The notes under the pieces: model-generated
Told to the model about the DNA's origin: nothing
What the model saw: the letters and a program-made list of their open reading frames with translations, nothing else
Database searches by the model: none
Shown: positions 1 to 64,000 of the stretch, piece after piece
Position numbering within the stretch: position 1 is the first letter of the stretch
Layout of the letters: the number at the start of each line of letters is the position of its first letter
Position numbers and translations under genes: made by a program
DNA from: Bryopsis sp. KO-2023
Taxonomy: Eukaryota > Chlorophyta > Ulvophyceae > Bryopsidales > Bryopsidaceae
Direction of reading: 5' to 3'
Assembly: GCA_030272585.1 (NCBI GenBank)
Contig: BSYQ01000006.1
Coordinates: 4,179,001 to 4,243,000, forward strand
Length of the DNA: 64,000 bases

Positions 1-2279
1 AGCATGCGCAACAGGTTGAGGCCACACAGCATGCGGTGGTGTCGCAACAGCAGAAGCTGGATTCAGTAGCGGCTCAACATAGTCGATACGAGCAGAGGCT
101 ATTACGCCAAGATATCGACCATAGAAAAGAAAGAGCCGAGATCAAAGCTTCTGTGGACGCAATAACGAGGAGAATGGATGCCGCAGACATTCTAGCGGAC
201 TCTCGTTTTGCTGACCTAAAAGAAGCAACTGAAGCATCAGCACTTCAGTTAAAACAACTCTCCGAGTTATCCCTTGTTCAAGGGCGGAGAATTGAAGGCT
301 TATTAGGAACTGTTTCGGATTCCAACGAAAAAGTCGAACGGACTCTAGAATTGTTTCGGGAGTCCTTGCACAAACAAGGTGCTGAGGTGAAGCGTTTGCA
401 GAGCTCCAGAGTAGCAATTCAAAAAGATTTGATTGCCTTGGAGAAAAAGGCATCCAAAACCTGGGATCAGCAGCAAGATGCAGCTGATGTGGTTGCCTTA
501 AGATTATCTGGCCTGGAACGAAGCATGGAGGATGTGAGTGGCGGAAGTCAGAGTGCCCAAAGTGGAAGTGATGCTCGTGCAGTATCACCAGGGCGAGAAG
601 AATCAACTTCTCCTGAGCCTGAGGACTCAGCCTTTGGGATGCCGCTGCCGAAGAAATCAGTAAAGCAGTTGGCTGCATCATGGCCGCCACTAGACCAGAG
701 CTTCGCGGTAGGAATGGTTGGGGCAGGAACCTCAACAATACCGGCTCCTCCAGCAGTACAGGTCGAGGAGGGTGAAATTGTTGCTGCAGAAGCACCACCA
801 TGCACTGCAGTGGACAGCGCACCAGACGTTGATTTCACATTCCCTCAATTGATACCTCCAAGTACAAGAGCTCAGCCTGGAGTACGCATCTCAGAACCCG
901 ACTCTGCCGATGGATCACGTAGACCCACACGAACTAACCCAAGAGTTCTCTCCTCAGCAGAAGTGTTATATCAAATTGACCTTGAGCGTGCTAAGGCACA
1001 GGTCAGAGAAGAGAAAGGAAAAGAACCCATGCAGATCCCCACACGTACTGGAAGATTGGGACTTGGGTTAAATGCTTTGGGAGCAAGGGTAGAAAATAAT
1101 CCCTTTGCTGCACTTGGTTCATATGAGTCCACTGGTGGACCCAGTCGAGTTCCTCGCATGCGAGGTAACTTTGGAGACCCTGGTGATGACGACCCAGATG
1201 ATGATGGCGGTGATGATTACCGCGACAGACGAAACCGCCCACCTTCCCGCATTCCAGGTGCGCCTGATGGCGGTGGAGGTGGTGGCGGCGGTGGAGATGG
1301 TGGAGGCGGTGGACCTCCCGGTGGACCTCCTGATGGAGGTGGAGGTGGCGCTGGACCAGCAGGCCCAGGACCTCCTAGGCAAGGACAGTGGTTGCCTAGC
1401 ACCGTCAAGTTGCAAATGCCTCGCGCATTTAACGGAAGTGGAGAACCAAAAGCCCGTAAATGGCAAGTGCTCATGACGCGGTACTTGAGAACCTGCGGAG
1501 TGCATGAAGCACAGTGGCAATCGATTATGGCCACTAACCTTTATGGGGCTGCCTCGGATTGGTTAACGATGCAAGAGTTGAAAATTCACCGAGGTGAAAG
1601 ACCACCCTTCCGTGACTGGATGGACTTCATGGATGGCTTAGCTACAGCTTTCGAATTCTCTAGTGATCGAGATGAAGCGTGGCGTGACCTCCATAAACTC
1701 AAGCAGACTGGAACCGTGAAACAGTTCGTTAAAGAGTTTCAGCGGTTAGTCTTGAGGATTCCAGACCTCGAAGAGGATCACCAGTATTTGCTCTTCGTGG
1801 ATGGACTTAAAAGTGAAGTTCAGAAGTTAGTCGCAGCAACGGTACCTCGAGATGTCGAGGCCGCCATCATATCCGCCGAACGATTGGAAGCCCTTGGAGT
1901 TGGAACACAAGGCCAAGGAGGGCAGACCAATCAGAAAAAGAAAGGAGTCTGGCGTGGTGGAAGAAAGAAGAAAGGCCAGAATCAGGGTCAGCAGCAGCAG
2001 AACCCCACACCACCAGCCCAAGCACCACCACAAGCTGCCGCAGGAGTGCAACAGCAGCAGCAACAGCAACAAGGACGAGGAGGAGGACGTGGTGGTGGTG
2101 GACGTGGACGCGGTGGTGGTAACCGTGGAAGAGGACAAGCCAATCAGGGAAGACAGAACCCCCAGGGGGGAGGGGGATATCATTGTTATCTTTGTGGAAA
2201 GAAGGGTCACCCTGTGAGGCAATGTCCTAGATTGGAGGAGGTGAAAAACCTCCCCGATGTAAAAAAAATGTTAAACTGA
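1..2279 (+). CDS. gag: Gag polyprotein of element A1 (5' truncated by window)
   Basis: This is the structural Gag protein of a Ty3/gypsy element, which forms the cytoplasmic particle and binds element RNA. The frame is open from position 3; the true start is off the window (A2 and A3 encode 883 aa). Visible in order: a long charged coiled coil, an acidic Ser/Pro region, a Gly/Pro-rich low-complexity linker (near 1255-1370), a capsid-like retrotransposon gag domain (near 1390-1900), Gln- and RGG-rich stretches, and one CCHC zinc knuckle (C-x2-C-x4-H-x4-C near 2185-2225). It ends TTA AAC TGA. Pol follows in the -1 frame and is probably reached by ribosomal frameshifting at an A-run just before the stop. 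Against A2 and A3 it has one fewer Gly codon pair in the glycine linker and a few substitutions. Confidence 0.93.
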   Translation, partial: HAQQVEATQHAVVSQQQKLDSVAAQHSRYEQRLLRQDIDHRKERAEIKASVDAITRRMDAADILADSRFADLKEATEASALQLKQLSELSLVQGRRIEGLLGTVSDSNEKVERTLELFRESLHKQGAEVKRLQSSRVAIQKDLIALEKKASKTWDQQQDAADVVALRLSGLERSMEDVSGGSQSAQSGSDARAVSPGREESTSPEPEDSAFGMPLPKKSVKQLAASWPPLDQSFAVGMVGAGTSTIPAPPAVQVEEGEIVAAEAPPCTAVDSAPDVDFTFPQLIPPSTRAQPGVRISEPDSADGSRRPTRTNPRVLSSAEVLYQIDLERAKAQVREEKGKEPMQIPTRTGRLGLGLNALGARVENNPFAALGSYESTGGPSRVPRMRGNFGDPGDDDPDDDGGDDYRDRRNRPPSRIPGAPDGGGGGGGGGDGGGGGPPGGPPDGGGGGAGPAGPGPPRQGQWLPSTVKLQMPRAFNGSGEPKARKWQVLMTRYLRTCGVHEAQWQSIMATNLYGAASDWLTMQELKIHRGERPPFRDWMDFMDGLATAFEFSSDRDEAWRDLHKLKQTGTVKQFVKEFQRLVLRIPDLEEDHQYLLFVDGLKSEVQKLVAATVPRDVEAAIISAERLEALGVGTQGQGGQTNQKKKGVWRGGRKKKGQNQGQQQQNPTPPAQAPPQAAAGVQQQQQQQQGRGGGRGGGGRGRGGGNRGRGQANQGRQNPQGGGGYHCYLCGKKGHPVRQCPRLEEVKNLPDVKKMLN
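2261..2279 (+). other. Probable -1 ribosomal frameshift site, gag-pol A1
   Basis: In the gag frame the codons read GTA AAA AAA ATG TTA AAC TGA. The heptamer A-AAA-AAA (2261-2267) has the X-XXY-YYZ arrangement needed for -1 slippage. A second weaker candidate, G-TTA-AAC, lies directly before the stop. The -1 frame is open from here into pol without a stop. The site is identical in A2 (29957) and A3 (43381). That frameshifting occurs is an inference from frame geometry. Confidence 0.6.
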
Positions 2280-5200
2280 CCGCCAGGCAGGAAACTGCTT
2301 CGTCTGAGCCTGGCCGACGCAAACGTCGTAAGCGAAACAGAGTTCGTAGGCGGCGTAGGAAGCTAAGATCAAAAGTAGGTGCCTCGAAAAAGGTTTGTAC
2401 TCACAGCGGAAAACCTGAGGAGCGGACTAGTACACCGCGTGAAGAGAGAACAGAGACACTCTCCACATCTACCCAATCGGCACATGACAACTGCGATTGG
2501 AAAAATGAACAGAAGGAAAGCACACCGGATGAGATGGACGCGCCTCATGCGTCATCTGCATCTCTTCCCTCTGTTAGTGAATCTGTGGGCTCATTGGAGT
2601 CGCAGAGTAGTCTACAGGAGTCCCTGCCTGCAGACGTAGACGATAGTGGGTCAGAAACAACCCAGCGGTCTACCACAGAGCGAGTTAATGTGTCAGAAGT
2701 TCGATCAACTTCATCAACCAAGGGTGACACATGCCCTCTGTTAAAAATTCAAGAAGTGCCTGTGAGAGGGTACGAAGTAAAAGCACGGATCAAGACCACG
2801 GACCTTTATGCATTCATTGATTGTGGAAGTACAGCAAACTATATCCATGATAAGGTAGCGCGTGATCTCGGGTTGTCGATTACACCAAGCTCCAAGAGAG
2901 CAATGTTGGCAAACGGAGATATTAAAGAACTGGTTGGCAGCTGTAACAACCTCCGAGTAAAGATAGGAGGGCTGAAGTGCAAAATGAAAGCGGATCTGTT
3001 CCCAGACCTTGGTTATGACCTAATATTGGGCATGCCTTGGTTGCAGAAAGAAAACCCCCGCATAGACTTTCAGCAGAATGAGATTTCAGTTTGCAAAAAC
3101 AGCCAAGTGTTTCATCTCCCGTTGCGTCATCCAACCCAAGAGAGTATTGAACCTGAACGAAAAGTACAGTCGATACTGCAAGAAGTGCCAGTGACTGAGT
3201 GTTCAGCTAAGAGAATGATGCGTCATCTCAAAACAGAGACAGCATTCATGGTTGTAGTGCAAGAGTCTGAAGAGAAAGCTTTAGGCCAACATGAATTGCC
3301 TGACGCAATAGAGCGAACACAGCCATTCAACACTGAGGATGAGATTGGCAAACTTATTCGTTCAGACACCCCTGCCGAAATTAAAAAGGTGGTAGAAACA
3401 CACCGTGGTGTGTTCCCTCGTGATTTACCCCCAGGGATCCCTCCGAAGAGAAAAGGTCATGAGTTTAAGATAGACCTGGAGGATCCAACACCTATCCATC
3501 GTCCAATATACAAGCTTTCACCAGCAGAGCTGGATGAAGTGAAAGCACAAGTGGACTACCTTCTGGAACAGAAGAAAATCAAACCATCCGAGTCCCCTTG
3601 GGGCGCGCCAATCCTGTTTGTACCGAAAAAGGATGGAGGCTTAAGGATGTGTGTGGATTACAGGTGGATCAATAAGGTGACGGTGAAAAATCGGTATCCT
3701 TTACCCCTGCCAGAAGAATTGATGGATAGAGTGTTCAAAGCCAAAGTGTTCTCAAAGTTAGATCTGCGATCAGGCTATTGGCAATTTCCAGTAAGGCCAT
3801 CTGATACAGATAAAACAGCGTTCCGCACGAGATACGGTCACTTTGAGTTTTTGGTAGCGCCTTTTGGGCTAACCAATTGCCCAGCGCAATTCCAAACTCT
3901 AGTGCAAGACCTACTCGCAGAGTTTTTAGATGATTTTGTTGTTGTCTTTATTGATGACATACTCATCTTCTCTGAAAACATGGAACAGCATGCCGAACAC
4001 TTAAAGAAAGTCCTGTCGCGACTAGCAGAATATCAGCTTTTTGCTAAGGCAAGTAAAAGTGAGCTGGCTGTCGCAACAGTAGACTATCTTGGCTACCGCA
4101 TTAGCGGAAGTGGGTTAAAACCACAGGAACAAAAAGTGAAGGCAGTGAAGGAGTGGAAGGAACTACAGAGTGTTAGTGATGTACGTAGCTTCCTTGGAAT
4201 GGTTTCATACTACAGGAAATTCATTCCCCAGTTTGCACATGTTGCTGGACCACTCCATGACTTAGTGAAAAAAGACCATCCCTGGAGATGGGGACAGGTT
4301 GAGCGTGGCGCATTCAATGAATTGAAAAAGCGTTTAAGTCAAGCTCCCGTCCTTATTTTTCCAGATGCGTCACTGCCTTACACTGTGATCACTGATGCGT
4401 CGAATGAGGCCATCGGTGCCGTGTTAACACAGGATCACGGAGAGGGGCTACAGCCAATAGCTTACCTCTCACGTAGATTCAAGCCTGCCGAGCTTAACTA
4501 TGCACCATACGACAAAGAGTTGTGTGCAATATGTTATGCGATGGTGCAGTGGAGACATTATCTAGAAGGTTGTGCGGGTGGAGTAACAGTGTTCACTGAC
4601 CACCAACCTCTGACGCATATTCTGTCGCAGAGGAACCTTTCTAGAACCCAAGCAAGATGGCTTGAGGCGGGGTACCTGACTTCGATCAACCCCAAGATCT
4701 CCTATATCAAAGGCAAGGCTAATGTGTTAGCAGATGCTCTCTCCCGCAGTGTTCCTAAGCCCGTGGAAACTGCGATGAACATTTCCACTTGGCAAGTGCA
4801 TCAAGCAAGCCAAGACGAGTGGAAACAAGCCCTCCAAGCTGATAACTCCTTGGTGAAGATATTGCGGAAGCTTGAGAGTGGCGAGGAAGTTGAGGGATAT
4901 TTCCTCAGAGAGGGAATACTCTGGACGGTCCCAAAGAGAGGATTAGTCGAGAAAGTGGTGGTTCCTAAAGGCCAGCGCAATAAGATCATGAAGGAGTGCC
5001 ATGAGACACCTTCAGCAGGCCATACAGGACCAGCGCGAACAGGAGAAATCCTCGCGCGGCGATATTGGTGGAAGGGGTGGATGAATGAGTTGAAGGCATT
5101 TGTGCGCGAATGCCCTGTGTGCCAACAAATAAAGGCTGACACACAGAAGCCTATGGGCTTACTTCAACCCCTGCCAATACCTGAGCGGAAGTGGGAGCAG

Positions 5201-6274
5201 ATTACCACTGACTTGGTGACAGATCTACCAGCATCCAATGGGTTTAGTGCTGTAGCTGTCTTTGTCGATAGACTTACCAAGTTTGTGCATTTCGCCCCAT
5301 GTACTAAAGAGATTACCGCTGCAGGATACGCCCAACTTTTTATCGAACATGTTTACCGCAACCATGGCCTACCTAAAGTGATTGTGTCTGATAGAGACCC
5401 TCGCTTTACCAGCAAGTTCTGGCAGACGCTTTTTAAAGCTCTGGGTACAGAGATTCGTATGAGTACAGCTTACCACCCTCAAACGGATGGGCAGAGTGAG
5501 GTTACCATACGTACTCTGGAAAATTTTCTAAGGCCATATGCTGAGAGGTATCCCCATAAGTGGGTTGAGTATTTACCTACAGCAGAGTTTGCAGCAAACA
5601 ATGCAGTGAATGCGAGTACAGGGTTCGCACCTGCATACTTGATGTATGGGTACCATCCAGAAACACCAAACATTGGTGGGACGGCAACGCAATTTCAAGT
5701 GGAAGCAGTTAAGACTATGGTAGCACGGATGGCACAGGACTTAGATACCGCAAAAGCATATTACTCTAGAGCACAACACAGAATGTGTGTGAGTGCAAAC
5801 AAGAAGAGGAAAGATATTGCTTTTGAGAAAGGGGATAAAGTCCTGATAAAAAGCCGTTTTATTCCGTTGGCTGCTTTGAACAAAGTGAGTCCCAAACTGC
5901 GCCGTCGATTTGTGGGTCCCTTTGAAATTGTGGAGAAAATATCAAAGGTGGCTTACAGAGTTCAACTTCCGGAAACATGGCTCATTCACCCAGTGTTTCA
6001 TGTTTCTAAGTTCAAGCGTTATCACGCCTCGAGTGATAACAGCAGGCAGATACAACCTCCAGAAGGAGAGTTGATTGGTAGCGAAGTAGAGTATGAGGTC
6101 GAAAATATCCTAAGGGCTAGAGGTAAACGCAATCGTGAATACCTAGTGCTGTGGAAAGGATACGATCTACTTGACGCTACTTGGGAACCTGAAGCTAATC
6201 TGGTTAACGCACCAGATATACTTCGCGCATTTAAAGAGAAAGAAAGAAAAGAGTTGCAGAAAGGAAGAGAATAG
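2261..6274 (+). CDS. pol: Pol polyprotein of element A1 (PR-RT-RNaseH-IN-chromodomain)
   Basis: This replication polyprotein makes cDNA and integrates it. The frame is open from the slippery site; the first ATG is at 2534 (1246 aa from there), but a Gag-Pol fusion is more likely than initiation there. Numbering from that ATG: aspartic protease with a DCGS active site (Asp96), reverse transcriptase with FIDD (Asp474/475), RNase H (TDAS motif), integrase with an HHCC zinc finger (H..H..CPVC) and catalytic triad D893, D953, E989 (35 residues between the last two), a GPF module, and a chromodomain near 1186-1240 (YEVENIL..., WKGYD, WEPE). All catalytic residues are present. The region before the protease is very basic. 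Chromodomains of this class are known to steer integration to chromatin marks. Confidence 0.96.
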   Translation, partial: KKNVKLTARQETASSEPGRRKRRKRNRVRRRRRKLRSKVGASKKVCTHSGKPEERTSTPREERTETLSTSTQSAHDNCDWKNEQKESTPDEMDAPHASSASLPSVSESVGSLESQSSLQESLPADVDDSGSETTQRSTTERVNVSEVRSTSSTKGDTCPLLKIQEVPVRGYEVKARIKTTDLYAFIDCGSTANYIHDKVARDLGLSITPSSKRAMLANGDIKELVGSCNNLRVKIGGLKCKMKADLFPDLGYDLILGMPWLQKENPRIDFQQNEISVCKNSQVFHLPLRHPTQESIEPERKVQSILQEVPVTECSAKRMMRHLKTETAFMVVVQESEEKALGQHELPDAIERTQPFNTEDEIGKLIRSDTPAEIKKVVETHRGVFPRDLPPGIPPKRKGHEFKIDLEDPTPIHRPIYKLSPAELDEVKAQVDYLLEQKKIKPSESPWGAPILFVPKKDGGLRMCVDYRWINKVTVKNRYPLPLPEELMDRVFKAKVFSKLDLRSGYWQFPVRPSDTDKTAFRTRYGHFEFLVAPFGLTNCPAQFQTLVQDLLAEFLDDFVVVFIDDILIFSENMEQHAEHLKKVLSRLAEYQLFAKASKSELAVATVDYLGYRISGSGLKPQEQKVKAVKEWKELQSVSDVRSFLGMVSYYRKFIPQFAHVAGPLHDLVKKDHPWRWGQVERGAFNELKKRLSQAPVLIFPDASLPYTVITDASNEAIGAVLTQDHGEGLQPIAYLSRRFKPAELNYAPYDKELCAICYAMVQWRHYLEGCAGGVTVFTDHQPLTHILSQRNLSRTQARWLEAGYLTSINPKISYIKGKANVLADALSRSVPKPVETAMNISTWQVHQASQDEWKQALQADNSLVKILRKLESGEEVEGYFLREGILWTVPKRGLVEKVVVPKGQRNKIMKECHETPSAGHTGPARTGEILARRYWWKGWMNELKAFVRECPVCQQIKADTQKPMGLLQPLPIPERKWEQITTDLVTDLPASNGFSAVAVFVDRLTKFVHFAPCTKEITAAGYAQLFIEHVYRNHGLPKVIVSDRDPRFTSKFWQTLFKALGTEIRMSTAYHPQTDGQSEVTIRTLENFLRPYAERYPHKWVEYLPTAEFAANNAVNASTGFAPAYLMYGYHPETPNIGGTATQFQVEAVKTMVARMAQDLDTAKAYYSRAQHRMCVSANKKRKDIAFEKGDKVLIKSRFIPLAALNKVSPKLRRRFVGPFEIVEKISKVAYRVQLPETWLIHPVFHVSKFKRYHASSDNSRQIQPPEGELIGSEVEYEVENILRARGKRNREYLVLWKGYDLLDATWEPEANLVNAPDILRAFKEKERKELQKGRE

Positions 6275-6722
6275 GGAAACAGAGTGTTTGATGGCTAAGG
6301 TGGAACTCCTTATTGCAAGGGGGCGCGAAAAAGGATACCTTAGAAAAACTCTGTCGACTTCCAAACCAACTCTTTATCTTTAATGCGTTAGGTGCCTAAG
6401 TTATTTGGCTGGCGCAGTAAGTGTAGCTTCAGTAGTACTTTAGAAACCGGGCAAACGATGTCACATTCGAGATAGAGTGGTTGTTCCGAGAAAACCCCTA
6501 TCAAGTGACGTGTTGAGGTGGTCTTGACGAGACTCCAACCGAGCGAAACGTTGGTGTCTCACCCCAATAACCCAACGAGGAAAGTGTACGAGTCACCCAG
6601 CCTTATAAGCGCAGCCCTCGAACCATTTTGCCCTAGTGTTTGTGTAAACGGAGCGAGCTCCTGAGTGAAAAGAGTCTAAAGACGCACAAACCGTTGTTAT
6701 TTCTTTCTTTCCGACAAACATA
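6275..6722 (+). promoter_or_regulatory. pol-ORF3 intergenic region with TATA-like box
   Basis: The 448 bp between pol and ORF3 have no convincing coding frame and are nearly identical in all three A copies. A TATA-like TATAAG lies at 6604-6609, 119 bp before the ORF3 ATG; A2 (34300) and A3 (47727) have it 121 and 120 bp before theirs. Unrelated sequence in element C has TATAAA 118 bp before its ORF3. I infer an internal promoter for a separate ORF3 transcript; a splice acceptor here is the alternative. Confidence 0.4.
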
Positions 6723-8537
6723 ATGGCTGCCGACACACCCGCCGCAATTATTGCGAGGTTGGAAGCGGAGGTAGCTCAAAAAGAAGAGGAGCTGCAGCAC
6801 TTTGTTACGACCGCAGAAGAAGTGCTGCAGAACAATGAGGCCTTAACCCGGCAGCTCTCAGAGTTGAGTGACCGGACGAAAGCAGCTGAGGCTGCGAAGG
6901 AGGCAGCGGAGAAAGCCAAGGATAAGGCGGAGGCGGAAAAGAAAGAAGCGGAGGACAAGACTAAGGTCTTGGAAGAAAAATTGGAAGCCATGAAGCTGAA
7001 AAAGCAAAGGTTCCAATCTCACATGATGGCTAACCATCGTGAGAATGACCTCCGTAAGCAAGCTCTCGGGGGAATGGTGGATCGATTTACCGCGGTAGAG
7101 GAAACGCTGCAGCGAGCTGTAGCAACCGCGTGGAGTGCAGCGGCCAACAACCTTAAGAAGGAATTGGCAGAACAAGAGCTGCAGATCGATTTGCTGGGAG
7201 AGTCCCTCAGAGACGGCTCTGAAAAACTTCAAGTGCAGAGCGAAACAACGGACAAGATGCTGCGTTTGAACCCGCCGGTACCAGCACCACGGGTACGCGA
7301 AGAACTGGATCGCCAAGTCCAAGTTCTGTTGTCAAACGCAACACTTGATCTGGAACCGTCCAAGGACGATGATGCGGGAGGCTCAAGCAAGGGCAAGGGG
7401 AAAGGGAAAAACAAACGCCCAAGCTCGCCGTGTAGGGATGAAGATCCACACGGAAAGAGAAGGCGAGAGGACGGTGACGATGAAGGTGGTGAGCCACCGA
7501 GGGATCGTATGCCTGGAGATGCAGCAAGAGCCAACTTGTTACTCAAGTTAAAGGCTGCCGCATTACAAACTCCAGCACCCTCACAACCAGCACCAACAGT
7601 TCAGACTCCCGGAGATGAGGCTACCGCAATAGCACCGGGGGAGGACTTATTCGACATGAGAGAGGAGGAGCTTTTGGACTTGGATTTTAACGAAGAAATT
7701 GACTTCGGCAGTCCACCTCCTAGGCTCGAAGGTCCTAGTTCTGAACTGGAGGACGGGGAAATACGGAATGATGAAGGGCCAAGCCAGGTGACAGAGGTTC
7801 AGCGTGCGGTCCATCCACCGTTGGAGTTAGCTCCAACAGAAGCAGCACTTCGGGCTTTCCGAGAAAAGGTTAAGCTCAGAAGACTAAGGGCGGCTGCTCA
7901 GGACAAAGTGGATGCTGCACCCAGCGAAGTGAACCTGTCACGGGAGGATATCGAGGAGGCTTGCAACCCCATCACTGCGTCAGAGAAATGGCCGAAGGTC
8001 CAATATACTAACCCCAGGGACCGAGCCTTGCAAAATTACCGCGGCAACCGGCACTTTCACGAGTTGCCCATGTGCATTTGGTGCGGGAGAAGCCCAATGC
8101 AAGCAAGTGCTCAGCGGCTGACGCAGAAGAAGTATTCCGTCCTTCCTTGTGGGTATCACCTCGTGTGTGATGCTCATTGGTTGGCATACTCGATGCTGGG
8201 GCGCATCGTCACGGCGGTCCAAAAAGTCGCGGAAGTGGACAACAAGTCCATCGCCACCGTCTCCCCATTCTCTCTACCTGCCCATATGTTGAAGCTGACA
8301 CGCTCGACGTTCGCAGAAATCCCTCCGTTCCCGGCTGAGCACGAGAAGTTGCCACACTGCAACATGTGTGTGAAGCGGCAGCTCAAGGTGTCCGGCATCA
8401 CAAGGGATCTGCCATTCCTTAAGTCCAAGAGGGTGGCTGCCGCATTTGATCCCTGTGTCCGGTATCGTGCAGTGCAGCAAGCGCATGCGCAGGAGCAGCG
8501 TGCTATTCAGCAAGCGCAAGCGCAGGAACAGCGTTAA
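6723..8537 (+). CDS. ORF3 of A1: coiled-coil protein with C-terminal RING-like Cys/His array
   Basis: This is a 604-residue protein encoded downstream of pol, in its own frame; function unknown. Residues about 8-190 are Ala/Glu/Lys-rich heptads (coiled coil). Residues 210-275 are charged and Lys/Arg-rich (possible nuclear signal), and the middle is acidic. The C-terminal part has the ligand pattern C451-x2-C454-x21-C476-x2-H479-x2-C482-x2-H485-x60-C546-x2-C549, the order of a RING-type cross-brace with H in place of the sixth Cys. The tail has a short repeated AHAQEQR-like motif. ORF3 of B and C have the same architecture with little other similarity. The start MAADTP is conserved in all three A copies. 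It does not look like an envelope protein: there is no signal peptide or membrane segment. Possible roles are a ubiquitin-ligase-like factor or an accessory nucleic-acid-binding protein. Confidence 0.85.
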   Translation: MAADTPAAIIARLEAEVAQKEEELQHFVTTAEEVLQNNEALTRQLSELSDRTKAAEAAKEAAEKAKDKAEAEKKEAEDKTKVLEEKLEAMKLKKQRFQSHMMANHRENDLRKQALGGMVDRFTAVEETLQRAVATAWSAAANNLKKELAEQELQIDLLGESLRDGSEKLQVQSETTDKMLRLNPPVPAPRVREELDRQVQVLLSNATLDLEPSKDDDAGGSSKGKGKGKNKRPSSPCRDEDPHGKRRREDGDDEGGEPPRDRMPGDAARANLLLKLKAAALQTPAPSQPAPTVQTPGDEATAIAPGEDLFDMREEELLDLDFNEEIDFGSPPPRLEGPSSELEDGEIRNDEGPSQVTEVQRAVHPPLELAPTEAALRAFREKVKLRRLRAAAQDKVDAAPSEVNLSREDIEEACNPITASEKWPKVQYTNPRDRALQNYRGNRHFHELPMCIWCGRSPMQASAQRLTQKKYSVLPCGYHLVCDAHWLAYSMLGRIVTAVQKVAEVDNKSIATVSPFSLPAHMLKLTRSTFAEIPPFPAEHEKLPHCNMCVKRQLKVSGITRDLPFLKSKRVAAAFDPCVRYRAVQQAHAQEQRAIQQAQAQEQR

Positions 8538-8731
8538 GGAGGAGGGAAAAGGAGTTATCGTCGACCGAGTGTGTGCGTGCAGCAGCTGTCAGAGACGTCA
8601 GAGCAAGAGACAGGTCCAAGACAGTTGGGTGTGGGTATGGGAGTGGGTGAGTTTTGTGTTTGTGTTTTTGTGTTTTTGTTTTTCTTGTGTTTTGGTGTGC
8701 GTGGGCGCCCACTTTTTGCGGGGGGGGCGTA

Positions 8732-9152
8732 TGTTAGTCTTTTAGCGCTATACGAGGTAGTTTGGGATAGAGCCGAGGGTGGCTGACGCATGCGGGTTCG
8801 CGAGTAAGACAGATTAGACCCAGAGTTTGGGGCATGCGTCAGCGTACTACACTTAGGGGTACTTAAGAGGCCCACTCGTTGTTTTGACACTCATAGTTAC
8901 TTTGTAAGAACTCGGGATTCGTGGGATTGGTGTGTTCCCGCTTGTGTGTGTGTTTGTGTGTGTGTGTGTTAAGTGTTTGCCTGACGCAATCACTTCCCAA
9001 CCCAAGTGCTCTAGTAGCGTTCACAACCGCGCTAGCTAGAGAGTTGTCTAAACCAACAAACCCCACAAGTATACTTGCGTTAGCCAGCAAGTTATCACGA
9101 ATCCAATCAACACAGCCGACCACTATTGCGTCACCCACAAGCTTCACTATCA
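8732..9152 (+). repeat. 3' LTR of A1 (421 bp)
   Basis: The LTR begins TGTTAGTC and ends CACTATCA, matching the 420-bp LTRs of A2 and A3. It is preceded by a G-run (8720-8727), the likely polypurine tract. It contains a GT-rich microsatellite (near 8942-8970). Compared with A2 and A3 it has small differences near 8890, so A1 belongs to a slightly different lineage. The 194 bp between ORF3 and this LTR (8538-8731) are GT-rich and noncoding. Confidence 0.93.
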
Positions 9153-9153
9153 C

Positions 9154-10911
9154 CAGGAAACTCTCTCTCGAAGGTCGGCACGTTGGCTCGAAGTCCTCCA
9201 GGGGTTCCGGTTCGAGTGGGAATACAGGCCGGGTCGGACGAACGTGGCAGACCCCTTGTCACGATATCCGTCGTATTCTCAGCAGATCGGAATACTCTCG
9301 GAGCTGGGAGGTGGCCAGAAACGACCAACTTGGAAAGGGGATCCGTCCTCGCCCCGGACCGGTACGTCGATGCTTGGGGAAAGATTGACTGAGGGGATCA
9401 CTAGGGATGAGTGGTTTGAAACCGAAGATGTCGCCGCTTCAGGTTGTCAAAAGCACTCAGGCCTGTGGTGGAATGGTGCACGAGTAGTAGTACCAAATTG
9501 GGATAATCTTAGAGAAGATATCCTACATGATAGCCATGCAAGTGTATATGCAGGACATTTTGGGATCCGCAAGACCCAAAGAACAGTCTTGAAATACTTT
9601 TGGTGGCCTGGCGTAGAAGGAGATATCGCAAACTTCGTAAAAGGATGCGATGCATGTCAAAGGAACAAACACCGACGCGGCAAGGTGCCTGGTCCTTTGC
9701 AACCTTTACGTATACCTGATGGTCGATGGGAATCAGTTTCAATGGATTTGATTACTGATTTGCCTAAATCAGGAGCAGAAGCATTTGATGCCATCTTAGT
9801 TTTTGTGGATCGACTCACAAAGATGGTGCGATGCGTACCAACGCACACTACGTGTGATGCGGTACAAACGGCGAAACTCTTCGTTACTGAGGTCTTCCGT
9901 TTGCACGGCCTTCCTAAGCACCTCGTAAGCGATAGAGATCCTAGGTGGACTTCAAAGTTCTTTAGAGAGCTTTGTAAGACCTTAGGGGTCACTCAAGCAT
10001 TGTCGACAGCTTTTCATCCACAGAGTGATGGACAGACTGAAGCAATGAATAGGATCCTCGAAGATACCTTACGGCATTTCGTAGGACCTCGTCAAAGAGA
10101 TTGGAGTGACTTATTGCCAGTGGTAGAGTTTGCCTTGAACAACTCTAAGTCGATGGCTACTGGTGAAACACCGTTCTTCTTGAACTACGGTAGAGATCCG
10201 TGGACACCATTAACGGTACAACTTCCATCCAAGACATCTAATGTCATGGGTCCTGGAGGTCTAAGTAGACAAAGGACACAAATTGGAGTACCGGCGGTGA
10301 AGAAGATGACTGAAGACATTCGTGAGGCGATTGTCAAAGCAAAGCGGTGTTTGAAAAGTGCTCAGCAAAGGATGAAGACTTATGCCGATGTGCGTAGGTG
10401 TCCAGTTGATGTTCAAGTAGGCGATATGGTCTTGCTGGATGCACGACATATCAAATTGAAACACCCTGGATCAAGGAAGTTATTGCCACGTTGGTTGGGT
10501 CCTTTTCGTGTTTTGGAAGGTGTCCAAAAACGAAAACCGATGGCAGAACAGGTAGCATTCCGGTTGGAATTGCCTGATTCGCTTCCTATTCATCCAGTCT
10601 TTCATGCTTCTTTACTTAAGAGGTATTGGTCGCATGGAAAGACACAACCTCCTCCGCCACCTCTGGATATACAGGAAGAATTAGAGTATGAGGTAGAAGA
10701 CCTCCTCGACTACCGTGAAGTAAAGGTCGGTCGACGAGTAGTTCCGCAATACTTGGTAAAGTGGACGGGATACTCACATGAGCACAACTCTTGGGAGCCT
10801 GAAGCGAATTTGGAGAACGCTCGGGAGCTGGTAGAGCAGTACCAGAAGAGAAAGAAATCAACGTTGATTCCCCCTATTCCGGTACGTCGAAGTAGGCGAC
10901 TTCGTTCGTGA
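9154..10911 (+). CDS. pol: Pol of element D, C-terminal part (RNaseH end, integrase, chromodomain)
   Basis: The open frame starts directly at the A1 LTR boundary with residues typical of the RNase H to integrase linker (LSRR.ARWLE, then the YRPG..NVADPLSR motif). It continues with an integrase zinc finger (H..H, CDACQ), a catalytic core with MDLITD, SDRDPRW and HPQSDGQTE blocks, a GPF module (LPRWLGPF) and a C-terminal chromodomain (YEVEDLL, VKWTGY, WEPE). It ends in a basic tail. No in-frame stop is seen, so D was probably intact when A1 inserted. The protein differs clearly from Pol of A, B and C, so D is a separate family. The true N-terminal part is off the window. Confidence 0.93.
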   Translation, partial: QETLSRRSARWLEVLQGFRFEWEYRPGRTNVADPLSRYPSYSQQIGILSELGGGQKRPTWKGDPSSPRTGTSMLGERLTEGITRDEWFETEDVAASGCQKHSGLWWNGARVVVPNWDNLREDILHDSHASVYAGHFGIRKTQRTVLKYFWWPGVEGDIANFVKGCDACQRNKHRRGKVPGPLQPLRIPDGRWESVSMDLITDLPKSGAEAFDAILVFVDRLTKMVRCVPTHTTCDAVQTAKLFVTEVFRLHGLPKHLVSDRDPRWTSKFFRELCKTLGVTQALSTAFHPQSDGQTEAMNRILEDTLRHFVGPRQRDWSDLLPVVEFALNNSKSMATGETPFFLNYGRDPWTPLTVQLPSKTSNVMGPGGLSRQRTQIGVPAVKKMTEDIREAIVKAKRCLKSAQQRMKTYADVRRCPVDVQVGDMVLLDARHIKLKHPGSRKLLPRWLGPFRVLEGVQKRKPMAEQVAFRLELPDSLPIHPVFHASLLKRYWSHGKTQPPPPPLDIQEELEYEVEDLLDYREVKVGRRVVPQYLVKWTGYSHEHNSWEPEANLENARELVEQYQKRKKSTLIPPIPVRRSRRLRS

Positions 10912-11415
10912 CTTGTGTGGGGTAATGTTTCTTCATGATCGAGTATCGATATGAAAAGAGTTCCAGATCTTGTGAACGAGATCAAGTTCTTGCTAAGTGA
11001 GGACATGTTTATGAACATATCTCATTTTCAATGAACTAGTGAACTAAGTTGAATTTCTCGCTATATTATATTTTGAACTCGAGTTGGGATCCATTCAAAA
11101 TGAGAATATAAATGGAAGTAGATGAAGTTGCGAGACTTCAGTTGATGTACATTGGTTCGCCACCAGTGTAGAGAAGTGTATGGTCTTGGTAGATCCGAGA
11201 AGCACTCCGTGTATGAGAAGGACTCGGATGACCTATATCAGAGTAGGGGCTTATTCTGACGAATACACTTATGGTAACATCTCCAAGTTATCGAAACACT
11301 TTATATAGTTGAATGATAAGAGTTGGGGTTCGTTGTGGGGCTCTGTATCATTCTATGGGCTATATAGAAGTGAGGAAAGGAGTCTCCAGGAGGAGACTGA
11401 TTAGGGGGGGAGGAA
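10912..11415 (+). other. 3' noncoding region of element D with polypurine tract
   Basis: These are about 500 bp of AT-richer sequence without a convincing reading frame. They end in a purine tract, seven or more G followed by AGGAA (about 11404-11415), that abuts the LTR start and is the probable plus-strand primer site. Confidence 0.75.
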
Positions 11416-11682
11416 TGTTAGGGATGTTAAGAGCTACATCCAGTCAGGTCCAGTCATGTACAGTCATGTACAGTCATGCGTAGTCATGCTGACGTGGACA
11501 TGTGAGTCAGGTCTAGTCATGATGACTAGACCTATGTCGGGTGCCCACCTAGGATGGTTGTCCTAGGTACCATGCGGGGACGCTAGGATCCTTGGGGGTC
11601 ATGGTATTAATGGGCTTCAAGGTCATGGACTCATAAGTTTTAGTTTTTAGCTCTTCTTAGACTTGCACCCCCAAGTCTAACA
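11416..11682 (+). repeat. 3' LTR of element D (267 bp)
   Basis: The LTR runs from TGTTAGGG to AGTCTAACA with perfect 6-bp terminal inverted repeats (TGTTAG/CTAACA). Inside are tandem CAGTCATGTA-like units (about 11441-11485), an 11-bp inverted repeat with one-base spacer (11510-11532), and an 8-bp inverted repeat (11547-11568). The target duplication on this side would be GAAAA (11683-11687). Only one LTR of D is in the window, so the boundaries rest on the terminal repeats, the polypurine tract and the resumption of F coding sequence. Confidence 0.8.
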
Positions 11683-12332
11683 GAAAACTTGGCTTGACCA
11701 CAACTAAACTGAAGTTTTGTCACTCGACCTAAGGTCTTTTGGGTCGATCCGTCAGCCATCACCAATCTTTTCGGTTGCCCAACCGTACTCAACGAAAATT
11801 GCTTCATAACATCTGCTGAAATATAGTTGTCCCAACTCCCACTGTCAACATAAGCTATCAAAAGTTCTCCCCCAATTTTTACTTCAAGCTCAAACCCTGT
11901 AAATTTCGAATCAGTGTGCCTAGGCCCAGTCCGGCCTAAAAAATCAAAAGAAAAATTACTCCTTTCCTTATTTTGAACTGTTCCCCCACCCTCCCTGGGT
12001 GTCTTGCCCTCCCTGGGCGAATTTGATGAAAAGGATTCCCCATCACCATCCCCTGGTGATCCCCACTGTCTTGGGGCTTCATCTTGTTGTCGACCGACCC
12101 TCGGTCGACTGGCTTTATCCTGGGGCGTGATATCAGTCCGCCCCTGCCGATCCTGAGTTGGATTTACTCGCGGCTCAAAGCCATCAGCATCTTCCTGCAA
12201 GTCCGGACCATCCGAATCTTGCTCCTCTTGACCGTTCTTCGTTTCCTTCCTTTTCGTCCTTCCTCCCTCCTTTCCACCGCGTATATGTTTATCCGTAGCC
12301 CGCGGTGGCGTGCTGCGGACCTTCAGTTTCCC
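11683..12332 (-). CDS. pol: Pol of element F, N-terminal fragment with protease, split by D
   Basis: The frame is open from the slippery heptamer at the gag end, in the -1 frame relative to gag. After a basic, Gln/Asp/Pro-rich spacer comes a retropepsin domain with the active-site motif YVDSGSWDNY, followed by the conserved V(M)ADGS block. Coding stops at the D insertion: the last codons of the open frame (ending 11640) come from the D LTR. Reverse transcriptase and integrase are absent here. The fragment is intact up to the break. Confidence 0.85.
12323..12332 (-). other. GGGAAAC -1 frameshift site, gag-pol of F
   Basis: On the minus strand the gag frame ends GCG GGA AAC TGA. G-GGA-AAC (+ coordinates 12326-12332) is a canonical X-XXY-YYZ slippery heptamer next to the stop, and pol is open in the -1 frame from this point. 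Use of the site is inferred. Confidence 0.65.
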
Positions 12333-14365
12333 GCATTCCTTGTCTCAGCGTATTTTGGGCAGTTCTTCACGATATGCCCTCGCTTGTGACAAAGAAAACA
12401 TTCCACGTTTGGATTTGTCGTCGCATGTCCAGTTCCATTGGTCCTGTTGCCAAAACGTCCTCCCCGACCACCTCCTCGGCCTCGTCCTCCTTTCCAGCCT
12501 CCTCGGCCTCGGCCACCTCCAATGGCCGCTGAGCGACTTGGTTCCTCCTTGCCGCCAATAGCATTTGTGCGGCTCTTTTTGAACCATCTTCTCGGTCCTG
12601 GGCGCTGTCCTGACTGCGGATGCAGCTGCTTGACACCGTCCAGTCGTTCGGCCATGGAAATTGCCTCGTCCAGGTCGCCCTGAACGAACCCGGCTACGCT
12701 GGTCCTGATAGGGTCGCGTAGACCGGCGACGAATGCAGAAAACATCTCCGCCTCCGTCATGTCGGGTATCCTGAAACAGACGTCGTTGAAACGACGCACG
12801 TAATCGGATACGGAGGTCTGTTGCCGGAGCGTTCTCAGCATGGTACGTGCTTTCTCCGCTGTGGTGGTCGGTTCGAATTTCTGCCTGGCCTCATCTGCCC
12901 AGGCTCTCCAGTCCGCGAATGGGGCGCGCGCTCCTTCTCCAATCCGCAGCTCCTGCAAATTGAGCCAACGGGATGCTGCGCCGGCCGTATTTGCCGTCAT
13001 CACTTGCAACCAGTAGGCTTCTGCTACGCCCTGGGCACGTAGCCAACGCGCCATTTGCATCACCCATTCTGTGAGGGAAAGTTCAGGCCCTCCTGAATAG
13101 GCTTTTGGGATCTGTAGCTTGAGTTGTCGGAGTACTCGTGCGCCATCATTCCCTGGAACTGGTACTCCTGGGGGTCCTCCTGGCCCTCCTGGTCCTCCAG
13201 GTCCTCCTGGTCCATTGGGTGGTCCTCCTCCAGGCCCTCCTGGTCCTCCCGGTCCTCCCGGTCCTCCTGGTCCATTGGGTGGTCCTCGTCCTGGTCCTCC
13301 ACCGTCCCCATCATCGCCTCCATCACCGCCTCCTCCTCCGGGGTTCCCACTCGATCGTAATGGTCGTCCTGGCGGGGCGGCATTCTGTTGGCCCGCCGGG
13401 TCCTGTTGCCCCACAGAGGCATAGGATCCCATTCCCGAGAAGGGATCTCGGTGTCCTCGTGATACTCCTCGGCTCCCACCGAAACCGACGCGCTGGTTCA
13501 GTGGAGCCCATGGATCTCGGTGACTCCCGGAAATGGCGATAGGTGGTGCGAGCAGAGGTACGGGAACGTGAGGCTGCCCATGGAGCTGGAATGGGGGAAC
13601 CAAGGGTACTGGGGGTTGGCTCAACGGTGCAATAGGTGGCGCCGAGGGTCCTTCGTCCTGGGCCTGGTTCGTGGCATCCGGTGCCGCGGTCGTGGTAGGG
13701 TTGGCAACCGTTTGTGTACCGACCATGCCTACTGCGGCAGCTGGTCGCGCCACGGGTATCTTCTCCGTGAACCGTGCGATGAGATCTTCCACGCGGGGCT
13801 GGTCCATTTTCAACTCCTTGGCCACGCGTCCTAGGTTGGCGACCTCGGCACGATTGTCGGTGATCTCGAGCTTGAGGGCCTCGGCTCGTGCTCCAATGTG
13901 TCGTACGTCGCGCTCTGTGCGCTGCGCCACGCGGTCCTGGGCGAGTTGGAGCCTGTGTTCCAGTTCGGCGTTTAACCGTGCAAACTCGGCTCTCTGACTC
14001 TCGAGCCTGGAGTCGAACTCGTGGGTCTGGGCCACTGTCGCGTTGCGCAAACGCTCTTCCGACTCGGCCCGTGCGTGAGCTAGCTCCATTCGCATTTGGT
14101 CCAGGGCGGCACGAAGCCCTTCCACTGTATTTGCGGCCCACTGGCCCGCGTTCTGCTCGAGTTGAGCCACTCGGATGTCGTTGGCCTCGGCGTGGAGCAT
14201 CTCGTTGTGTACGTTCTCGTGGTGCACCACGTTGTTCTGGACATATATGTTTCCTCCTCCTTCGGGCGGGTCTCCTTCGGCAGTTCCCAGGCTCATGTGA
14301 TCCGAATACTCTGGTGGTTCGCTCTCCGCGTCCTGGTACGCGATCATTTGATGGTGCTGGTTCAT
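12323..14365 (-). CDS. gag: Gag polyprotein of element F
   Basis: This is a 680-residue Gag. In order: a short acidic N-terminus, a coiled coil of about 150 residues (roughly 60-210) rich in Arg/Glu/Ala, a Pro/Val-rich linker, a collagen-like Gly-Gly-Pro repeat (about residues 350-405, + strand 13150-13290), a capsid-like domain (about 420-560), an RGG-rich basic stretch, and a CCHC zinc knuckle at about 656-669. The start ATG overlaps the stop of the upstream leader ORF (ATGA), a layout suited to termination-reinitiation. The gene ends GGA AAC TGA, preceded by G, giving the heptamer GGGAAAC at the shift point into pol. Confidence 0.92.
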   Translation of the reverse strand: MNQHHQMIAYQDAESEPPEYSDHMSLGTAEGDPPEGGGNIYVQNNVVHHENVHNEMLHAEANDIRVAQLEQNAGQWAANTVEGLRAALDQMRMELAHARAESEERLRNATVAQTHEFDSRLESQRAEFARLNAELEHRLQLAQDRVAQRTERDVRHIGARAEALKLEITDNRAEVANLGRVAKELKMDQPRVEDLIARFTEKIPVARPAAAVGMVGTQTVANPTTTAAPDATNQAQDEGPSAPPIAPLSQPPVPLVPPFQLHGQPHVPVPLLAPPIAISGSHRDPWAPLNQRVGFGGSRGVSRGHRDPFSGMGSYASVGQQDPAGQQNAAPPGRPLRSSGNPGGGGGDGGDDGDGGGPGRGPPNGPGGPGGPGGPGGPGGGPPNGPGGPGGPGGPGGPPGVPVPGNDGARVLRQLKLQIPKAYSGGPELSLTEWVMQMARWLRAQGVAEAYWLQVMTANTAGAASRWLNLQELRIGEGARAPFADWRAWADEARQKFEPTTTAEKARTMLRTLRQQTSVSDYVRRFNDVCFRIPDMTEAEMFSAFVAGLRDPIRTSVAGFVQGDLDEAISMAERLDGVKQLHPQSGQRPGPRRWFKKSRTNAIGGKEEPSRSAAIGGGRGRGGWKGGRGRGGGRGGRFGNRTNGTGHATTNPNVECFLCHKRGHIVKNCPKYAETRNAGN

Positions 14366-14655
14366 GCTGAGGATCCCACACTCTCGGTCTCGGAAACGTC
14401 TGAGGGTGGTGGTGGCGGTGGGTCCTCCCTTGGCACTTGGGGCGGTAAACCGTCTGGTCCTGGCGGTCCGTCCGATCGATGTGAAACGTAGGGCGGCTCT
14501 CCGTAGTAGAACGACAAGAGGTCAATGCAGGCCGTCCTGAGAAACTCCGACTTGGCGTTTGGGATGTAGTGCCAGCGCTGATGAAGTCCTGGTCTGCCAG
14601 TTTCGTCTTCGGCCTCACGGTCCTCTTGAGAGAGTGTCTGGCCCTGGTGGGACAT
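14362..14655 (-). CDS. Leader ORF (ORF0) of element F, 97 aa
   Basis: This small ORF lies between the PBS and gag. It starts at the first ATG about 60 bp after the primer-binding site and ends in an ATGA overlap with gag. The protein has a hydrophilic N-terminus, a middle segment with aromatic residues, and a Pro/Asp/Ser-rich C-terminus. I recognise no domain. Families B and G also have ORFs at this position, without clear sequence similarity. It may act as a translated leader that controls Gag initiation rather than as a functional protein. Confidence 0.5.
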   Translation of the reverse strand: MSHQGQTLSQEDREAEDETGRPGLHQRWHYIPNAKSEFLRTACIDLLSFYYGEPPYVSHRSDGPPGPDGLPPQVPREDPPPPPPSDVSETESVGSSA

Positions 14656-14715
14656 GCGCGGTCTGAAATCTTGTGGTCCGGCAAGGAAATGCGGAAAGGA
14701 ATAGTAACGAAGTCG

Positions 14716-14727
14716 GCTCCGAAACCA
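14716..14727 (-). other. Primer-binding site of F
   Basis: Minus-strand TGGTTTCGGAGC, two bases inside the 5' LTR end. It begins with TGG, complementary to tRNA CCA. The same 12 bases occur at the same place in A, B, C and G. I cannot name the tRNA. Confidence 0.75.
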
Positions 14728-14729
14728 GT

Positions 14730-15187
14730 TGATATAAAGATGCTTTCACTACAGTTCAGGAAGAGGGAGACTAAGTCTTTCTTCGAGTCCAAGTTGTTTT
14801 ACAAGAAGGTCTGGTCCGAATAAGTATTCAGTCCAACCTGACAGCCTGTAACCTGAGGCTGTGTACAATCCCAGTTGTATGGTCCAGAGCGTCTCAACCT
14901 CTCTGGCCATACGACACTTGTCCGACTATAATGCATGAGGCACTCAGCGGTACGCGGTCTGGACAGATGGCACCATCTGTTCCAGGACGCGAAACTCTGA
15001 GTGGTACTGCGAATCTAAGCCGTGGATTTGATAGGACCCGCGGCCATGTCAATGGCCAGGACTTGTCCGTCCTGAGTCTGAGTCATCAGAGAGTCAGTCG
15101 CATCGATGCGATTCTACAGAACCGCACCGAGTGCTCCTGGGTCTGACTGGGGACCTGTTCGGCCTGAGCTGAACCAGGTTCATATCA
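14730..15187 (-). repeat. 5' LTR of element F (458 bp)
   Basis: Defined by perfect 6-bp terminal inverted repeats TGATAT/ATATCA, the adjacent PBS, and resumption of G coding sequence at 15188. It contains a perfect 14-bp palindrome (15098-15111) and an 8-bp inverted repeat around 14966. The partner LTR is off the window, so the exact ends are inferred. Confidence 0.75.
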
Positions 15188-15815
15188 AGATCCTTTGTTC
15201 TGGACTGAGAATACTCTCCGTTGGAAGGAGATTGTTTAGATTCGCCTTGATAGAATCCCAGCACGCAGTCTCTATGCGTTCCTCGTCAGTCAGTCGAATC
15301 CTTCGCTCTGGATTGTCTGGGTCCTGAATAAACCACTCTGTAGCCTTCAGCGCATTAGTGATCATTTTGTAGATTGCGCGTCCTTCATGTGTGGTCGGCG
15401 CAACGTGCTTAAGAATGACACGTGCTCTCTCCGTGGTCTCTTCCTCTGTGACCTCGGCATATGGGACGAGCCAGTCTGCCGTCTCCCTTGTCCATTTCGT
15501 CACTCTCTGTATCTTTTCAACGTCAGCCATGTCGTGCCTGCGGTCCTTCCTAGGACGCGATATGTCCGGAAAAAAAAGGTGTTCGTCAGTTTCAAACCAA
15601 GGCGTGTTACGCCACTTAGCTTGCTTGCCGAGGTCTGTCACACTCGACGTGTCTGAAGTAGCACGTCCTTGTGCCAAGTCGTGAGAGTGCGTATCTGCGT
15701 CCTCGCTGGTTCGCTGTCCTTTTGCGGTTGCAAACGAACTATCGCTGAAGGATAGTTCGAGGTCGAGCTTTTCGAGTTCAACGCCTAAGCGAGCCAGCGT
15801 GCGAACTTTCAACAA
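15188..15815 (-). CDS. Leader ORF of element G, truncated by F
   Basis: The frame is open from 15815 (just after the PBS) to the F insertion; the first ATG is at 15530 (sequence MADVEK). The protein is charged, rich in Glu/Thr/Arg and soluble, with no domain I recognise. It lacks a gag zinc knuckle and capsid signature in the visible part, so it is either an ORF0 like that of F or the N-terminus of an unusual Gag. The last residues of the open frame (ending 15180) come from the F LTR. Confidence 0.5.
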
Positions 15816-15833
15816 CTGAATAGACCGATTACA

Positions 15834-15845
15834 GCTCCGAAACCA
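15834..15845 (-). other. Primer-binding site of G
   Basis: Minus-strand TGGTTTCGGAGC directly adjoining the LTR end, identical to the PBS of A, B, C and F. Confidence 0.65.
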
Positions 15846-15993
15846 TGTAATAAACTCGAGCGCAGACCTAACTCAACGCGAACAAACGTTCGCTGTCTCT
15901 TGTTTACAAGTTTCCCTGTCGAACTTTATACCTTCCCACGACTAATCAAACTGTCCACAAGATTCCCTCACTATCGCACTACCCCACGTTACA
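15846..15993 (-). repeat. Probable 5' LTR of element G (about 148 bp)
   Basis: Starts TGTAAT next to the PBS; the nearest matching end is GTTACA at 15993, giving 5-bp terminal inverted repeats (TGTAA/TTACA). Only one copy is present, so the outer boundary is uncertain and the LTR could be longer. Confidence 0.45.
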
Positions 15994-16361
15994 CAGCACC
16001 ACTTCCTTTCGTCCACTACTGCCTCATTTCAGTCATCTACCACTTTGGCGCTCACAGGTCACTGTGACGCACGTGGGCAAAAATGGGATTCCCGCTCATG
16101 TGCTCCCTGCGTTTCATTGCGCGCGTGCGTTCTGATGTTCACTCTGTTCCGTGTGGGCAGAATGTGTTTTGCTTGTCTTCATTCCAAAAATTTCGTGACT
16201 GTTTTTGTGACGAGCATCTGTCAGAGCTTGCGTCGTCCGGTGTCTCTCAGGATAAGTCACGAAGGAGGTCGCGGGCGCCGTTGTGGTAGACGGAAGTGTG
16301 TTCTGGTGGAACGGTCGCTTCGTCTTTGCAACGGTTGCGCGTGCCTGCGACGCAACCAAAG
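15994..16361 (+). promoter_or_regulatory. Region upstream of the host gene start
   Basis: These 368 bp lie between the outer edge of G and the likely start codon of the host gene. No retrotransposon motif and no convincing ORF is seen. It probably holds the 5' untranslated region and what remains of the promoter, so G would have landed in or near the promoter. I see no clear TATA box. Confidence 0.35.
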
Positions 16362-16448
16362 ATGAAAAGGGTCACCCTGAGCACGACCGCGATAAGAGCA
16401 TTGGCTCTGTCTCCGGTCATGCTATGCCTCATGTCCGCTATCCTGCAG
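16362..16448 (+). CDS. Host gene exon 1 (signal anchor)
   Basis: ATG plus 29 codons in phase 0. The basic start MKR is followed by a hydrophobic run (ALALSPVMLCLMSAIL) suited to a signal anchor. The donor is CAG|GTGACT. The next exon joins in phase 0 at 16531. Confidence 0.45.
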
Positions 16449-17020
16449 GTGACTTGGGGGCGAGAACAAAAATGACGACGAAAGAATGGAAAATGAAAAA
16501 GACGATTGACAGTTACCACCCGTCTTGCAGCTTCGACAAGACTCGGCTCGGCTGAACGAAGACTTCCTTTTGGACGTGGAAACAGAAGTGGCAAAGTATG
16601 GCAAGTTGCTGATCAGTGCGGTCGACGAACGCGCGAAGCGTGTTCTCGAATCTATTTTGGTTCTAGGGGATGTCGTCAATGCGTTCTTCCAAGTTTTTTC
16701 ATACCTTGTGATGTTTCAGCATTCCTTCAACCCACACACGTCCGCAAGCCGAACTTGAGCGCGGTTGGGCTACCCCGGATGATCTGACTACAGGTGTAGA
16801 GCTGCCAAAGGAAAAACATGGCCCCAAGGTGGAGTATTCTTACCTGTACCACCCCTTCCCAAACCACTGGGTGTTTTTTCCCTCCCTGAAAGTGTTTCAT
16901 CCCCCAAGAGGATGTTTGTAGCAAATATCCACCAAGCAAACCACCTGAAGGGGTTTCTACCACTCTGCTATGATATTCTCTTCTCGAAAACACCCACCCA
17001 CCCATTTCGTATTTCCACAG

Positions 17021-17179
17021 ATTGCATTCGCATCGACCACAGCAGCCCCAGCTGATATGATCAAAGTGTGGATGAGATACCATCGATCTCTGGGTGTGTC
17101 ACTCTTTTATCTTTTTACGAATGGGCAAGTGAACCACCCTTCGGCCAAACAAGATTTCGAGAGATTCGAATCTGTTAAG
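17021..17179 (+). CDS. Host gene exon with glycosyltransferase motif
   Basis: A 159-bp exon in phase 0, bounded by TTCCACAG| and AAG|GTGAGA. It encodes 53 residues including W-x-RYHRSLGV-x-x-FYLF, typical of GT92/DUF23-like enzymes and their plant KOBITO1-type relatives. This is the part of the sugar-nucleotide-binding fold that carries the (W/R)-x-x-YH block. Family assignment is from memory of the motif. Confidence 0.55.
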
Positions 17180-17423
17180 GTGAGAATGGGTATCATTGCA
17201 ACAGTGCAGTCAAGTAGGAATGAATGAGTTGGTAGCCCACTGCAAAATTTTGTTACGTTGATGGAAAAATAATCCAAAACTGAAAAAAGACAGCACTGAT
17301 TGGAAGTACTGCTTATTGTAAAGCAGAAAACAAAGAGTGGGGTTTGTCACCTTGTTCTTCAATGATCTAGAAACCAAGATTCTTTTTCCAACATATTTAA
17401 AAGCTGTTTTGTGTTTGCGGAAG

Positions 17424-17524
17424 GTCTTCCCGAATGATGAAAAAATGAAGCACAAGAGAGCCCACAGTCGAGCGTGGAACGAAACTTGGCTGGCATCTTT
17501 CTTCAACAAGCCTTGCAACCACAA
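17424..17524 (+). CDS. Host gene exon truncated by B1 LTR
   Basis: The exon starts after GGAAG| at 17424 and continues the previous exon in phase 0 (...ESVK|VFPND...). It includes RAHSRAWNETWL and FFNKPCNH, blocks I associate with the region before the DxD site of the same family. The B1 LTR begins after two bases of the next codon. The expected B1 target duplication, CACAA (17520-17524), is not found at the other end of the array. Confidence 0.55.
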
Positions 17525-17746
17525 TGTAACGAATGGACAGAACGGAAAGGAATAACCCGAAGGATAATACTGCTTACAAGATGTTCTCAACAACATATAT
17601 ACCCTAACCCACTCGTGCTGTGGGTTTGACAACTAGCATCCAGCAGCTAGCTAGCTAGTGATGCTAGCTGTCACTCAGAACATCTAAGTTTGACAAGATA
17701 TGATTTGACATGATGTAGCCTTTCTGATTCGCTACAACCTGTTACA
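17525..17746 (-). repeat. 3' LTR of B1 (222 bp)
   Basis: TGTAACGA to CTGTTACA (+ strand), with TGTAAC/GTTACA inverted ends. The adjoining 17747-17759 is the minus-strand polypurine tract (AGAGGGGGAGGAA). The LTR holds a large imperfect hairpin: 13-base arms at 17628-17640 and 17660-17672 match at 12 positions around a CTAG-rich loop. Confidence 0.93.
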
Positions 17747-17899
17747 TTCCTCCCCCTCTAGTTTGTAGTAAGTCCCAACACTGCAACAAGGGAAATCTAA
17801 AATTCTCAGAAGAATTCCCAGACTAACAACCAAAACAACACAAAACAAAATAAAATAAACCGTTATTGTCTTTATTTGTCGTGAATATTTCATGCTCCT

Positions 17900-19168
17900 C
17901 TATGACTCCCCTGGAGCGGCCCCTTGAGCTGCTCCCTTTCTCACTCGCTTAGAAGGCTTACGCGCGACCTGATGGTGGACTAACTGGTGCTGACTGAAGT
18001 TCATATTTCGAGCTCCCTTGAAAGCGTACCCGTGTGCTTGCTCCACGACTAAGGTAGCATCTCTTACACGAGATGAGGTAACTGTCTTGGTCCACCTAAC
18101 CTTGACCATTGCTGCTACATCTGCAGCATGACAGAGGTTACAATGTGTGAAGTTACCGACTCCCGGGTACCCCTTCTCCTTGTTCACTGATGTAGTAAAG
18201 CCCCAGTTGTTTTCATCGTCGCCTGCAGGATCCCTTTGCAACCCGTCAGCTACCCAAGCTTTTCTCCAGCATTGCTCTTTGGTGCAAAGACGATGAGCTC
18301 TACAACTGAATTGTCGCACAGGAGCATCAACGTCGCGGAAGCACAAGCTACAAGTACTATGCACCTCCTCCAGCGGCCCAGAAACCAGACTAGCCACCAC
18401 CACTTGCTGCTCTTCTGATGCTTCGTCATTCTCTTCACTTTCGTACTCCTCCTCCTCGCTATTCTCACAAGTATCTGGAGGTTCTGACTGGGTGGAATGG
18501 GTGTGAGATATGTCCTCCGAGGGCTCGAGTCCCCCACCCACACCACTTTCAGGCTCTTCAATCTTGGGGGCCATTTTCACCCAACGTCGGAATCGGTCCA
18601 GCTCCTTGCTTACCGTCTTGTCGTGCTCCTTTGTTCGCTGCAACTCTTGCTGCAATTCACGAATTTTAGCATCATACTCCTTTCTCGTTTTCGTTTTTTC
18701 TTGTTGCCGCGCTTCAGCCAGTTCTTGTGCTATTCCCTTCGCCGTCGCCTCCAAAACCGCTACCCTCTTCTCTGCCCTTTCCGCCCTTGCATATTCATTA
18801 CGTCTATTGAGCTCTGCATAAAAAGCTGACTGCAGTGCAGACAACACATCAGGGGGTTGTCTTTGACCAGGCTCGGCAACCCTGGGAAATGCTGGTGGCG
18901 GAACTCCCATAGGCGTGAGAAGCATCGGTGTCTGTGTCGGAGGAACGGCCGGTGCTGACACTACAGGGGTCGTCGAGATAGTGGCTGTGAGAGGTGCTGC
19001 AGTCGTTGCTACCACTGGGGCTGACACCGACACGCGCATTCCCGATGCCGAACGCCGGGTAGTAGGAGGCCTCGGAGGTTTGTCCATCGTAGAGCGATTC
19101 CGTAACCACGCTTTTCCCCTCCAACTACCTCGTTGCTGATCCCTTCTGCTAAGCTGTTTCCCCGCCAA
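17900..19168 (-). CDS. ORF3 of B1: coiled-coil protein with RING-like Cys/His array
   Basis: This is a 422-residue protein encoded after pol, separate from it by 289 bp; function unknown. Residues 1-95 are basic then Pro/Thr/Val-rich; 105-200 form a coiled coil; 205-255 are acidic (runs of Glu/Ser). The C-terminal ligand pattern is C273-x2-C276-x12-C289-x2-H292-x2-C295-x4-C300-x42-C343-x2-C346, the same order as ORF3 of A and C and with the same x12 spacing as C. A Trp follows the sixth ligand in all three families (HW or CW). The tail is Lys/Arg-rich. A near-identical copy in B2 is split by A2. No signal peptide or membrane segment is visible. Confidence 0.85.
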   Translation of the reverse strand: MAGKQLSRRDQQRGSWRGKAWLRNRSTMDKPPRPPTTRRSASGMRVSVSAPVVATTAAPLTATISTTPVVSAPAVPPTQTPMLLTPMGVPPPAFPRVAEPGQRQPPDVLSALQSAFYAELNRRNEYARAERAEKRVAVLEATAKGIAQELAEARQQEKTKTRKEYDAKIRELQQELQRTKEHDKTVSKELDRFRRWVKMAPKIEEPESGVGGGLEPSEDISHTHSTQSEPPDTCENSEEEEYESEENDEASEEQQVVVASLVSGPLEEVHSTCSLCFRDVDAPVRQFSCRAHRLCTKEQCWRKAWVADGLQRDPAGDDENNWGFTTSVNKEKGYPGVGNFTHCNLCHAADVAAMVKVRWTKTVTSSRVRDATLVVEQAHGYAFKGARNMNFSQHQLVHHQVARKPSKRVRKGAAQGAAPGES

Positions 19169-19196
19169 ACTTACTTTAGTTTGGATTATCCGAGAT

Positions 19197-19445
19197 GTCT
19201 TGTCACACCGTCACATCGCTTGTAGCACCTCTAGCTTCGCTGCTACCAAAGGCGTCTAAGGGCTTGCTACGCTGGGGCTTTCAGAGGTCTTGTCACAGCG
19301 TCACATCGCTTGTAGCACCTCTATCTTTGCTGCTACCAAAGGCATCTAAGGGCTTGCTACGCTGGGGCTTTCAGAGGTCTTGTCACAGCGTCACATCGCT
19401 TGTAGCACCTCTATCTTTGCTGCTACCGCTACCAAAGGCATCTAA
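19197..19445 (-). repeat. 90-bp tandem repeat, about 2.8 units, between pol and ORF3
   Basis: Units start at 19197, 19287 and 19377, the last one partial with a small internal expansion. The unit is a multiple of three and is open in one plus-strand frame, but that frame has no sense in the element. The array is retained in B2 (37172-37420). It fills the pol-ORF3 gap, where a promoter, splice site or internal ribosome entry signal for ORF3 would be expected. Confidence 0.85.
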
Positions 19446-19457
19446 CCTTGCCAACCA

Positions 19458-22400
19458 CTAGCGCCTCCGGTGACGTCTCTTTTTGGTACACCCCTTTTCG
19501 AGCTCCGCCACCTTTTCTTCCGCATTTTCCAAGTTCGCTTCCGGTTCCCATGAATCCTCCGAAACATCATATCCTTTCCATCTTACCAAGTACTGGGTTT
19601 GTCCCCTGGATATTCTCTTGTCTAAAATTTGTTCCACCTCATACTCTTCCTCTCCATCCACCAACTCTGGTCCGGGTTGCAGCAGTTGCTTTCTCCCAGG
19701 GAATTCATGTGGTTCCTCCTCTTGTGCTGATTTTAGTTTAGAGATATGGAACGCATTGTGCAACTTCCCAAATGCTTCAGGTAGGTCCAGCCTCACAGTG
19801 ACGTCCGAAATGCACTCAGAGATGGTGAAAGGCCCACAATACTTTGCTGTCAGCTTGCGACTCAACGTTGGTGACAGCTTCAAATCGTGCGTAGAAAGAA
19901 AGACTCTATCGCCGGGACAGTAGTGGCCTCCCCGCCGAAGACGGTTAGCGGTCCTCCGCTGACGCTCCTGAGCTCGGAAGAGGCAAGCCCGGGCCGCGAC
20001 GAGGGCGGTAGTCCACGTAGCCCACCAGTCATCGGCAGCAGGCGAGAGAGTAGGAGCAGCACGATCAATTGGGAGGCTAGGCTGATAGCCATAGACGAGG
20101 TAGAAAGGAGAAAATCCGGTAGACTCGTGAATGCTCGAATTATAGGCAAACTCCGCAGCAGAAAGGTGTAAATCCCAATCGCATCCAGTAGGCTGCACAT
20201 AACTCCTTAGCACAGTTTGAACTGTCCGATTAGAACGTTCGGTTTGGCCATCAGTTTCTGGGTGGTAGGCACTCGACATAGCCAAGGTAGTGCCACAAAG
20301 TTGCCATAAGGCTCTCCAAAACGCTCCCGTGAACCGTGCATCTCTGTCAGAAGTGATGCTACAAGGTATGCCATGGAGCCGCACTATGTGGTCAAAGAAA
20401 AGTCGTGCCACCTCGGCTGCTGTGACAGTTTGCTGTGTGGGGATCAGATGTAGCATTTTGCTAAAGCGATCTACCACCACCAGGAGATAATTATGGCCTG
20501 CAGCAGTGGTGGGTAATGGACCCACGAAGTCTAACGCCACGTCTTGCCAACGTTCATCTGGAACAGGAAGAGGTTGCAACAAACCCATCGGTTTTTGAGT
20601 AGAGGGTTTATTGCGTTGACAAGCCAAACAAGTAGCCACATACCGCTGCACACTTGCCGATACTTTGGGCCAGAAGTAGTGTTGCTGCACCCGAAAAAGG
20701 GTACGGCGACGCCCAAAATGTCCAGCTAAGGCAGAGTCATGACACTCCTGTAAAACGGTTGCTTGCATACTCCTGGGTATCCACCATTTCCAGGTTCCAG
20801 CGACGTGCCGCCACAACCGGACTCCATCCCACCGCACATGCGGTGGCTTGTGTGCTGCAACAATTAAAGTGTTGCAAAGCGGGTCCTCCATATATGCGTT
20901 CTTCACCTTTTCCTGGAAGACGGTAGCACCTGCTACTGTGGCAAAGAGCTCCTCCTTTCGGACCTTTTGGTGTGTGGCACGGCTTAGCGCGTCGGCTACT
21001 ACATTCTCCTTTCCTGGACGATACTTAATTTCGTATTTAAACTCCTGCAACACCTCCATCCAGCGAGCTTCGCGCTTGGAAAGATTTGGTTGTGTCTGTA
21101 GATAACGCAATGGCGCGTGATCAGTATAGATCACAAACTCCTGAGCATCGAGGTAATGTCGCCAAGTCCTCAAAGCATGGATTATAGCAAGAAGCTCCTT
21201 TTCATGGGTAGCATAGTTTAATTCCGCGGGATTAAGTTTCCGGCTTTCATAGGCCACAGGTTGTTGTCCATGTCCTTGATCTTGGGTAAGCACCGCTCCT
21301 ACTGCATGGTCGGAGGCATCGGTGGTCACCTCAAATTTGAGCGCTGGATTAGGAATCAACAAGACTGGTGCGTTGGCGAGGGCCTCCTTCAAACTCGCCA
21401 TTGCAGTAGTCGCAGCCTCATCCCACTTCCACTCTGTGCTTTGTTTGAGTAAATGGGTCAAGGGCTGAGCTATGGCAGAAAAGCCTTTGATAAAACGGCG
21501 GTAGTAATTAGCTAGGCCCAAAAACGATCGGAGCTCCTTTAATGTTTGAGGTTCAGGCCACTCCCGAATCACCTGGATCTTTTCCTGTAATACTCCAACT
21601 CCCAAAGCACTGATCTCATGTCCGAGGAACTCCACCTTGGTATTGCCAATCTCACACTTCTTGTTAGAAACATAGAGTTTCTGCTCCCGTAGCACCTGGA
21701 AGATTTTCCGTAGATGCCCTTTGTGTTCCCGCCAACTCCGACTGTAAACTAGTATGTCATCCAAATAGACAACACAGAAAACGTCCAAATACTCGTGCAA
21801 CACATGGTGCATAGTATTCATGAACGTGGCAGGAGCGTTTGTGAGCCCAAAGGGTAGCACCACGTACTCGTAGAGTCCATAGCGCGTGCGGAATGCCGTT
21901 TTCTCACAATCTTCAGGCTCGAGACGTACTTGGTGGTAACCAGAACAAAGGTCAATCTTACTGAAGACCTTACACCCTTGTACCTGGTCCATGAGGTCCT
22001 CTATCCTTGGGATGGGGTAGCGATTTTTAATAGTGAGTTTGTTTAGGGCTCTATAATCGACGCACATCCTTAGCTTGCCATTCTTCTTGGGAACAAAAAT
22101 CACCGGTGCTCCCCATGGCGACTTGCTGGGTTGAATGAAGCCTTGTTCAAGCAACTCAACGAGTTGCTTCTTCAGTTCTTTCTGCTCCGTGATGCTGAGT
22201 CGATACAACCCTTTCTTCTGCGGGACGGCCCCTTCCACTAACTCTATCTTATGACGTACGCCTCGGTCCGGGGGTAGCTCGCTTGGTAACTCATCCCGAA
22301 ATAATTCGCCAAACTCACTCCTAATTTGCTGCTCCAATCGTTGTGATTCCTCTTTCTTTTCCAGGCATTTAGGAGCTCCTGCTAGTAGGTTATCCTCTTT

Positions 22401-23636
22401 TGCTGCAAACACTTGGACTAAGAAAGCAGGCTCTCCTTTTCTTATTACTGCCCGCATTTGTAATGCTGACAGCAACTCCGGTCCTTCTTGCTGCAACTCG
22501 GGGTCACAGCGTCGCATTTTTAGGCGGTGTCGGCACCCATTTTGTAGAAGGGTGACCATCTTTCTTTTCCAATCAATGACGGGGTTATGTTGCTGCAACC
22601 AGGTCATTCCTAGGATAAGGTCATAGTTGCCCATGGTGATCTCATGTAGCACCTCCACGGAGGTAAACTGCCCTAGTGAGACCGTAGCTTCCAGCTGGCG
22701 ACTGCTACATTCCGCAGTCTCTCCGTCAGCAAGAAGTACTTTCGTGGGATGCTGCGACTCGCTTGGGGTCACTTGGTTTTTAACCAACCATTCTTTGGAT
22801 ATGAAGTTGTTCGAGGCTCCAGAGTCGATCAGTATTTTGGCTTCTTTACCATCCACTGTTCCCACAGTCACCAACATCCCTTTTTCAGCATTGGTGGCAT
22901 TCCCTAGCCTCATAGGTCTGACAGGTTCCAGGCCTCCTTGAGAACCCCTAGTACAAAACTTCTCCATCACCTCCAGTGTCCATCCACTTCCAAATATTGT
23001 GGGTTCCTGTTGGATACTCCCATTGGAAAAATTTCCTAGTTCCTCTCGTGGAACCACACATACATCAGGCTCCTCTTGGGTCTGCCTGCTACTGCTATCA
23101 ACAGGCTCCTCTTGGGTCCGCCTGCTACTGCTATCAACAGGCTCCTCTTGGGGCTCCTCTTGGGTCTGCCTGCTACTGCTATCAACAGGCTCCTCTTGGG
23201 TCCGCCTGCTACTGCTATCAACAGGCTCCTCTTGGGTCTGCCTGCTAGTGTTATCAACAGGCTCCTCTTGGGTCCGCCTGCTACTTGACAGCACTTCTTT
23301 CTCTTCTTTCTGCAGATTCTTCACTCCCGCACATCCGGCTACACTTGACTCCAGATTATGCAATTTGTCTTCTTCCACGCGAGTGGCCACTACTGGCACT
23401 GCTCCCGTCACTTGTGGTGAGGCTACACTTTGTCCTCGTCCACTCTTTCGTCCTTGGTCTTCTGCGACATGCCATTCTGCAGCCGCCTCATAAGAGTGGC
23501 TACACCGGGCCACCTCTGCTTTACTACTGTCCTCTTTCGCCAAAAGTCGCAGGCCAGGAACCCCTCCGGTTCCCGGCCATTTTAGTTTTCCCGGCATTGG
23601 GCCTTCAAATGGCCCATCTTCCCACAACGGAAACAT
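19458..23636 (-). CDS. pol: Pol polyprotein of B1 (PR-RT-RNaseH-IN-chromodomain)
   Basis: A 1392-residue polyprotein from the first ATG, in the -1 frame relative to gag and overlapping it by 55 bp. In order: a long N-terminal extension with a 12-residue tandem repeat (SS-R-TQEEPVD type, about residues 115-190), retropepsin with LIDSGASNNF (about 270), reverse transcriptase with VVYLDD (about 623), RNase H (TTDASDHAVG), integrase with a zinc finger (H..H, CLACQ) and LDFVGP / SDRDARFT / HPETDGQTE catalytic blocks, and a C-terminal chromodomain (YEVEQIL, VRWKGYD, WEPE). It is complete with all catalytic residues. It belongs to a lineage distinct from A/C (YLDD instead of FIDD). Confidence 0.96.
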   Translation of the reverse strand: MFPLWEDGPFEGPMPGKLKWPGTGGVPGLRLLAKEDSSKAEVARCSHSYEAAAEWHVAEDQGRKSGRGQSVASPQVTGAVPVVATRVEEDKLHNLESSVAGCAGVKNLQKEEKEVLSSSRRTQEEPVDNTSRQTQEEPVDSSSRRTQEEPVDSSSRQTQEEPQEEPVDSSSRRTQEEPVDSSSRQTQEEPDVCVVPREELGNFSNGSIQQEPTIFGSGWTLEVMEKFCTRGSQGGLEPVRPMRLGNATNAEKGMLVTVGTVDGKEAKILIDSGASNNFISKEWLVKNQVTPSESQHPTKVLLADGETAECSSRQLEATVSLGQFTSVEVLHEITMGNYDLILGMTWLQQHNPVIDWKRKMVTLLQNGCRHRLKMRRCDPELQQEGPELLSALQMRAVIRKGEPAFLVQVFAAKEDNLLAGAPKCLEKKEESQRLEQQIRSEFGELFRDELPSELPPDRGVRHKIELVEGAVPQKKGLYRLSITEQKELKKQLVELLEQGFIQPSKSPWGAPVIFVPKKNGKLRMCVDYRALNKLTIKNRYPIPRIEDLMDQVQGCKVFSKIDLCSGYHQVRLEPEDCEKTAFRTRYGLYEYVVLPFGLTNAPATFMNTMHHVLHEYLDVFCVVYLDDILVYSRSWREHKGHLRKIFQVLREQKLYVSNKKCEIGNTKVEFLGHEISALGVGVLQEKIQVIREWPEPQTLKELRSFLGLANYYRRFIKGFSAIAQPLTHLLKQSTEWKWDEAATTAMASLKEALANAPVLLIPNPALKFEVTTDASDHAVGAVLTQDQGHGQQPVAYESRKLNPAELNYATHEKELLAIIHALRTWRHYLDAQEFVIYTDHAPLRYLQTQPNLSKREARWMEVLQEFKYEIKYRPGKENVVADALSRATHQKVRKEELFATVAGATVFQEKVKNAYMEDPLCNTLIVAAHKPPHVRWDGVRLWRHVAGTWKWWIPRSMQATVLQECHDSALAGHFGRRRTLFRVQQHYFWPKVSASVQRYVATCLACQRNKPSTQKPMGLLQPLPVPDERWQDVALDFVGPLPTTAAGHNYLLVVVDRFSKMLHLIPTQQTVTAAEVARLFFDHIVRLHGIPCSITSDRDARFTGAFWRALWQLCGTTLAMSSAYHPETDGQTERSNRTVQTVLRSYVQPTGCDWDLHLSAAEFAYNSSIHESTGFSPFYLVYGYQPSLPIDRAAPTLSPAADDWWATWTTALVAARACLFRAQERQRRTANRLRRGGHYCPGDRVFLSTHDLKLSPTLSRKLTAKYCGPFTISECISDVTVRLDLPEAFGKLHNAFHISKLKSAQEEEPHEFPGRKQLLQPGPELVDGEEEYEVEQILDKRISRGQTQYLVRWKGYDVSEDSWEPEANLENAEEKVAELEKGCTKKRRHRRR
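23076..23282 (-). repeat. 36-bp coding tandem repeat in pol N-terminus of B1
   Basis: Six or so units encode a 12-residue Gln-Glu-Glu-Pro-Val-Asp / Ser-Ser-Arg motif, with one short QEEP interruption. The matching array in B2 (50911-51153) has one unit more. The repeats keep the frame and lie between gag and the protease. Confidence 0.9.
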
Positions 23637-24655
23637 CTTCGTCTCTCGGGTCGATCACGGCTGTTGCTGCGAGATCGATTTGGTACTGGGGTTCCTGACC
23701 TTGGTCTTCTTCGTTTCTGGTCCGCCCAGTGGACTCGTTTATGTTGGGTGCTCCCCATTTCCATTCGGTCTCCGCTGTAGTGCTGAGATGTAGCAGGAGT
23801 ATAGTCGTAGGAGTAGTCCCGGTCCCTGCTCCTTCCTCGGCTGCCACTCCTGTGTCTGCTGCTACTTCGTCCCTTAGACTCTTCTCTTCGACGGCTCCCG
23901 CTTCTGCCCCTTTCTCGGCTTCGCCTGTAATACTCCTGTGGTCCTTCCCATGTGGCCGCTAACTCCATAGCATGCTCGAGGTCTCGCGGAGCTTCTACCT
24001 CCACCTTCATTCGCAATCGCACATTCAACCCCTCCAAATAACGGAAGAGTTTCTCCCCGGGATTGCTGTCCTCTATTTGCAGCATGAGGCGACGGAACCT
24101 ATGCGTATAGTCGGCCACGGATGTCTCTCCTTGTCGCAGTTGCGCCCAATCCCTTCGGAAATTTCGATTTTCGTGAGCTCTTCCGAATTGTTGCCGTAGG
24201 TCTCTAATGAGAGCCTCCAACGTGCCCGGCAATGCTCTATCTCCAGCCACCGACGCTTCAAACCGAGCACGCCACCAGGTTCCTGCTGCACCTCTCAGGT
24301 TCCCTGCAGCAACCAACACCTGTTGCTGTGGGTCATGCGTAGCCGTCACTTCGAAATAAGTTTGAAGCTGGACTTGCCATTCGTTTAACGGCAAATCCCT
24401 TGGCTCTCCATGCCAGGTTTCTGGTGGAGTAGCACGAGCCCTATTCAGTGCAGGGGCCGGCTGTTGCTGCTGTTGCACCACTTGGTGAATCGCTTGTTGT
24501 AGCTGAGCATTCCTGTTAGCCTCTGCGTGGTCTGCCGTCTGTCGTAGATGTTGCAGTTCGCCTTGGAGCTGTAGTATCGTTTGCTGCATAGCTTGTAGGT
24601 CGAAGGCTGCAGCTGGGTCCCCCCCATGTTGCCCTTGCTCATTGTGGTCGGCCAT
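23582..24655 (-). CDS. gag: Gag polyprotein of B1
   Basis: Compact Gag of 357 residues from the ATG at 24655 (MADHNEQG); the open frame extends slightly upstream. In order: a Gln-rich coiled coil (about 20-70), a capsid-like retrotransposon gag domain (about 80-240, with the conserved W..F..LR..F block), an Arg/Ser-dipeptide-rich stretch, and a CCHC zinc knuckle near the C-terminus (C-x2-C-x4-H-x4-C). It ends GAA AAC TAA. The start overlaps the end of ORF0b by 17 bp, and pol overlaps the end in the -1 frame. It lacks the long N-terminal extension and glycine linker of Gag in A, C and F. Confidence 0.93.
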   Translation of the reverse strand: MADHNEQGQHGGDPAAAFDLQAMQQTILQLQGELQHLRQTADHAEANRNAQLQQAIHQVVQQQQQPAPALNRARATPPETWHGEPRDLPLNEWQVQLQTYFEVTATHDPQQQVLVAAGNLRGAAGTWWRARFEASVAGDRALPGTLEALIRDLRQQFGRAHENRNFRRDWAQLRQGETSVADYTHRFRRLMLQIEDSNPGEKLFRYLEGLNVRLRMKVEVEAPRDLEHAMELAATWEGPQEYYRRSRERGRSGSRRREESKGRSSSRHRSGSRGRSRDRDYSYDYTPATSQHYSGDRMEMGSTQHKRVHWADQKRRRPRSGTPVPNRSRSNSRDRPERRRCFRCGKMGHLKAQCREN

Positions 24656-25139
24656 GGAGATATTGGTACAAACGGTGGCAAGCGTGATCAAGGCACGGTA
24701 TGTATCGGATTACGTCTCCCACTTGCAATCTAAAGTGTCCGTGGTAAGGGACTGGATAGTAGCCGTGCTGCCTCAATTCGTTCACGTGTCGGGCCAACTC
24801 TGCGCAATGAGGATTGCGGCACGGAACGTAGGTAACGGCAGGACCACCTGCACCTCGATGTCCTCCAAGGTAGAGTTCGTAGTGGTTGTGGAACGGTACA
24901 ACCTCTAAATACTCCCGAGGTATATCCGGAACAGGATCTCCCCAACGGTTCACAATATCCACGTGGTAGCTGAGCTGCACTTGCGGCCTAGGCGGTTGTC
25001 CTTGCAGCACCGCTGGCAGCAATGGGTTGTTGACTTGAAAGTCCGGTAGCGGGTCGATAGGTGGGTTCACGTTAGCCAGTGGGTGTAACTCCGCAGCGGT
25101 AGGAGGTTCAGGGAGGTCCAGAGGGAATGGTGGATCCAT
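24639..25139 (-). CDS. ORF0b of B1: 166-aa leader protein with duplicated Cys/His module
   Basis: This ORF lies between the leader and gag and overlaps both neighbours (32 bp with ORF0a, 17 bp with gag). The N-terminal 80 residues are Pro/Leu-rich. The C-terminal half is an internal duplication of about 40 residues. Both copies read roughly (V/P)P-(F/Y)-H-x-H-(Y/F)-x-L, then a Gly turn, then Y-(V/I)-PC-x3-H and a nearby second Cys, ending in a helix (LARHVNEL / HRLYQYL). Each module could bind one metal ion. I recognise no named family. The identical ORF in B2 (52510-53010) is intact. Confidence 0.65.
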   Translation of the reverse strand: MDPPFPLDLPEPPTAAELHPLANVNPPIDPLPDFQVNNPLLPAVLQGQPPRPQVQLSYHVDIVNRWGDPVPDIPREYLEVVPFHNHYELYLGGHRGAGGPAVTYVPCRNPHCAELARHVNELRQHGYYPVPYHGHFRLQVGDVIRYIPCLDHACHRLYQYLHGRPQ

Positions 25140-25371
25140 ACAGTGTCGGGTTCAAAGAGAGCTCCCGCAACGGTTCCCTTACGGGCTCTTGCCTACGTTG
25201 GGTCGGCTCCTGCGGTGGAGGGGACGGCAATCTTATCACCGTTTCTGGGAACCGCAAGGTGTGGGGTAGCGTAAACCTTCTCGGGTCTTCCTCGTGCTGT
25301 GTACTTCTTTCAGTCCTGCCCTCAACCGCACGTTGTTCTGATTCCATCCACGGTCCAACTTGATCTAGCAC
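25108..25371 (-). CDS. ORF0a of B1, 87-aa leader ORF
   Basis: First ORF after the PBS. The protein is Glu/Arg/Pro-rich and has no recognised domain. Its end overlaps the ORF0b start by 32 bp, with ORF0b in the +1 frame. It is identical in B2. It could be a short upstream ORF controlling ORF0b and gag translation. Confidence 0.45.
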   Translation of the reverse strand: MLDQVGPWMESEQRAVEGRTERSTQHEEDPRRFTLPHTLRFPETVIRLPSPPPQEPTQRRQEPVREPLRELSLNPTLYGSTIPSGPP

Positions 25372-25389
25372 AATCTTGTCGTGCCCTAA

Positions 25390-25401
25390 GCTCCGAAACC
25401 A
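25390..25401 (-). other. Primer-binding site of B1
   Basis: Minus-strand TGGTTTCGGAGC, one base inside the 5' LTR. It is the same 12-mer as in A, C, F and G. Confidence 0.8.
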
Positions 25402-25402
25402 A

Positions 25403-25624
25403 TGTAACGAATGGACAGAACGGAAAGGAATAACCCGAAGGATAATACTGCTTACAAGATGTTCTCAACAACATATATACCCTAACCCACTCGTGCTGTG
25501 GGTTTGACAACTAGCATCCAGCAGCTAGCTAGCTAGTGATGCTAGCTGTCACTCAGAACATCTAAGTTTGACAAGATATGATTTGACATGATGTAGCCTT
25601 TCTGATTCGCTACAACCTGTTACA
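25403..25624 (-). repeat. LTR shared by B1 (5') and B2 (3')
   Basis: A 222-bp copy that appears identical on reading to 17525-17746. On its left is the PBS of B1; on its right is the polypurine tract and 3' region of B2. One LTR thus serves two elements, the signature of LTR-LTR recombination. Confidence 0.93.
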
Positions 25625-25777
25625 TTCCTCCCCCTCTAGTTTGTAGTAAGTCCCAACACTGCAACAAGGGAAATCTAAAATTCTCAGAAGAATTCCCAGA
25701 CTAACAACCAAAACAACACAAAACAAAATAAAATAAACCGTTATTGTCTTTATTTGTCGTGAATATTTCATGCTCCT

Positions 25778-26758
25778 CTATGACTCCCCTGGAGCGGCCC
25801 CTTGAGCTGCTCCCTTTCTCACTCGCTTAGAAGGCTTACGCGCGACCTGATGGTGGACTAACTGGTGCTGACTGAAGTTCATATTTCGAGCTCCCTTGAA
25901 AGCGTACCCGTGTGCTTGCTCCACGACTAAGGTAGCATCTCTTACACGAGATGAGGTAACTGTCTTGGTCCACCTAACCTTGACCATTGCTGCTACATCT
26001 GCAGCATGACAGAGGTTACAATGTGTGAAGTTACCGACTCCCGGGTACCCCTTCTCCTTGTTCACTGATGTAGTAAAGCCCCAGTTGTTTTCATCGTCGC
26101 CTGCAGGATCCCTTTGCAACCCGTCAGCTACCCAAGCTTTTCTCCAGCATTGCTCTTTGGTGCAAAGACGATGAGCTCTACAACTGAATTGTCGCACAGG
26201 AGCATCAACGTCGCGGAAGCACAAGCTACAAGTACTATGCACCTCCTCCAGCGGCCCAGAAACCAGACTAGCCACCACCACTTGCTGCTCTTCTGATGCT
26301 TCGTCATTCTCTTCACTTTCGTACTCCTCCTCCTCGCTATTCTCACAAGTATCTGGAGGTTCTGACTGGGTGGAATGGGTGTGAGATATGTCCTCCGAGG
26401 GCTCGAGTCCCCCACCCACACCACTTTCAGGCTCTTCAATCTTGGGGGCCATTTTCACCCAACGTCGGAATGGGTCCAGCTCCTTGCTTACCGTCTTGTC
26501 GTGCTCCTTTGTTCGCTGCAACTCTTGCTGCAATTCACGAATTTTAGCATCATACTCCTTTCTCGTTTTCGTTTTTTCTTGTTGCCGCGCTTCAGCCAGT
26601 TCTTGTGCTATTCCCTTCGCCGTCGCCTCCAAAACCGCTACCCTCTTCTCTGCCCTTTCCGCCCTTGCATATTCATTACGTCTATTGAGCTCTGCATAAA
26701 AAGCTGACTGCAGTGCAGACAACACATCAGGGGGTTGTCTTTGACCAGGCTCGGCAAC
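25778..26758 (-). pseudogene. ORF3 of B2, C-terminal part, split by A2
   Basis: This part is near-identical to B1 ORF3 from the Pro-rich region to the stop and includes the whole coiled coil and RING-like array. One difference in the coiled coil end is Pro for Arg (DPFRRW for DRFRRW). The reading frame runs on into the A2 LTR, giving a spurious fused ORF to 26917. The N-terminal 97 or so codons lie 10 kb away at 36851-37143. Confidence 0.92.
26754..26758. other. Target site duplication of A2, left copy
   Basis: GCAAC, repeated at 36851-36855 after the 3' LTR. It proves that A2 inserted in B2 as a normal integrase product. Confidence 0.95.
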
Positions 26759-27178
26759 TGTTAGTCTTTTAGCGCTATACGAGGTAGTTTGGGATAGAGC
26801 CGAGGGTGGCTGACGCATGTGGGTTCGCGAGTAAGACAGATTAGACCCAGAGTTTGGGGCATGCGTCAGCGTACTACACTTAGGGGTACTTAAGAGGCCC
26901 ACTCGTTGTTTTGACATTCACTTTATTTTGTAAGAACTCGGGATTCGTGGGATTGGTGTGTTCCCGCTTGTGTGTGTGTTTGTGTGTGTGTGTGTTAAGT
27001 GTTTGCCTGACGCAATCACTTCCCAACCCAAGTGCTCTAGTAGCGTTCACAACCGCGCTAGCTAGAGAGTTGTCTAAACCAACAAACCCCACAAGTATAC
27101 TTGCGTTAGCCAGCAAGTTATCACGAATCCAATCAACACAGCCGACCACTATTGCGTCACCCACAAGCTTCACTATCA
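26759..27178 (+). repeat. 5' LTR of A2 (420 bp)
   Basis: TGTTAGTC to CACTATCA, matching 36431-36850. It contains a GT-rich microsatellite. The short ORFs inside are chance. Confidence 0.96.
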
Positions 27179-27180
27179 AT

Positions 27181-27192
27181 TGGTTTCGGAGC
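27181..27192 (+). other. Primer-binding site of A2
   Basis: TGGTTTCGGAGC, two bases after the LTR. The leader to the gag ATG is only 131 bp (27193-27323). Confidence 0.8.
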
Positions 27193-27323
27193 GAGGCAAG
27201 AACTTTAAGTTCTTGAGATCGAAACTTGTGAACGTGGCGCAACAAACGTTTTTGTTTGTTTGTTTGGTAGAGAGAAACTCCAACCGTGGTTGTTGAGTAC
27301 TCCCAAATAGTGGCTGAGAGACC

Positions 27324-29975
27324 ATGGCTGACCGTGAACACGCATTGGCAGTGCGCGAGCCTCAAGTTGAAGAGCCAGGGATTGAACCTGAGTTCGATGA
27401 GGAATTGCCTGACGCACCCAATGTTGTGTATCAACAAATAAACGTCCAGAACATCCACAATGTCCAGCAAGCAGCTGTCGACATAGACATGGGAGCTGAT
27501 GCGGAAGCCTTAAGAGAGGATGTGGATGCGGTCCATGACCGTGTGGACGATTTAGCCCACGGGCTAAGGGGTCACCTGCAGCAAGTTGACCAGACACTGG
27601 GGCAGAGGCTAGCCCATGCTGAGGCCTCTGTGTCGAACCAACTGGCTGGCGCATCAGAGGTGATCGGGCAGGCGCTGGAAACACAGCACCAGCATGCGCA
27701 ACAGGTTGAGGCCACACAGCATGCGGTGGTGTCGCAACAGCAGAAGCTGGATTCAGTAGCGGCTCAACATAGTCGATACGAGCAGAGGCTATTACGCCAA
27801 GATATCGACCATAGAAAAGAAAGAGCCGAGATCAAAGCTTCTGTGGATGCAATAACGAGGAGAATGGATGCCGCAGACATTCTAGCGGACTCTCGTTTTG
27901 CTGACCTAAAAGAAGCAACTGAAGCATCAGCACTTCAGTTAAAACAACTCTCCGAGTTATCCCTTGTTCAAGGGCGGAGAATTGAAGGCTTATTAGGAAC
28001 TGTTGCGGATTCCAACGAAAAAGTCGAACGGACTCTAGAATTGTTTCGGGAGTCCTTGCACAAACAAGGTGCTGAGGTGAAGCGTTTGCAGAGCTCAAGA
28101 GTAGCAATTCAAAAAGATTTGATTGCCTTGGAGAAAAAGGCATCCAAAACCTGGGATCAGCAGCAAGATGCAGCTGATGTGGTTGCCTTAAGATTATCTG
28201 GCCTGGAACGAAGCATGGAGGATATGAGTGGCGGAAGCCAGAGTGCCCAAAGTGGAAGTGATGCTCGAGCAGTATCACCAGAGCGTGAAGAATCAACTTC
28301 CCCTGAGCCTGAGGACTCAGCCTTTGGGATGCCGCTGCCGAAGAAATCAGTAAAGCAGTTGGCTGCATCATGGCCGCCACTAGACCAGAGCTTCGCGGTA
28401 GGAATGGTTGGGGCAGGAACCTCAACAATACCGGCTCCTCCAGCAGTACAGGTCGAGGAGGGTGAAATTGTTGCTGCAGAAGCACCACCATGCACTGCAG
28501 TGGACAGCGCACCAGACGCTGATTTCACATTCCCTCAGTTGATACCTCCAAGTACAAGAGCTCAGCCTGGAGTACGCATCTCAGAACCCGACTCTGCCGA
28601 TGGATCACGTAGACCCACACGAACTAACCCAAGAGTTCTCTCCTCAGCAGAAGTGTTATATCAAATTGACCTTGAGCGTGCTAAGGCACAGGTCAGAGAA
28701 GAGAAAGGAAAAGAACCCATGCAGATCCCCACACGTACTGGAAGATTGGGACTTGGGTTAAGTGCTTTGGGAGCAAGGGTAGAAAATAATCCCTTTGCTG
28801 CACTTGGTTCATATGAGTCTATTGGTGGACCCAGTCGAGTTCCGCGTATGCGTGGAAACTTTGGAGACCCTGGTGATGACGACCCAGATGATGATGGCGG
28901 TGATGATTACCGCGACAGACGAAACCGCCCACCTTCCCGCATTCCAGGTGCGCCTGATGGCGGTGGAGGTGGTGGCGGCGGTGGAGATGGTGGAGGCGGT
29001 GGACCTCCCGGTGGACCTCCTGGTGGAGGTGGAGGTGGAGGTGGCGCTGGACCGGCAGGCCCAGGACCTCCTAGGCAAGGACAGTGGTTGCCTAGCACCG
29101 TCAAGTTGCAAATGCCTCGCGCATTTAACGGAAGTGGAGAACCAAAAGCCCGTAAATGGCAAGTGCTCATGACGCGGTACTTGAGAACCTGCGGAGTGCA
29201 TGAAGCACAGTGGCAATCGATTATGGCCACTAACCTTTATGGGGCTGCCTCGGATTGGTTAACGATGCAAGAGTTGAAAATTCACCGAGGTGAAAGACCA
29301 CCCTTCCGTGACTGGATGGACTTCATGGATGGCTTAGCTACAGCTTTCGAATTCTCTAGTGATCGAGATGAAGCGTGGCGTGACCTCCACAAACTCAAGC
29401 AGACTGGAACCGTGAAACAGTTCGTCAAAGAGTTTCAGCGGTTAGTCTTGAGGATTCCAGACCTCGAAGAGGATCACCAGTATTTGCTCTTCGTGGATGG
29501 ACTTAAAAGTGAAGTTCAGAAGTTAGTCGCAGCAACGGTACCTCGAGATGTCGAGGCCGCCATCATATCCGCCGAACGATTGGAAGCCCTTGGAGTTGGA
29601 ACACAAGGCCAAGGAGGGCAAACCAATCAGAAAAAGAAAGGAGTCTGGCGTGGTGGAAGAAAGAAAAAAGGCCAGAATCAGGGTCAGCAGCAGCAGAACC
29701 CTACACCACCAGCCCAAGCACCACCACAAGCTGCCGCAGGAGTACAACAGCAGCAGCAACAGCAACAAGGACGAGGAGGAGGACGTGGTGGTGGTGGACG
29801 TGGACGCGGTGGTGGTAACCGTGGAAGAGGACAAGCCAATCAGGGAAGACAGAACCCCCAGGGGGGAGGGGGATATCATTGTTATCTTTGTGGAAAGAAG
29901 GGTCATCCTGTGAGGCAATGTCCTAGATTGGAGGAGGTGAAAAACCTCCCCGATGTAAAAAAAATGTTAAACTGA
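27324..29975 (+). CDS. gag: Gag polyprotein of A2
   Basis: Full-length 883-residue Gag. Residues 1-50 are acidic; about 50-290 form an extended coiled coil; about 300-520 are Ser/Pro/Glu-rich and disordered; about 520-590 are Asp-rich then a poly-Gly/Pro linker; about 600-770 form the capsid-like domain; then Gln-rich and RGG-rich basic stretches and a CCHC knuckle at C853, C856, H861, C866. The start is the first ATG after the PBS. It is much longer than a typical Ty3 Gag because of the N-terminal coiled coil. It differs from A3 in a handful of residues. Confidence 0.96.
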   Translation: MADREHALAVREPQVEEPGIEPEFDEELPDAPNVVYQQINVQNIHNVQQAAVDIDMGADAEALREDVDAVHDRVDDLAHGLRGHLQQVDQTLGQRLAHAEASVSNQLAGASEVIGQALETQHQHAQQVEATQHAVVSQQQKLDSVAAQHSRYEQRLLRQDIDHRKERAEIKASVDAITRRMDAADILADSRFADLKEATEASALQLKQLSELSLVQGRRIEGLLGTVADSNEKVERTLELFRESLHKQGAEVKRLQSSRVAIQKDLIALEKKASKTWDQQQDAADVVALRLSGLERSMEDMSGGSQSAQSGSDARAVSPEREESTSPEPEDSAFGMPLPKKSVKQLAASWPPLDQSFAVGMVGAGTSTIPAPPAVQVEEGEIVAAEAPPCTAVDSAPDADFTFPQLIPPSTRAQPGVRISEPDSADGSRRPTRTNPRVLSSAEVLYQIDLERAKAQVREEKGKEPMQIPTRTGRLGLGLSALGARVENNPFAALGSYESIGGPSRVPRMRGNFGDPGDDDPDDDGGDDYRDRRNRPPSRIPGAPDGGGGGGGGGDGGGGGPPGGPPGGGGGGGGAGPAGPGPPRQGQWLPSTVKLQMPRAFNGSGEPKARKWQVLMTRYLRTCGVHEAQWQSIMATNLYGAASDWLTMQELKIHRGERPPFRDWMDFMDGLATAFEFSSDRDEAWRDLHKLKQTGTVKQFVKEFQRLVLRIPDLEEDHQYLLFVDGLKSEVQKLVAATVPRDVEAAIISAERLEALGVGTQGQGGQTNQKKKGVWRGGRKKKGQNQGQQQQNPTPPAQAPPQAAAGVQQQQQQQQGRGGGRGGGGRGRGGGNRGRGQANQGRQNPQGGGGYHCYLCGKKGHPVRQCPRLEEVKNLPDVKKMLN

Positions 29976-32900
29976 CCGCCAGGCAGGAAACTGCTTCGTC
30001 TGAGCCTGGCCGACGCAAACGTCGTAAGCGAAATAGAGTTCGCAAGCGGCGTAGGAAGCTAAGATCAAAAGTAGGTGCCTCGAAAAAGGTTTGTACTCAC
30101 AGCGGAAAACCTGGGGCGCGGACTAGTACACCGCGTGAAGAGAGAACAGAGACACTCTCCACATCTACCCAATCGGCATATGACAACTGCGATTGGAAAA
30201 ATGAACAGAAGGAAAGCACACCGGATGAGATGGACGCGCCTCATGCGTCATCTGCATCTCTTCCCTCTGTTAGTGAATCTATGGGCTCATTGGAGTCGCA
30301 GAGTAGTCTACAGGAGTCCCTGCCTGCAGACGTAGACGATAGTGGGTCAGAAACAACCCAGCGGTCTACCACAGAGCGAGTTAATGTGTCAGAAGTTCGA
30401 TCAACTTCGTCAACCAAGGGTGACACATGCCCTCTGTTAAAAATTCAAGAAGTGCCTGTGAGAGGGTACGAAGTAAAAGCACGGATCAAGACCACGGACC
30501 TTTATGCATTCATTGATTGTGGAAGTACCGCAAACTATATCAATGATAAGGTAGCGCGTGATCTCGGGTTGTCGATTACACCAAGCTCAAAGAGAGCAAT
30601 GTTGGCAAACGGAGATATTAAAGAACTGGCTGGCAGCTGTAACAACCTCCGAGTAAAGATAGGAGGGCTGAAGTGCAAAATGAAAGCGGATCTGTTCCCA
30701 GACCTTGGTTATGACCTAATATTGGGCATGCCTTGGTTGCAGAAAGAAAACCCCCGCATAGACTTTCAGCAAAATGAGATTTCAGTTTGCAAAAACAGCC
30801 AAGTGTTTCATCTCCCGTTGCGTCATCCAACCCAAGAGAGTATTGAACCTGAACGAAAAGTACAGTCGATACTGCAAGAAGTGCCAGTGACTGAGTGTTC
30901 AGCTAAACAAATGATGCGTCATCTCAAAACAGAGACAGCATTCATGGTTGTAGTGCAAGAGTCTGAAGAGAAAGCTTTAGGCCAACATGAATTGCCTGAC
31001 GCAATAGAGCGAACACAGCCATTCAACACTGAGGATGAGATTGGCAAACTTATTCGTTCAGACACCCCTGCCGAAATTAAAAAGGTGGTAGAAACACACC
31101 GTGGTGTGTTCCCTCGTGATTTACCCCCAGGGATCCCTCCGAAGAGAAAAGGTCATGAGTTTAAGATAGACCTGGAGGATCCAACACCTATCCATCGTCC
31201 AATATACAAGCTTTCACCAGCAGAGCTGGATGAAGTGAAAGCACAAGTGGACTACCTTCTGGAACAGAAGAAAATCAAACCATCCGAGTCCCCTTGGGGC
31301 GCGCCAATCCTATTTGTACCTAAAAAGGATGGAGGCTTAAGGATGTGTGTGGATTACAGGTGGATCAATAAGGTGACGGTGAAAAACCGATATCCTTTAC
31401 CCCTGCCAGAAGAATTGATGGATAGAGTGTTCAAAGCCAAAGTGTTCTCAAAGTTAGATCTGCGATCAGGCTATTGGCAATTTCCAGTAAGGCCATCTGA
31501 TACAGATAAAACAGCGTTCCGCACGAGATACGGTCACTTTGAGTTTTTGGTAGCGCCTTTTGGGCTAACCAATTGCCCAGCGCAATTCCAAACTCTAGTG
31601 CAAGACCTACTCGCAGAGTTTTTAGATGATTTTGTTGTTGTCTTTATTGATGACATACTCATCTTCTCTGAAAACATGGAACAGCATGCCGAACACTTAG
31701 AGAAAGTCCTGTCGCGACTAGCAGAATATCAGCTTTTTGCTAAGGCAAGTAAAAGTGAGCTGGCTGTCGCAACAGTAGACTATCTTGGCTACCGCATTAG
31801 CGGAAGTGGGTTAAAACCACAGGAACAAAAAGTGAAGGCAGTGAAGGAGTGGAAGGAACTACAGAGTGTTAGTGATGTACGTAGTTTCCTTGGAATGGTT
31901 TCATACTACAGGAAATTCATTCCCCAGTTTGCACATGTTGCTGGACCACTCCATGACTTAGTGAAAAAAGACCATCCCTGGAGATGGGGACAGGTTGAGC
32001 GTGGCGCATTCAATGAACTGAAAAAGCGTTTAAGTCAAGCTCCCGTCCTTATTTTTCCAGATGCGTCACTGCCTTACACTGTGATCACTGATGCGTCGAA
32101 TGAGGCCATCGGTGCCGTGTTAACACAGGATCACGGAGAGGGGCTACAGCCAATAGCTTACCTCTCACGTAGATTCAAGCCTGCCGAGCTTAACTATGCA
32201 CCATACGACAAAGAGTTGTGTGCAGTATGTTATGCGATGGTGCAGTGGAGACATTATCTAGAAGGTTGTGCGGGTGGAGTAACAGTGTTCACTGACCACC
32301 AACCTCTGACGCATATTCTGTCGCAGAGGAACCTTTCTAGAACCCAAGCAAGATGGCTTGAGGCGGGGTACCTGACTTCGATCAACCCCAAGATCTCCTA
32401 TATCAAAGGCAAGGCTAATGTGTTAGCAGATGCTCTCTCCCGCAGTGTTCCTAAGCCCGTGGAAACTGCGATGAACATTTCCACTTGGCAAGTGCATCAA
32501 GCAAGCCAAGACGAGTGGAAACAAGCCCTCCAAGCTGATAACTCCTTGGTGAAGATATTGCGGAAGCTTGAGAGTGGCGAGGAAGTTGAGGGATATTTCC
32601 TCAGAGAGGGAATACTCTGGACGGTCCCAAAGAGAGGATTAGTCGAGAAAGTGGTGGTTCCTAAAGGCCAGCGCAATAAGATCATGAAGGAGTGCCATGA
32701 GACACCTTCAGCAGGCCATACAGGACCAGCGCGAACAGGAGAAATCCTAGCGCGGCGATATTGGTGGAAGGGGTGGATGAATGAGTTGAAGGCATTTGTG
32801 CGCGAATGCCCTGTGTGCCAACAAATAAAGGCTGACACACAGAAGCCTATGGGCTTACTTCAACCCCTGCCAATACCTGAGCGGAAGTGGGAGCAGATTA

Positions 32901-33970
32901 CCACTGACTTGGTGACAGATCTACCAGCATCCAATGGGTTTAGTGCTGTAGCTGTCTTTGTCGATAGACTTACCAAGTTTGTGCATTTCGCCCCATGTAC
33001 TAAAGAGATTACCGCTGCAGGATACGCCCAACTTTTTATCGAACATGTTTACCGCAACCATGGCCTACCTAAAGTGATTGTGTCTGATAGAGACCCTCGC
33101 TTTACCAGCAAGTTCTGGCAGACGCTTTTTAAAGCTCTGGGTACAGAGATTCGTATGAGTACAGCTTACCACCCTCAGACGGATGGGCAGAGTGAGGTTA
33201 CCATACGTACTCTGGAAAATTTTCTAAGGCCATATGCTGAGAGGTATCCCCATAAGTGGGTTGAGTATTTACCTACAGCAGAGTTTGCAGCAAACAATGC
33301 AGTGAATGCGAGTACAGGGTTCGCACCTGCATACTTGATGTATGGGTACCATCCAGAAACACCAAACATTGGTGGGACGGCAACGCAATTTCAAGTGGAA
33401 GCAGTTAAGACTATGGTAGCACGGATGGCACAGGACTTAGATACCGCAAAAGCATATTACTCTAGAGCACAACACAGAATGTGTGTGAGTGCAAACAAGA
33501 AGAGGAAAGATATTGCTTTTGAGAAAGGGGATAAAGTCCTGATAAAAAGCCGTTTTATTCCGTTGGCTGCTTTGAACAAAGTGAGTCCCAAACTGCGCCG
33601 TCGATTTGTGGGTCCCTTTGAAATTGTGGAGAAAATATCAAAGGTGGCTTACAGAGTTCAACTTCCGGAAACATGGCTCATTCACCCAGTGTTTCATGTT
33701 TCTAAGTTCAAGCGTTATCACGCCTCGAGTGATAACAGCAGGCAAATACAACCTCCAGAAGGAGAGTTGATTGGTAGCGAAGTAGAGTATGAGGTCGAAA
33801 ATATCCTAAGGGCTAGAGGTAAACGCAATCGTGAATACCAAGTGCTGTGGAAAGGATACGATCTACTTGACGCTACTTGGGAACCTGAAGCTAATCTGGT
33901 TAACGCACCAGATATACTTCGCGCATTTAAAGAGAAAGAAAGAAAAGAGTTGCAGAAAGGAAGAGAATAG
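29957..33970 (+). CDS. pol: Pol polyprotein of A2
   Basis: Open in the -1 frame from the A-AAA-AAA heptamer (29957-29963) at the gag end; first ATG 30230 (1246 aa from there). It has the same domain order and catalytic residues as Pol of A1 (protease DCGS, RT FIDD, RNase H TDAS, integrase HHCC and DD35E, chromodomain). Differences are few: Asn for His in the protease flap region (NYINDK), Gln for Leu in the chromodomain strand (EYQVLWKGY). The latter falls in a normally hydrophobic position and might weaken the fold. Otherwise it is apparently functional. Confidence 0.96.
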   Translation, partial: KKNVKLTARQETASSEPGRRKRRKRNRVRKRRRKLRSKVGASKKVCTHSGKPGARTSTPREERTETLSTSTQSAYDNCDWKNEQKESTPDEMDAPHASSASLPSVSESMGSLESQSSLQESLPADVDDSGSETTQRSTTERVNVSEVRSTSSTKGDTCPLLKIQEVPVRGYEVKARIKTTDLYAFIDCGSTANYINDKVARDLGLSITPSSKRAMLANGDIKELAGSCNNLRVKIGGLKCKMKADLFPDLGYDLILGMPWLQKENPRIDFQQNEISVCKNSQVFHLPLRHPTQESIEPERKVQSILQEVPVTECSAKQMMRHLKTETAFMVVVQESEEKALGQHELPDAIERTQPFNTEDEIGKLIRSDTPAEIKKVVETHRGVFPRDLPPGIPPKRKGHEFKIDLEDPTPIHRPIYKLSPAELDEVKAQVDYLLEQKKIKPSESPWGAPILFVPKKDGGLRMCVDYRWINKVTVKNRYPLPLPEELMDRVFKAKVFSKLDLRSGYWQFPVRPSDTDKTAFRTRYGHFEFLVAPFGLTNCPAQFQTLVQDLLAEFLDDFVVVFIDDILIFSENMEQHAEHLEKVLSRLAEYQLFAKASKSELAVATVDYLGYRISGSGLKPQEQKVKAVKEWKELQSVSDVRSFLGMVSYYRKFIPQFAHVAGPLHDLVKKDHPWRWGQVERGAFNELKKRLSQAPVLIFPDASLPYTVITDASNEAIGAVLTQDHGEGLQPIAYLSRRFKPAELNYAPYDKELCAVCYAMVQWRHYLEGCAGGVTVFTDHQPLTHILSQRNLSRTQARWLEAGYLTSINPKISYIKGKANVLADALSRSVPKPVETAMNISTWQVHQASQDEWKQALQADNSLVKILRKLESGEEVEGYFLREGILWTVPKRGLVEKVVVPKGQRNKIMKECHETPSAGHTGPARTGEILARRYWWKGWMNELKAFVRECPVCQQIKADTQKPMGLLQPLPIPERKWEQITTDLVTDLPASNGFSAVAVFVDRLTKFVHFAPCTKEITAAGYAQLFIEHVYRNHGLPKVIVSDRDPRFTSKFWQTLFKALGTEIRMSTAYHPQTDGQSEVTIRTLENFLRPYAERYPHKWVEYLPTAEFAANNAVNASTGFAPAYLMYGYHPETPNIGGTATQFQVEAVKTMVARMAQDLDTAKAYYSRAQHRMCVSANKKRKDIAFEKGDKVLIKSRFIPLAALNKVSPKLRRRFVGPFEIVEKISKVAYRVQLPETWLIHPVFHVSKFKRYHASSDNSRQIQPPEGELIGSEVEYEVENILRARGKRNREYQVLWKGYDLLDATWEPEANLVNAPDILRAFKEKERKELQKGRE

Positions 33971-34420
33971 GGAAGCAGAGTGTTTGATGGCTAAGGTGGA
34001 ACTCCTTATAGCAAGGGGGCGCGAAAAAGGATACCTTAGAAAAACTCTGTCGACTTCCAAACCAACTCTTTAACTTTAATGCGTTAGGTGCCTAAGTTAT
34101 TTGGCTGGCGCAGTAAGTGTAGCTTCAGTAGTACTTTAGAAACCGGGCAAACGATGTCACATTCGAGATAGTGTGGTTGTTCCGAGAAAACCCCTATCAA
34201 GTGACGTGTTGAGGTGGTCTTGACGAGACTCCAACCGAGCAAAACGTTGGTGTCTCACCCCAATAACCCAACGAGGAAAGTGTACGAGTCACCCAGCCTT
34301 ATAAGCGCAGGCCTTGAACCATTTTGCCCTAGTGTTTGTGTAAACGGAGCGAGCTCCTGAGTGAAAAAGAGTCTAAAGACGCACAAACCGTTGTTTATTT
34401 CTTTCTTTCCGACGAACATA
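33971..34420 (+). promoter_or_regulatory. pol-ORF3 intergenic region of A2 with TATA-like box
   Basis: About 450 bp matching 6275-6722, noncoding. TATAAG is at 34300-34305, 121 bp before the ORF3 ATG. A frame open upstream of ORF3 (from 34361) is not conserved in A1 and is ignored. Confidence 0.4.
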
Positions 34421-36235
34421 ATGGCTGCTGATACCCCCGCCGCAATTATTGCGAGATTGGAAGCGGAGGTAGCTCAAAAAGAAGAGGAGCTGCAGCACTT
34501 TACGTCGACCGCAGAGGAAGTGCTGCAGAACAATGAGGCCTTAACCCGGCAGCTCTCAGAGTTGAGTGACCGGACGAAAGCAGCTGAGGCTGCGAAGGAG
34601 GCAGCGGAGAAAGCCAAGGAAAAGGCAGAGGCGGAAAGGAAAGAAGCGGAGGACAAGACCAAGGTCTTGGAAGAAAAATTGGAAGCCATGAAGCTGAAAA
34701 AGCAAAGGTTCCAATCTCACATGATGGCTAACCATCGTGAGAATGACCTCCGTAAACAAGCTCTCGGGGGAATGGTGGATCGATTTACCGCGGTAGAGGA
34801 AACGCTGCAGCGAGCTGTAGCAACCGCGTGGAGTGCAGCAGCCAACAACCTTAAGAAGGAATTGGCAGAACAAGAGCTGCAGATCGATTTGCTGGGAGAG
34901 TCCCTCAGAGACGGCTCTGAAAAACTTCAAGTGCAGAGCGAAACAACGGACAAGATGCTGCGTTTGAACCCGCCGGTACCAGCACCACGGGTACGCGAAG
35001 AACTGGATCGCCAAGTCCAAGTTCTGTTGTCAAACGCAACACTTGATCTGGAACCGTCCAAGGACGATGATGCGGGAGGCTCAAGCAAGGGCAAGGGGAA
35101 AGGGAAAAACAAACGCCCAAGCTCGCCGTGTAGGGATGAAGATCCACACGGAAAGAGAAGGCGAGAGGACGGTGACGATGAAGGTGGTGAGCCACCGAGG
35201 GATCGTATGCCTGGAGATGCAGCAAGAGCCAACTTGTTACTCAAGTTAAAGGCTGCCGCATTAAAGACTCCAGCACCCTCACAACCAGCGCCAACAGTTC
35301 AGACTCCCGGAGATGAGGCTACCGCAATAGCACCGGGGGAGGACCTATTCGACATGAGAGAGGAGGAGCTTTTGGACTTGGATTTTAACGAAGAAATTGA
35401 CTTCGGCAGTCCAGCTCCTAGGCTCGAAGGTCCTAGTTCTGAACTGGAGGACGGGGAAATCAGGAATGATGAAGGGCCAAGCCAGGTGACAGAGGTTCAG
35501 CGTGCGGTCCATCCACCGTTGGAGTTAGCTCCAACAGAAGCAGCACTTCGGGCTTTCCGAGAAAAGGTTAAGCTCAGAAGACTAAGGGCGGCTGCTCAGG
35601 ACAAAGTGGATGCTGCACCTAGCGAAGTGAACCTGTCACGGGAGGATATCGAGGAGGCTTGCAACCCCATCACTGCGTCAGAGAAATGGCCGAAGGTCCA
35701 ATATACTAACCCCAGGGACCGAGCCTTGCAAAATTACCGCGGCAACCGGCACTTTCACGAGTTGCCCATGTGCATTTGGTGCGGGAGAAGCCCAATGCAA
35801 GCAAGTGCTCAGCGGCTGACGCAGAAGAAGTATTCCGTCCTTCCTTGTGGGTATCACCTCGTGTGTGATGCTCATTGGTTGGCATACTCGATGCTGGGGC
35901 GCATCGTCACGGCGGTCCAAAAAGTCGCGGAAGTGGACAACAAGTCCATCGCCACCGTCTCCCCATTCTCTCTACCTGCCCATATGTTGAAGCTGACACG
36001 CTCGACGTTCGAAGAAATCCCTCCGTTCCCGGCTGAGCACGAGAAGTTGCCACACTGCAACATGTGTGTGAAGCGGCAGCTCAAGGTGTCCGGCATCACA
36101 AGGGATCTGCCATTCCTAAAGTCCAAGAGGGTGGCTGCCGCATTTGATCCCTGTGTCCGGTATCGTGCAGTGCAGCAAGCGCATGCGCAGGAGCAGCGTG
36201 CTAATCAGCAAGCGCACGCGCCGGAACAGCGTTAA
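34421..36235 (+). CDS. ORF3 of A2: coiled-coil/RING-like protein
   Basis: 604 residues, start MAADTP as in A1 and A3; the frame is open 20 codons further upstream but not in A1. It has the same coiled coil, basic and acidic middle, and Cys/His array as A1 (ligands at 451, 454, 476, 479, 482, 485, 546, 549). Substitutions between copies are mostly conservative (for example Ala to Glu near 530, TS for VT in the first heptads) and none hits a ligand, suggesting selection on the metal site. Confidence 0.86.
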   Translation: MAADTPAAIIARLEAEVAQKEEELQHFTSTAEEVLQNNEALTRQLSELSDRTKAAEAAKEAAEKAKEKAEAERKEAEDKTKVLEEKLEAMKLKKQRFQSHMMANHRENDLRKQALGGMVDRFTAVEETLQRAVATAWSAAANNLKKELAEQELQIDLLGESLRDGSEKLQVQSETTDKMLRLNPPVPAPRVREELDRQVQVLLSNATLDLEPSKDDDAGGSSKGKGKGKNKRPSSPCRDEDPHGKRRREDGDDEGGEPPRDRMPGDAARANLLLKLKAAALKTPAPSQPAPTVQTPGDEATAIAPGEDLFDMREEELLDLDFNEEIDFGSPAPRLEGPSSELEDGEIRNDEGPSQVTEVQRAVHPPLELAPTEAALRAFREKVKLRRLRAAAQDKVDAAPSEVNLSREDIEEACNPITASEKWPKVQYTNPRDRALQNYRGNRHFHELPMCIWCGRSPMQASAQRLTQKKYSVLPCGYHLVCDAHWLAYSMLGRIVTAVQKVAEVDNKSIATVSPFSLPAHMLKLTRSTFEEIPPFPAEHEKLPHCNMCVKRQLKVSGITRDLPFLKSKRVAAAFDPCVRYRAVQQAHAQEQRANQQAHAPEQR

Positions 36236-36430
36236 GGAGGAGGGAAAAGGAGTTATCGTCGACCAAGTGTGTGCGTGCAGCAGCTGTCAGAGACGTCAGA
36301 GCAAGAGACAGGTCCAAGACAGTTGGGTGTGGGTATGGGAGTGGGTGAGTTTTGTGTTTGTGTTTTTGTGTTTTTGTTTTTCTTTGTGTTTTGGTGTGCG
36401 TGGGCGCCCACTTTTTGCGGGGGGGGCGTA

Positions 36431-36850
36431 TGTTAGTCTTTTAGCGCTATACGAGGTAGTTTGGGATAGAGCCGAGGGTGGCTGACGCATGTGGGTTCGC
36501 GAGTAAGACAGATTAGACCCAGAGTTTGGGGCATGCGTCAGCGTACTACACTTAGGGGTACTTAAGAGGCCCACTCGTTGTTTTGACATTCACTTTATTT
36601 TGTAAGAACTCGGGATTCGTGGGATTGGTGTGTTCCCGCTTGTGTGTGTGTTTGTGTGTGTGTGTGTTAAGTGTTTGCCTGACGCAATCACTTCCCAACC
36701 CAAGTGCTCTAGTAGCGTTCACAACCGCGCTAGCTAGAGAGTTGTCTAAACCAACAAACCCCACAAGTATACTTGCGTTAGCCAGCAAGTTATCACGAAT
36801 CCAATCAACACAGCCGACCACTATTGCGTCACCCACAAGCTTCACTATCA
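36431..36850 (+). repeat. 3' LTR of A2 (420 bp)
   Basis: Reads identical to the 5' LTR of A2, followed by GCAAC (36851-36855) and the rest of B2 ORF3. The stretch 36236-36430 before it is GT-rich 3' noncoding sequence ending in an 8-base G-run. Confidence 0.96.
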
Positions 36851-37143
36851 GCAACCCTGGGAAATGCTGGTGGCGGAACTCCCATAGGCGTGAGAAGCAT
36901 CGGTGTCTGTGTCGGAGGAACGGCCGGTGCTGACACTACAGGGGTCGTCGAGATAGTGGCTGTGAGAGGTGCTGCAGTCGTTGCTACCACTGGGGCTGAC
37001 ACCGACACGCGCATTCCCGATGCCGAACGCCGGGTAGTAGGAGGCCTCGGAGGTTTGTCCATCGTAGAGCGATTCCGTAACCACGCTTTTCCCCTCCAAC
37101 TACCTCGTTGCTGATCCCTTCTGCTAAGCTGTTTCCCCGCCAA
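36851..37143 (-). pseudogene. ORF3 of B2, N-terminal part, split by A2
   Basis: Encodes the first 97 or so residues of B ORF3 (basic start, Pro/Thr/Val-rich segment), then runs into the A2 LTR. It matches 18876-19168 of B1. Confidence 0.9.
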
Positions 37144-37171
37144 ACTTACTTTAGTTTGGATTATCCGAGAT

Positions 37172-37420
37172 GTCTTGTCACACCGTCACATCGCTTGTAG
37201 CACCTCTAGCTTCGCTGCTACCAAAGGCGTCTAAGGGCTTGCTACGCTGGGGCTTTCAGAGGTCTTGTCACAGCGTCACATCGCTTGTAGCACCTCTATC
37301 TTTGCTGCTACCAAAGGCATCTAAGGGCTTGCTACGCTGGGGCTTTCAGAGGTCTTGTCACAGCGTCACATCGCTTGTAGCACCTCTATCTTTGCTGCTA
37401 CCGCTACCAAAGGCATCTAA
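37172..37420 (-). repeat. 90-bp tandem repeat of B2
   Basis: Same three-unit array as 19197-19445 of B1, with the same unit differences and partial third unit, so it predates the split of the two copies. Confidence 0.85.
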
Positions 37421-37432
37421 CCTTGCCAACCA

Positions 37433-40182
37433 CTAGCGCCTCCGGTGACGTCTCTTTTTGGTACACCCCTTTTCGAACTCCGCCACCTTTTCTTCCGCAT
37501 TTTCCAAGTTCGCTTCCGGTTCCCATGAATCCTCCGAAACATCATATCCTTTCCATCTTACCAAGTACTGGGTTTGTCCCCTGGATAAACTTGCGACCCA
37601 ACGTTGGTGACAGCTTCAAATCGTGCGTAGAAAGAAAGACTCTATCGCCGGGACAGTAGTGGCCTCCCCGCCGAAGACGGTTAGCGGTCCTCCGCTGACG
37701 CTCCTGAGCTCGGAAGAGGCAAGCCCGGGCCGCGACGAGGGCGGTAGTCCACGTAGCCCACCAGTCATCGGCAGCAGGCGAGAGAGTAGGAGCAGCACGA
37801 TCAATTGGGAGGCTAGGCTGATAGCCATAGACGAGGTAGAAAGGAGAAAATCCGGTAGACTCGTGAATGCTCGAATTATAGGCAAACTCCGCAGCAGAAA
37901 GGTGTAAATCCCAATCGCATCCAGTAGGCTGCACATAACTCCTTAGCACAGTTTGAACTGTCCGATTAGAACGTTCGGTTTGGCCATCAGTTTCTGGGTG
38001 GTAGGCACTCGACATAGCCAAGGTAGTGCCACAAAGTTGCCATAAGGCTCTCCAAAACGCTCCCGTGAACCGTGCATCTCTGTCAGAAGTGATGCTACAA
38101 GGTATGCCATGGAGCCGCACTATGTGGTCAAAGAAAAGTCGTGCCACCTCGGCTGCTGTGACAGTTTGCTGTGTGGGGATCAGATGTAGCATTTTGCTAA
38201 AGCGATCTACCACCACCAGGAGATAATTATGGCCTGCAGCAGTGGTGGGTAATGGACCCACGAAGTCTAACGCCACGTCTTGCCAACGTTCATCTGGAAC
38301 AGGAAGAGGTTGCAACAAACCCATCGGTTTTTGAGTAGAGGGTTTATTGCGTTGACAAGCCAAACAAGTAGCCACATACCGCTGCACACTTGCCGATACT
38401 TTGGGCCAGAAGTAGTGTTGCTGCACCCGAAAAAGGGTACGGCGACGCCCAAAATGTCCAGCTAAGGCAGAGTCATGACACTCCTGTAAAACGGTTGCTT
38501 GCATACTCCTGGGTATCCACCATTTCCAGGTTCCAGCGACGTGCCGCCACAACCGGACTCCATCCCACCGCACATGCGGTGGCTTGTGTGCTGCAACAAT
38601 TAAAGTGTTGCAAAGCGGGTCCTCCATATATGCGTTCTTCACCTTTTCCTGGAAGACGGTAGCACCTGCTACTGTGGCAAAGAGCTCCTCCTTTCGGACC
38701 TTTTGGTGTGTGGCACGGCTTAGCGCGTCGGCTACTACATTCTCCTTTCCTGGACGATACTTAATTTCGTATTTAAACTCCTGCAACACCTCCATCCAGC
38801 GAGCTTGGCGCTTGGAAAGATTTGGTTGTGTCTGTAGATAACGCAATGGCGCGTGATCAGTATAGATCACAAACTCCTGAGCATCGAGGTAATGTCGCCA
38901 AGTCCTCAAAGCATGGATTATAGCAAGAAGCTCCTTTTCATGGGTAGCATAGTTTAATTCCGCGGGATTAAGTTTCCGGCTTTCATAGGCCACAGGTTGT
39001 TGTCCATGTCCTTGATCTTGGGTAAGCACCGCTCCTACTGCATGGTCGGAGGCATCGGTGGTCACCTCAAATTTGAGCGCTGGATTAGGAATCAACAAGA
39101 CTGGTGCGTTGGCGAGGGCCTCCTTCAAACTCGCCATTGCAGTAGTCGCAGCCTCATCCCACTTCCACTCTGTGCTTTGTTTGAGTAAATGGGTCAAGGG
39201 CTGAGCTATGGCAGAAAAGCCTTTGATAAAACGGCGGTAGTAATTAGCTAGGCCCAAAAACGATCGGAGCTCCTTTAATGTTTGAGGTTCAGGCCACTCC
39301 CGAATCACCTGGATCTTTTCCTGTAATACTCCAACTCCCAAAGCACTGATCTCATGTCCGAGGAACTCCACCTTGGTATTGCCAATCTCACACTTCTTGT
39401 TAGAAACATAGAGTTTCTGCTCCCGTAGCACCTGGAAGATTTTCCGTAGATGCCCTTTGTGTTCCCGCCAACTCCGACTGTAAACTAGTATGTCATCCAA
39501 ATAGACAACACAGAAAACGTCCAAATACTCGTGCAACACATGGTGCATAGTATTCATGAACGTGGCAGGAGCGTTTGTGAGCCCAAAGGGTAGCACCACG
39601 TACTCGTAGAGTCCATAGCGCGTGCGGAATGCCGTTTTCTCACAATCTTCAGGCTCGAGACGTACTTGGTGGTAACCAGAACAAAGGTCAATCTTACTGA
39701 AGACCTTACACCCTTGTACCTGGTCCATGAGGTCCTCTATCCTTGGGATGGGGTAGCGATTTTTAATAGTGAGTTTGTTTAGGGCTCTATAATCGACGCA
39801 CATCCTTAGCTTGCCATTCTTCTTGGGAACAAAAATCACCGGTGCTCCCCATGGCGACTTGCTGGGTTGAATGAAGCCTTGTTCAAGCAACTCAACGAGT
39901 TGCTTCTTCAGTTCTTTCTGCTCCGTGATGCTGAGTCGATACAACCCTTTCTTCTGCGGGACGGCCCCTTCCACTAACTCTATCTTATGACGTACGCCTC
40001 GGTCCGGGGGTAGCTCGCTTGGTAACTCATCCCGAAATAATTCGCCAAACTCACTCCTAATTTGCTGCTCCAATCGTTGTGATTCCTCTTTCTTTTCCAG
40101 GCATTTAGGAGCTCCTGCTAGTAGGTTATCCTCTTTTGCTGCAAACACTTGGACTAAGAAAGCAGGCTCTCCTTTTCTTATT
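37433..40182 (-). pseudogene. pol: Pol of B2, central and C-terminal part, deleted and split by A3
   Basis: Carries the end of the protease-RT linker, reverse transcriptase (VVYLDD), RNase H and integrase, near-identical to B1. At 37587-37590 about 241 bp present in B1 (19613-19853) are missing, with two A bases at the junction. The net loss of 239 bp shifts the frame, ends the protein at 37542, and removes the GPF module and most of the chromodomain. A3 inserted at 40182 separates the protease and gag side. B2 is therefore defective twice in pol. Confidence 0.93.
40178..40182. other. Target site duplication of A3, left copy
   Basis: TTATT, repeated at 50277-50281 after the A3 3' LTR. Confidence 0.95.
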
Positions 40183-40602
40183 TGTTAGTCTTTTAGCGCT
40201 ATACGAGGTAGTTTGGGATAGAGCCGAGGGTGGCTGACGCATGTGGGTTCACGAGTAAGACAGATTAGACCCAGAGTTTGGGGCATGCGTCAGCGTACTA
40301 CACTTAGGGGTACTTAAGAGGCCCACTCGTTGTTTTGACATTCACTTTATTTTGTAAGAACTCGGGATTCGTGGGATTGGTGTGTTCCCGCTTGTGTGTG
40401 TGTTTGTGTGTGTGTGTGTTAAGTGTTTGCCTGACGCAATCACTTCCCAACCCAAGTGCTCTAGTAGCGTTCACAACCGCGCTAGCTAGAGAGTTGTCTA
40501 AACCAACAAACCCCACAAGTATACTTGCGTTAGCCAGCAAGTTATCACGAATCCAATCAACACAGCCGACCACTATTGCGTCACCCACAAGCTTCACTAT
40601 CA
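40183..40602 (+). repeat. 5' LTR of A3 (420 bp)
   Basis: TGTTAGTC to CACTATCA, followed by AT and the PBS. It reads identical to the 3' LTR at 49857-50276. Confidence 0.96.
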
Positions 40603-40604
40603 AT

Positions 40605-40616
40605 TGGTTTCGGAGC
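40605..40616 (+). other. Primer-binding site of A3
   Basis: TGGTTTCGGAGC, as in A2 and in B, C, F and G. Confidence 0.8.
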
Positions 40617-40747
40617 TAGGCAAGAACTTTAAGTTCTTGAGATCGAAACTTGTGAACGTGGCGCAACAAACGTTTTTGTTTGTTTGTTTGGTAGAGAGAA
40701 ACTCCAACCGTGGTTGTTGAGTACTCCCAAATAGTGGCTGAGAGACC

Positions 40748-43399
40748 ATGGCTGACCATGAACACGCATTGGCAGTGCGCGAGCCTCAAGTTGAAGAGCC
40801 AGGGATTGAACCTGAGTTCGATGAGGAATTGCCTGACGCACCCAATGTTGTGTATCAACAAATAAACGTCCAGAACATCCACAATGTCCAGCAAGCAGCT
40901 GTCGACATAGACATGGGAGCTGATGCGGAAGCCTTAAGAGAGGATGTGGATGCGGTCCATGACCGTGTGGACGATTTAGCCCACGGGCTAAGGGGTCACC
41001 TGCAGCAAGTTGACCAGACACTGGGGCAGAGGCTAGCCCATGCTGAGGCCTCTGTGTCGAACCAACTGGCTGGCGCATCAGAGGTGATCGGGCAGGCGCT
41101 GGAAACACAGCACCAGCATGCGCAACAGGTTGAGGCCACACAGCATGCGGTGGTGTCGCAACAGCAGAAGCTGGATTCAGTAGCGGCTCAACATAGTCGA
41201 TACGAGCAGAGGCTATTACGCCAAGATATCGACCATAGAAAAGAAAGAGCCGAGATCAAAGCTTCTGTGGACGCAATAACGAGGAGGATGGATGCCGCAG
41301 ACATTCTAGCGGACTCTCGTTTTGCTGACCTAAAAGAAGCAACTGAAGCATCAGCACTTCAGTTAAAACAACTCTCCGAGTTATCCCTTGTTCAAGGGCG
41401 GAGAATTGAAGGCTTATTAGGAACTGTTGCGGATTCCAACGAAAAAGTCGAACGGACTCTAGAATTGTTTCGGGAGTCCTTGCACAAACAAGGTGCTGAG
41501 GTGAAGCGTTTGCAGAGCTCAAGAGTAGCAATTCAAAAAGATTTGATTGCCTTGGAGAAAAAGGCATCCAAAACCTGGGATCAGCAGCAAGATGCAGCTG
41601 ATGTGGTTGCCTTAAGATTATCTGGCCTGGAACGAAGCATGGAGGATGTGAGTGGCGGAAGCCAGAGTGCCCAAAGTGGAAGTGATGCTCGAGCAGTATC
41701 ACCAGAGCGAGAAGAATCAACTTCTCCTGAGCCTGAGGACTCAGCCTTTGGGATGCCGCTGCCGAAGAAATCAGTAAAGCAGTTGGCTGCATCATGGCCG
41801 CCACTAGACCAGAGCTTCGCGGTAGGAATGGTTGGGGCAGGAACCTCAACAATACCGGCTCCTCCAGCAGTACAGGTCGAGGAGGGTGAAATTGTTGCTG
41901 CAGAAGCACCACCATGCACTGTAGTGGATAGCGCACCAGACGCTGATTTCACATTCCCTCAGTTGATACCTCCAAGTACAAGAGCTCAGCCTGGAGTACG
42001 CATCTCAGAACCCGACTCTGCCGATGGATCACGTAGACCCACACGAACTAACCCAAGAGTTCTCTCCTCAGCAGAAGTGTTATATCAAATTGACCTTGAG
42101 CGTGCTAAGGCACAGGTCAGAGAAGAGAAAGGAAAAGAACCCATGCAGATCCCCACACGTACTGGAAGATTGGGACTTGGGTTAAGTGCTTTGGGAGCAA
42201 GGGTAGAAAATAATCCCTTTGCTGCACTTGGTTCATATGAGTCTACTGGTGGACCCAGTCGAGTTCCTCGCATGCGTGGTAACTTTGGAGACCCTGGTGA
42301 TGACGACCCAGATGATGATGGCGGTGATGATTACCGCGACAGACGAAACCGCCCACCTTCCCGCATTCCAGGTGCGCCTGATGGCGGTGGAGGTGGTGGC
42401 GGCGGTGGAGATGGTGGAGGCGGTGGACCTCCCGGTGGACCTCCTGATGGAGGTGGAGGTGGAGGTGGCGCTGGACCGGCAGGCCCAGGACCTCCTAGGC
42501 AAGGACAGTGGTTGCCTAGCACCGTCAAGTTGCAAATGCCTCGCGCATTTAACGGAAGTGGAGAACCAAAAGCCCGTAAATGGCAAGTGCTCATGACGCG
42601 GTACTTGAGAACCTGCGGAGTGCATGAAGCACAGTGGCAATCGATTATGGCCACTAACCTTTATGGGGCTGCCTCGGATTGGTTAACGATGCAAGAGTTG
42701 AAAATTCACCGAGGTGAAAGACCACCCTTCCGTGACTGGATGGACTTCATGGATGGCTTAGCTACAGCTTTCGAATTCTCTAGTGATCGAGATGAAGCGT
42801 GGCGTGACCTCCACAAACTCAAGCAGACTGGAACCGTGAAACAGTTCGTTAAAGAGTTTCAGCGGTTAGTCTTGAGGATTCCAGACCTCGAAGAGGATCA
42901 CCAGTATTTGCTCTTCGTGGATGGACTTAAAAGTGAAGTTCAGAAGTTAGTCGCAGCAACGGTACCTCGAGATGTCGAGGCTGCCATCATATCCGCCGAA
43001 CGATTGGAAGCCCTTGGAGTTGGAACACAAGGCCAAGGAGGGCAGACCAATCCGAAAAAGAAAGGAGTCTGGCGTGGTGGAAGAAAGAAAAAAGGCCAGA
43101 ATCAGGGTCAGCAGCAGCAGAACCCTACACCACCAGCCCAAGCACCACCACAAGCTGCCGCAGGAGTACAACAGCAGCAGCAACAGCAACAAGGACGAGG
43201 AGGAGGACGTGGTGGTGGTGGACGTGGACGCGGTGGTGGTAACCGTGGAAGAGGACAAGCCAATCAGGGAAGACAGAACCCCCAGGGGGGAGGGGGATAT
43301 CATTGTTATCTTTGTGGAAAGAAGGGTCACCCTGTGAGGCAATGTCCTAGATTGGAGGAGGTGAAAAACCTCCCCGATGTAAAAAAAATGTTAAACTGA
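40748..43399 (+). CDS. gag: Gag polyprotein of A3
   Basis: 883 residues with the same domains as A2 (coiled coil, disordered acidic region, Gly/Pro linker, capsid-like domain, RGG, CCHC knuckle). It starts at the first ATG after the PBS. A few substitutions separate it from A2 (Asp-His for Asp-Arg near the start, Asp for Gly in the Gly linker, Pro for Gln after the capsid domain). It ends TTA AAC TGA. Confidence 0.96.
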   Translation: MADHEHALAVREPQVEEPGIEPEFDEELPDAPNVVYQQINVQNIHNVQQAAVDIDMGADAEALREDVDAVHDRVDDLAHGLRGHLQQVDQTLGQRLAHAEASVSNQLAGASEVIGQALETQHQHAQQVEATQHAVVSQQQKLDSVAAQHSRYEQRLLRQDIDHRKERAEIKASVDAITRRMDAADILADSRFADLKEATEASALQLKQLSELSLVQGRRIEGLLGTVADSNEKVERTLELFRESLHKQGAEVKRLQSSRVAIQKDLIALEKKASKTWDQQQDAADVVALRLSGLERSMEDVSGGSQSAQSGSDARAVSPEREESTSPEPEDSAFGMPLPKKSVKQLAASWPPLDQSFAVGMVGAGTSTIPAPPAVQVEEGEIVAAEAPPCTVVDSAPDADFTFPQLIPPSTRAQPGVRISEPDSADGSRRPTRTNPRVLSSAEVLYQIDLERAKAQVREEKGKEPMQIPTRTGRLGLGLSALGARVENNPFAALGSYESTGGPSRVPRMRGNFGDPGDDDPDDDGGDDYRDRRNRPPSRIPGAPDGGGGGGGGGDGGGGGPPGGPPDGGGGGGGAGPAGPGPPRQGQWLPSTVKLQMPRAFNGSGEPKARKWQVLMTRYLRTCGVHEAQWQSIMATNLYGAASDWLTMQELKIHRGERPPFRDWMDFMDGLATAFEFSSDRDEAWRDLHKLKQTGTVKQFVKEFQRLVLRIPDLEEDHQYLLFVDGLKSEVQKLVAATVPRDVEAAIISAERLEALGVGTQGQGGQTNPKKKGVWRGGRKKKGQNQGQQQQNPTPPAQAPPQAAAGVQQQQQQQQGRGGGRGGGGRGRGGGNRGRGQANQGRQNPQGGGGYHCYLCGKKGHPVRQCPRLEEVKNLPDVKKMLN

Positions 43400-46300
43400 C
43401 CGCCAGGCAGGAAACTGCTTCGTCTGAGCCTGGCCGACGCAAACGTCGTAAGCGAAATAGAGTTCGTAGGCGGCGTAGGAAGCATAGATCAAAAGTAGGT
43501 GCCTCGAAAAAGGGTAAAAGTACTCACAGCGGAAAACCTGAGGAGCGGACTAGTACACCGCGTGAAGAGAGAACAGAGACACTCTCCACATCTACCCAAT
43601 CGGCACATGACAACTGCGATTGGAACAATGAACAGAAGGAAAGCACACCGGATGAGATGGACGCGCCTCATGCGTCATCTGCATCTCTTCCCTCTGTTAG
43701 TGAATCTGTGGGCTCATTGGAGTCGCAGAGTAGTCTACAGGAGTCCCTGCCTGCAGACGTAGACGATAGTGGGTCAGAAACAACCCAGCGGTCTACCACA
43801 GAGCGAGTTAATGTGTCAGAAGTTCGATCAACTTCGTCAACCAAGGGTGACACATGCCCTCTGTTAAAAATTCAAGAAGTGCCTGTGAGAGGGTACGAAG
43901 TAAAAGCACGGATCAAGACCACGGACCTTTATGCATTCATTGATTGTGGAAGTACCGCAAACTATATCAATGATAAGGTAGCGCGTGATCTCGGGTTGTC
44001 GATTACACCAAGCTCAAAGAGAGCAATGTTGGCAAACGGAGATATTAAAGAACTGGCTGGCAGCTGTAACAACCTCCGAGTAAAGATAGGAGGGCTGAAG
44101 TGCAAAATGAAAGCGGATCTGTTCCCAGACCTTGGTTATGACCTAATATTGGGCATGCCTTGGTTGCAGAAAGAAAACCCCCGCATAGACTTTCAGCAAA
44201 ATGAGATTTCAGTTTGCAAAAACAGCCAAGTGTTTCATCTCCCGTTGCGTCATCCAACCCAAGAGAGTATTGAACCTGAACGAAAAGTACAGTCGATACT
44301 GCAAGAAGTGCCAGTGACTGAGTGTTCAGCTAAACGAATGATGCGTCATCTCAAAACAGAGACAGCATTCATGGTTGTAGTGCAAGAATCTGAAGAGAAA
44401 GCTTTAGGCCAACATGAATTGCCTGACGCAATAGAGCGAACACAGCCATTCAACACTGAGGATGAGATTGGTAAACTTATTCGTTCAGACACCCCTGCCG
44501 AAATTAAAAAGGTGGTAGAAACACACCGTGGTGTGTTCCCTCGTGATTTACCCCCAGGGATCCCTCCGAAGAGAAAAGGTCATGAATTTAAGATAGACCT
44601 GGAGGATCCAACACCTATCCATCGTCCAATATACAAGCTTTCACCAGCAGAGCTGGATGAAGTGAAAGCACAAGTGGACTACCTTCTGGAACAGAAGAAA
44701 ATCAAACCATCCGAGTCCCCTTGGGGCGCGCCAATCCTGTTTGTACCGAAAAAGGATGGAGGCTTAAGGATGTGTGTGGATTACAGGTGGATCAATAAGG
44801 TGACGGTGAAAAACCGATATCCTTTACCCCTGCCAGAAGAATTGATGGATAGAGTGTTCAAAGCCAAAGTGTTCTCGAAGTTAGATCTGCGATCAGGCTA
44901 TTGGCAATTTCCAGTAAGGCCATCTGATACAGATAAAACAGCGTTCCGCACGAGATACGGTCACTTTGAGTTTTTGGTAGCGCCTTTTGGGCTAACCAAT
45001 TGCCCAGCGCAATTCCAAACTCTAGTGCAAGACCTACTCGCAGAGTTTTTAGATGATTTTGTTGTTGTCTTTATCGATGACATACTCATCTTCTCTGAAA
45101 ACATGGAACAGCATGCCGAACACTTAGAGAAAGTCCTGTCGCGACTAGCAGAATATCAGCTTTTTGCTAAGGCAAGTAAAAGTGAGCTGGCTGTCGCAAC
45201 AGTAGACTATCTTGGCTACCGCATTAGCGGAAGTGGGTTAAAACCACAGGAACAAAAAGTGAAGGCAGTGAAGGAGTGGAAGGAACTACAGAGTGTTAGT
45301 GATGTACGTAGTTTCCTTGGAATGGTTTCATACTACAGGAAATTCATTCCCCAGTTTGCACATGTTGCTGGACCACTCCATGACTTAGTGAAAAAAGACC
45401 ATCCCTGGAGATGGGGACAGGTTGAGCGTGGCGCATTCAATGAACTGAAAAAGCGTTTAAGTCAAGCTCCCGTCCTTATTTTTCCAGATGCGTCACTGCC
45501 TTACACTGTGATCACTGATGCGTCGAATGAGGCCATCGGTGCCGTGTTAACACAGGATCACGGAGAGGGGCTACAGCCAATAGCTTACCTCTCACGTAGA
45601 TTCAAGCCTGCCGAGCTTAACTATGCACCATACGACAAAGAGTTGTGTGCAATATGTTATGCGATGGTGCAGTGGAGACATTATCTAGAAGGTTGTGCGG
45701 GTGGAGTAACAGTGTTCACTGACCACCAACCTCTGACGCATATTCTGTCGCAGAGGAACCTTTCTAGAACCCAAGCAAGATGGCTTGAGGCGGGGTACCT
45801 GACTTCGATCAACCCCAAGATCTCCTATATTAAAGGCAAGGCTAATGTGTTAGCAGATGCTCTCTCCCGCAGTGTTCCTAAGCCCGTGGAAACTGCGATG
45901 AACATTTCCACTTGGCAAGTGCATCAAGCAAGCCAAGACGAGTGGAAACAAGCCCTCCAAGCTGATAACTCCTTGGTGAAGATCTTGCGGAAGCTTGAGA
46001 GTGGCGAGGAAGTTGAGGGATATTTCCTCAGAGAGGGAATACTCTGGACGGTCCCAAAGAGAGGGTTAGTCGAGAAAGTGGTGGTTCCTAAAGGCCAGCG
46101 CAATAAGATCATGAAGGAGTGCCATGAGACACCTTCAGCAGGCCATACAGGACCAGCGCGAACAGGAGAAATCCTAGCGCGGCGATATTGGTGGAAGGGG
46201 TGGATGAATGAGTTGAAGGCATTTGTGCGCGAATGCCCTGTGTGCCAACAAATAAAGGCTGACACACAGAAGCCTATGGGCTTACTTCAACCCCTGCCAA

Positions 46301-47397
46301 TACCTGAGCGGAAGTGGGAGCAGATTACCACTGACTTGGTGACAGATCTACCAGCATCCAATGGGTTTAGTGCTGTAGCTGTCTTTGTCGATAGACTTAC
46401 CAAGTTTGTGCATTTCGCCCCATGTACTAAAGAGATTACCGCTGCAGGATACGCCCAACTTTTTATCGAACATGTTTACCGCAACCATGGCCTACCTAAA
46501 GTGATTGTGTCTGATCGAGACCCTCGCTTTACCAGCAAGTTCTGGCAGACGCTTTTTAAAGCTCTGGGTACAGAGATTCGTATGAGTACAGCTTACCACC
46601 CTCAGACGGATGGGCAGAGTGAGGTTACCATACGTACTCTGGAAAATTTTCTAAGGCCATATGCTGAGAGGTATCCCCATAAGTGGGTTGAGTATTTACC
46701 TACAGCAGAGTTTGCAGCAAACAATGCAGTGAATGCGAGTACAGGGTTCGCACCTGCATACTTGATGTATGGGTACCATCCAGAAACACCAAACATTGGT
46801 GGGACGGCAACGCAATTTCAAGTGGAAGCAGTTAAGACTATGGTAGCACGGATGGCACAGGACTTAGATACCGCAAAAGCATATTACTCTAGAGCACAAC
46901 ACAGAATGTGTGTGAGTGCAAACAAGAAGAGGAAAGATATTGCTTTTGAGAAAGGGGATAAAGTCCTGATAAAAAGCCGTTTTATTCCGTTGGCTGCTTT
47001 GAACAAAGTGAGTCCCAAACTGCGCCGTCGATTTGTGGGTCCCTTTGAAATTGTGGAGAAAATATCAAAGGTGGCTTACAGAGTTCAACTTCCGGAAACA
47101 TGGCTCATTCACCCAGTGTTTCATGTTTCTAAGTTCAAGCGTTATCACGCCTCGAGTGATAACAGCAGGCAAATACAACCTCCAGAAGGAGAGTTGATTG
47201 GTAGCGAAGTAGAGTATGAGGTCGAAAATATCCTAAGGGCTAGAGGTAAACGCAATCGTGAATACCTAGTGCTGTGGAAAGGATACGATCTACTTGACGC
47301 TACTTGGGAACCTGAAGCTAATCTGGTTAACGCACCAGATATACTTCGCGCATTTAAAGAGAAAGAAAGAAAAGAGTTGCAGAAAGGAAGAGAATAG
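43381..47397 (+). CDS. pol: Pol polyprotein of A3
   Basis: Open in the -1 frame from the A-run at 43381; first ATG 43657 (1246 aa from there). All catalytic motifs match A1 (protease DCGS, RT FIDD, RNase H, integrase HHCC and DD35E) and the chromodomain keeps Leu at the position changed in A2. Near 43510 a small insertion relative to A1 and A2 (AGGGTAAAAGT for AGGTTTGT) adds one codon in the basic spacer before the first ATG and keeps the frame. It is the best candidate for an active master copy in the window. Confidence 0.96.
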   Translation, partial: KKNVKLTARQETASSEPGRRKRRKRNRVRRRRRKHRSKVGASKKGKSTHSGKPEERTSTPREERTETLSTSTQSAHDNCDWNNEQKESTPDEMDAPHASSASLPSVSESVGSLESQSSLQESLPADVDDSGSETTQRSTTERVNVSEVRSTSSTKGDTCPLLKIQEVPVRGYEVKARIKTTDLYAFIDCGSTANYINDKVARDLGLSITPSSKRAMLANGDIKELAGSCNNLRVKIGGLKCKMKADLFPDLGYDLILGMPWLQKENPRIDFQQNEISVCKNSQVFHLPLRHPTQESIEPERKVQSILQEVPVTECSAKRMMRHLKTETAFMVVVQESEEKALGQHELPDAIERTQPFNTEDEIGKLIRSDTPAEIKKVVETHRGVFPRDLPPGIPPKRKGHEFKIDLEDPTPIHRPIYKLSPAELDEVKAQVDYLLEQKKIKPSESPWGAPILFVPKKDGGLRMCVDYRWINKVTVKNRYPLPLPEELMDRVFKAKVFSKLDLRSGYWQFPVRPSDTDKTAFRTRYGHFEFLVAPFGLTNCPAQFQTLVQDLLAEFLDDFVVVFIDDILIFSENMEQHAEHLEKVLSRLAEYQLFAKASKSELAVATVDYLGYRISGSGLKPQEQKVKAVKEWKELQSVSDVRSFLGMVSYYRKFIPQFAHVAGPLHDLVKKDHPWRWGQVERGAFNELKKRLSQAPVLIFPDASLPYTVITDASNEAIGAVLTQDHGEGLQPIAYLSRRFKPAELNYAPYDKELCAICYAMVQWRHYLEGCAGGVTVFTDHQPLTHILSQRNLSRTQARWLEAGYLTSINPKISYIKGKANVLADALSRSVPKPVETAMNISTWQVHQASQDEWKQALQADNSLVKILRKLESGEEVEGYFLREGILWTVPKRGLVEKVVVPKGQRNKIMKECHETPSAGHTGPARTGEILARRYWWKGWMNELKAFVRECPVCQQIKADTQKPMGLLQPLPIPERKWEQITTDLVTDLPASNGFSAVAVFVDRLTKFVHFAPCTKEITAAGYAQLFIEHVYRNHGLPKVIVSDRDPRFTSKFWQTLFKALGTEIRMSTAYHPQTDGQSEVTIRTLENFLRPYAERYPHKWVEYLPTAEFAANNAVNASTGFAPAYLMYGYHPETPNIGGTATQFQVEAVKTMVARMAQDLDTAKAYYSRAQHRMCVSANKKRKDIAFEKGDKVLIKSRFIPLAALNKVSPKLRRRFVGPFEIVEKISKVAYRVQLPETWLIHPVFHVSKFKRYHASSDNSRQIQPPEGELIGSEVEYEVENILRARGKRNREYLVLWKGYDLLDATWEPEANLVNAPDILRAFKEKERKELQKGRE

Positions 47398-47846
47398 GGA
47401 AACAGAGTGTTTGATGGCTAAGGTGGAACTCCTTATTGCAAGGGGGCGCGAAAAAGGATACCTTAGAAAAACTCTGTCGACTTCCAAACCAACTCTTTAA
47501 CTTTAGTGCGTTAGGTGCCTAAGTTATTTGGCTGGCGCAGTAAGTGTAGCTTCAGTAGTACTTTAGAAACCGGGCAAACGATGTCACATTCGAGATAGTG
47601 TGGTTGTTCCGAGAAAACCCCTATCAAGTGACGTGTTGAGGTGGTCTTGACGAGACTCCAACCGAGCGAAACGTTGGTGTCTCACCCCAATAACCCAACG
47701 AGGAAAGTGTACGAGTCACCCAGCCTTATAAGCGCAGCCCTCGAACCATTTTGCCCTAGTGTTTGTGTAAACGGAGCGAGCTCCTGAGTGAAAAAGAGTC
47801 TAAAGACGCACAAACCGTTGTTATTTCTTTCTTTCCGACAAACATA
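47398..47846 (+). promoter_or_regulatory. pol-ORF3 intergenic region of A3 with TATA-like box
   Basis: Noncoding, matching A1 and A2. TATAAG is at 47727-47732, 120 bp before the conserved ORF3 ATG. Confidence 0.4.
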
Positions 47847-49661
47847 ATGGCTGCCGATACACCCGCCGCAATTATTGCGAGGTTGGAAGCGGAGGTAGCT
47901 CAAAAAGAAGAGGAGCTGCAGCACTTTACGTCGACCGCAGAGGAAGTGCTGCAGAACAATGAGGCCTTAACCCGGCAGCTCTCAGAGTTGAGTGACCGGA
48001 CGAAAGCAGCTGAGGCTGCGAAGGAGGCAGCGGAGAAAGCCAAGGATAAGGCGGAGGCGGAAAAGAAAGAAGCGGAGGACAAGACCAAGGTCTTGGAAGA
48101 AAAATTGGAAGCCATGAAGCTGAAAAAGCAAAGGTTCCAATCTCACATGATGGCTAACCATCGTGAGAATGACCTCCGTAAACAAGCTCTCGGGGGAATG
48201 GTGGATCGATTTACCGCGGTAGAGGAAACGCTGCAGCGAGCTGTAGCAACCGCGTGGAGTGCAGCAGCCAACAACCTTAAGAAGGAATTGGCAGAACAAG
48301 AGCTGCAGATCGATTTGCTGGGAGAGTCCCTCAGAGACGGCTCTGAAAAACTTCAAGTGCAGAGCGAAACAACGGACAAGATGCTGCGTTTGAACCCGGC
48401 GGTACCAGCACCACGGGTACGCGAAGAACTGGATCGCCAAGTCCAAGTTCTGTTGTCAAACGCAACACTTGATCTGGAACCGTCCAAGGACGATGATGCG
48501 GGAGGCTCAAGCAAGGGCAAGGGGAAAGGGAAAAACAAACGCCCAAGCTCGCCGTGTAGGGATGAAGATCCACACGGAAAGAGAAGGCGAGAGGACGGTG
48601 ACGATGAAGGTGGTGAGCCACCGAGGGATCGTATGCCTGGAGATGCAGCAAGAGCCAACTTGTTACTCAAGTTAAAGGCTGCCGCATTAAAGACTCCAGC
48701 ACCCTCACAACCAGCGCCAACAGTTCAGACTCCCGGAGATGAAGCTACCGCAATAGCACCGGGGGAGGACTTATTCGACATGAGAGAGGAGGAGCTTTTG
48801 GACTTGGATTTTAACGAAGAAATTGACTTCGGCAGTCCAGCTCCTAGGCTCGAAGGTCCTAGTTCTGAACTGGAGGACGGGGAAATAAGGAATGATGAAG
48901 GGCCAAGCCAGGTGACAGAGGTTCAGCGTGCGGTCCATCCACCGTTGGAGTTAGCTCCAACAGAAGCAGCACTTCGGGCTTTCCGAGAAAAGGTTAAGCT
49001 CAGGAGATTAAGGGCGGCTGCTCAGGACAAAGTGGATGCTGCACCCAGCGAAGTGAACCTGTCACGAGAGGATATCGAGGAGGCTTGCAACCCCATCACT
49101 GCGTCAGAGAAATGGCCGAAGGTCCAATATACGAACCCCAGGGACCGAGCCTTGCAAAATTACCGCGGCAACCGGCACTTCCACGAGTTGCCCATGTGCA
49201 TTTGGTGCGGGAGAAGCCCAATGCAAGCAAGTGCTCAGCGGCTGACGCAGAAGAAGTATTCCGTCCTTCCTTGTGGGTATCACCTCGTGTGTGATGCTCA
49301 TTGGTTGGCATACTCGATGCTGGGGCGCATCGTCACGGCGGTCCAAAAAGTCGCGGAAGTGGACAACAAGTCCATCGCCACCGTCTCCCCATTCTCTCTA
49401 CCTGCCCATATGTTGAAGCTGACACGCTCGACGTTCGAAGAAATCCCTCCGTTCCCGGCTGAGCACGAGAAGTTGCCACACTGCAACATGTGTGTGAAGC
49501 GGCAGCTCAAGGTGTCCGGCATCACAAGGGATCTGCCATTCCTAAAGTCCAAGAGGGTGGCTGCCGCATTTGATCCCTGTGTCCGGTATCGTGCAGTGCA
49601 GCAAGCGCATGCGCAGGAGCAGCGTGCTATCCAACAAGCGCAAGCGCCGGAACAGCGTTAA
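47847..49661 (+). CDS. ORF3 of A3: coiled-coil/RING-like protein
   Basis: 604 residues from the conserved MAADTP start; the frame is open 28 codons upstream but that part differs between copies and is unlikely to be used. The eight Cys/His ligands are unchanged. Pro to Ala near residue 182 and an altered C-terminal repeat (IQQAQAPEQR) are the main differences. A GT-rich 3' region follows to the LTR. Confidence 0.86.
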   Translation: MAADTPAAIIARLEAEVAQKEEELQHFTSTAEEVLQNNEALTRQLSELSDRTKAAEAAKEAAEKAKDKAEAEKKEAEDKTKVLEEKLEAMKLKKQRFQSHMMANHRENDLRKQALGGMVDRFTAVEETLQRAVATAWSAAANNLKKELAEQELQIDLLGESLRDGSEKLQVQSETTDKMLRLNPAVPAPRVREELDRQVQVLLSNATLDLEPSKDDDAGGSSKGKGKGKNKRPSSPCRDEDPHGKRRREDGDDEGGEPPRDRMPGDAARANLLLKLKAAALKTPAPSQPAPTVQTPGDEATAIAPGEDLFDMREEELLDLDFNEEIDFGSPAPRLEGPSSELEDGEIRNDEGPSQVTEVQRAVHPPLELAPTEAALRAFREKVKLRRLRAAAQDKVDAAPSEVNLSREDIEEACNPITASEKWPKVQYTNPRDRALQNYRGNRHFHELPMCIWCGRSPMQASAQRLTQKKYSVLPCGYHLVCDAHWLAYSMLGRIVTAVQKVAEVDNKSIATVSPFSLPAHMLKLTRSTFEEIPPFPAEHEKLPHCNMCVKRQLKVSGITRDLPFLKSKRVAAAFDPCVRYRAVQQAHAQEQRAIQQAQAPEQR

Positions 49662-49856
49662 GGAGGAGGGAAAAGGAGTTATCGTCGACCAAGTGTGTGC
49701 GTGCAGCAGCTGTCAGAGACGTCCGAGCAAGAGACAGGTCCAAGACAGTTGGGTGTGGGTATGGGAGTGGGTGAGTTTTGTGTTTGTGTTTTTGTGTTTT
49801 TGTTTTTCTTTGTGTTTTGGTGTGCGTGGGCGCCCACTTTTTGCGGGGGGGGCGTC

Positions 49857-50276
49857 TGTTAGTCTTTTAGCGCTATACGAGGTAGTTTGGGATAGAGCCG
49901 AGGGTGGCTGACGCATGTGGGTTCACGAGTAAGACAGATTAGACCCAGAGTTTGGGGCATGCGTCAGCGTACTACACTTAGGGGTACTTAAGAGGCCCAC
50001 TCGTTGTTTTGACATTCACTTTATTTTGTAAGAACTCGGGATTCGTGGGATTGGTGTGTTCCCGCTTGTGTGTGTGTTTGTGTGTGTGTGTGTTAAGTGT
50101 TTGCCTGACGCAATCACTTCCCAACCCAAGTGCTCTAGTAGCGTTCACAACCGCGCTAGCTAGAGAGTTGTCTAAACCAACAAACCCCACAAGTATACTT
50201 GCGTTAGCCAGCAAGTTATCACGAATCCAATCAACACAGCCGACCACTATTGCGTCACCCACAAGCTTCACTATCA
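49857..50276 (+). repeat. 3' LTR of A3 (420 bp)
   Basis: Reads identical to the 5' LTR of A3. The right flank is TTATT and then B2 pol sequence. Confidence 0.96.
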
Positions 50277-51507
50277 TTATTACTGCCCGCATTTGTAATG
50301 CTGACAGCAACTCCGGTCCTTCTTGCTGCAACTCGGGGTCACAGCGTCGCATTTTTAGGCGGTGTCGGCACCCATTTTGTAGAAGGGTGACCATCTTTCT
50401 TTTCCAATCAATGACGGGGTTATGTTGCTGCAACCAGGTCATTCCTAGGATAAGGTCATAGTTGCCCATGGTGATCTCATGTAGCACCTCCACGGAGGTA
50501 AACTGCCCTAGTGAGACCGTAGCTTCCAGCTGGCGACTGCTACATTCCGCAGTCTCTCCGTCAGCAAGAAGTACTTTCGTGGGATGCTGCGACTCGCTTG
50601 GGGTCACTTGGTTTTTAACCAACCATTCTTTGGATATGAAGTTGTTCGAGGCTCCAGAGTCGATCAGTATTTTGGCTTCTTTACCATCCACTGTTCCCAC
50701 AGTCACCAACATCCCTTTTTCAGCATTGGTGGCATTCCCTAGCCTCATAGGTCTGACAGGTTCCAGGCCTCCTTGAGAACCCCTAGTACAAAACTTCTCC
50801 ATCACCTCCAGTGTCCATCCACTTCCAAATATTGTGGGTTCCTGTTGGATACTCCCATTGGAAAAATTTCCTAGTTCCTCTCGTGGAACCACACATACAT
50901 CAGGCTCCTCTTGGGTCTGCCTGCTACTGCTATCAACAGGCTCCTCTTGGGTCCGCCTGCTACTGCTATCAACAGGCTCCTCTTGGGGCTCCTCTTGGGT
51001 CTGCCTGCTACTGCTATCAACAGGCTCCTCTTGGGTCCGCCTGCTACTGCTATCAACAGGCTCCTCTTGGGTCCGCCTGCTACTGCTATCAACAGGCTCC
51101 TCTTGGGTCTGCCTGCTAGTGTTATCAACAGGCTCCTCTTGGGTCCGCCTGCTACTTGACAGCACTTCTTTCTCTTCTTTCTGCAGATTCTTCACTCCCG
51201 CACATCCGGCTACACTTGACTCCAGATTATGCAATTTGTCTTCTTCCACGCGAGTGGCCACTACTGGCACTGCTCCCGTCACTTGTGGTGAGGCTACACT
51301 TTGTCCTCGTCCACTCTTTCGTCCTTGGTCTTCTGCGACATGCCATTCTGCAGCCGCCTCATAAGAGTGGCTACACCGGGCCACCTCTGCTTTACTACTG
51401 TCCTCTTTCGCCAAAAGTCGCAGGCCAGGAACCCCTCCGGTTCCCGGCCATTTTAGTTTTCCCGGCATTGGGCCTTCAAATGGCCCATCTTCCCACAACG
51501 GAAACAT
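50277..51507 (-). pseudogene. pol: Pol of B2, N-terminal part, split by A3
   Basis: Encodes the N-terminal extension with seven or so 12-residue repeats (one more than B1) and the protease (LIDSGASNNF), then runs into the A3 LTR, giving a spurious 509-aa open frame to 49978. Reverse transcriptase follows 10 kb to the left at 40182. Confidence 0.93.
50911..51153 (-). repeat. 36-bp coding tandem repeat in pol N-terminus of B2
   Basis: Same array as in B1 but one unit longer, in frame, consistent with slippage or unequal exchange. Confidence 0.9.
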
Positions 51508-52526
51508 CTTCGTCTCTCGGGTCGATCACGGCTGTTGCTGCGAGATCGATTTGGTACTGGGGTTCCTGACCTTGGTCTTCTTCGTTTCTGGTCCGCCCAG
51601 TGGACTCGTTTATGTTGGGTGCTCCCCATTTCCATTCGGTCTCCGCTGTAGTGCTGAGATGTAGCAGGAGTATAGTCGTAGGAGTAGTCCCGGTCCCTGC
51701 TCCTTCCTCGGCTGCCACTCCTGTGTCTGCTGCTACTTCGTCCCTTAGACTCTTCTCTTCGACGGCTCCCGCTTCTGCCCCTTTCTCGGCTTCGCCTGTA
51801 ATACTCCTGTGGTCCTTCCCATGTGGCCGCTAACTCCATAGCATGCTCGAGGTCTCGCGGAGCTTCTACCTCCACCTTCATTCGCAATCGCACATTCAAC
51901 CCCTCCAAATAACGGAAGAGTTTCTCCCCGGGATTGCTGTCCTCTATTTGCAGCATGAGGCGACGGAACCTATGCGTATAGTCGGCCACGGATGTCTCTC
52001 CTTGTCGCAGTTGCGCCCAATCCCTTCGGAAATTTCGATTTTCGTGAGCTCTTCCGAATTGTTGCCGTAGGTCTCTAATGAGAGCCTCCAACGTGCCCGG
52101 CAATGCTCTATCTCCAGCCACCGACGCTTCAAACCGAGCACGCCACCAGGTTCCTGCTGCACCTCTCAGGTTCCCTGCAGCAACCAACACCTGTTGCTGT
52201 GGGTCATGCGTAGCCGTCACTTCGAAATAAGTTTGAAGCTGGACTTGCCATTCGTTTAACGGCAAATCCCTTGGCTCTCCATGCCAGGTTTCTGGTGGAG
52301 TAGCACGAGCCCTATTCAGTGCAGGGGCCGGCTGTTGCTGCTGTTGCACCACTTGGTGAATCGCTTGTTGTAGCTGAGCATTCCTGTTAGCCTCTGCGTG
52401 GTCTGCCGTCTGTCGTAGATGTTGCAGTTCGCCTTGGAGCTGTAGTATCGTTTGCTGCATAGCTTGTAGGTCGAAGGCTGCAGCTGGGTCCCCCCCATGT
52501 TGCCCTTGCTCATTGTGGTCGGCCAT
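51453..52526 (-). CDS. gag: Gag polyprotein of B2
   Basis: Intact 357-residue Gag, apparently identical to B1 Gag: Gln-rich coiled coil, capsid-like domain, Arg/Ser-rich stretch, CCHC knuckle. It overlaps ORF0b upstream and pol downstream (-1 frame). It could still be expressed, but the B2 5' LTR promoter is split by element C. Confidence 0.92.
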   Translation of the reverse strand: MADHNEQGQHGGDPAAAFDLQAMQQTILQLQGELQHLRQTADHAEANRNAQLQQAIHQVVQQQQQPAPALNRARATPPETWHGEPRDLPLNEWQVQLQTYFEVTATHDPQQQVLVAAGNLRGAAGTWWRARFEASVAGDRALPGTLEALIRDLRQQFGRAHENRNFRRDWAQLRQGETSVADYTHRFRRLMLQIEDSNPGEKLFRYLEGLNVRLRMKVEVEAPRDLEHAMELAATWEGPQEYYRRSRERGRSGSRRREESKGRSSSRHRSGSRGRSRDRDYSYDYTPATSQHYSGDRMEMGSTQHKRVHWADQKRRRPRSGTPVPNRSRSNSRDRPERRRCFRCGKMGHLKAQCREN

Positions 52527-53010
52527 GGAGATATTGGTACAAACGGTGGCAAGCGTGATCAAGGCACGGTATGTATCGGATTACGTCTCCCACTTGCAAT
52601 CTAAAGTGTCCGTGGTAAGGGACTGGATAGTAGCCGTGCTGCCTCAATTCGTTCACGTGTCGGGCCAACTCTGCGCAATGAGGATTGCGGCACGGAACGT
52701 AGGTAACGGCAGGACCACCTGCACCTCGATGTCCTCCAAGGTAGAGTTCGTAGTGGTTGTGGAACGGTACAACCTCTAAATACTCCCGAGGTATATCCGG
52801 AACAGGATCTCCCCAACGGTTCACAATATCCACGTGGTAGCTGAGCTGCACTTGCGGCCTAGGCGGTTGTCCTTGCAGCACCGCTGGCAGCAATGGGTTG
52901 TTGACTTGAAAGTCCGGTAGCGGGTCGATAGGTGGGTTCACGTTAGCCAGTGGGTGTAACTCCGCAGCGGTAGGAGGTTCAGGGAGGTCCAGAGGGAATG
53001 GTGGATCCAT
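52510..53010 (-). CDS. ORF0b of B2 (166 aa, duplicated Cys/His module)
   Basis: Same protein as ORF0b of B1 with both Cys/His modules intact. See 24639-25139 for the architecture. Confidence 0.62.
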   Translation of the reverse strand: MDPPFPLDLPEPPTAAELHPLANVNPPIDPLPDFQVNNPLLPAVLQGQPPRPQVQLSYHVDIVNRWGDPVPDIPREYLEVVPFHNHYELYLGGHRGAGGPAVTYVPCRNPHCAELARHVNELRQHGYYPVPYHGHFRLQVGDVIRYIPCLDHACHRLYQYLHGRPQ

Positions 53011-53242
53011 ACAGTGTCGGGTTCAAAGAGAGCTCCCGCAACGGTTCCCTTACGGGCTCTTGCCTACGTTGGGTCGGCTCCTGCGGTGGAGGGGACGGCA
53101 ATCTTATCACCGTTTCTGGGAACCGCAAGGTGTGGGGTAGCGTAAACCTTCTCGGGTCTTCCTCGTGCTGTGTACTTCTTTCAGTCCTGCCCTCAACCGC
53201 ACGTTGTTCTGATTCCATCCACGGTCCAACTTGATCTAGCAC
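52979..53242 (-). CDS. ORF0a of B2 (87 aa)
   Basis: Same as ORF0a of B1; overlaps the ORF0b start by 32 bp. Confidence 0.42.
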   Translation of the reverse strand: MLDQVGPWMESEQRAVEGRTERSTQHEEDPRRFTLPHTLRFPETVIRLPSPPPQEPTQRRQEPVREPLRELSLNPTLYGSTIPSGPP

Positions 53243-53260
53243 AATCTTGTCGTGCCCTAA

Positions 53261-53272
53261 GCTCCGAAACCA
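53261..53272 (-). other. Primer-binding site of B2
   Basis: Minus-strand TGGTTTCGGAGC, one base from the LTR edge. Confidence 0.8.
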
Positions 53273-53273
53273 A

Positions 53274-53351
53274 TGTAACGAATGGACAGAACGGAAAGGA
53301 ATAACCCGAAGGATAATACTGCTTACAAGATGTTCTCAACAACATATATAC
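53274..53351 (-). repeat. 5' LTR of B2, inner part, split by element C
   Basis: The first 78 bp (+ strand) of the B LTR, ending ACATATATAC. The remaining part is at 63512-63660. The five bases TATAC (53347-53351 and 63512-63516) are present on both sides and fit a C target duplication; without it the two parts add to exactly 222 bp. Confidence 0.9.
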
Positions 53352-53370
53352 ATATATACATATATACATG
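53352..53370. repeat. AT-rich filler at the left junction of C
   Basis: Two extra copies of an 8-base ATATATAC-like unit continue the end of the B LTR and lead directly into C pol. This looks like templated filler from end joining and not like an integrase junction. Confidence 0.6.
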
Positions 53371-55700
53371 TCGATCATTTGAAACAGGTATTCGAGCGGT
53401 TACACAAACACAAGCTCTACGCGAAAGCGAGCAAGTGTGAAGTGGGGGTCAGCGAGACCGATTATCTGGGATATCATTTGTCAGGGAAAGGCCTGCAACC
53501 AATGAGTGATAAAGTGCGGGCTATTCAAGAATGGAAGGAGTTGAGCTCAGTTGGGGATGTGCGAAGTTTTCTGGGCATGGTATCTTACTATCGTAAGTTT
53601 ATACCAGAGTTTGCGCGGATTGCAGGACCCTTACATGATCTGATCAAAAAGAATCATGTGTGGACATGGGGGCCTATTCAGCGCGAAGCCTTCAGCAAAC
53701 TCAAGCAAAAGATCACCCGCACCCCCATACTTCTCCTACCCGATCCGCTTCTTAGGTACACCGTAATAACGGACGCATCAGGAACTGCATATGGAGCAGT
53801 TCTGTGTCAGGACCATGGAAAGGGGCTACAGCCAATAGCCTACCTTTCAAGACGATTAAAACCAGCTGAGACACGATATTCCGCATATGAGCGGGAGCTG
53901 GGGGCTGTAGCATATGCGCTCAGCCAATGGCGGCATTACCTCGAAGGAGCGCCTGGGGAGGTTACGGTTATGACAGACCATCAGCCGATAACCCACTTCA
54001 TGACCCAAGCTAAAATGTCGCGGACACAATCCCGATGGTATACGTCAGGGTATTTTGATTCCATCGATCCAAAAATCGTCTATGTGCCTGGTAAAGCCAA
54101 CGTACTGGCGGATGCGTTATCCCGAAGCCTTCCTGATTCACAGGATCAAATTCATGCTTTGTCCGCCTGGGTGGTGGATGAAGCGGATGCATGGAAGACC
54201 GCTATTGCAGCAGATCCAAAACTGCAAGCGGAAGTCGCGAAAATCCAAGAGGGTAAACCCACGAAACTTTCGTTCGAGGATGGCTGGTTGTATTATCAAG
54301 CAACTCCCACCTCAGACAAAGTACTAGTGGTTCCAAATGGATACCGGAAAAAGGTTATGGGGGAGTTCCATGATGTTCCGAGTGCTGGACACGCAGGTGC
54401 CGCCCGGACATCGGATGTGCTACAGCGATACTACTGGTGGAAAGGAGTAGGAAAGGATGTCCAAGCATATGTGCGGACATGTCCTGTCTGTCAGCGGACA
54501 AAAGCTGATACGACGAAGCAGAAAGGGCTTCTGCATCCACTCCCGATACCGACAACAAAGTGGGAACAGATCACCACTGACCTCGTGACTGATTTACCAA
54601 AGTCACGTGGGTTCACCGCCATCGCGGTATTTGTTGATCGGTTAACCAAGTACGTTCGCTTCGCACCCTGCACTAAGGAAATAACCGCCCCGGAATATGC
54701 TAAGTTGTTTGTGGACAAAATATACAAACACTATGGCCTCCCCAAAGTGATAATTTCCGATCGAGACCCCAGATTCACAAGTTCCTTCTGGCGGTCTTTA
54801 TTTTCACTTCTGGGAACCCAACTCCGAATGAGCACAGCCTACCACCCACAAACAGATGGGCAGTCAGAGGTTACTATTCGGGTGTTGGAAGACTTTTTGC
54901 GGCCTTATGTGGAGCGGTATCCAGACCGCTGGGTTGATTTCTTGGCGACAGCGGAATTTGCTGCCAACAACTCCCGCAATGTGTCAACCGGCTATGCCCC
55001 AGCACACTTGTTGTATGGGCAGCATATGGGACAAATTACCGTGCAGAAAAAGTTAACGGCGAAAGAAGAGTCCGAAATGGCAACCGAAATGGTGAAACGA
55101 ATGGACGAGCAACTGCAGCAGGCAAAGCAGCAGTATGCAACCGCACAAGAGCGGATGTGTGTCCAAGCGAACAAACGGCGGCGGGAAGTAATCTTCAAAG
55201 AAGGGGATGAAGTTTTGGTGCGGAGTACATTTATTCCGCTGCAATCCTTGCAAAAGATCCCACCAAAAATCCGCCGGAGGTTTGTCGGGCCATTCAAAGT
55301 GGACAAAGCGATATCCACAGTCGCTTATCGCCTGCAACTACCACCCCATTGGACTATTCATTCTACCTTCCATGTCTCCAAGCTGAAGGCATACAACCGC
55401 TTGTCAAAAGATGATGAGCGGGAGGTGGAACCTCCCGAAGGGGAGTTGGTGGATGGCGCCATTGAATATGAGGTCGAGCGTATTCTGCGGGATCGAGGCA
55501 CACCCAACCGTCGGGAGTACTTGATTCTGTGGAAGGGCTATGATTTGATGGAAGCCACCTGGGAGCCAGAAGCCCACCTGGCCAATGCCAGCGATATCTT
55601 GGCAGAGTATCTCAAAAACCGCACGCGCTTGCCGACCAAAGAGGAAATCCGCTCTAAGCGGGAAGAAAGGCGGACAAGGCGGCGGAAACAACCTCTTTAG
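53368..55700 (+). pseudogene. pol: Pol of element C, C-terminal part (RT end, RNaseH, IN, chromodomain)
   Basis: C coding sequence starts at about 53368 (HVDHLKQV, the segment just after the RT active site). The open frame upstream (from 53247) is B LTR and filler and is not part of the gene. It contains the RT thumb, RNase H (TDASGTAYG), integrase zinc finger (H..H, CPVCQR), catalytic blocks (TTDLVTD, SDRDPRFT, HPQTDGQSE), GPF module and chromodomain (YEVERIL, LWKGYD, WEPE). It has about 60-70 percent apparent similarity to A. No internal stop. It is separated from its N-terminal half by the inversion; about five codons between the halves appear lost. Confidence 0.92.
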
Positions 55701-56021
55701 ATGATACAGGTTGATATGGGGAAGGGAACGATGGTTGATGTGTTGGTATCAGTTCACCCATAATCAAATACATCTAAGAGCGAGCTACAGAGAGCTGAGT
55801 CAAGATAGCGAAGGTAATATCAAAGCGGGCTAGAACCTTGGATGAGACGACACTCAATAGAGGAAGTCTTCCATCAGTGACAAGTGAGTGACTCTATCAC
55901 TTGTATAAACTAGCTAGGCTGCAACCCTCCAGCCCTATTTCGTCAAAAGTTTACGCCGAGCGCACTGAACCTTCAGAAGCAACCGCCACCAGAGCAACAC
56001 ATTCAAAACATTTGCATAAAA
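55701..56021 (+). promoter_or_regulatory. pol-ORF3 intergenic region of C with TATA-like box
   Basis: 321 bp without a coding frame. TATAAA at 55904-55909 lies 118 bp before the ORF3 ATG, nearly the same distance as in family A although the surrounding sequence differs. Confidence 0.42.
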
Positions 56022-57902
56022 ATGTCTGGAACAGCCGAGCATTTGGAGCGACTCCGTCAGCAGAGGGATGAGTGGAAAGCAAAGGCAGAGGCCTTGGAAA
56101 CGGAGCTCGCGGAAGCCTTAGAATCTGGAACTGAGGCGGTGGAATCACATGCAAATGTGGCGGCGGATTACGAAAAATTACACAAGAAGCTTCAGGAGGG
56201 TGTGACAAAAAGAGATGAGCAGGAGGCGGAAATCTGTGAGCTGGCGGCGGAACTCCGGGAAGCAAAAGAGGAAAGGGCGGCGGAAAAAACTAAGCTGGAG
56301 GCGGATTGGACCAATCGATACCGGGCTCTTCAACAGCAGTTGAGTGATGCTCAAGTGAAAGCCCGCGGTGCGGAAGCGGAACTCAAGACTATCAAAAGAG
56401 AGTTATCCGCGCAAGAGGAAGAAAATTCCGCAAAGGATCAAGTAATTTCCGCGCGGAATCAAGAAATTTCCGCGAAAGCCAAGGAAATTACCCAGCTGAC
56501 CACCGATCTGGCCCTGTCCCGGAAAACAGCCACCAAAGCTCAGGCGGATACCGAATGGTATCACAAGGAGAATAAGCAGCTCATCAGTGAGGCGGAGAAA
56601 CGCTACCGCAACCTCGTCACGGTCCAAAAAGAGTTGGCAGCCACAAAAGCCGCTCTCGCCAAGGCGGAAAAGGGAGACGACTTCTGCAGCAGCACGACCG
56701 CCCGGGTGTTGATGTCAGAACTCGTCGCGTCCAAAGTTGAGGTCAACCGGCTTCGGGCCAACCTCATGGACATCCCGCAGTCACTCGCGAGTTTCTCACA
56801 CGGACTCGTGGGAGTACGGCTGGATACCGCGAAGGCGCAGGCGCAGTTGGTGCGAGACGGCCGGATAAAAGATCAGGTCGATATGCATAAGGTCAAGGAG
56901 ATCACCATCACGAACGTGGACCTTACGAAGGCGCACAATTTGGACCAAGTGAACGACTGGTTGAGCCGGATAGACGGGGCAGCGGAGAATATCTCAAAGC
57001 AATTGGCGAAACCACCCCAGAGTTCCCTTGACGATGACGACAACGAAGACGTCATAGCGGAAGAACCGACAGGTTCAAAACCACCGCTGAGCGCGGAGGA
57101 CACACAAACAAAAGCACTCGTCAAAGCAGCAATGCTCAAAGCACTCGCGGAGGCGGATGCGGAGAAAAAGAAAGCAGCCGCGGAGAAAAAGGCGGCCGCG
57201 GAAAAACAAAAAGCGGACGCGGAGAAAACACACGCGGAGAAAAAGGCGGCTGCGGAAAAACAAAAGGCGGACGCGGGAAAAACACACGCGGACGCGGGAA
57301 AACAAAAGAAGGCGGACGCGGAGAAAAAGACAACCGCCAAAACCAAGAAAGGGGAGCCGTCGACTCAGGCGGATGCGGAAAAAGTGAAGGAAGCGGAAAA
57401 AAAGGGCGCGGAGAAAAGCACCAAGCGGGGGAAGAAACGCACACGCGCGAAGGACGCGAAAGAGCTGCGTGCAGCGCTCAAGAAGATTAAAGGCACGCAC
57501 GATCCAGCACTCGCGGGAACGAAGTGCTATTACTGCGCGGGAACGCAACATGGTGTCGGGGTAAAAACCAGTTGTGGGGCACACTACGTTTGCCCTACAC
57601 ACTGGCCCCATCATCATGTAATGGATCGGGTCATCAATCGGTGGCTCGCGGATAAAACTATCCGGCCGCTCGATATGACCGCGGAGCATCTTCGCCTCGG
57701 GAAACGTGCGGAGGATTTTCTTCCGCTCCCATCGCTTCCATCCCCGGATACCACTGATCAGCTCACCTTACCATGTCAGGTGTGTCGGGTCAAATCCGCA
57801 GCCTTCCCTTCAAAAACCGGTGTCAAGGAGCTTGGATCCCGGCTGACATACATCCTACGAACGATGTGGGATCTCGAGGGCTTGGACTCGGAGACAGAGT
57901 GA
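56022..57902 (+). CDS. ORF3 of element C: coiled-coil protein with RING-like Cys/His array
   Basis: 626 residues, intact. Residues about 5-220 form a long coiled coil; 220-330 look more globular; 365-480 are a low-complexity Ala/Glu/Lys helix built from short AEKKAAAEKQKAD-like repeats, and a basic stretch follows. The C-terminal ligands are C502-x2-C505-x12-C518-x2-H521-x2-C524-x2-H527-x57-C585-x2-C588, the same pattern as A, with Trp after H527. No signal peptide or membrane segment. A 5' TATA-like box is noted separately. It is the only complete gene of C, since the inversion spared it. The function is unknown; a RING-like fold is an inference from ligand order. Confidence 0.85.
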   Translation: MSGTAEHLERLRQQRDEWKAKAEALETELAEALESGTEAVESHANVAADYEKLHKKLQEGVTKRDEQEAEICELAAELREAKEERAAEKTKLEADWTNRYRALQQQLSDAQVKARGAEAELKTIKRELSAQEEENSAKDQVISARNQEISAKAKEITQLTTDLALSRKTATKAQADTEWYHKENKQLISEAEKRYRNLVTVQKELAATKAALAKAEKGDDFCSSTTARVLMSELVASKVEVNRLRANLMDIPQSLASFSHGLVGVRLDTAKAQAQLVRDGRIKDQVDMHKVKEITITNVDLTKAHNLDQVNDWLSRIDGAAENISKQLAKPPQSSLDDDDNEDVIAEEPTGSKPPLSAEDTQTKALVKAAMLKALAEADAEKKKAAAEKKAAAEKQKADAEKTHAEKKAAAEKQKADAGKTHADAGKQKKADAEKKTTAKTKKGEPSTQADAEKVKEAEKKGAEKSTKRGKKRTRAKDAKELRAALKKIKGTHDPALAGTKCYYCAGTQHGVGVKTSCGAHYVCPTHWPHHHVMDRVINRWLADKTIRPLDMTAEHLRLGKRAEDFLPLPSLPSPDTTDQLTLPCQVCRVKSAAFPSKTGVKELGSRLTYILRTMWDLEGLDSETE

Positions 57903-58056
57903 GCGAGAGCGGAGCCAGAGCCAGAGAGTCAGAGCCGGACAGAGACAGTTTTTCCTTGGGGGTTTTCTTTTCTTTTCTTTTCTTTTCTTTTATTTTTCTT
58001 TCTTTTTGGGTTCTTCTACGGGTGTGGACACCCTTTGGGGGGGGGGGGGGAGTAGT

Positions 58057-58142
58057 TGATACGTTGTCGCACTCATTTTGCAGTACGAGTGTGTAGTACG
58101 GGTTAGTACGGGTTCTAGGGGGTTAAGTTCAGAGAGAACACC
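58057..58142 (+). repeat. 3' LTR of C, first 86 bp only
   Basis: TGATACG onward, matching the reverse complement of 63426-63511. It is preceded by a 14-base G-run and AGTAGT (polypurine tract). The 154 bp before the LTR (57903-58056) are noncoding and include repeated CTTTT units. The match stops within GAGAGAACACC, where minus-strand pol sequence begins. Confidence 0.93.
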
Positions 58143-59893
58143 AGAATGTCGTCAATGAACACAACCACAAAGTGGTCCAAAAACTCCCCCAACAAATCCT
58201 GCACCATAGTTTGAAACTGGGCCGGACAGTTGGACATTCCGAAGGGACAAACGAGGAACTCGAAATGCCCGTATCGTGTGCGGAATGCAGTTTTTGGGGT
58301 ATCCTTTGGCCGGACTGGAAATTGCCAGTAGCCCGAGCGGAGGTCGATCTTGGTGTAGATCTTCGCTTTAGCGAGCCGGTCCATTAACTCTTCGGGGAGC
58401 GGAAGTGGATAGCGGTTTTTGATGGTGTAGTGGTTGATCCATCTGTAATCAACACACATCCGCAGTCCGCCGTCTTTCTTAGGGACAAAGAGTATGGGGG
58501 CTCCCCAGGGACTCTCTGACGGCCTAATCTTCCGTTGCTCGAGGAGATAATCCACTTGTGTCCGAACTTCATCCAATTCAGCCGGAGAAAGTTTGTACAG
58601 GGGACGGTGGATTGGGCTCATACTCTCATCCTCAAGGTCGATCTTAAATTCATGACCCTTGCGGACGGGAGGTATGCCAGGTGGGAGATCTTTTGGAAAA
58701 ATGTGGCTATATTCCTCCACCACAGAGCGGATATCCGGATGCATCTGATCATGCAGCAACTTCGGTACCTCCGTCTCTTGTGGTGTGTTGGTGCCCGCTG
58801 AAGTTTGAAGGCTATCAACGGTTACCCCTTCATACGGATATTGCATCAAGTGATTGCTATCCGTGGGGTCAGATTCACGCACCACCACCAAGTAAGCCAA
58901 ACTATCTGTGGCTTCAGTTTGCTTCTTGATGTAGCGGAATATCTTCTTGTGGGTGATGAGAGGTGTGGTTTCATTCGCAAGTTGAAGATAATCAGTCGGT
59001 CTTTCCTTTACCGGTACTGTTATCCAACCTTGACCTTGGCGAATGTTAATAGTTCCCTGTGCAAAGTTTATGGACGGGTTATTGGCGATGAGCCACGGTA
59101 ACCCTAACACGATGTCATATGCGAGATGAGGAAAAACATCCGCAGAAAACTGGGTTTTGTATCCGCCCAACTGCATATTGATGTTTCCGCATCGTTTGTC
59201 CACATTGCAAACAGACCCGTTGGCTAATGAAACGGTCTTATTACACGAGGAGAACTCTAACCCCAAACGATCCACAAGTTTCTGCGCTACATAATTTTCC
59301 GTAGCTCCACAGTCCAAATAAGCGGAGATTGAAACTCCCCCTATCCGCCCCTTAAGCTCATATCCCATGAACTTAAGGTGGTGATTATTTACCAGCGGGT
59401 TAAAACTGTCTTGAAGGTAATCCCCACCTTCAACCCCTGGTTGTTTCTTTCTGTCCGATGCCCCTCTTGCATCGGCGTCAGACGGAACCCTTGGGCTGGT
59501 CCGGTCTAAACTTTTTACACTTCCTTCCGAAGCCTGTTTCTCTCCACAAGGCGGGATAGATTCCAGGTTGCTATCTCCGGAGGAACTTCCAGAGTCTTCA
59601 TGTACTGAACCAACACTTTCCGCCAACTCTCTGCCGGAAGTGCTTAGGATGACCGTACTTGAATCATCCATCCGCTCTTTGTCACCAAGTTTTGTACTCA
59701 TCAGCGGATTTTCAGCCCTCTGGGCGGGATTTCTTTTTGACTCTTTCTCGGTCTTTTTATTCCCCTCTCGTTCTCTTGCTCGTGACTCCCGGAGCTTCTG
59801 ACGTCTGCGATGTCTATATCTTCGGCGTCTGGCTCTTTTTCTTCTGGCCGCATGGAGTGAAGTCTCCTCTATGCGGCGTGATCTTTTAGCCAT
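58143..59893 (-). pseudogene. pol: Pol of element C, N-terminal part (basic leader, protease, RT)
   Basis: From the ATG at 59893 in the -1 frame relative to gag, overlapping its end. It has a very basic N-terminus, an acidic Ser-rich spacer, a retropepsin with [10 protein letters not shown] (about residue 190), and reverse transcriptase up to the active site FIDDILVFS. It then breaks: the last five residues of the open frame (to 58115) are read from the inverted LTR. RT is thus cut immediately after its catalytic Asp pair. Confidence 0.92.
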
Positions 59894-62835
59894 TTTTGAA
59901 AAGTTGGGCCTTTAGGACATTTTCCAAAGCCATGACCCACTTCACCGCAGATGTAACATGCGCCTCCGCCTCTAGCTCCGCCTTGTTGCTGCCTTCCGCC
60001 ACCACCTCGATTTCGTCCGCCACCTCGTCTTCCGCCTCTTCCGCGGCCACGGCCGCCGCCACCTCTGTTGCCTCCTCCCATTTGCTGATTTTGATCTTGG
60101 GGTGGAGGTGGTGGTTGCGGTTGCTGACCTTGCATTTGCTGGTTCTGATCAGCTTTGGGCTTGTTTTTCCAATTCCAGTTCCATCGCCCTCGTCCGCGAC
60201 CACGTCCGCGGTTGTTTTGAGATTGGCTACCCAACGAATCGATTCTTTCGGCAGTGATTATCGCCGCTTCCACTCCTTCTGTCACCATTGTAACAACTTG
60301 ATGTCGGATCTGGGGCCGTAGTCCGTCAACAAACGTCAAGTACTGCTCCTCCTCCGTCATATTCGGAATTCTGAGTATGAGATCCCGAAATGCGTTAATG
60401 TAGGAACGAACAGTCCCTGTTTGTTGAAGTTTCCGCAGCTTCCTACGCGAAACATCGGACATTCTTGTAGGTTCAAAAGCAATAGCTAACTCTTCCACAA
60501 GTTGTACCCAGTCCTGGAACATCGGACGAACTCCTTCCCGAATCCGCATCTCTTGCATATTCCGCCATGTGGCGGCTGAACCAGAGAGATTTGTGCGGAA
60601 TACTTTAAGCCAAACAGACTCATCCAAATCATAAACTTTACAGAAGTTGGTGAGTTCTGCCTGCCAATCCCGAATCCAGCGATCTCCAGCGCCAGTATAC
60701 GGTTTCGGCATCGGGAATTTGACCGCATTGGGAATGTGAAGCAAACGATTTTCTGGACGTGCATAGCCCATAAAATCTGGGACCCCACCTGGGGGACCAG
60801 GAGGTCCGCCTCCTCCGCCACCTCCACCACCACCATCTCCAGGACCGCCTCCTGGGTTCCTAGATGGTCCTTCTCCTCCTCCACCAATATGTGGTCCAGG
60901 TGCAGACCCACGGCCACTTCTGTCCGATGGGCCTCCGCCACTTCCATCACCGGAACCATCATCATCTCCACCTCCGCCTCCTCCGCCTCCTCCGCCTGCG
61001 CGTTGAGGAATACGCGGATAGGATCCCCATCCAACATAGGGGTTTCCGGATGATGGAGCTCCGTATACATTCACGGAGTGACCTAAGATAGAAGGCCGAA
61101 TGTATGATGCTCCCATGGCATAATAGCCGGGTGGTGAAATCATTGATGGATGTGATAACACTGGCTGAGAAACTGGTGGTGGCATGGGTAATGTTCTAGG
61201 TGGCTCGGGTGACGTGGTTGTTGGAGTTGTCAGCGGAACAGTTTGTACCACGGGAGAAGCCTGCGTACGCTGTGGCGGTTGTACTGGCTGTAATACCGCT
61301 GGTGGTCTTGTATTTGGTGTTTGTCCAAACACAGCGCTAGGCCTCACGATCGGCCTAGGTACATTTCCCTGTCCGCTGATTGCACTGCCTCGCCCCACTC
61401 CAGGAATAATGACTGGGGGTGATGCAGGTCGGGTAATCGGTCTATTTGCCCGCGGGAATACTGGTGGTATTGGCGGGAAACCTACCGAATCCGGGGCAAA
61501 GCCGGATGAGGTTTGGGGCGGTTGACCGAATGGAACTTGTACTTCGGCCAAGCTTGGTGGTTGTGCCACCGTTCTGGTTCCCGCTCCCGCCATAGCAGCC
61601 ACAAGAGGTGTTTGTTGAGCAGCGGATGCCATTTGTGTGGCAACTGCTGCAGCATCTTTCTTCCGCCAAAACTCAAAATTCGACGTGAACTTTGTGTCCG
61701 CTACATCCTCAAACACCTTCTTTAGCTCTTGCGCTGTTTCCGGATCTTGTAGCATTTCTTGTAGCATTTCCCGCGGCTCTCTGCTCCTTGTTGAGCTTCT
61801 CGATCTGCTTCTCCTTGAAGACCGACTTTGACTTCTTTTCAACTCCTCCATTTCCGCTTGTAATCTAGCCGCCGCTTCTTTCGCAGCCGCTGCCTCCTTT
61901 AACAAATAGGCTACTTCCGCATGATGCTGTATCTGAAAACTTTCCGCTTTTTCTTGCGTCTCTTTGAGATCATACTTAACACGAGCGATTTCCTTGAACT
62001 GTTTATCTTGACCCGCATCCATTTCTGCCTGGGTCTCTCTCAGTTCTTGTTGAACCGTATCCAACCCCCAAAGGGCGTCGTTATATTGCCGGTCATACTC
62101 TTCTTCGAGTTTCTTCCTTTTTTCGTCCGTGTCAGCCACTTGTTCAGCCAATATCCGCTGAGCCTCTTTGGCTTCGTCCACCTCTTTCTGGGCGACATCA
62201 CGGATATTCGCCAAGCCAGCTTCCATTTGGCTGAGCCTCCCCTTGGCTGCAGCATCCAGATCTTGTATCCGCTCATCCAACCTCTCACTGAGCTGTCCTT
62301 CGATCTGGTGATGGCGGGACTGTAGAGTAGAGTCCAACACATCATGTACTTGGGAAGCCATGCTTGAACAAGCTCCCTCCATCCGACTATCAAGGTGCTC
62401 GGCGACCTGGGCTGTCCGCTGGGCAGCCTCCTCGGACAATTGGCTGTATAACCGCTCTTGCGATTCATGGAGATCGCGCTCCTGCAGGCCGTCATTGTGC
62501 ACGTGCAAGGTCTGGTTATGCACGTTCACTTGGCTCTGTTGCAGGTGCTGCGTTTGTTGATTGATGAAGACTCCCGGCTCTTCCTCCATCTCCTCATCAA
62601 ACTCCGGGCCAATGTCCGCTTCCTCATCGCCTGCTTCCTCCACCATGTCCGGGTGCGCGGGGATACCGTATGCCTGTAATGGCCGGTCCATTTCTGCCTG
62701 TATTGGCAGTCCGACAGCAGGTAATTCCTGGGCGACGATCAGCGGATATAGCGGCGGGCCATCTGGGGCGTCGCGCTCTTGCTGATTGTCTTCGATACCG
62801 TATTCCAGGTATAGCTGCTCGTCGTGTCCGCTCAT
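59869..62835 (-). CDS. gag: Gag polyprotein of element C
   Basis: 988 residues, intact. In order: an acidic N-terminus, a Gln/His-rich part, a long coiled coil (about 125-345), a short Arg/Ser-rich segment, a Pro/Thr/Val-rich disordered region (about 430-590), a Gly/Asp/Pro linker (about 620-690), a capsid-like domain (about 700-860), RG-rich basic stretches, and a CCHC knuckle at about 960-973. The organisation matches Gag of A, supporting close kinship of the two families. Unlike A and F it does not end in an AAC-stop slippery context; the pol ATG lies within its end, so reinitiation is possible. Confidence 0.94.
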
Positions 62836-63323
62836 GGTGGATGTCTTGATTCGTCGGCGGTAGAATCACGTGTCCGTTTGGTGGATTCCGTTGGCGGGTA
62901 ATCCACGTGACTAATTGGTCACTCTTTGTCAGCGGTTTCTGGCAGCGGTTTCTGGCACGTAATTTCTGGCGGGAACGTATTCGTCCGCAGAAACGTCCGC
63001 TGGCAGACTCGTTTTGTCCGCTCTGCGGTAACCGCGTGCAGTGTCGACAACTCTCCGACAAACGGAAGTACTACTACGCCGTGCTGTGGTCGTAGCGTCC
63101 AAGGATCTATAGATCCTGTGATCTTGAGAGGGATGATCGAGCGCAGCAACGTGCGTTCTCTTTCGTCCAGCGTTTGGTTGGTGCGCAGCAACACGAAGTA
63201 GGTTCCAGACACGAGGGGCAACCTTCTTCGACCTAGCCGACCCTGATCTTTTGCACCTCGACTGCAAAATCTCCTGTCGATCTCTTCCACTAAGTAGACT
63301 CGACTTGCAGGAAGGGTGCTTCG
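62836..63323 (-). other. 5' untranslated leader of C
   Basis: About 490 bp between the PBS and gag start. No ORF here has a recognisable feature; unlike B and F I find no convincing leader ORF. The region is much longer than the 131-bp leader of A. Confidence 0.6.
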
Positions 63324-63335
63324 GCTCCGAAACCA
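63324..63335 (-). other. Primer-binding site of C
   Basis: Minus-strand TGGTTTCGGAGC, two bases from the LTR end. Confidence 0.8.
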
Positions 63336-63337
63336 GT

Positions 63338-63511
63338 TGTTAGGTCCCTGTAGGTTTTAGTGAGTCGTTGCTGAAGTTGAGACTGGGGTCACACACTTTC
63401 ACAAACCAGAGAATTAATTTTACAAGGTGTTCTCTCTGAACTTAACCCCCTAGAACCCGTACTAACCCGTACTACACACTCGTACTGCAAAATGAGTGCG
63501 ACAACGTATCA
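63338..63511 (-). repeat. 5' LTR of C (174 bp)
   Basis: Minus-strand TGATACG...CCTAACA. Its first 86 bp match the partial LTR at 58057-58142. The outer edge abuts TATAC of the B2 LTR, a normal integrase junction. Confidence 0.88.
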
Positions 63512-63660
63512 TATACCCTAACCCACTCGTGCTGTGGGTTTGACAACTAGCATCCAGCAGCTAGCTAGCTAGTGATGCTAGCTGTCACTCAGAACATCTA
63601 AGTTTGACAAGATATGATTTGACATGATGTAGCCTTTCTGATTCGCTACAACCTGTTACA
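63512..63660 (-). repeat. 5' LTR of B2, outer part
   Basis: Continuation of the B LTR after the C insertion, ending CTGTTACA at 63660. The next bases, AATAT, begin an unrelated reverse transcriptase frame. Confidence 0.92.
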
Positions 63661-64000
63661 AATATGTCTTGATTTACCTTGATGACATTTTGATTTACTC
63701 AAAAACACCAGAGGAACATGTGGCCCATGTACGAGCCGTGATGCAAAGATTAAGAGAACATAACTTGTTCCTTAAGAAGTCCAAATGTGACTTTAACAAA
63801 ACAGAGTTACATTACCTTGGCTTCATTGTAGGTCGCAAAGGTATCTCTGTAGACCCTCGAAAAACGAATAAAGTACGAGAATGGCCTCGTCCACAAGGGG
63901 TACACGATTTGAGATCGTTCCTCGGGCTTGCCAATTATTTTCGTAAGTTCGTCCAGGGTTATTCTTCTTTGGCATCACCTCTCACTGATTTGCTTAAAAA
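63661..64000 (+). CDS. pol: Reverse transcriptase fragment of element E
   Basis: Open frame from the B2 LTR edge to the window end: YVLIYLDDILIYSK, then HLFLKK-type and LGF / SFLGLANYFRKF blocks, the palm and connection region of a Ty3/gypsy RT. The part before the active site is missing on the left because the B array intervenes and ends in a host gene on its other side. It differs from A-D, so it is another family. No stop is visible in 113 codons. Confidence 0.9.

Follow-up and report, generated by a model that had tools for sequence, protein, structure and literature searches.

Chromodomain LTR elements at the locus

We analysed a 64,000-nucleotide stretch of DNA (hereafter the window) from Bryopsis sp. 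KO-2023, a giant-celled green alga (Chlorophyta, Ulvophyceae, Bryopsidales) with a genome of 91 Mb. The first-pass annotation of this DNA had taken the host for a streptophyte; this was wrong, as Bryopsis is an ulvophycean chlorophyte. The window contains chromodomain Ty3 LTR elements of three families, A, B and C, each with a sense ORF downstream of pol, here called ORF3 (Table 1). Their assignment to the chromoviruses was confirmed by the order protease, RT, RNase H and integrase in A and B, by the chromodomain identified with Pfam, and by the 420-bp LTRs seen in A. In Pfam searches, pol of A and B also contained a Tf2-1-like SH3 domain, and the portion of C pol inside the window, its 3′ part only, had the same end domains. 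The chromodomain E-values were 1.9e-12 (A), 8.2e-16 (B) and 1.3e-12 (C); among families from elsewhere in the genome (see below), F gave 3.2e-17 and D and E were also positive.

Family A is present in three copies. Copies 2 and 3 each have an identical LTR pair, indicating that both insertions are recent. Both are inserted in a B element, where copy 2 disrupts an ORF3; this second B ORF3 copy is part of an open frame at 26917–25778, and the junction with A lies at 26758/26759. A further chromodomain element at 9244–10911 has no such ORF ahead of the next element.

Table 1 Features of the window (ligand arrays with the number of residues between ligands)
Feature	Coordinates	Strand	Description
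pol, A copy 1	2534..6274	+	Pfam: protease, RT, RNase H, integrase, chromodomain at residues 1187–1236
ORF3, A copy 1	6723..8537	+	604 aa; coiled-coil-like helix, linker, C-terminal RING-like zinc domain
Ligand array of A	8073..8369	+	C-2-C-21-C-2-H-2-C-2-H-60-C-2-C; ORF3 residues 451/454/476/479/482/485/546/549
3′ LTR, A copy 1	8732..9152	+	ORF3 lies between pol and this LTR
ORF3 of B	17900..19168	-	TTG start at 19168; 395 aa from the first ATG (19087)
Ligand array of B	18131..18352	-	C-2-C-12-C-2-H-2-C-4-C-42-C-2-C; ORF3 residues 273/276/289/292/295/300/343/346
pol of B	19458..23636	-	Pfam: chromodomain at residues 1332–1378
Second B ORF3 copy	25778..26758	-	Broken by A copy 2; remainder of B resumes at about 36848
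5′ LTR, A copy 2	26759..27178	+	0/420 differences to the 3′ LTR at 36431–36850
ORF3, A copy 2	34421..36235	+	604 aa counted from ATG
3′ LTR, A copy 2	36431..36850	+	Pairs with 26759–27178
5′ LTR, A copy 3	40183..40602	+	0/420 differences to the 3′ LTR at 49857–50276
ORF3, A copy 3	47847..49661	+	604 aa counted from ATG
3′ LTR, A copy 3	49857..50276	+	Pairs with 40183–40602
3′ part of pol, C	53247..55700	+	Pfam: end of RT, RNase H, integrase, chromodomain at residues 741–790
ORF3 of C	56022..57902	+	626 aa
Ligand array of C	57525..57785	+	C-2-C-12-C-2-H-2-C-2-H-57-C-2-C; ORF3 residues 502/505/518/521/524/527/585/588

The ORFs that had been annotated between pol and the 3′ LTR in A (three copies), B and C are all present at their original coordinates, although the 422 aa first given for B hold only when translation is counted from TTG. 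The open frames of ORF3 begin at 6669 (A), 19210 on the minus strand (B) and 55914 (C), in every case past the pol stop, and ORF3 is therefore not a read-through extension of pol. In A, 448 bases separate the pol stop from the ORF3 start. Across the genome, 73 near-identical copies of A ORF3 were scored and 72 of them had no internal stop; since our genome searches scored only the best candidates, copy numbers here and below are lower bounds, skewed towards intact copies.

An eight-ligand array conserved across ORF3 families

Near its C-terminus, each ORF3 carries an array of Cys and His residues that follows the common pattern C-x2-C-x(12-21)-C-x2-H-x2-C-x(2/4)-[CH]-x(42-60)-C-x2-C, with a Trp after the sixth ligand. 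The ligand order shared by A, B and C and the spacing between the second and third ligands (21 in A, 12 in B and C) were exactly as first described. The pattern matched 6 of the 159 open frames of at least 100 aa in the window, all six being ORFs of A, B or C, and it gave no match over 100 shuffles of those 159 frames.

We then searched the Bryopsis genome with B and found many diverged relatives at 22–38% identity. Families D, E and F were read at genomic loci, and G and H from short stretches; the zinc domains of the eight aligned families are 12–48% identical. Family I was first seen as a weak match of the D domain (26% identity, E 0.006), and the 79 residues read contain all eight ligands with the x4 spacing described below. 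Seen as matches only were family J, about 43% identical to I, family N, 33–36% identical to H, and families K, L and M. Matches numbered at least 29 for I, at least 61 for J, at least 62–63 for N and at least 17 for K, L and M together. ORF3 families thus probably total fourteen, nine of them read and five seen as matches. The array had been described as shared by three chromovirus families; it is indeed shared, but three was too few, with all nine of the families read keeping all eight ligands. This retention in nine families argues for homology of the array rather than chance.

When 23 sequences from eight families were aligned, the invariant columns were seven of the ligands and no others, the eighth ligand being C or H; an invariant Leu upstream of the array appeared in two other alignments. 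All nine families have the eight ligands in the RING order C-C-C-H-C-C(H)-C-C, and C6 is His in A, C and H. Two subtypes can be distinguished, C5-x2-H6 (A, C and H) and C5-x4-C6 (B, D, E, F, G and I). RING fingers canonically have C5-x2-C6, a spacing missed in six of the nine families, which have x4 instead. Residues used by E3 RINGs include the position after C8 and position C1+2; the former is R or K in 4/9 families, and the latter is hydrophobic or aromatic in 8/9. PHD fingers have the ligand order C4-H-C3, which the array does not suit; the profiles compared were those of Pfam.

At genomic loci with a full domain, the array was intact in A 8/8 (L001–L008), B 8/8, C 30/30, D 3/3, E 6/6 and F 6/6, these loci having been chosen as best matches, with the broken remnants L047, L048, L050, L051, L066 and L067 left out.

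ORF3 is linked to particular pol clades

In D, E and F, a chromodomain pol end lies immediately upstream of ORF3. We compared the 150 D-like pol ends listed with 231 zinc-ORF matches and found that 145 of the 150 were followed by a same-strand match no more than 3 kb downstream (random placement: mean 0.8, maximum 4). Among the 150 C-like pol places listed, 118 had an ORF3 match within 4 kb, a raw count that used ORF3 matches down to E 7.4e-9 plus seven obtained with the A and C queries. Of the 32 C-like places without ORF3, six are within frames of 1818–2306 aa; ORF3 may be missing there, may be fused to the frame or may have diverged too far.

The best 150 chromodomain places gave a different picture. 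A zinc-ORF or ORF3 match, pooled from the F, I, H and A queries, was found within 3 kb at 34 of them (random mean 1.0, maximum 5) and was missing at 116. A narrower comparison of the best 150 chromodomain matches with 124 zinc matches gave 33 with and 117 without (random mean 0.33, maximum 2), and 121 of the 150 compared with the 231 zinc matches gave 6 with a match. Most of the 116 places without ORF3 fall into two other groups of chromoviruses, whose frames reach about 1483 and 1781 aa. The first 118 chromodomain matches, which hold these two groups, yielded five ORF3 matches, three of family D and two within the random level. ORF3 is thus a property of particular pol clades and not of chromoviruses generally, with the limit that a more diverged ORF would escape detection. 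Unless a more diverged ORF was missed at the 116 places, the role of ORF3 is accordingly not part of the cycle of chromoviruses in general.

Predicted structure of the zinc domain

We used AlphaFold2 with the family alignment to predict the structure of the B zinc domain (148 residues, 17933–18376), which yielded a pLDDT of 89.8 and a pTM of 0.83. The predicted model runs from a C1/C2 knuckle through a strand, C3-H4, C5, C6 in the first turn of a helix, and strands to C7/C8 and a further helix, which is the order of elements of a RING. The model departs from this order in a lengthened C6-C7 part and in a helix-strand extension at the C-terminus. AlphaFold2 run in the same way gave low confidence for the A zinc domain (pLDDT 56.6, pTM 0.51), so the RING-like topology comes from one confident prediction, that of B. 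The structure-prediction check proposed earlier therefore supported a RING-like topology in B and returned a poor model for A.

Foldseek searches returned nothing significant. Against the PDB, the RING of RNF165 ranked first, RluD, a pseudouridine synthase, ranked second and third, and PHD fingers and HOIL-1L followed (E 1.5–2.5), placing RluD between the RING and PHD matches. Against viral models, RING-named proteins held ranks 1, 2, 5 and 6 (E 0.64–2.2). No match in either search had an E-value below 0.6. The best Pfam signal was RING_XB3-XBAT31, matched by family E over the first half of the profile (E 0.0024), and the curated RING cut-off of Pfam was missed, with a best score of 18.3 bits against 50. 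The RING-like character proposed for the array is supported by ligand order and by the topology of the B model, but not by any significant profile or fold match. Together these results are compatible with a RING-like cross-brace but are no proof of one.

A likely N-terminal coiled coil precedes the zinc domain

We examined heptad periodicity in the longest proline-free stretch of ORF3 in seven families. The observed value was reached by 0–16 of 200 shuffles, the weakest signal being that of family F (16/200), and charged residues make up 28–41% of the stretch. In A, the proline-free stretch with the coiled-coil-like helix spans residues 7–183. The coiled coil reported earlier is supported, as periodicity exceeded that of most shuffles in 7/7 families, and it would lie in the N-terminal part. 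This periodicity makes an N-terminal coiled coil in the ORF3 protein likely. The zinc domain begins at residue 136–502, behind the helical part, in all seven ORFs read far enough.

Descent, divergence and selection

Trees of the pol end and of the zinc domain, available together for six families, concur in separating A and C from B, D, E and F, although the alignments are short and support within the B, D, E, F group is weak. From this concordance, ORF3 appears to be older than the split of the two pol clades. Between families, the zinc domain is judged from pairwise identities to be much less conserved than the pol end: A and C are 18% identical in the zinc domain and 54% in the pol end, B and D 32% and 70%, and C and H 48% and 87–89% (pol).

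The dN/dS check suggested for genomic copies revealed purifying selection on ORF3 in both families analysed. The ratio for ORF3 was 0.112 in A (10 copies) and 0.147 in C (29 copies), and that for the pol end was 0.010 in A (8 copies) and 0.166 in C (29 copies); L037 was excluded because of an in-frame stop. ORF3 is under looser constraint than pol in A and under about equal constraint in C. Variable codons in the zinc domain were few, with 5 showing only synonymous changes and 3 a replacement in A, and 12 and 6, respectively, in C.

Interpretation of the ORF3 protein

Overall, a large clade of Bryopsis chromodomain Ty3 elements carries a separate sense gene after pol; in the encoded protein, a coiled-coil-like helix and a variable linker precede a zinc-type domain at the C-terminus. 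Our best explanation is that ORF3 encodes a coiled-coil and RING-like accessory protein with an E3-like mechanism, and we assign a probability of about 0.45 to this reading as a whole. Its identity part, taken alone, is very probable. The protein would oligomerise via its N-terminal helix, and its Cys/His domain would bind zinc as a RING-type cross-brace set into a larger domain, some 150 residues long. The protein would be a host-facing accessory and not an envelope, a role suited by its position, its own reading frame, its retention, the constraint on it and its fast divergence between families.

Given the RING-like core, E3-like recruitment of the ubiquitin machinery is the most specific hypothesis. 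E3 ligase activity is plausible, with mixed hints from the sequence. As an E3-like adaptor, the protein might recruit an E2, with either the Gag particle of the element or a host factor for restriction or silencing as the target. The element, which its chromodomain already guides to chromatin, would then be expressed or integrated more easily. Such a mechanism, analogous to that of viral coiled-coil/RING regulators, is the most likely one that we can name, at odds well below even.

About as likely as the E3-like mechanism is a non-enzymatic zinc scaffold, in which a coiled-coil oligomer would use the RING-like domain to bind protein or RNA for RNA export, packaging or particle assembly. The poor conservation of the residues associated with E3 function favours such a scaffold, which remains a tentative reading, and a coiled coil with charged stretches would suit assembly. 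The gene is found at 145/150 D-like pol places, as expected of an essential gene, and CERV of Cer1 sets the precedent that the cycle of a retrotransposon can require a third protein (PMC10309623). Against a scaffold, most of the best chromodomain places (116 of 150) have no such ORF within 3 kb downstream, and conservation lower than that of pol fits a host-facing part better, although this is no proof.

It is improbable that ORF3 is a captured host gene of the RING/PHD type still acting on its source pathway, for example chromatin ubiquitination of the BRE1 kind. BRE1/RNF20 proteins have an N-terminal coiled coil and a C-terminal RING, and ORF3 has the same domain order; the weak match of family E to the first half of a plant-type RING profile and the chromodomain in pol also point this way. 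Among the matches in its own genome, which, viewed together rather than one by one, were repeated dispersed places and short remnants, we recognised no single-copy host gene. As ORF3 appears to predate the split of the pol clades, any donor would now be hard to see.

A remnant of an envelope-like gene would fit the site between pol and the 3′ LTR and the coiled coils, both of which are frequent in env-like ORFs. Such an origin is very improbable: no 19-residue window exceeded a Kyte-Doolittle mean of 1.39 in the seven families, leaving no hydrophobic membrane segment, and conservation centres on a C-terminal Cys/His array. Finally, although the RING-like array and coiled coil led the first-pass annotation to call the protein TRIM-like, membership of the TRIM family (RING, B-box and coiled coil, in this order) has a negligible chance and is ruled out by the reversed domain order in 7/7 ORFs, and Pfam gave no B-box match at an E limit of 10, with HMMER filters dropping most matches above about 0.1.

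Returning to the E3-like reading, a broader version is that these elements carry ancient, vertically inherited RING-type E3 ligases that clear or relocate a host silencing factor, and that the resulting conflict speeds the divergence of ORF3 over that of pol. We consider this version rather unlikely. If true, ligase-carrying chromoviruses would be the transposon counterpart of viral coiled-coil/RING proteins. ORF3 accompanies nearly every place sampled in one pol clade and went undetected at most places sampled in other chromoviruses. A single nucleus thus offers, for natural comparison, elements that have the gene and elements in which it was not detected. As the alga is in culture and intact copies are many, biochemistry, proteomics and RNA work can address directly what the third gene does.

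Comparison with known systems

We searched for ORF3 homologues outside Bryopsis. A protein search with A found only two Bryopsis KO-2023 predictions, covering 26–29% of the query, and searches with the eight-family alignment and with the B zinc region gave nothing at E ≤ 0.1. The A and eight-family searches scored only the approximately 8000 candidates sharing the most words with the query, and the eight-family and B-region searches missed even the Bryopsis copies, so that their failure is weak evidence. No relative was detected in the viral contigs and genome contigs scanned. Within the limited reach of these protein, viral-contig and genome-contig searches, no homologue outside Bryopsis came to light.

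Compared with a RING finger (C3HC4), the ORF3 domain is alike in ligand order, in most spacings and in the predicted topology of the B domain. It differs in the C5-x4-C6 spacing of 6/9 families, the His at C6 in three, a longer C6-C7 loop (40–60 residues) and a domain size of about 150 residues. Baculovirus IE2 and herpesvirus ICP0 are viral regulators that combine a RING with self-association; IE2 proteins came seventh and tenth in the viral fold search (E 2.2 and 2.7), a similarity that is not significant.

Our searches of the open-licence PMC literature, a body that mostly excludes subscription papers, turned up no LTR element with a RING-like ORF among the entries listed, and we saw none in PMC6338049, PMC5408684, PMC2864245, PMC9289625, PMC7264820, PMC10799480 and PMC10309623. 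Several systems nevertheless offer partial parallels. LTR retrotransposons of bdelloid rotifers carry ORF3s of env-like, GDSL esterase, DEDDy exonuclease, TM or CC types (PMC5408684). The resemblance lies in a separate ORF after pol that comes in several non-envelope types, some with coiled coils, whereas the words RING, zinc and ubiquitin do not occur in the main text of that report (PMC5408684). Plant LTR retrotransposons contain additional ORFs (aORFs) of unknown function, mostly between pol and the 3′ LTR, the same position as that of Bryopsis ORF3 (PMC7264820). Plant aORFs differ in being env-like sense or antisense ORFs, and the main text of that report contains no occurrence of RING, zinc or coiled (PMC7264820).

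Ty3 elements of orchids have fixed an additional conserved domain, as in Bryopsis, in this case a 2-ODD/AlkB-type ORF with an RNA demethylase domain in one family (PMC9289625). Bryopsis ORF3, in contrast, occurs in many families, and these belong to both branches of the pol tree. CERV of Cer1 in C. elegans is made from a spliced mRNA and helps to export genomic RNA from the nucleus; by its description, it is likewise a third LTR-element protein that serves the cycle of its own element (PMC10309623). RAG1 resembles the proposed arrangement in joining a RING ligase to a mobile-element protein, namely an N-terminal RING ubiquitin ligase to a Transib-type transposase (PMC10799480). RAG1 is a host gene derived from a DNA transposon, with the RING fused to the transposase, whereas the RING-like protein of Bryopsis is encoded by a separate gene of a retroelement (PMC10799480).

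ORF3 and pol divergence in family C

Among 29 copies of family C, one of the chromodomain Ty3 families in the window (loci L009-L038 without L037, which has an in-frame stop), synonymous divergence was 0.096 for ORF3, the separate sense gene between pol and the 3' LTR, vs. 0.016 for the pol end in this set; the part of ORF3 upstream of its zinc domain reached 0.109 in these 29. The difference between the two genes suggests that ORF3 and pol have had different histories in family C, perhaps through recombination between subfamilies.

Chromovirus sequences without a detected ORF3

Six places in the Bryopsis genome (G000) are 70-72% identical to the pol end of C, each within a single frame of 1818-2306 aa. 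No ORF3 was detected within 4 kb downstream of them, and gag-pol fusion or ORF3 loss is possible at these places. The window also holds an integrase fragment with a chromodomain, from a chromovirus group other than A, B or C, which is followed by no ORF3 before the next element in the window.

Rearranged and nested elements

C-type sequence at window 53247-62835 lies in two opposite-strand parts, reflecting either an inversion or two broken elements. In element B, the spacer between pol and ORF3 contains a tandem array of a 90-base unit (2.6 copies, 96% matches). A single B element hosts two nested A insertions, one in ORF3 at 26758 and one in pol at about 40182. Within each insertion the two LTRs are identical; A activity is therefore very recent.

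Positions of the features in the window and of the C-like pol places in G000 (C4 to C16 are contigs)
Feature	Position	Strand
Integrase fragment with chromodomain	9244-10911	
Tandem array, B spacer	19193-19427	
B element with nested A insertions	25400-53351	
C-type pol 3' half and ORF3	53247-57902	+
C-type gag and 5' pol half	58115-62835	-
Single-frame C-like places	C4:2737918, C14:1786595, C16:1303390, C12:2343818, C11:3287764, C16:1288292
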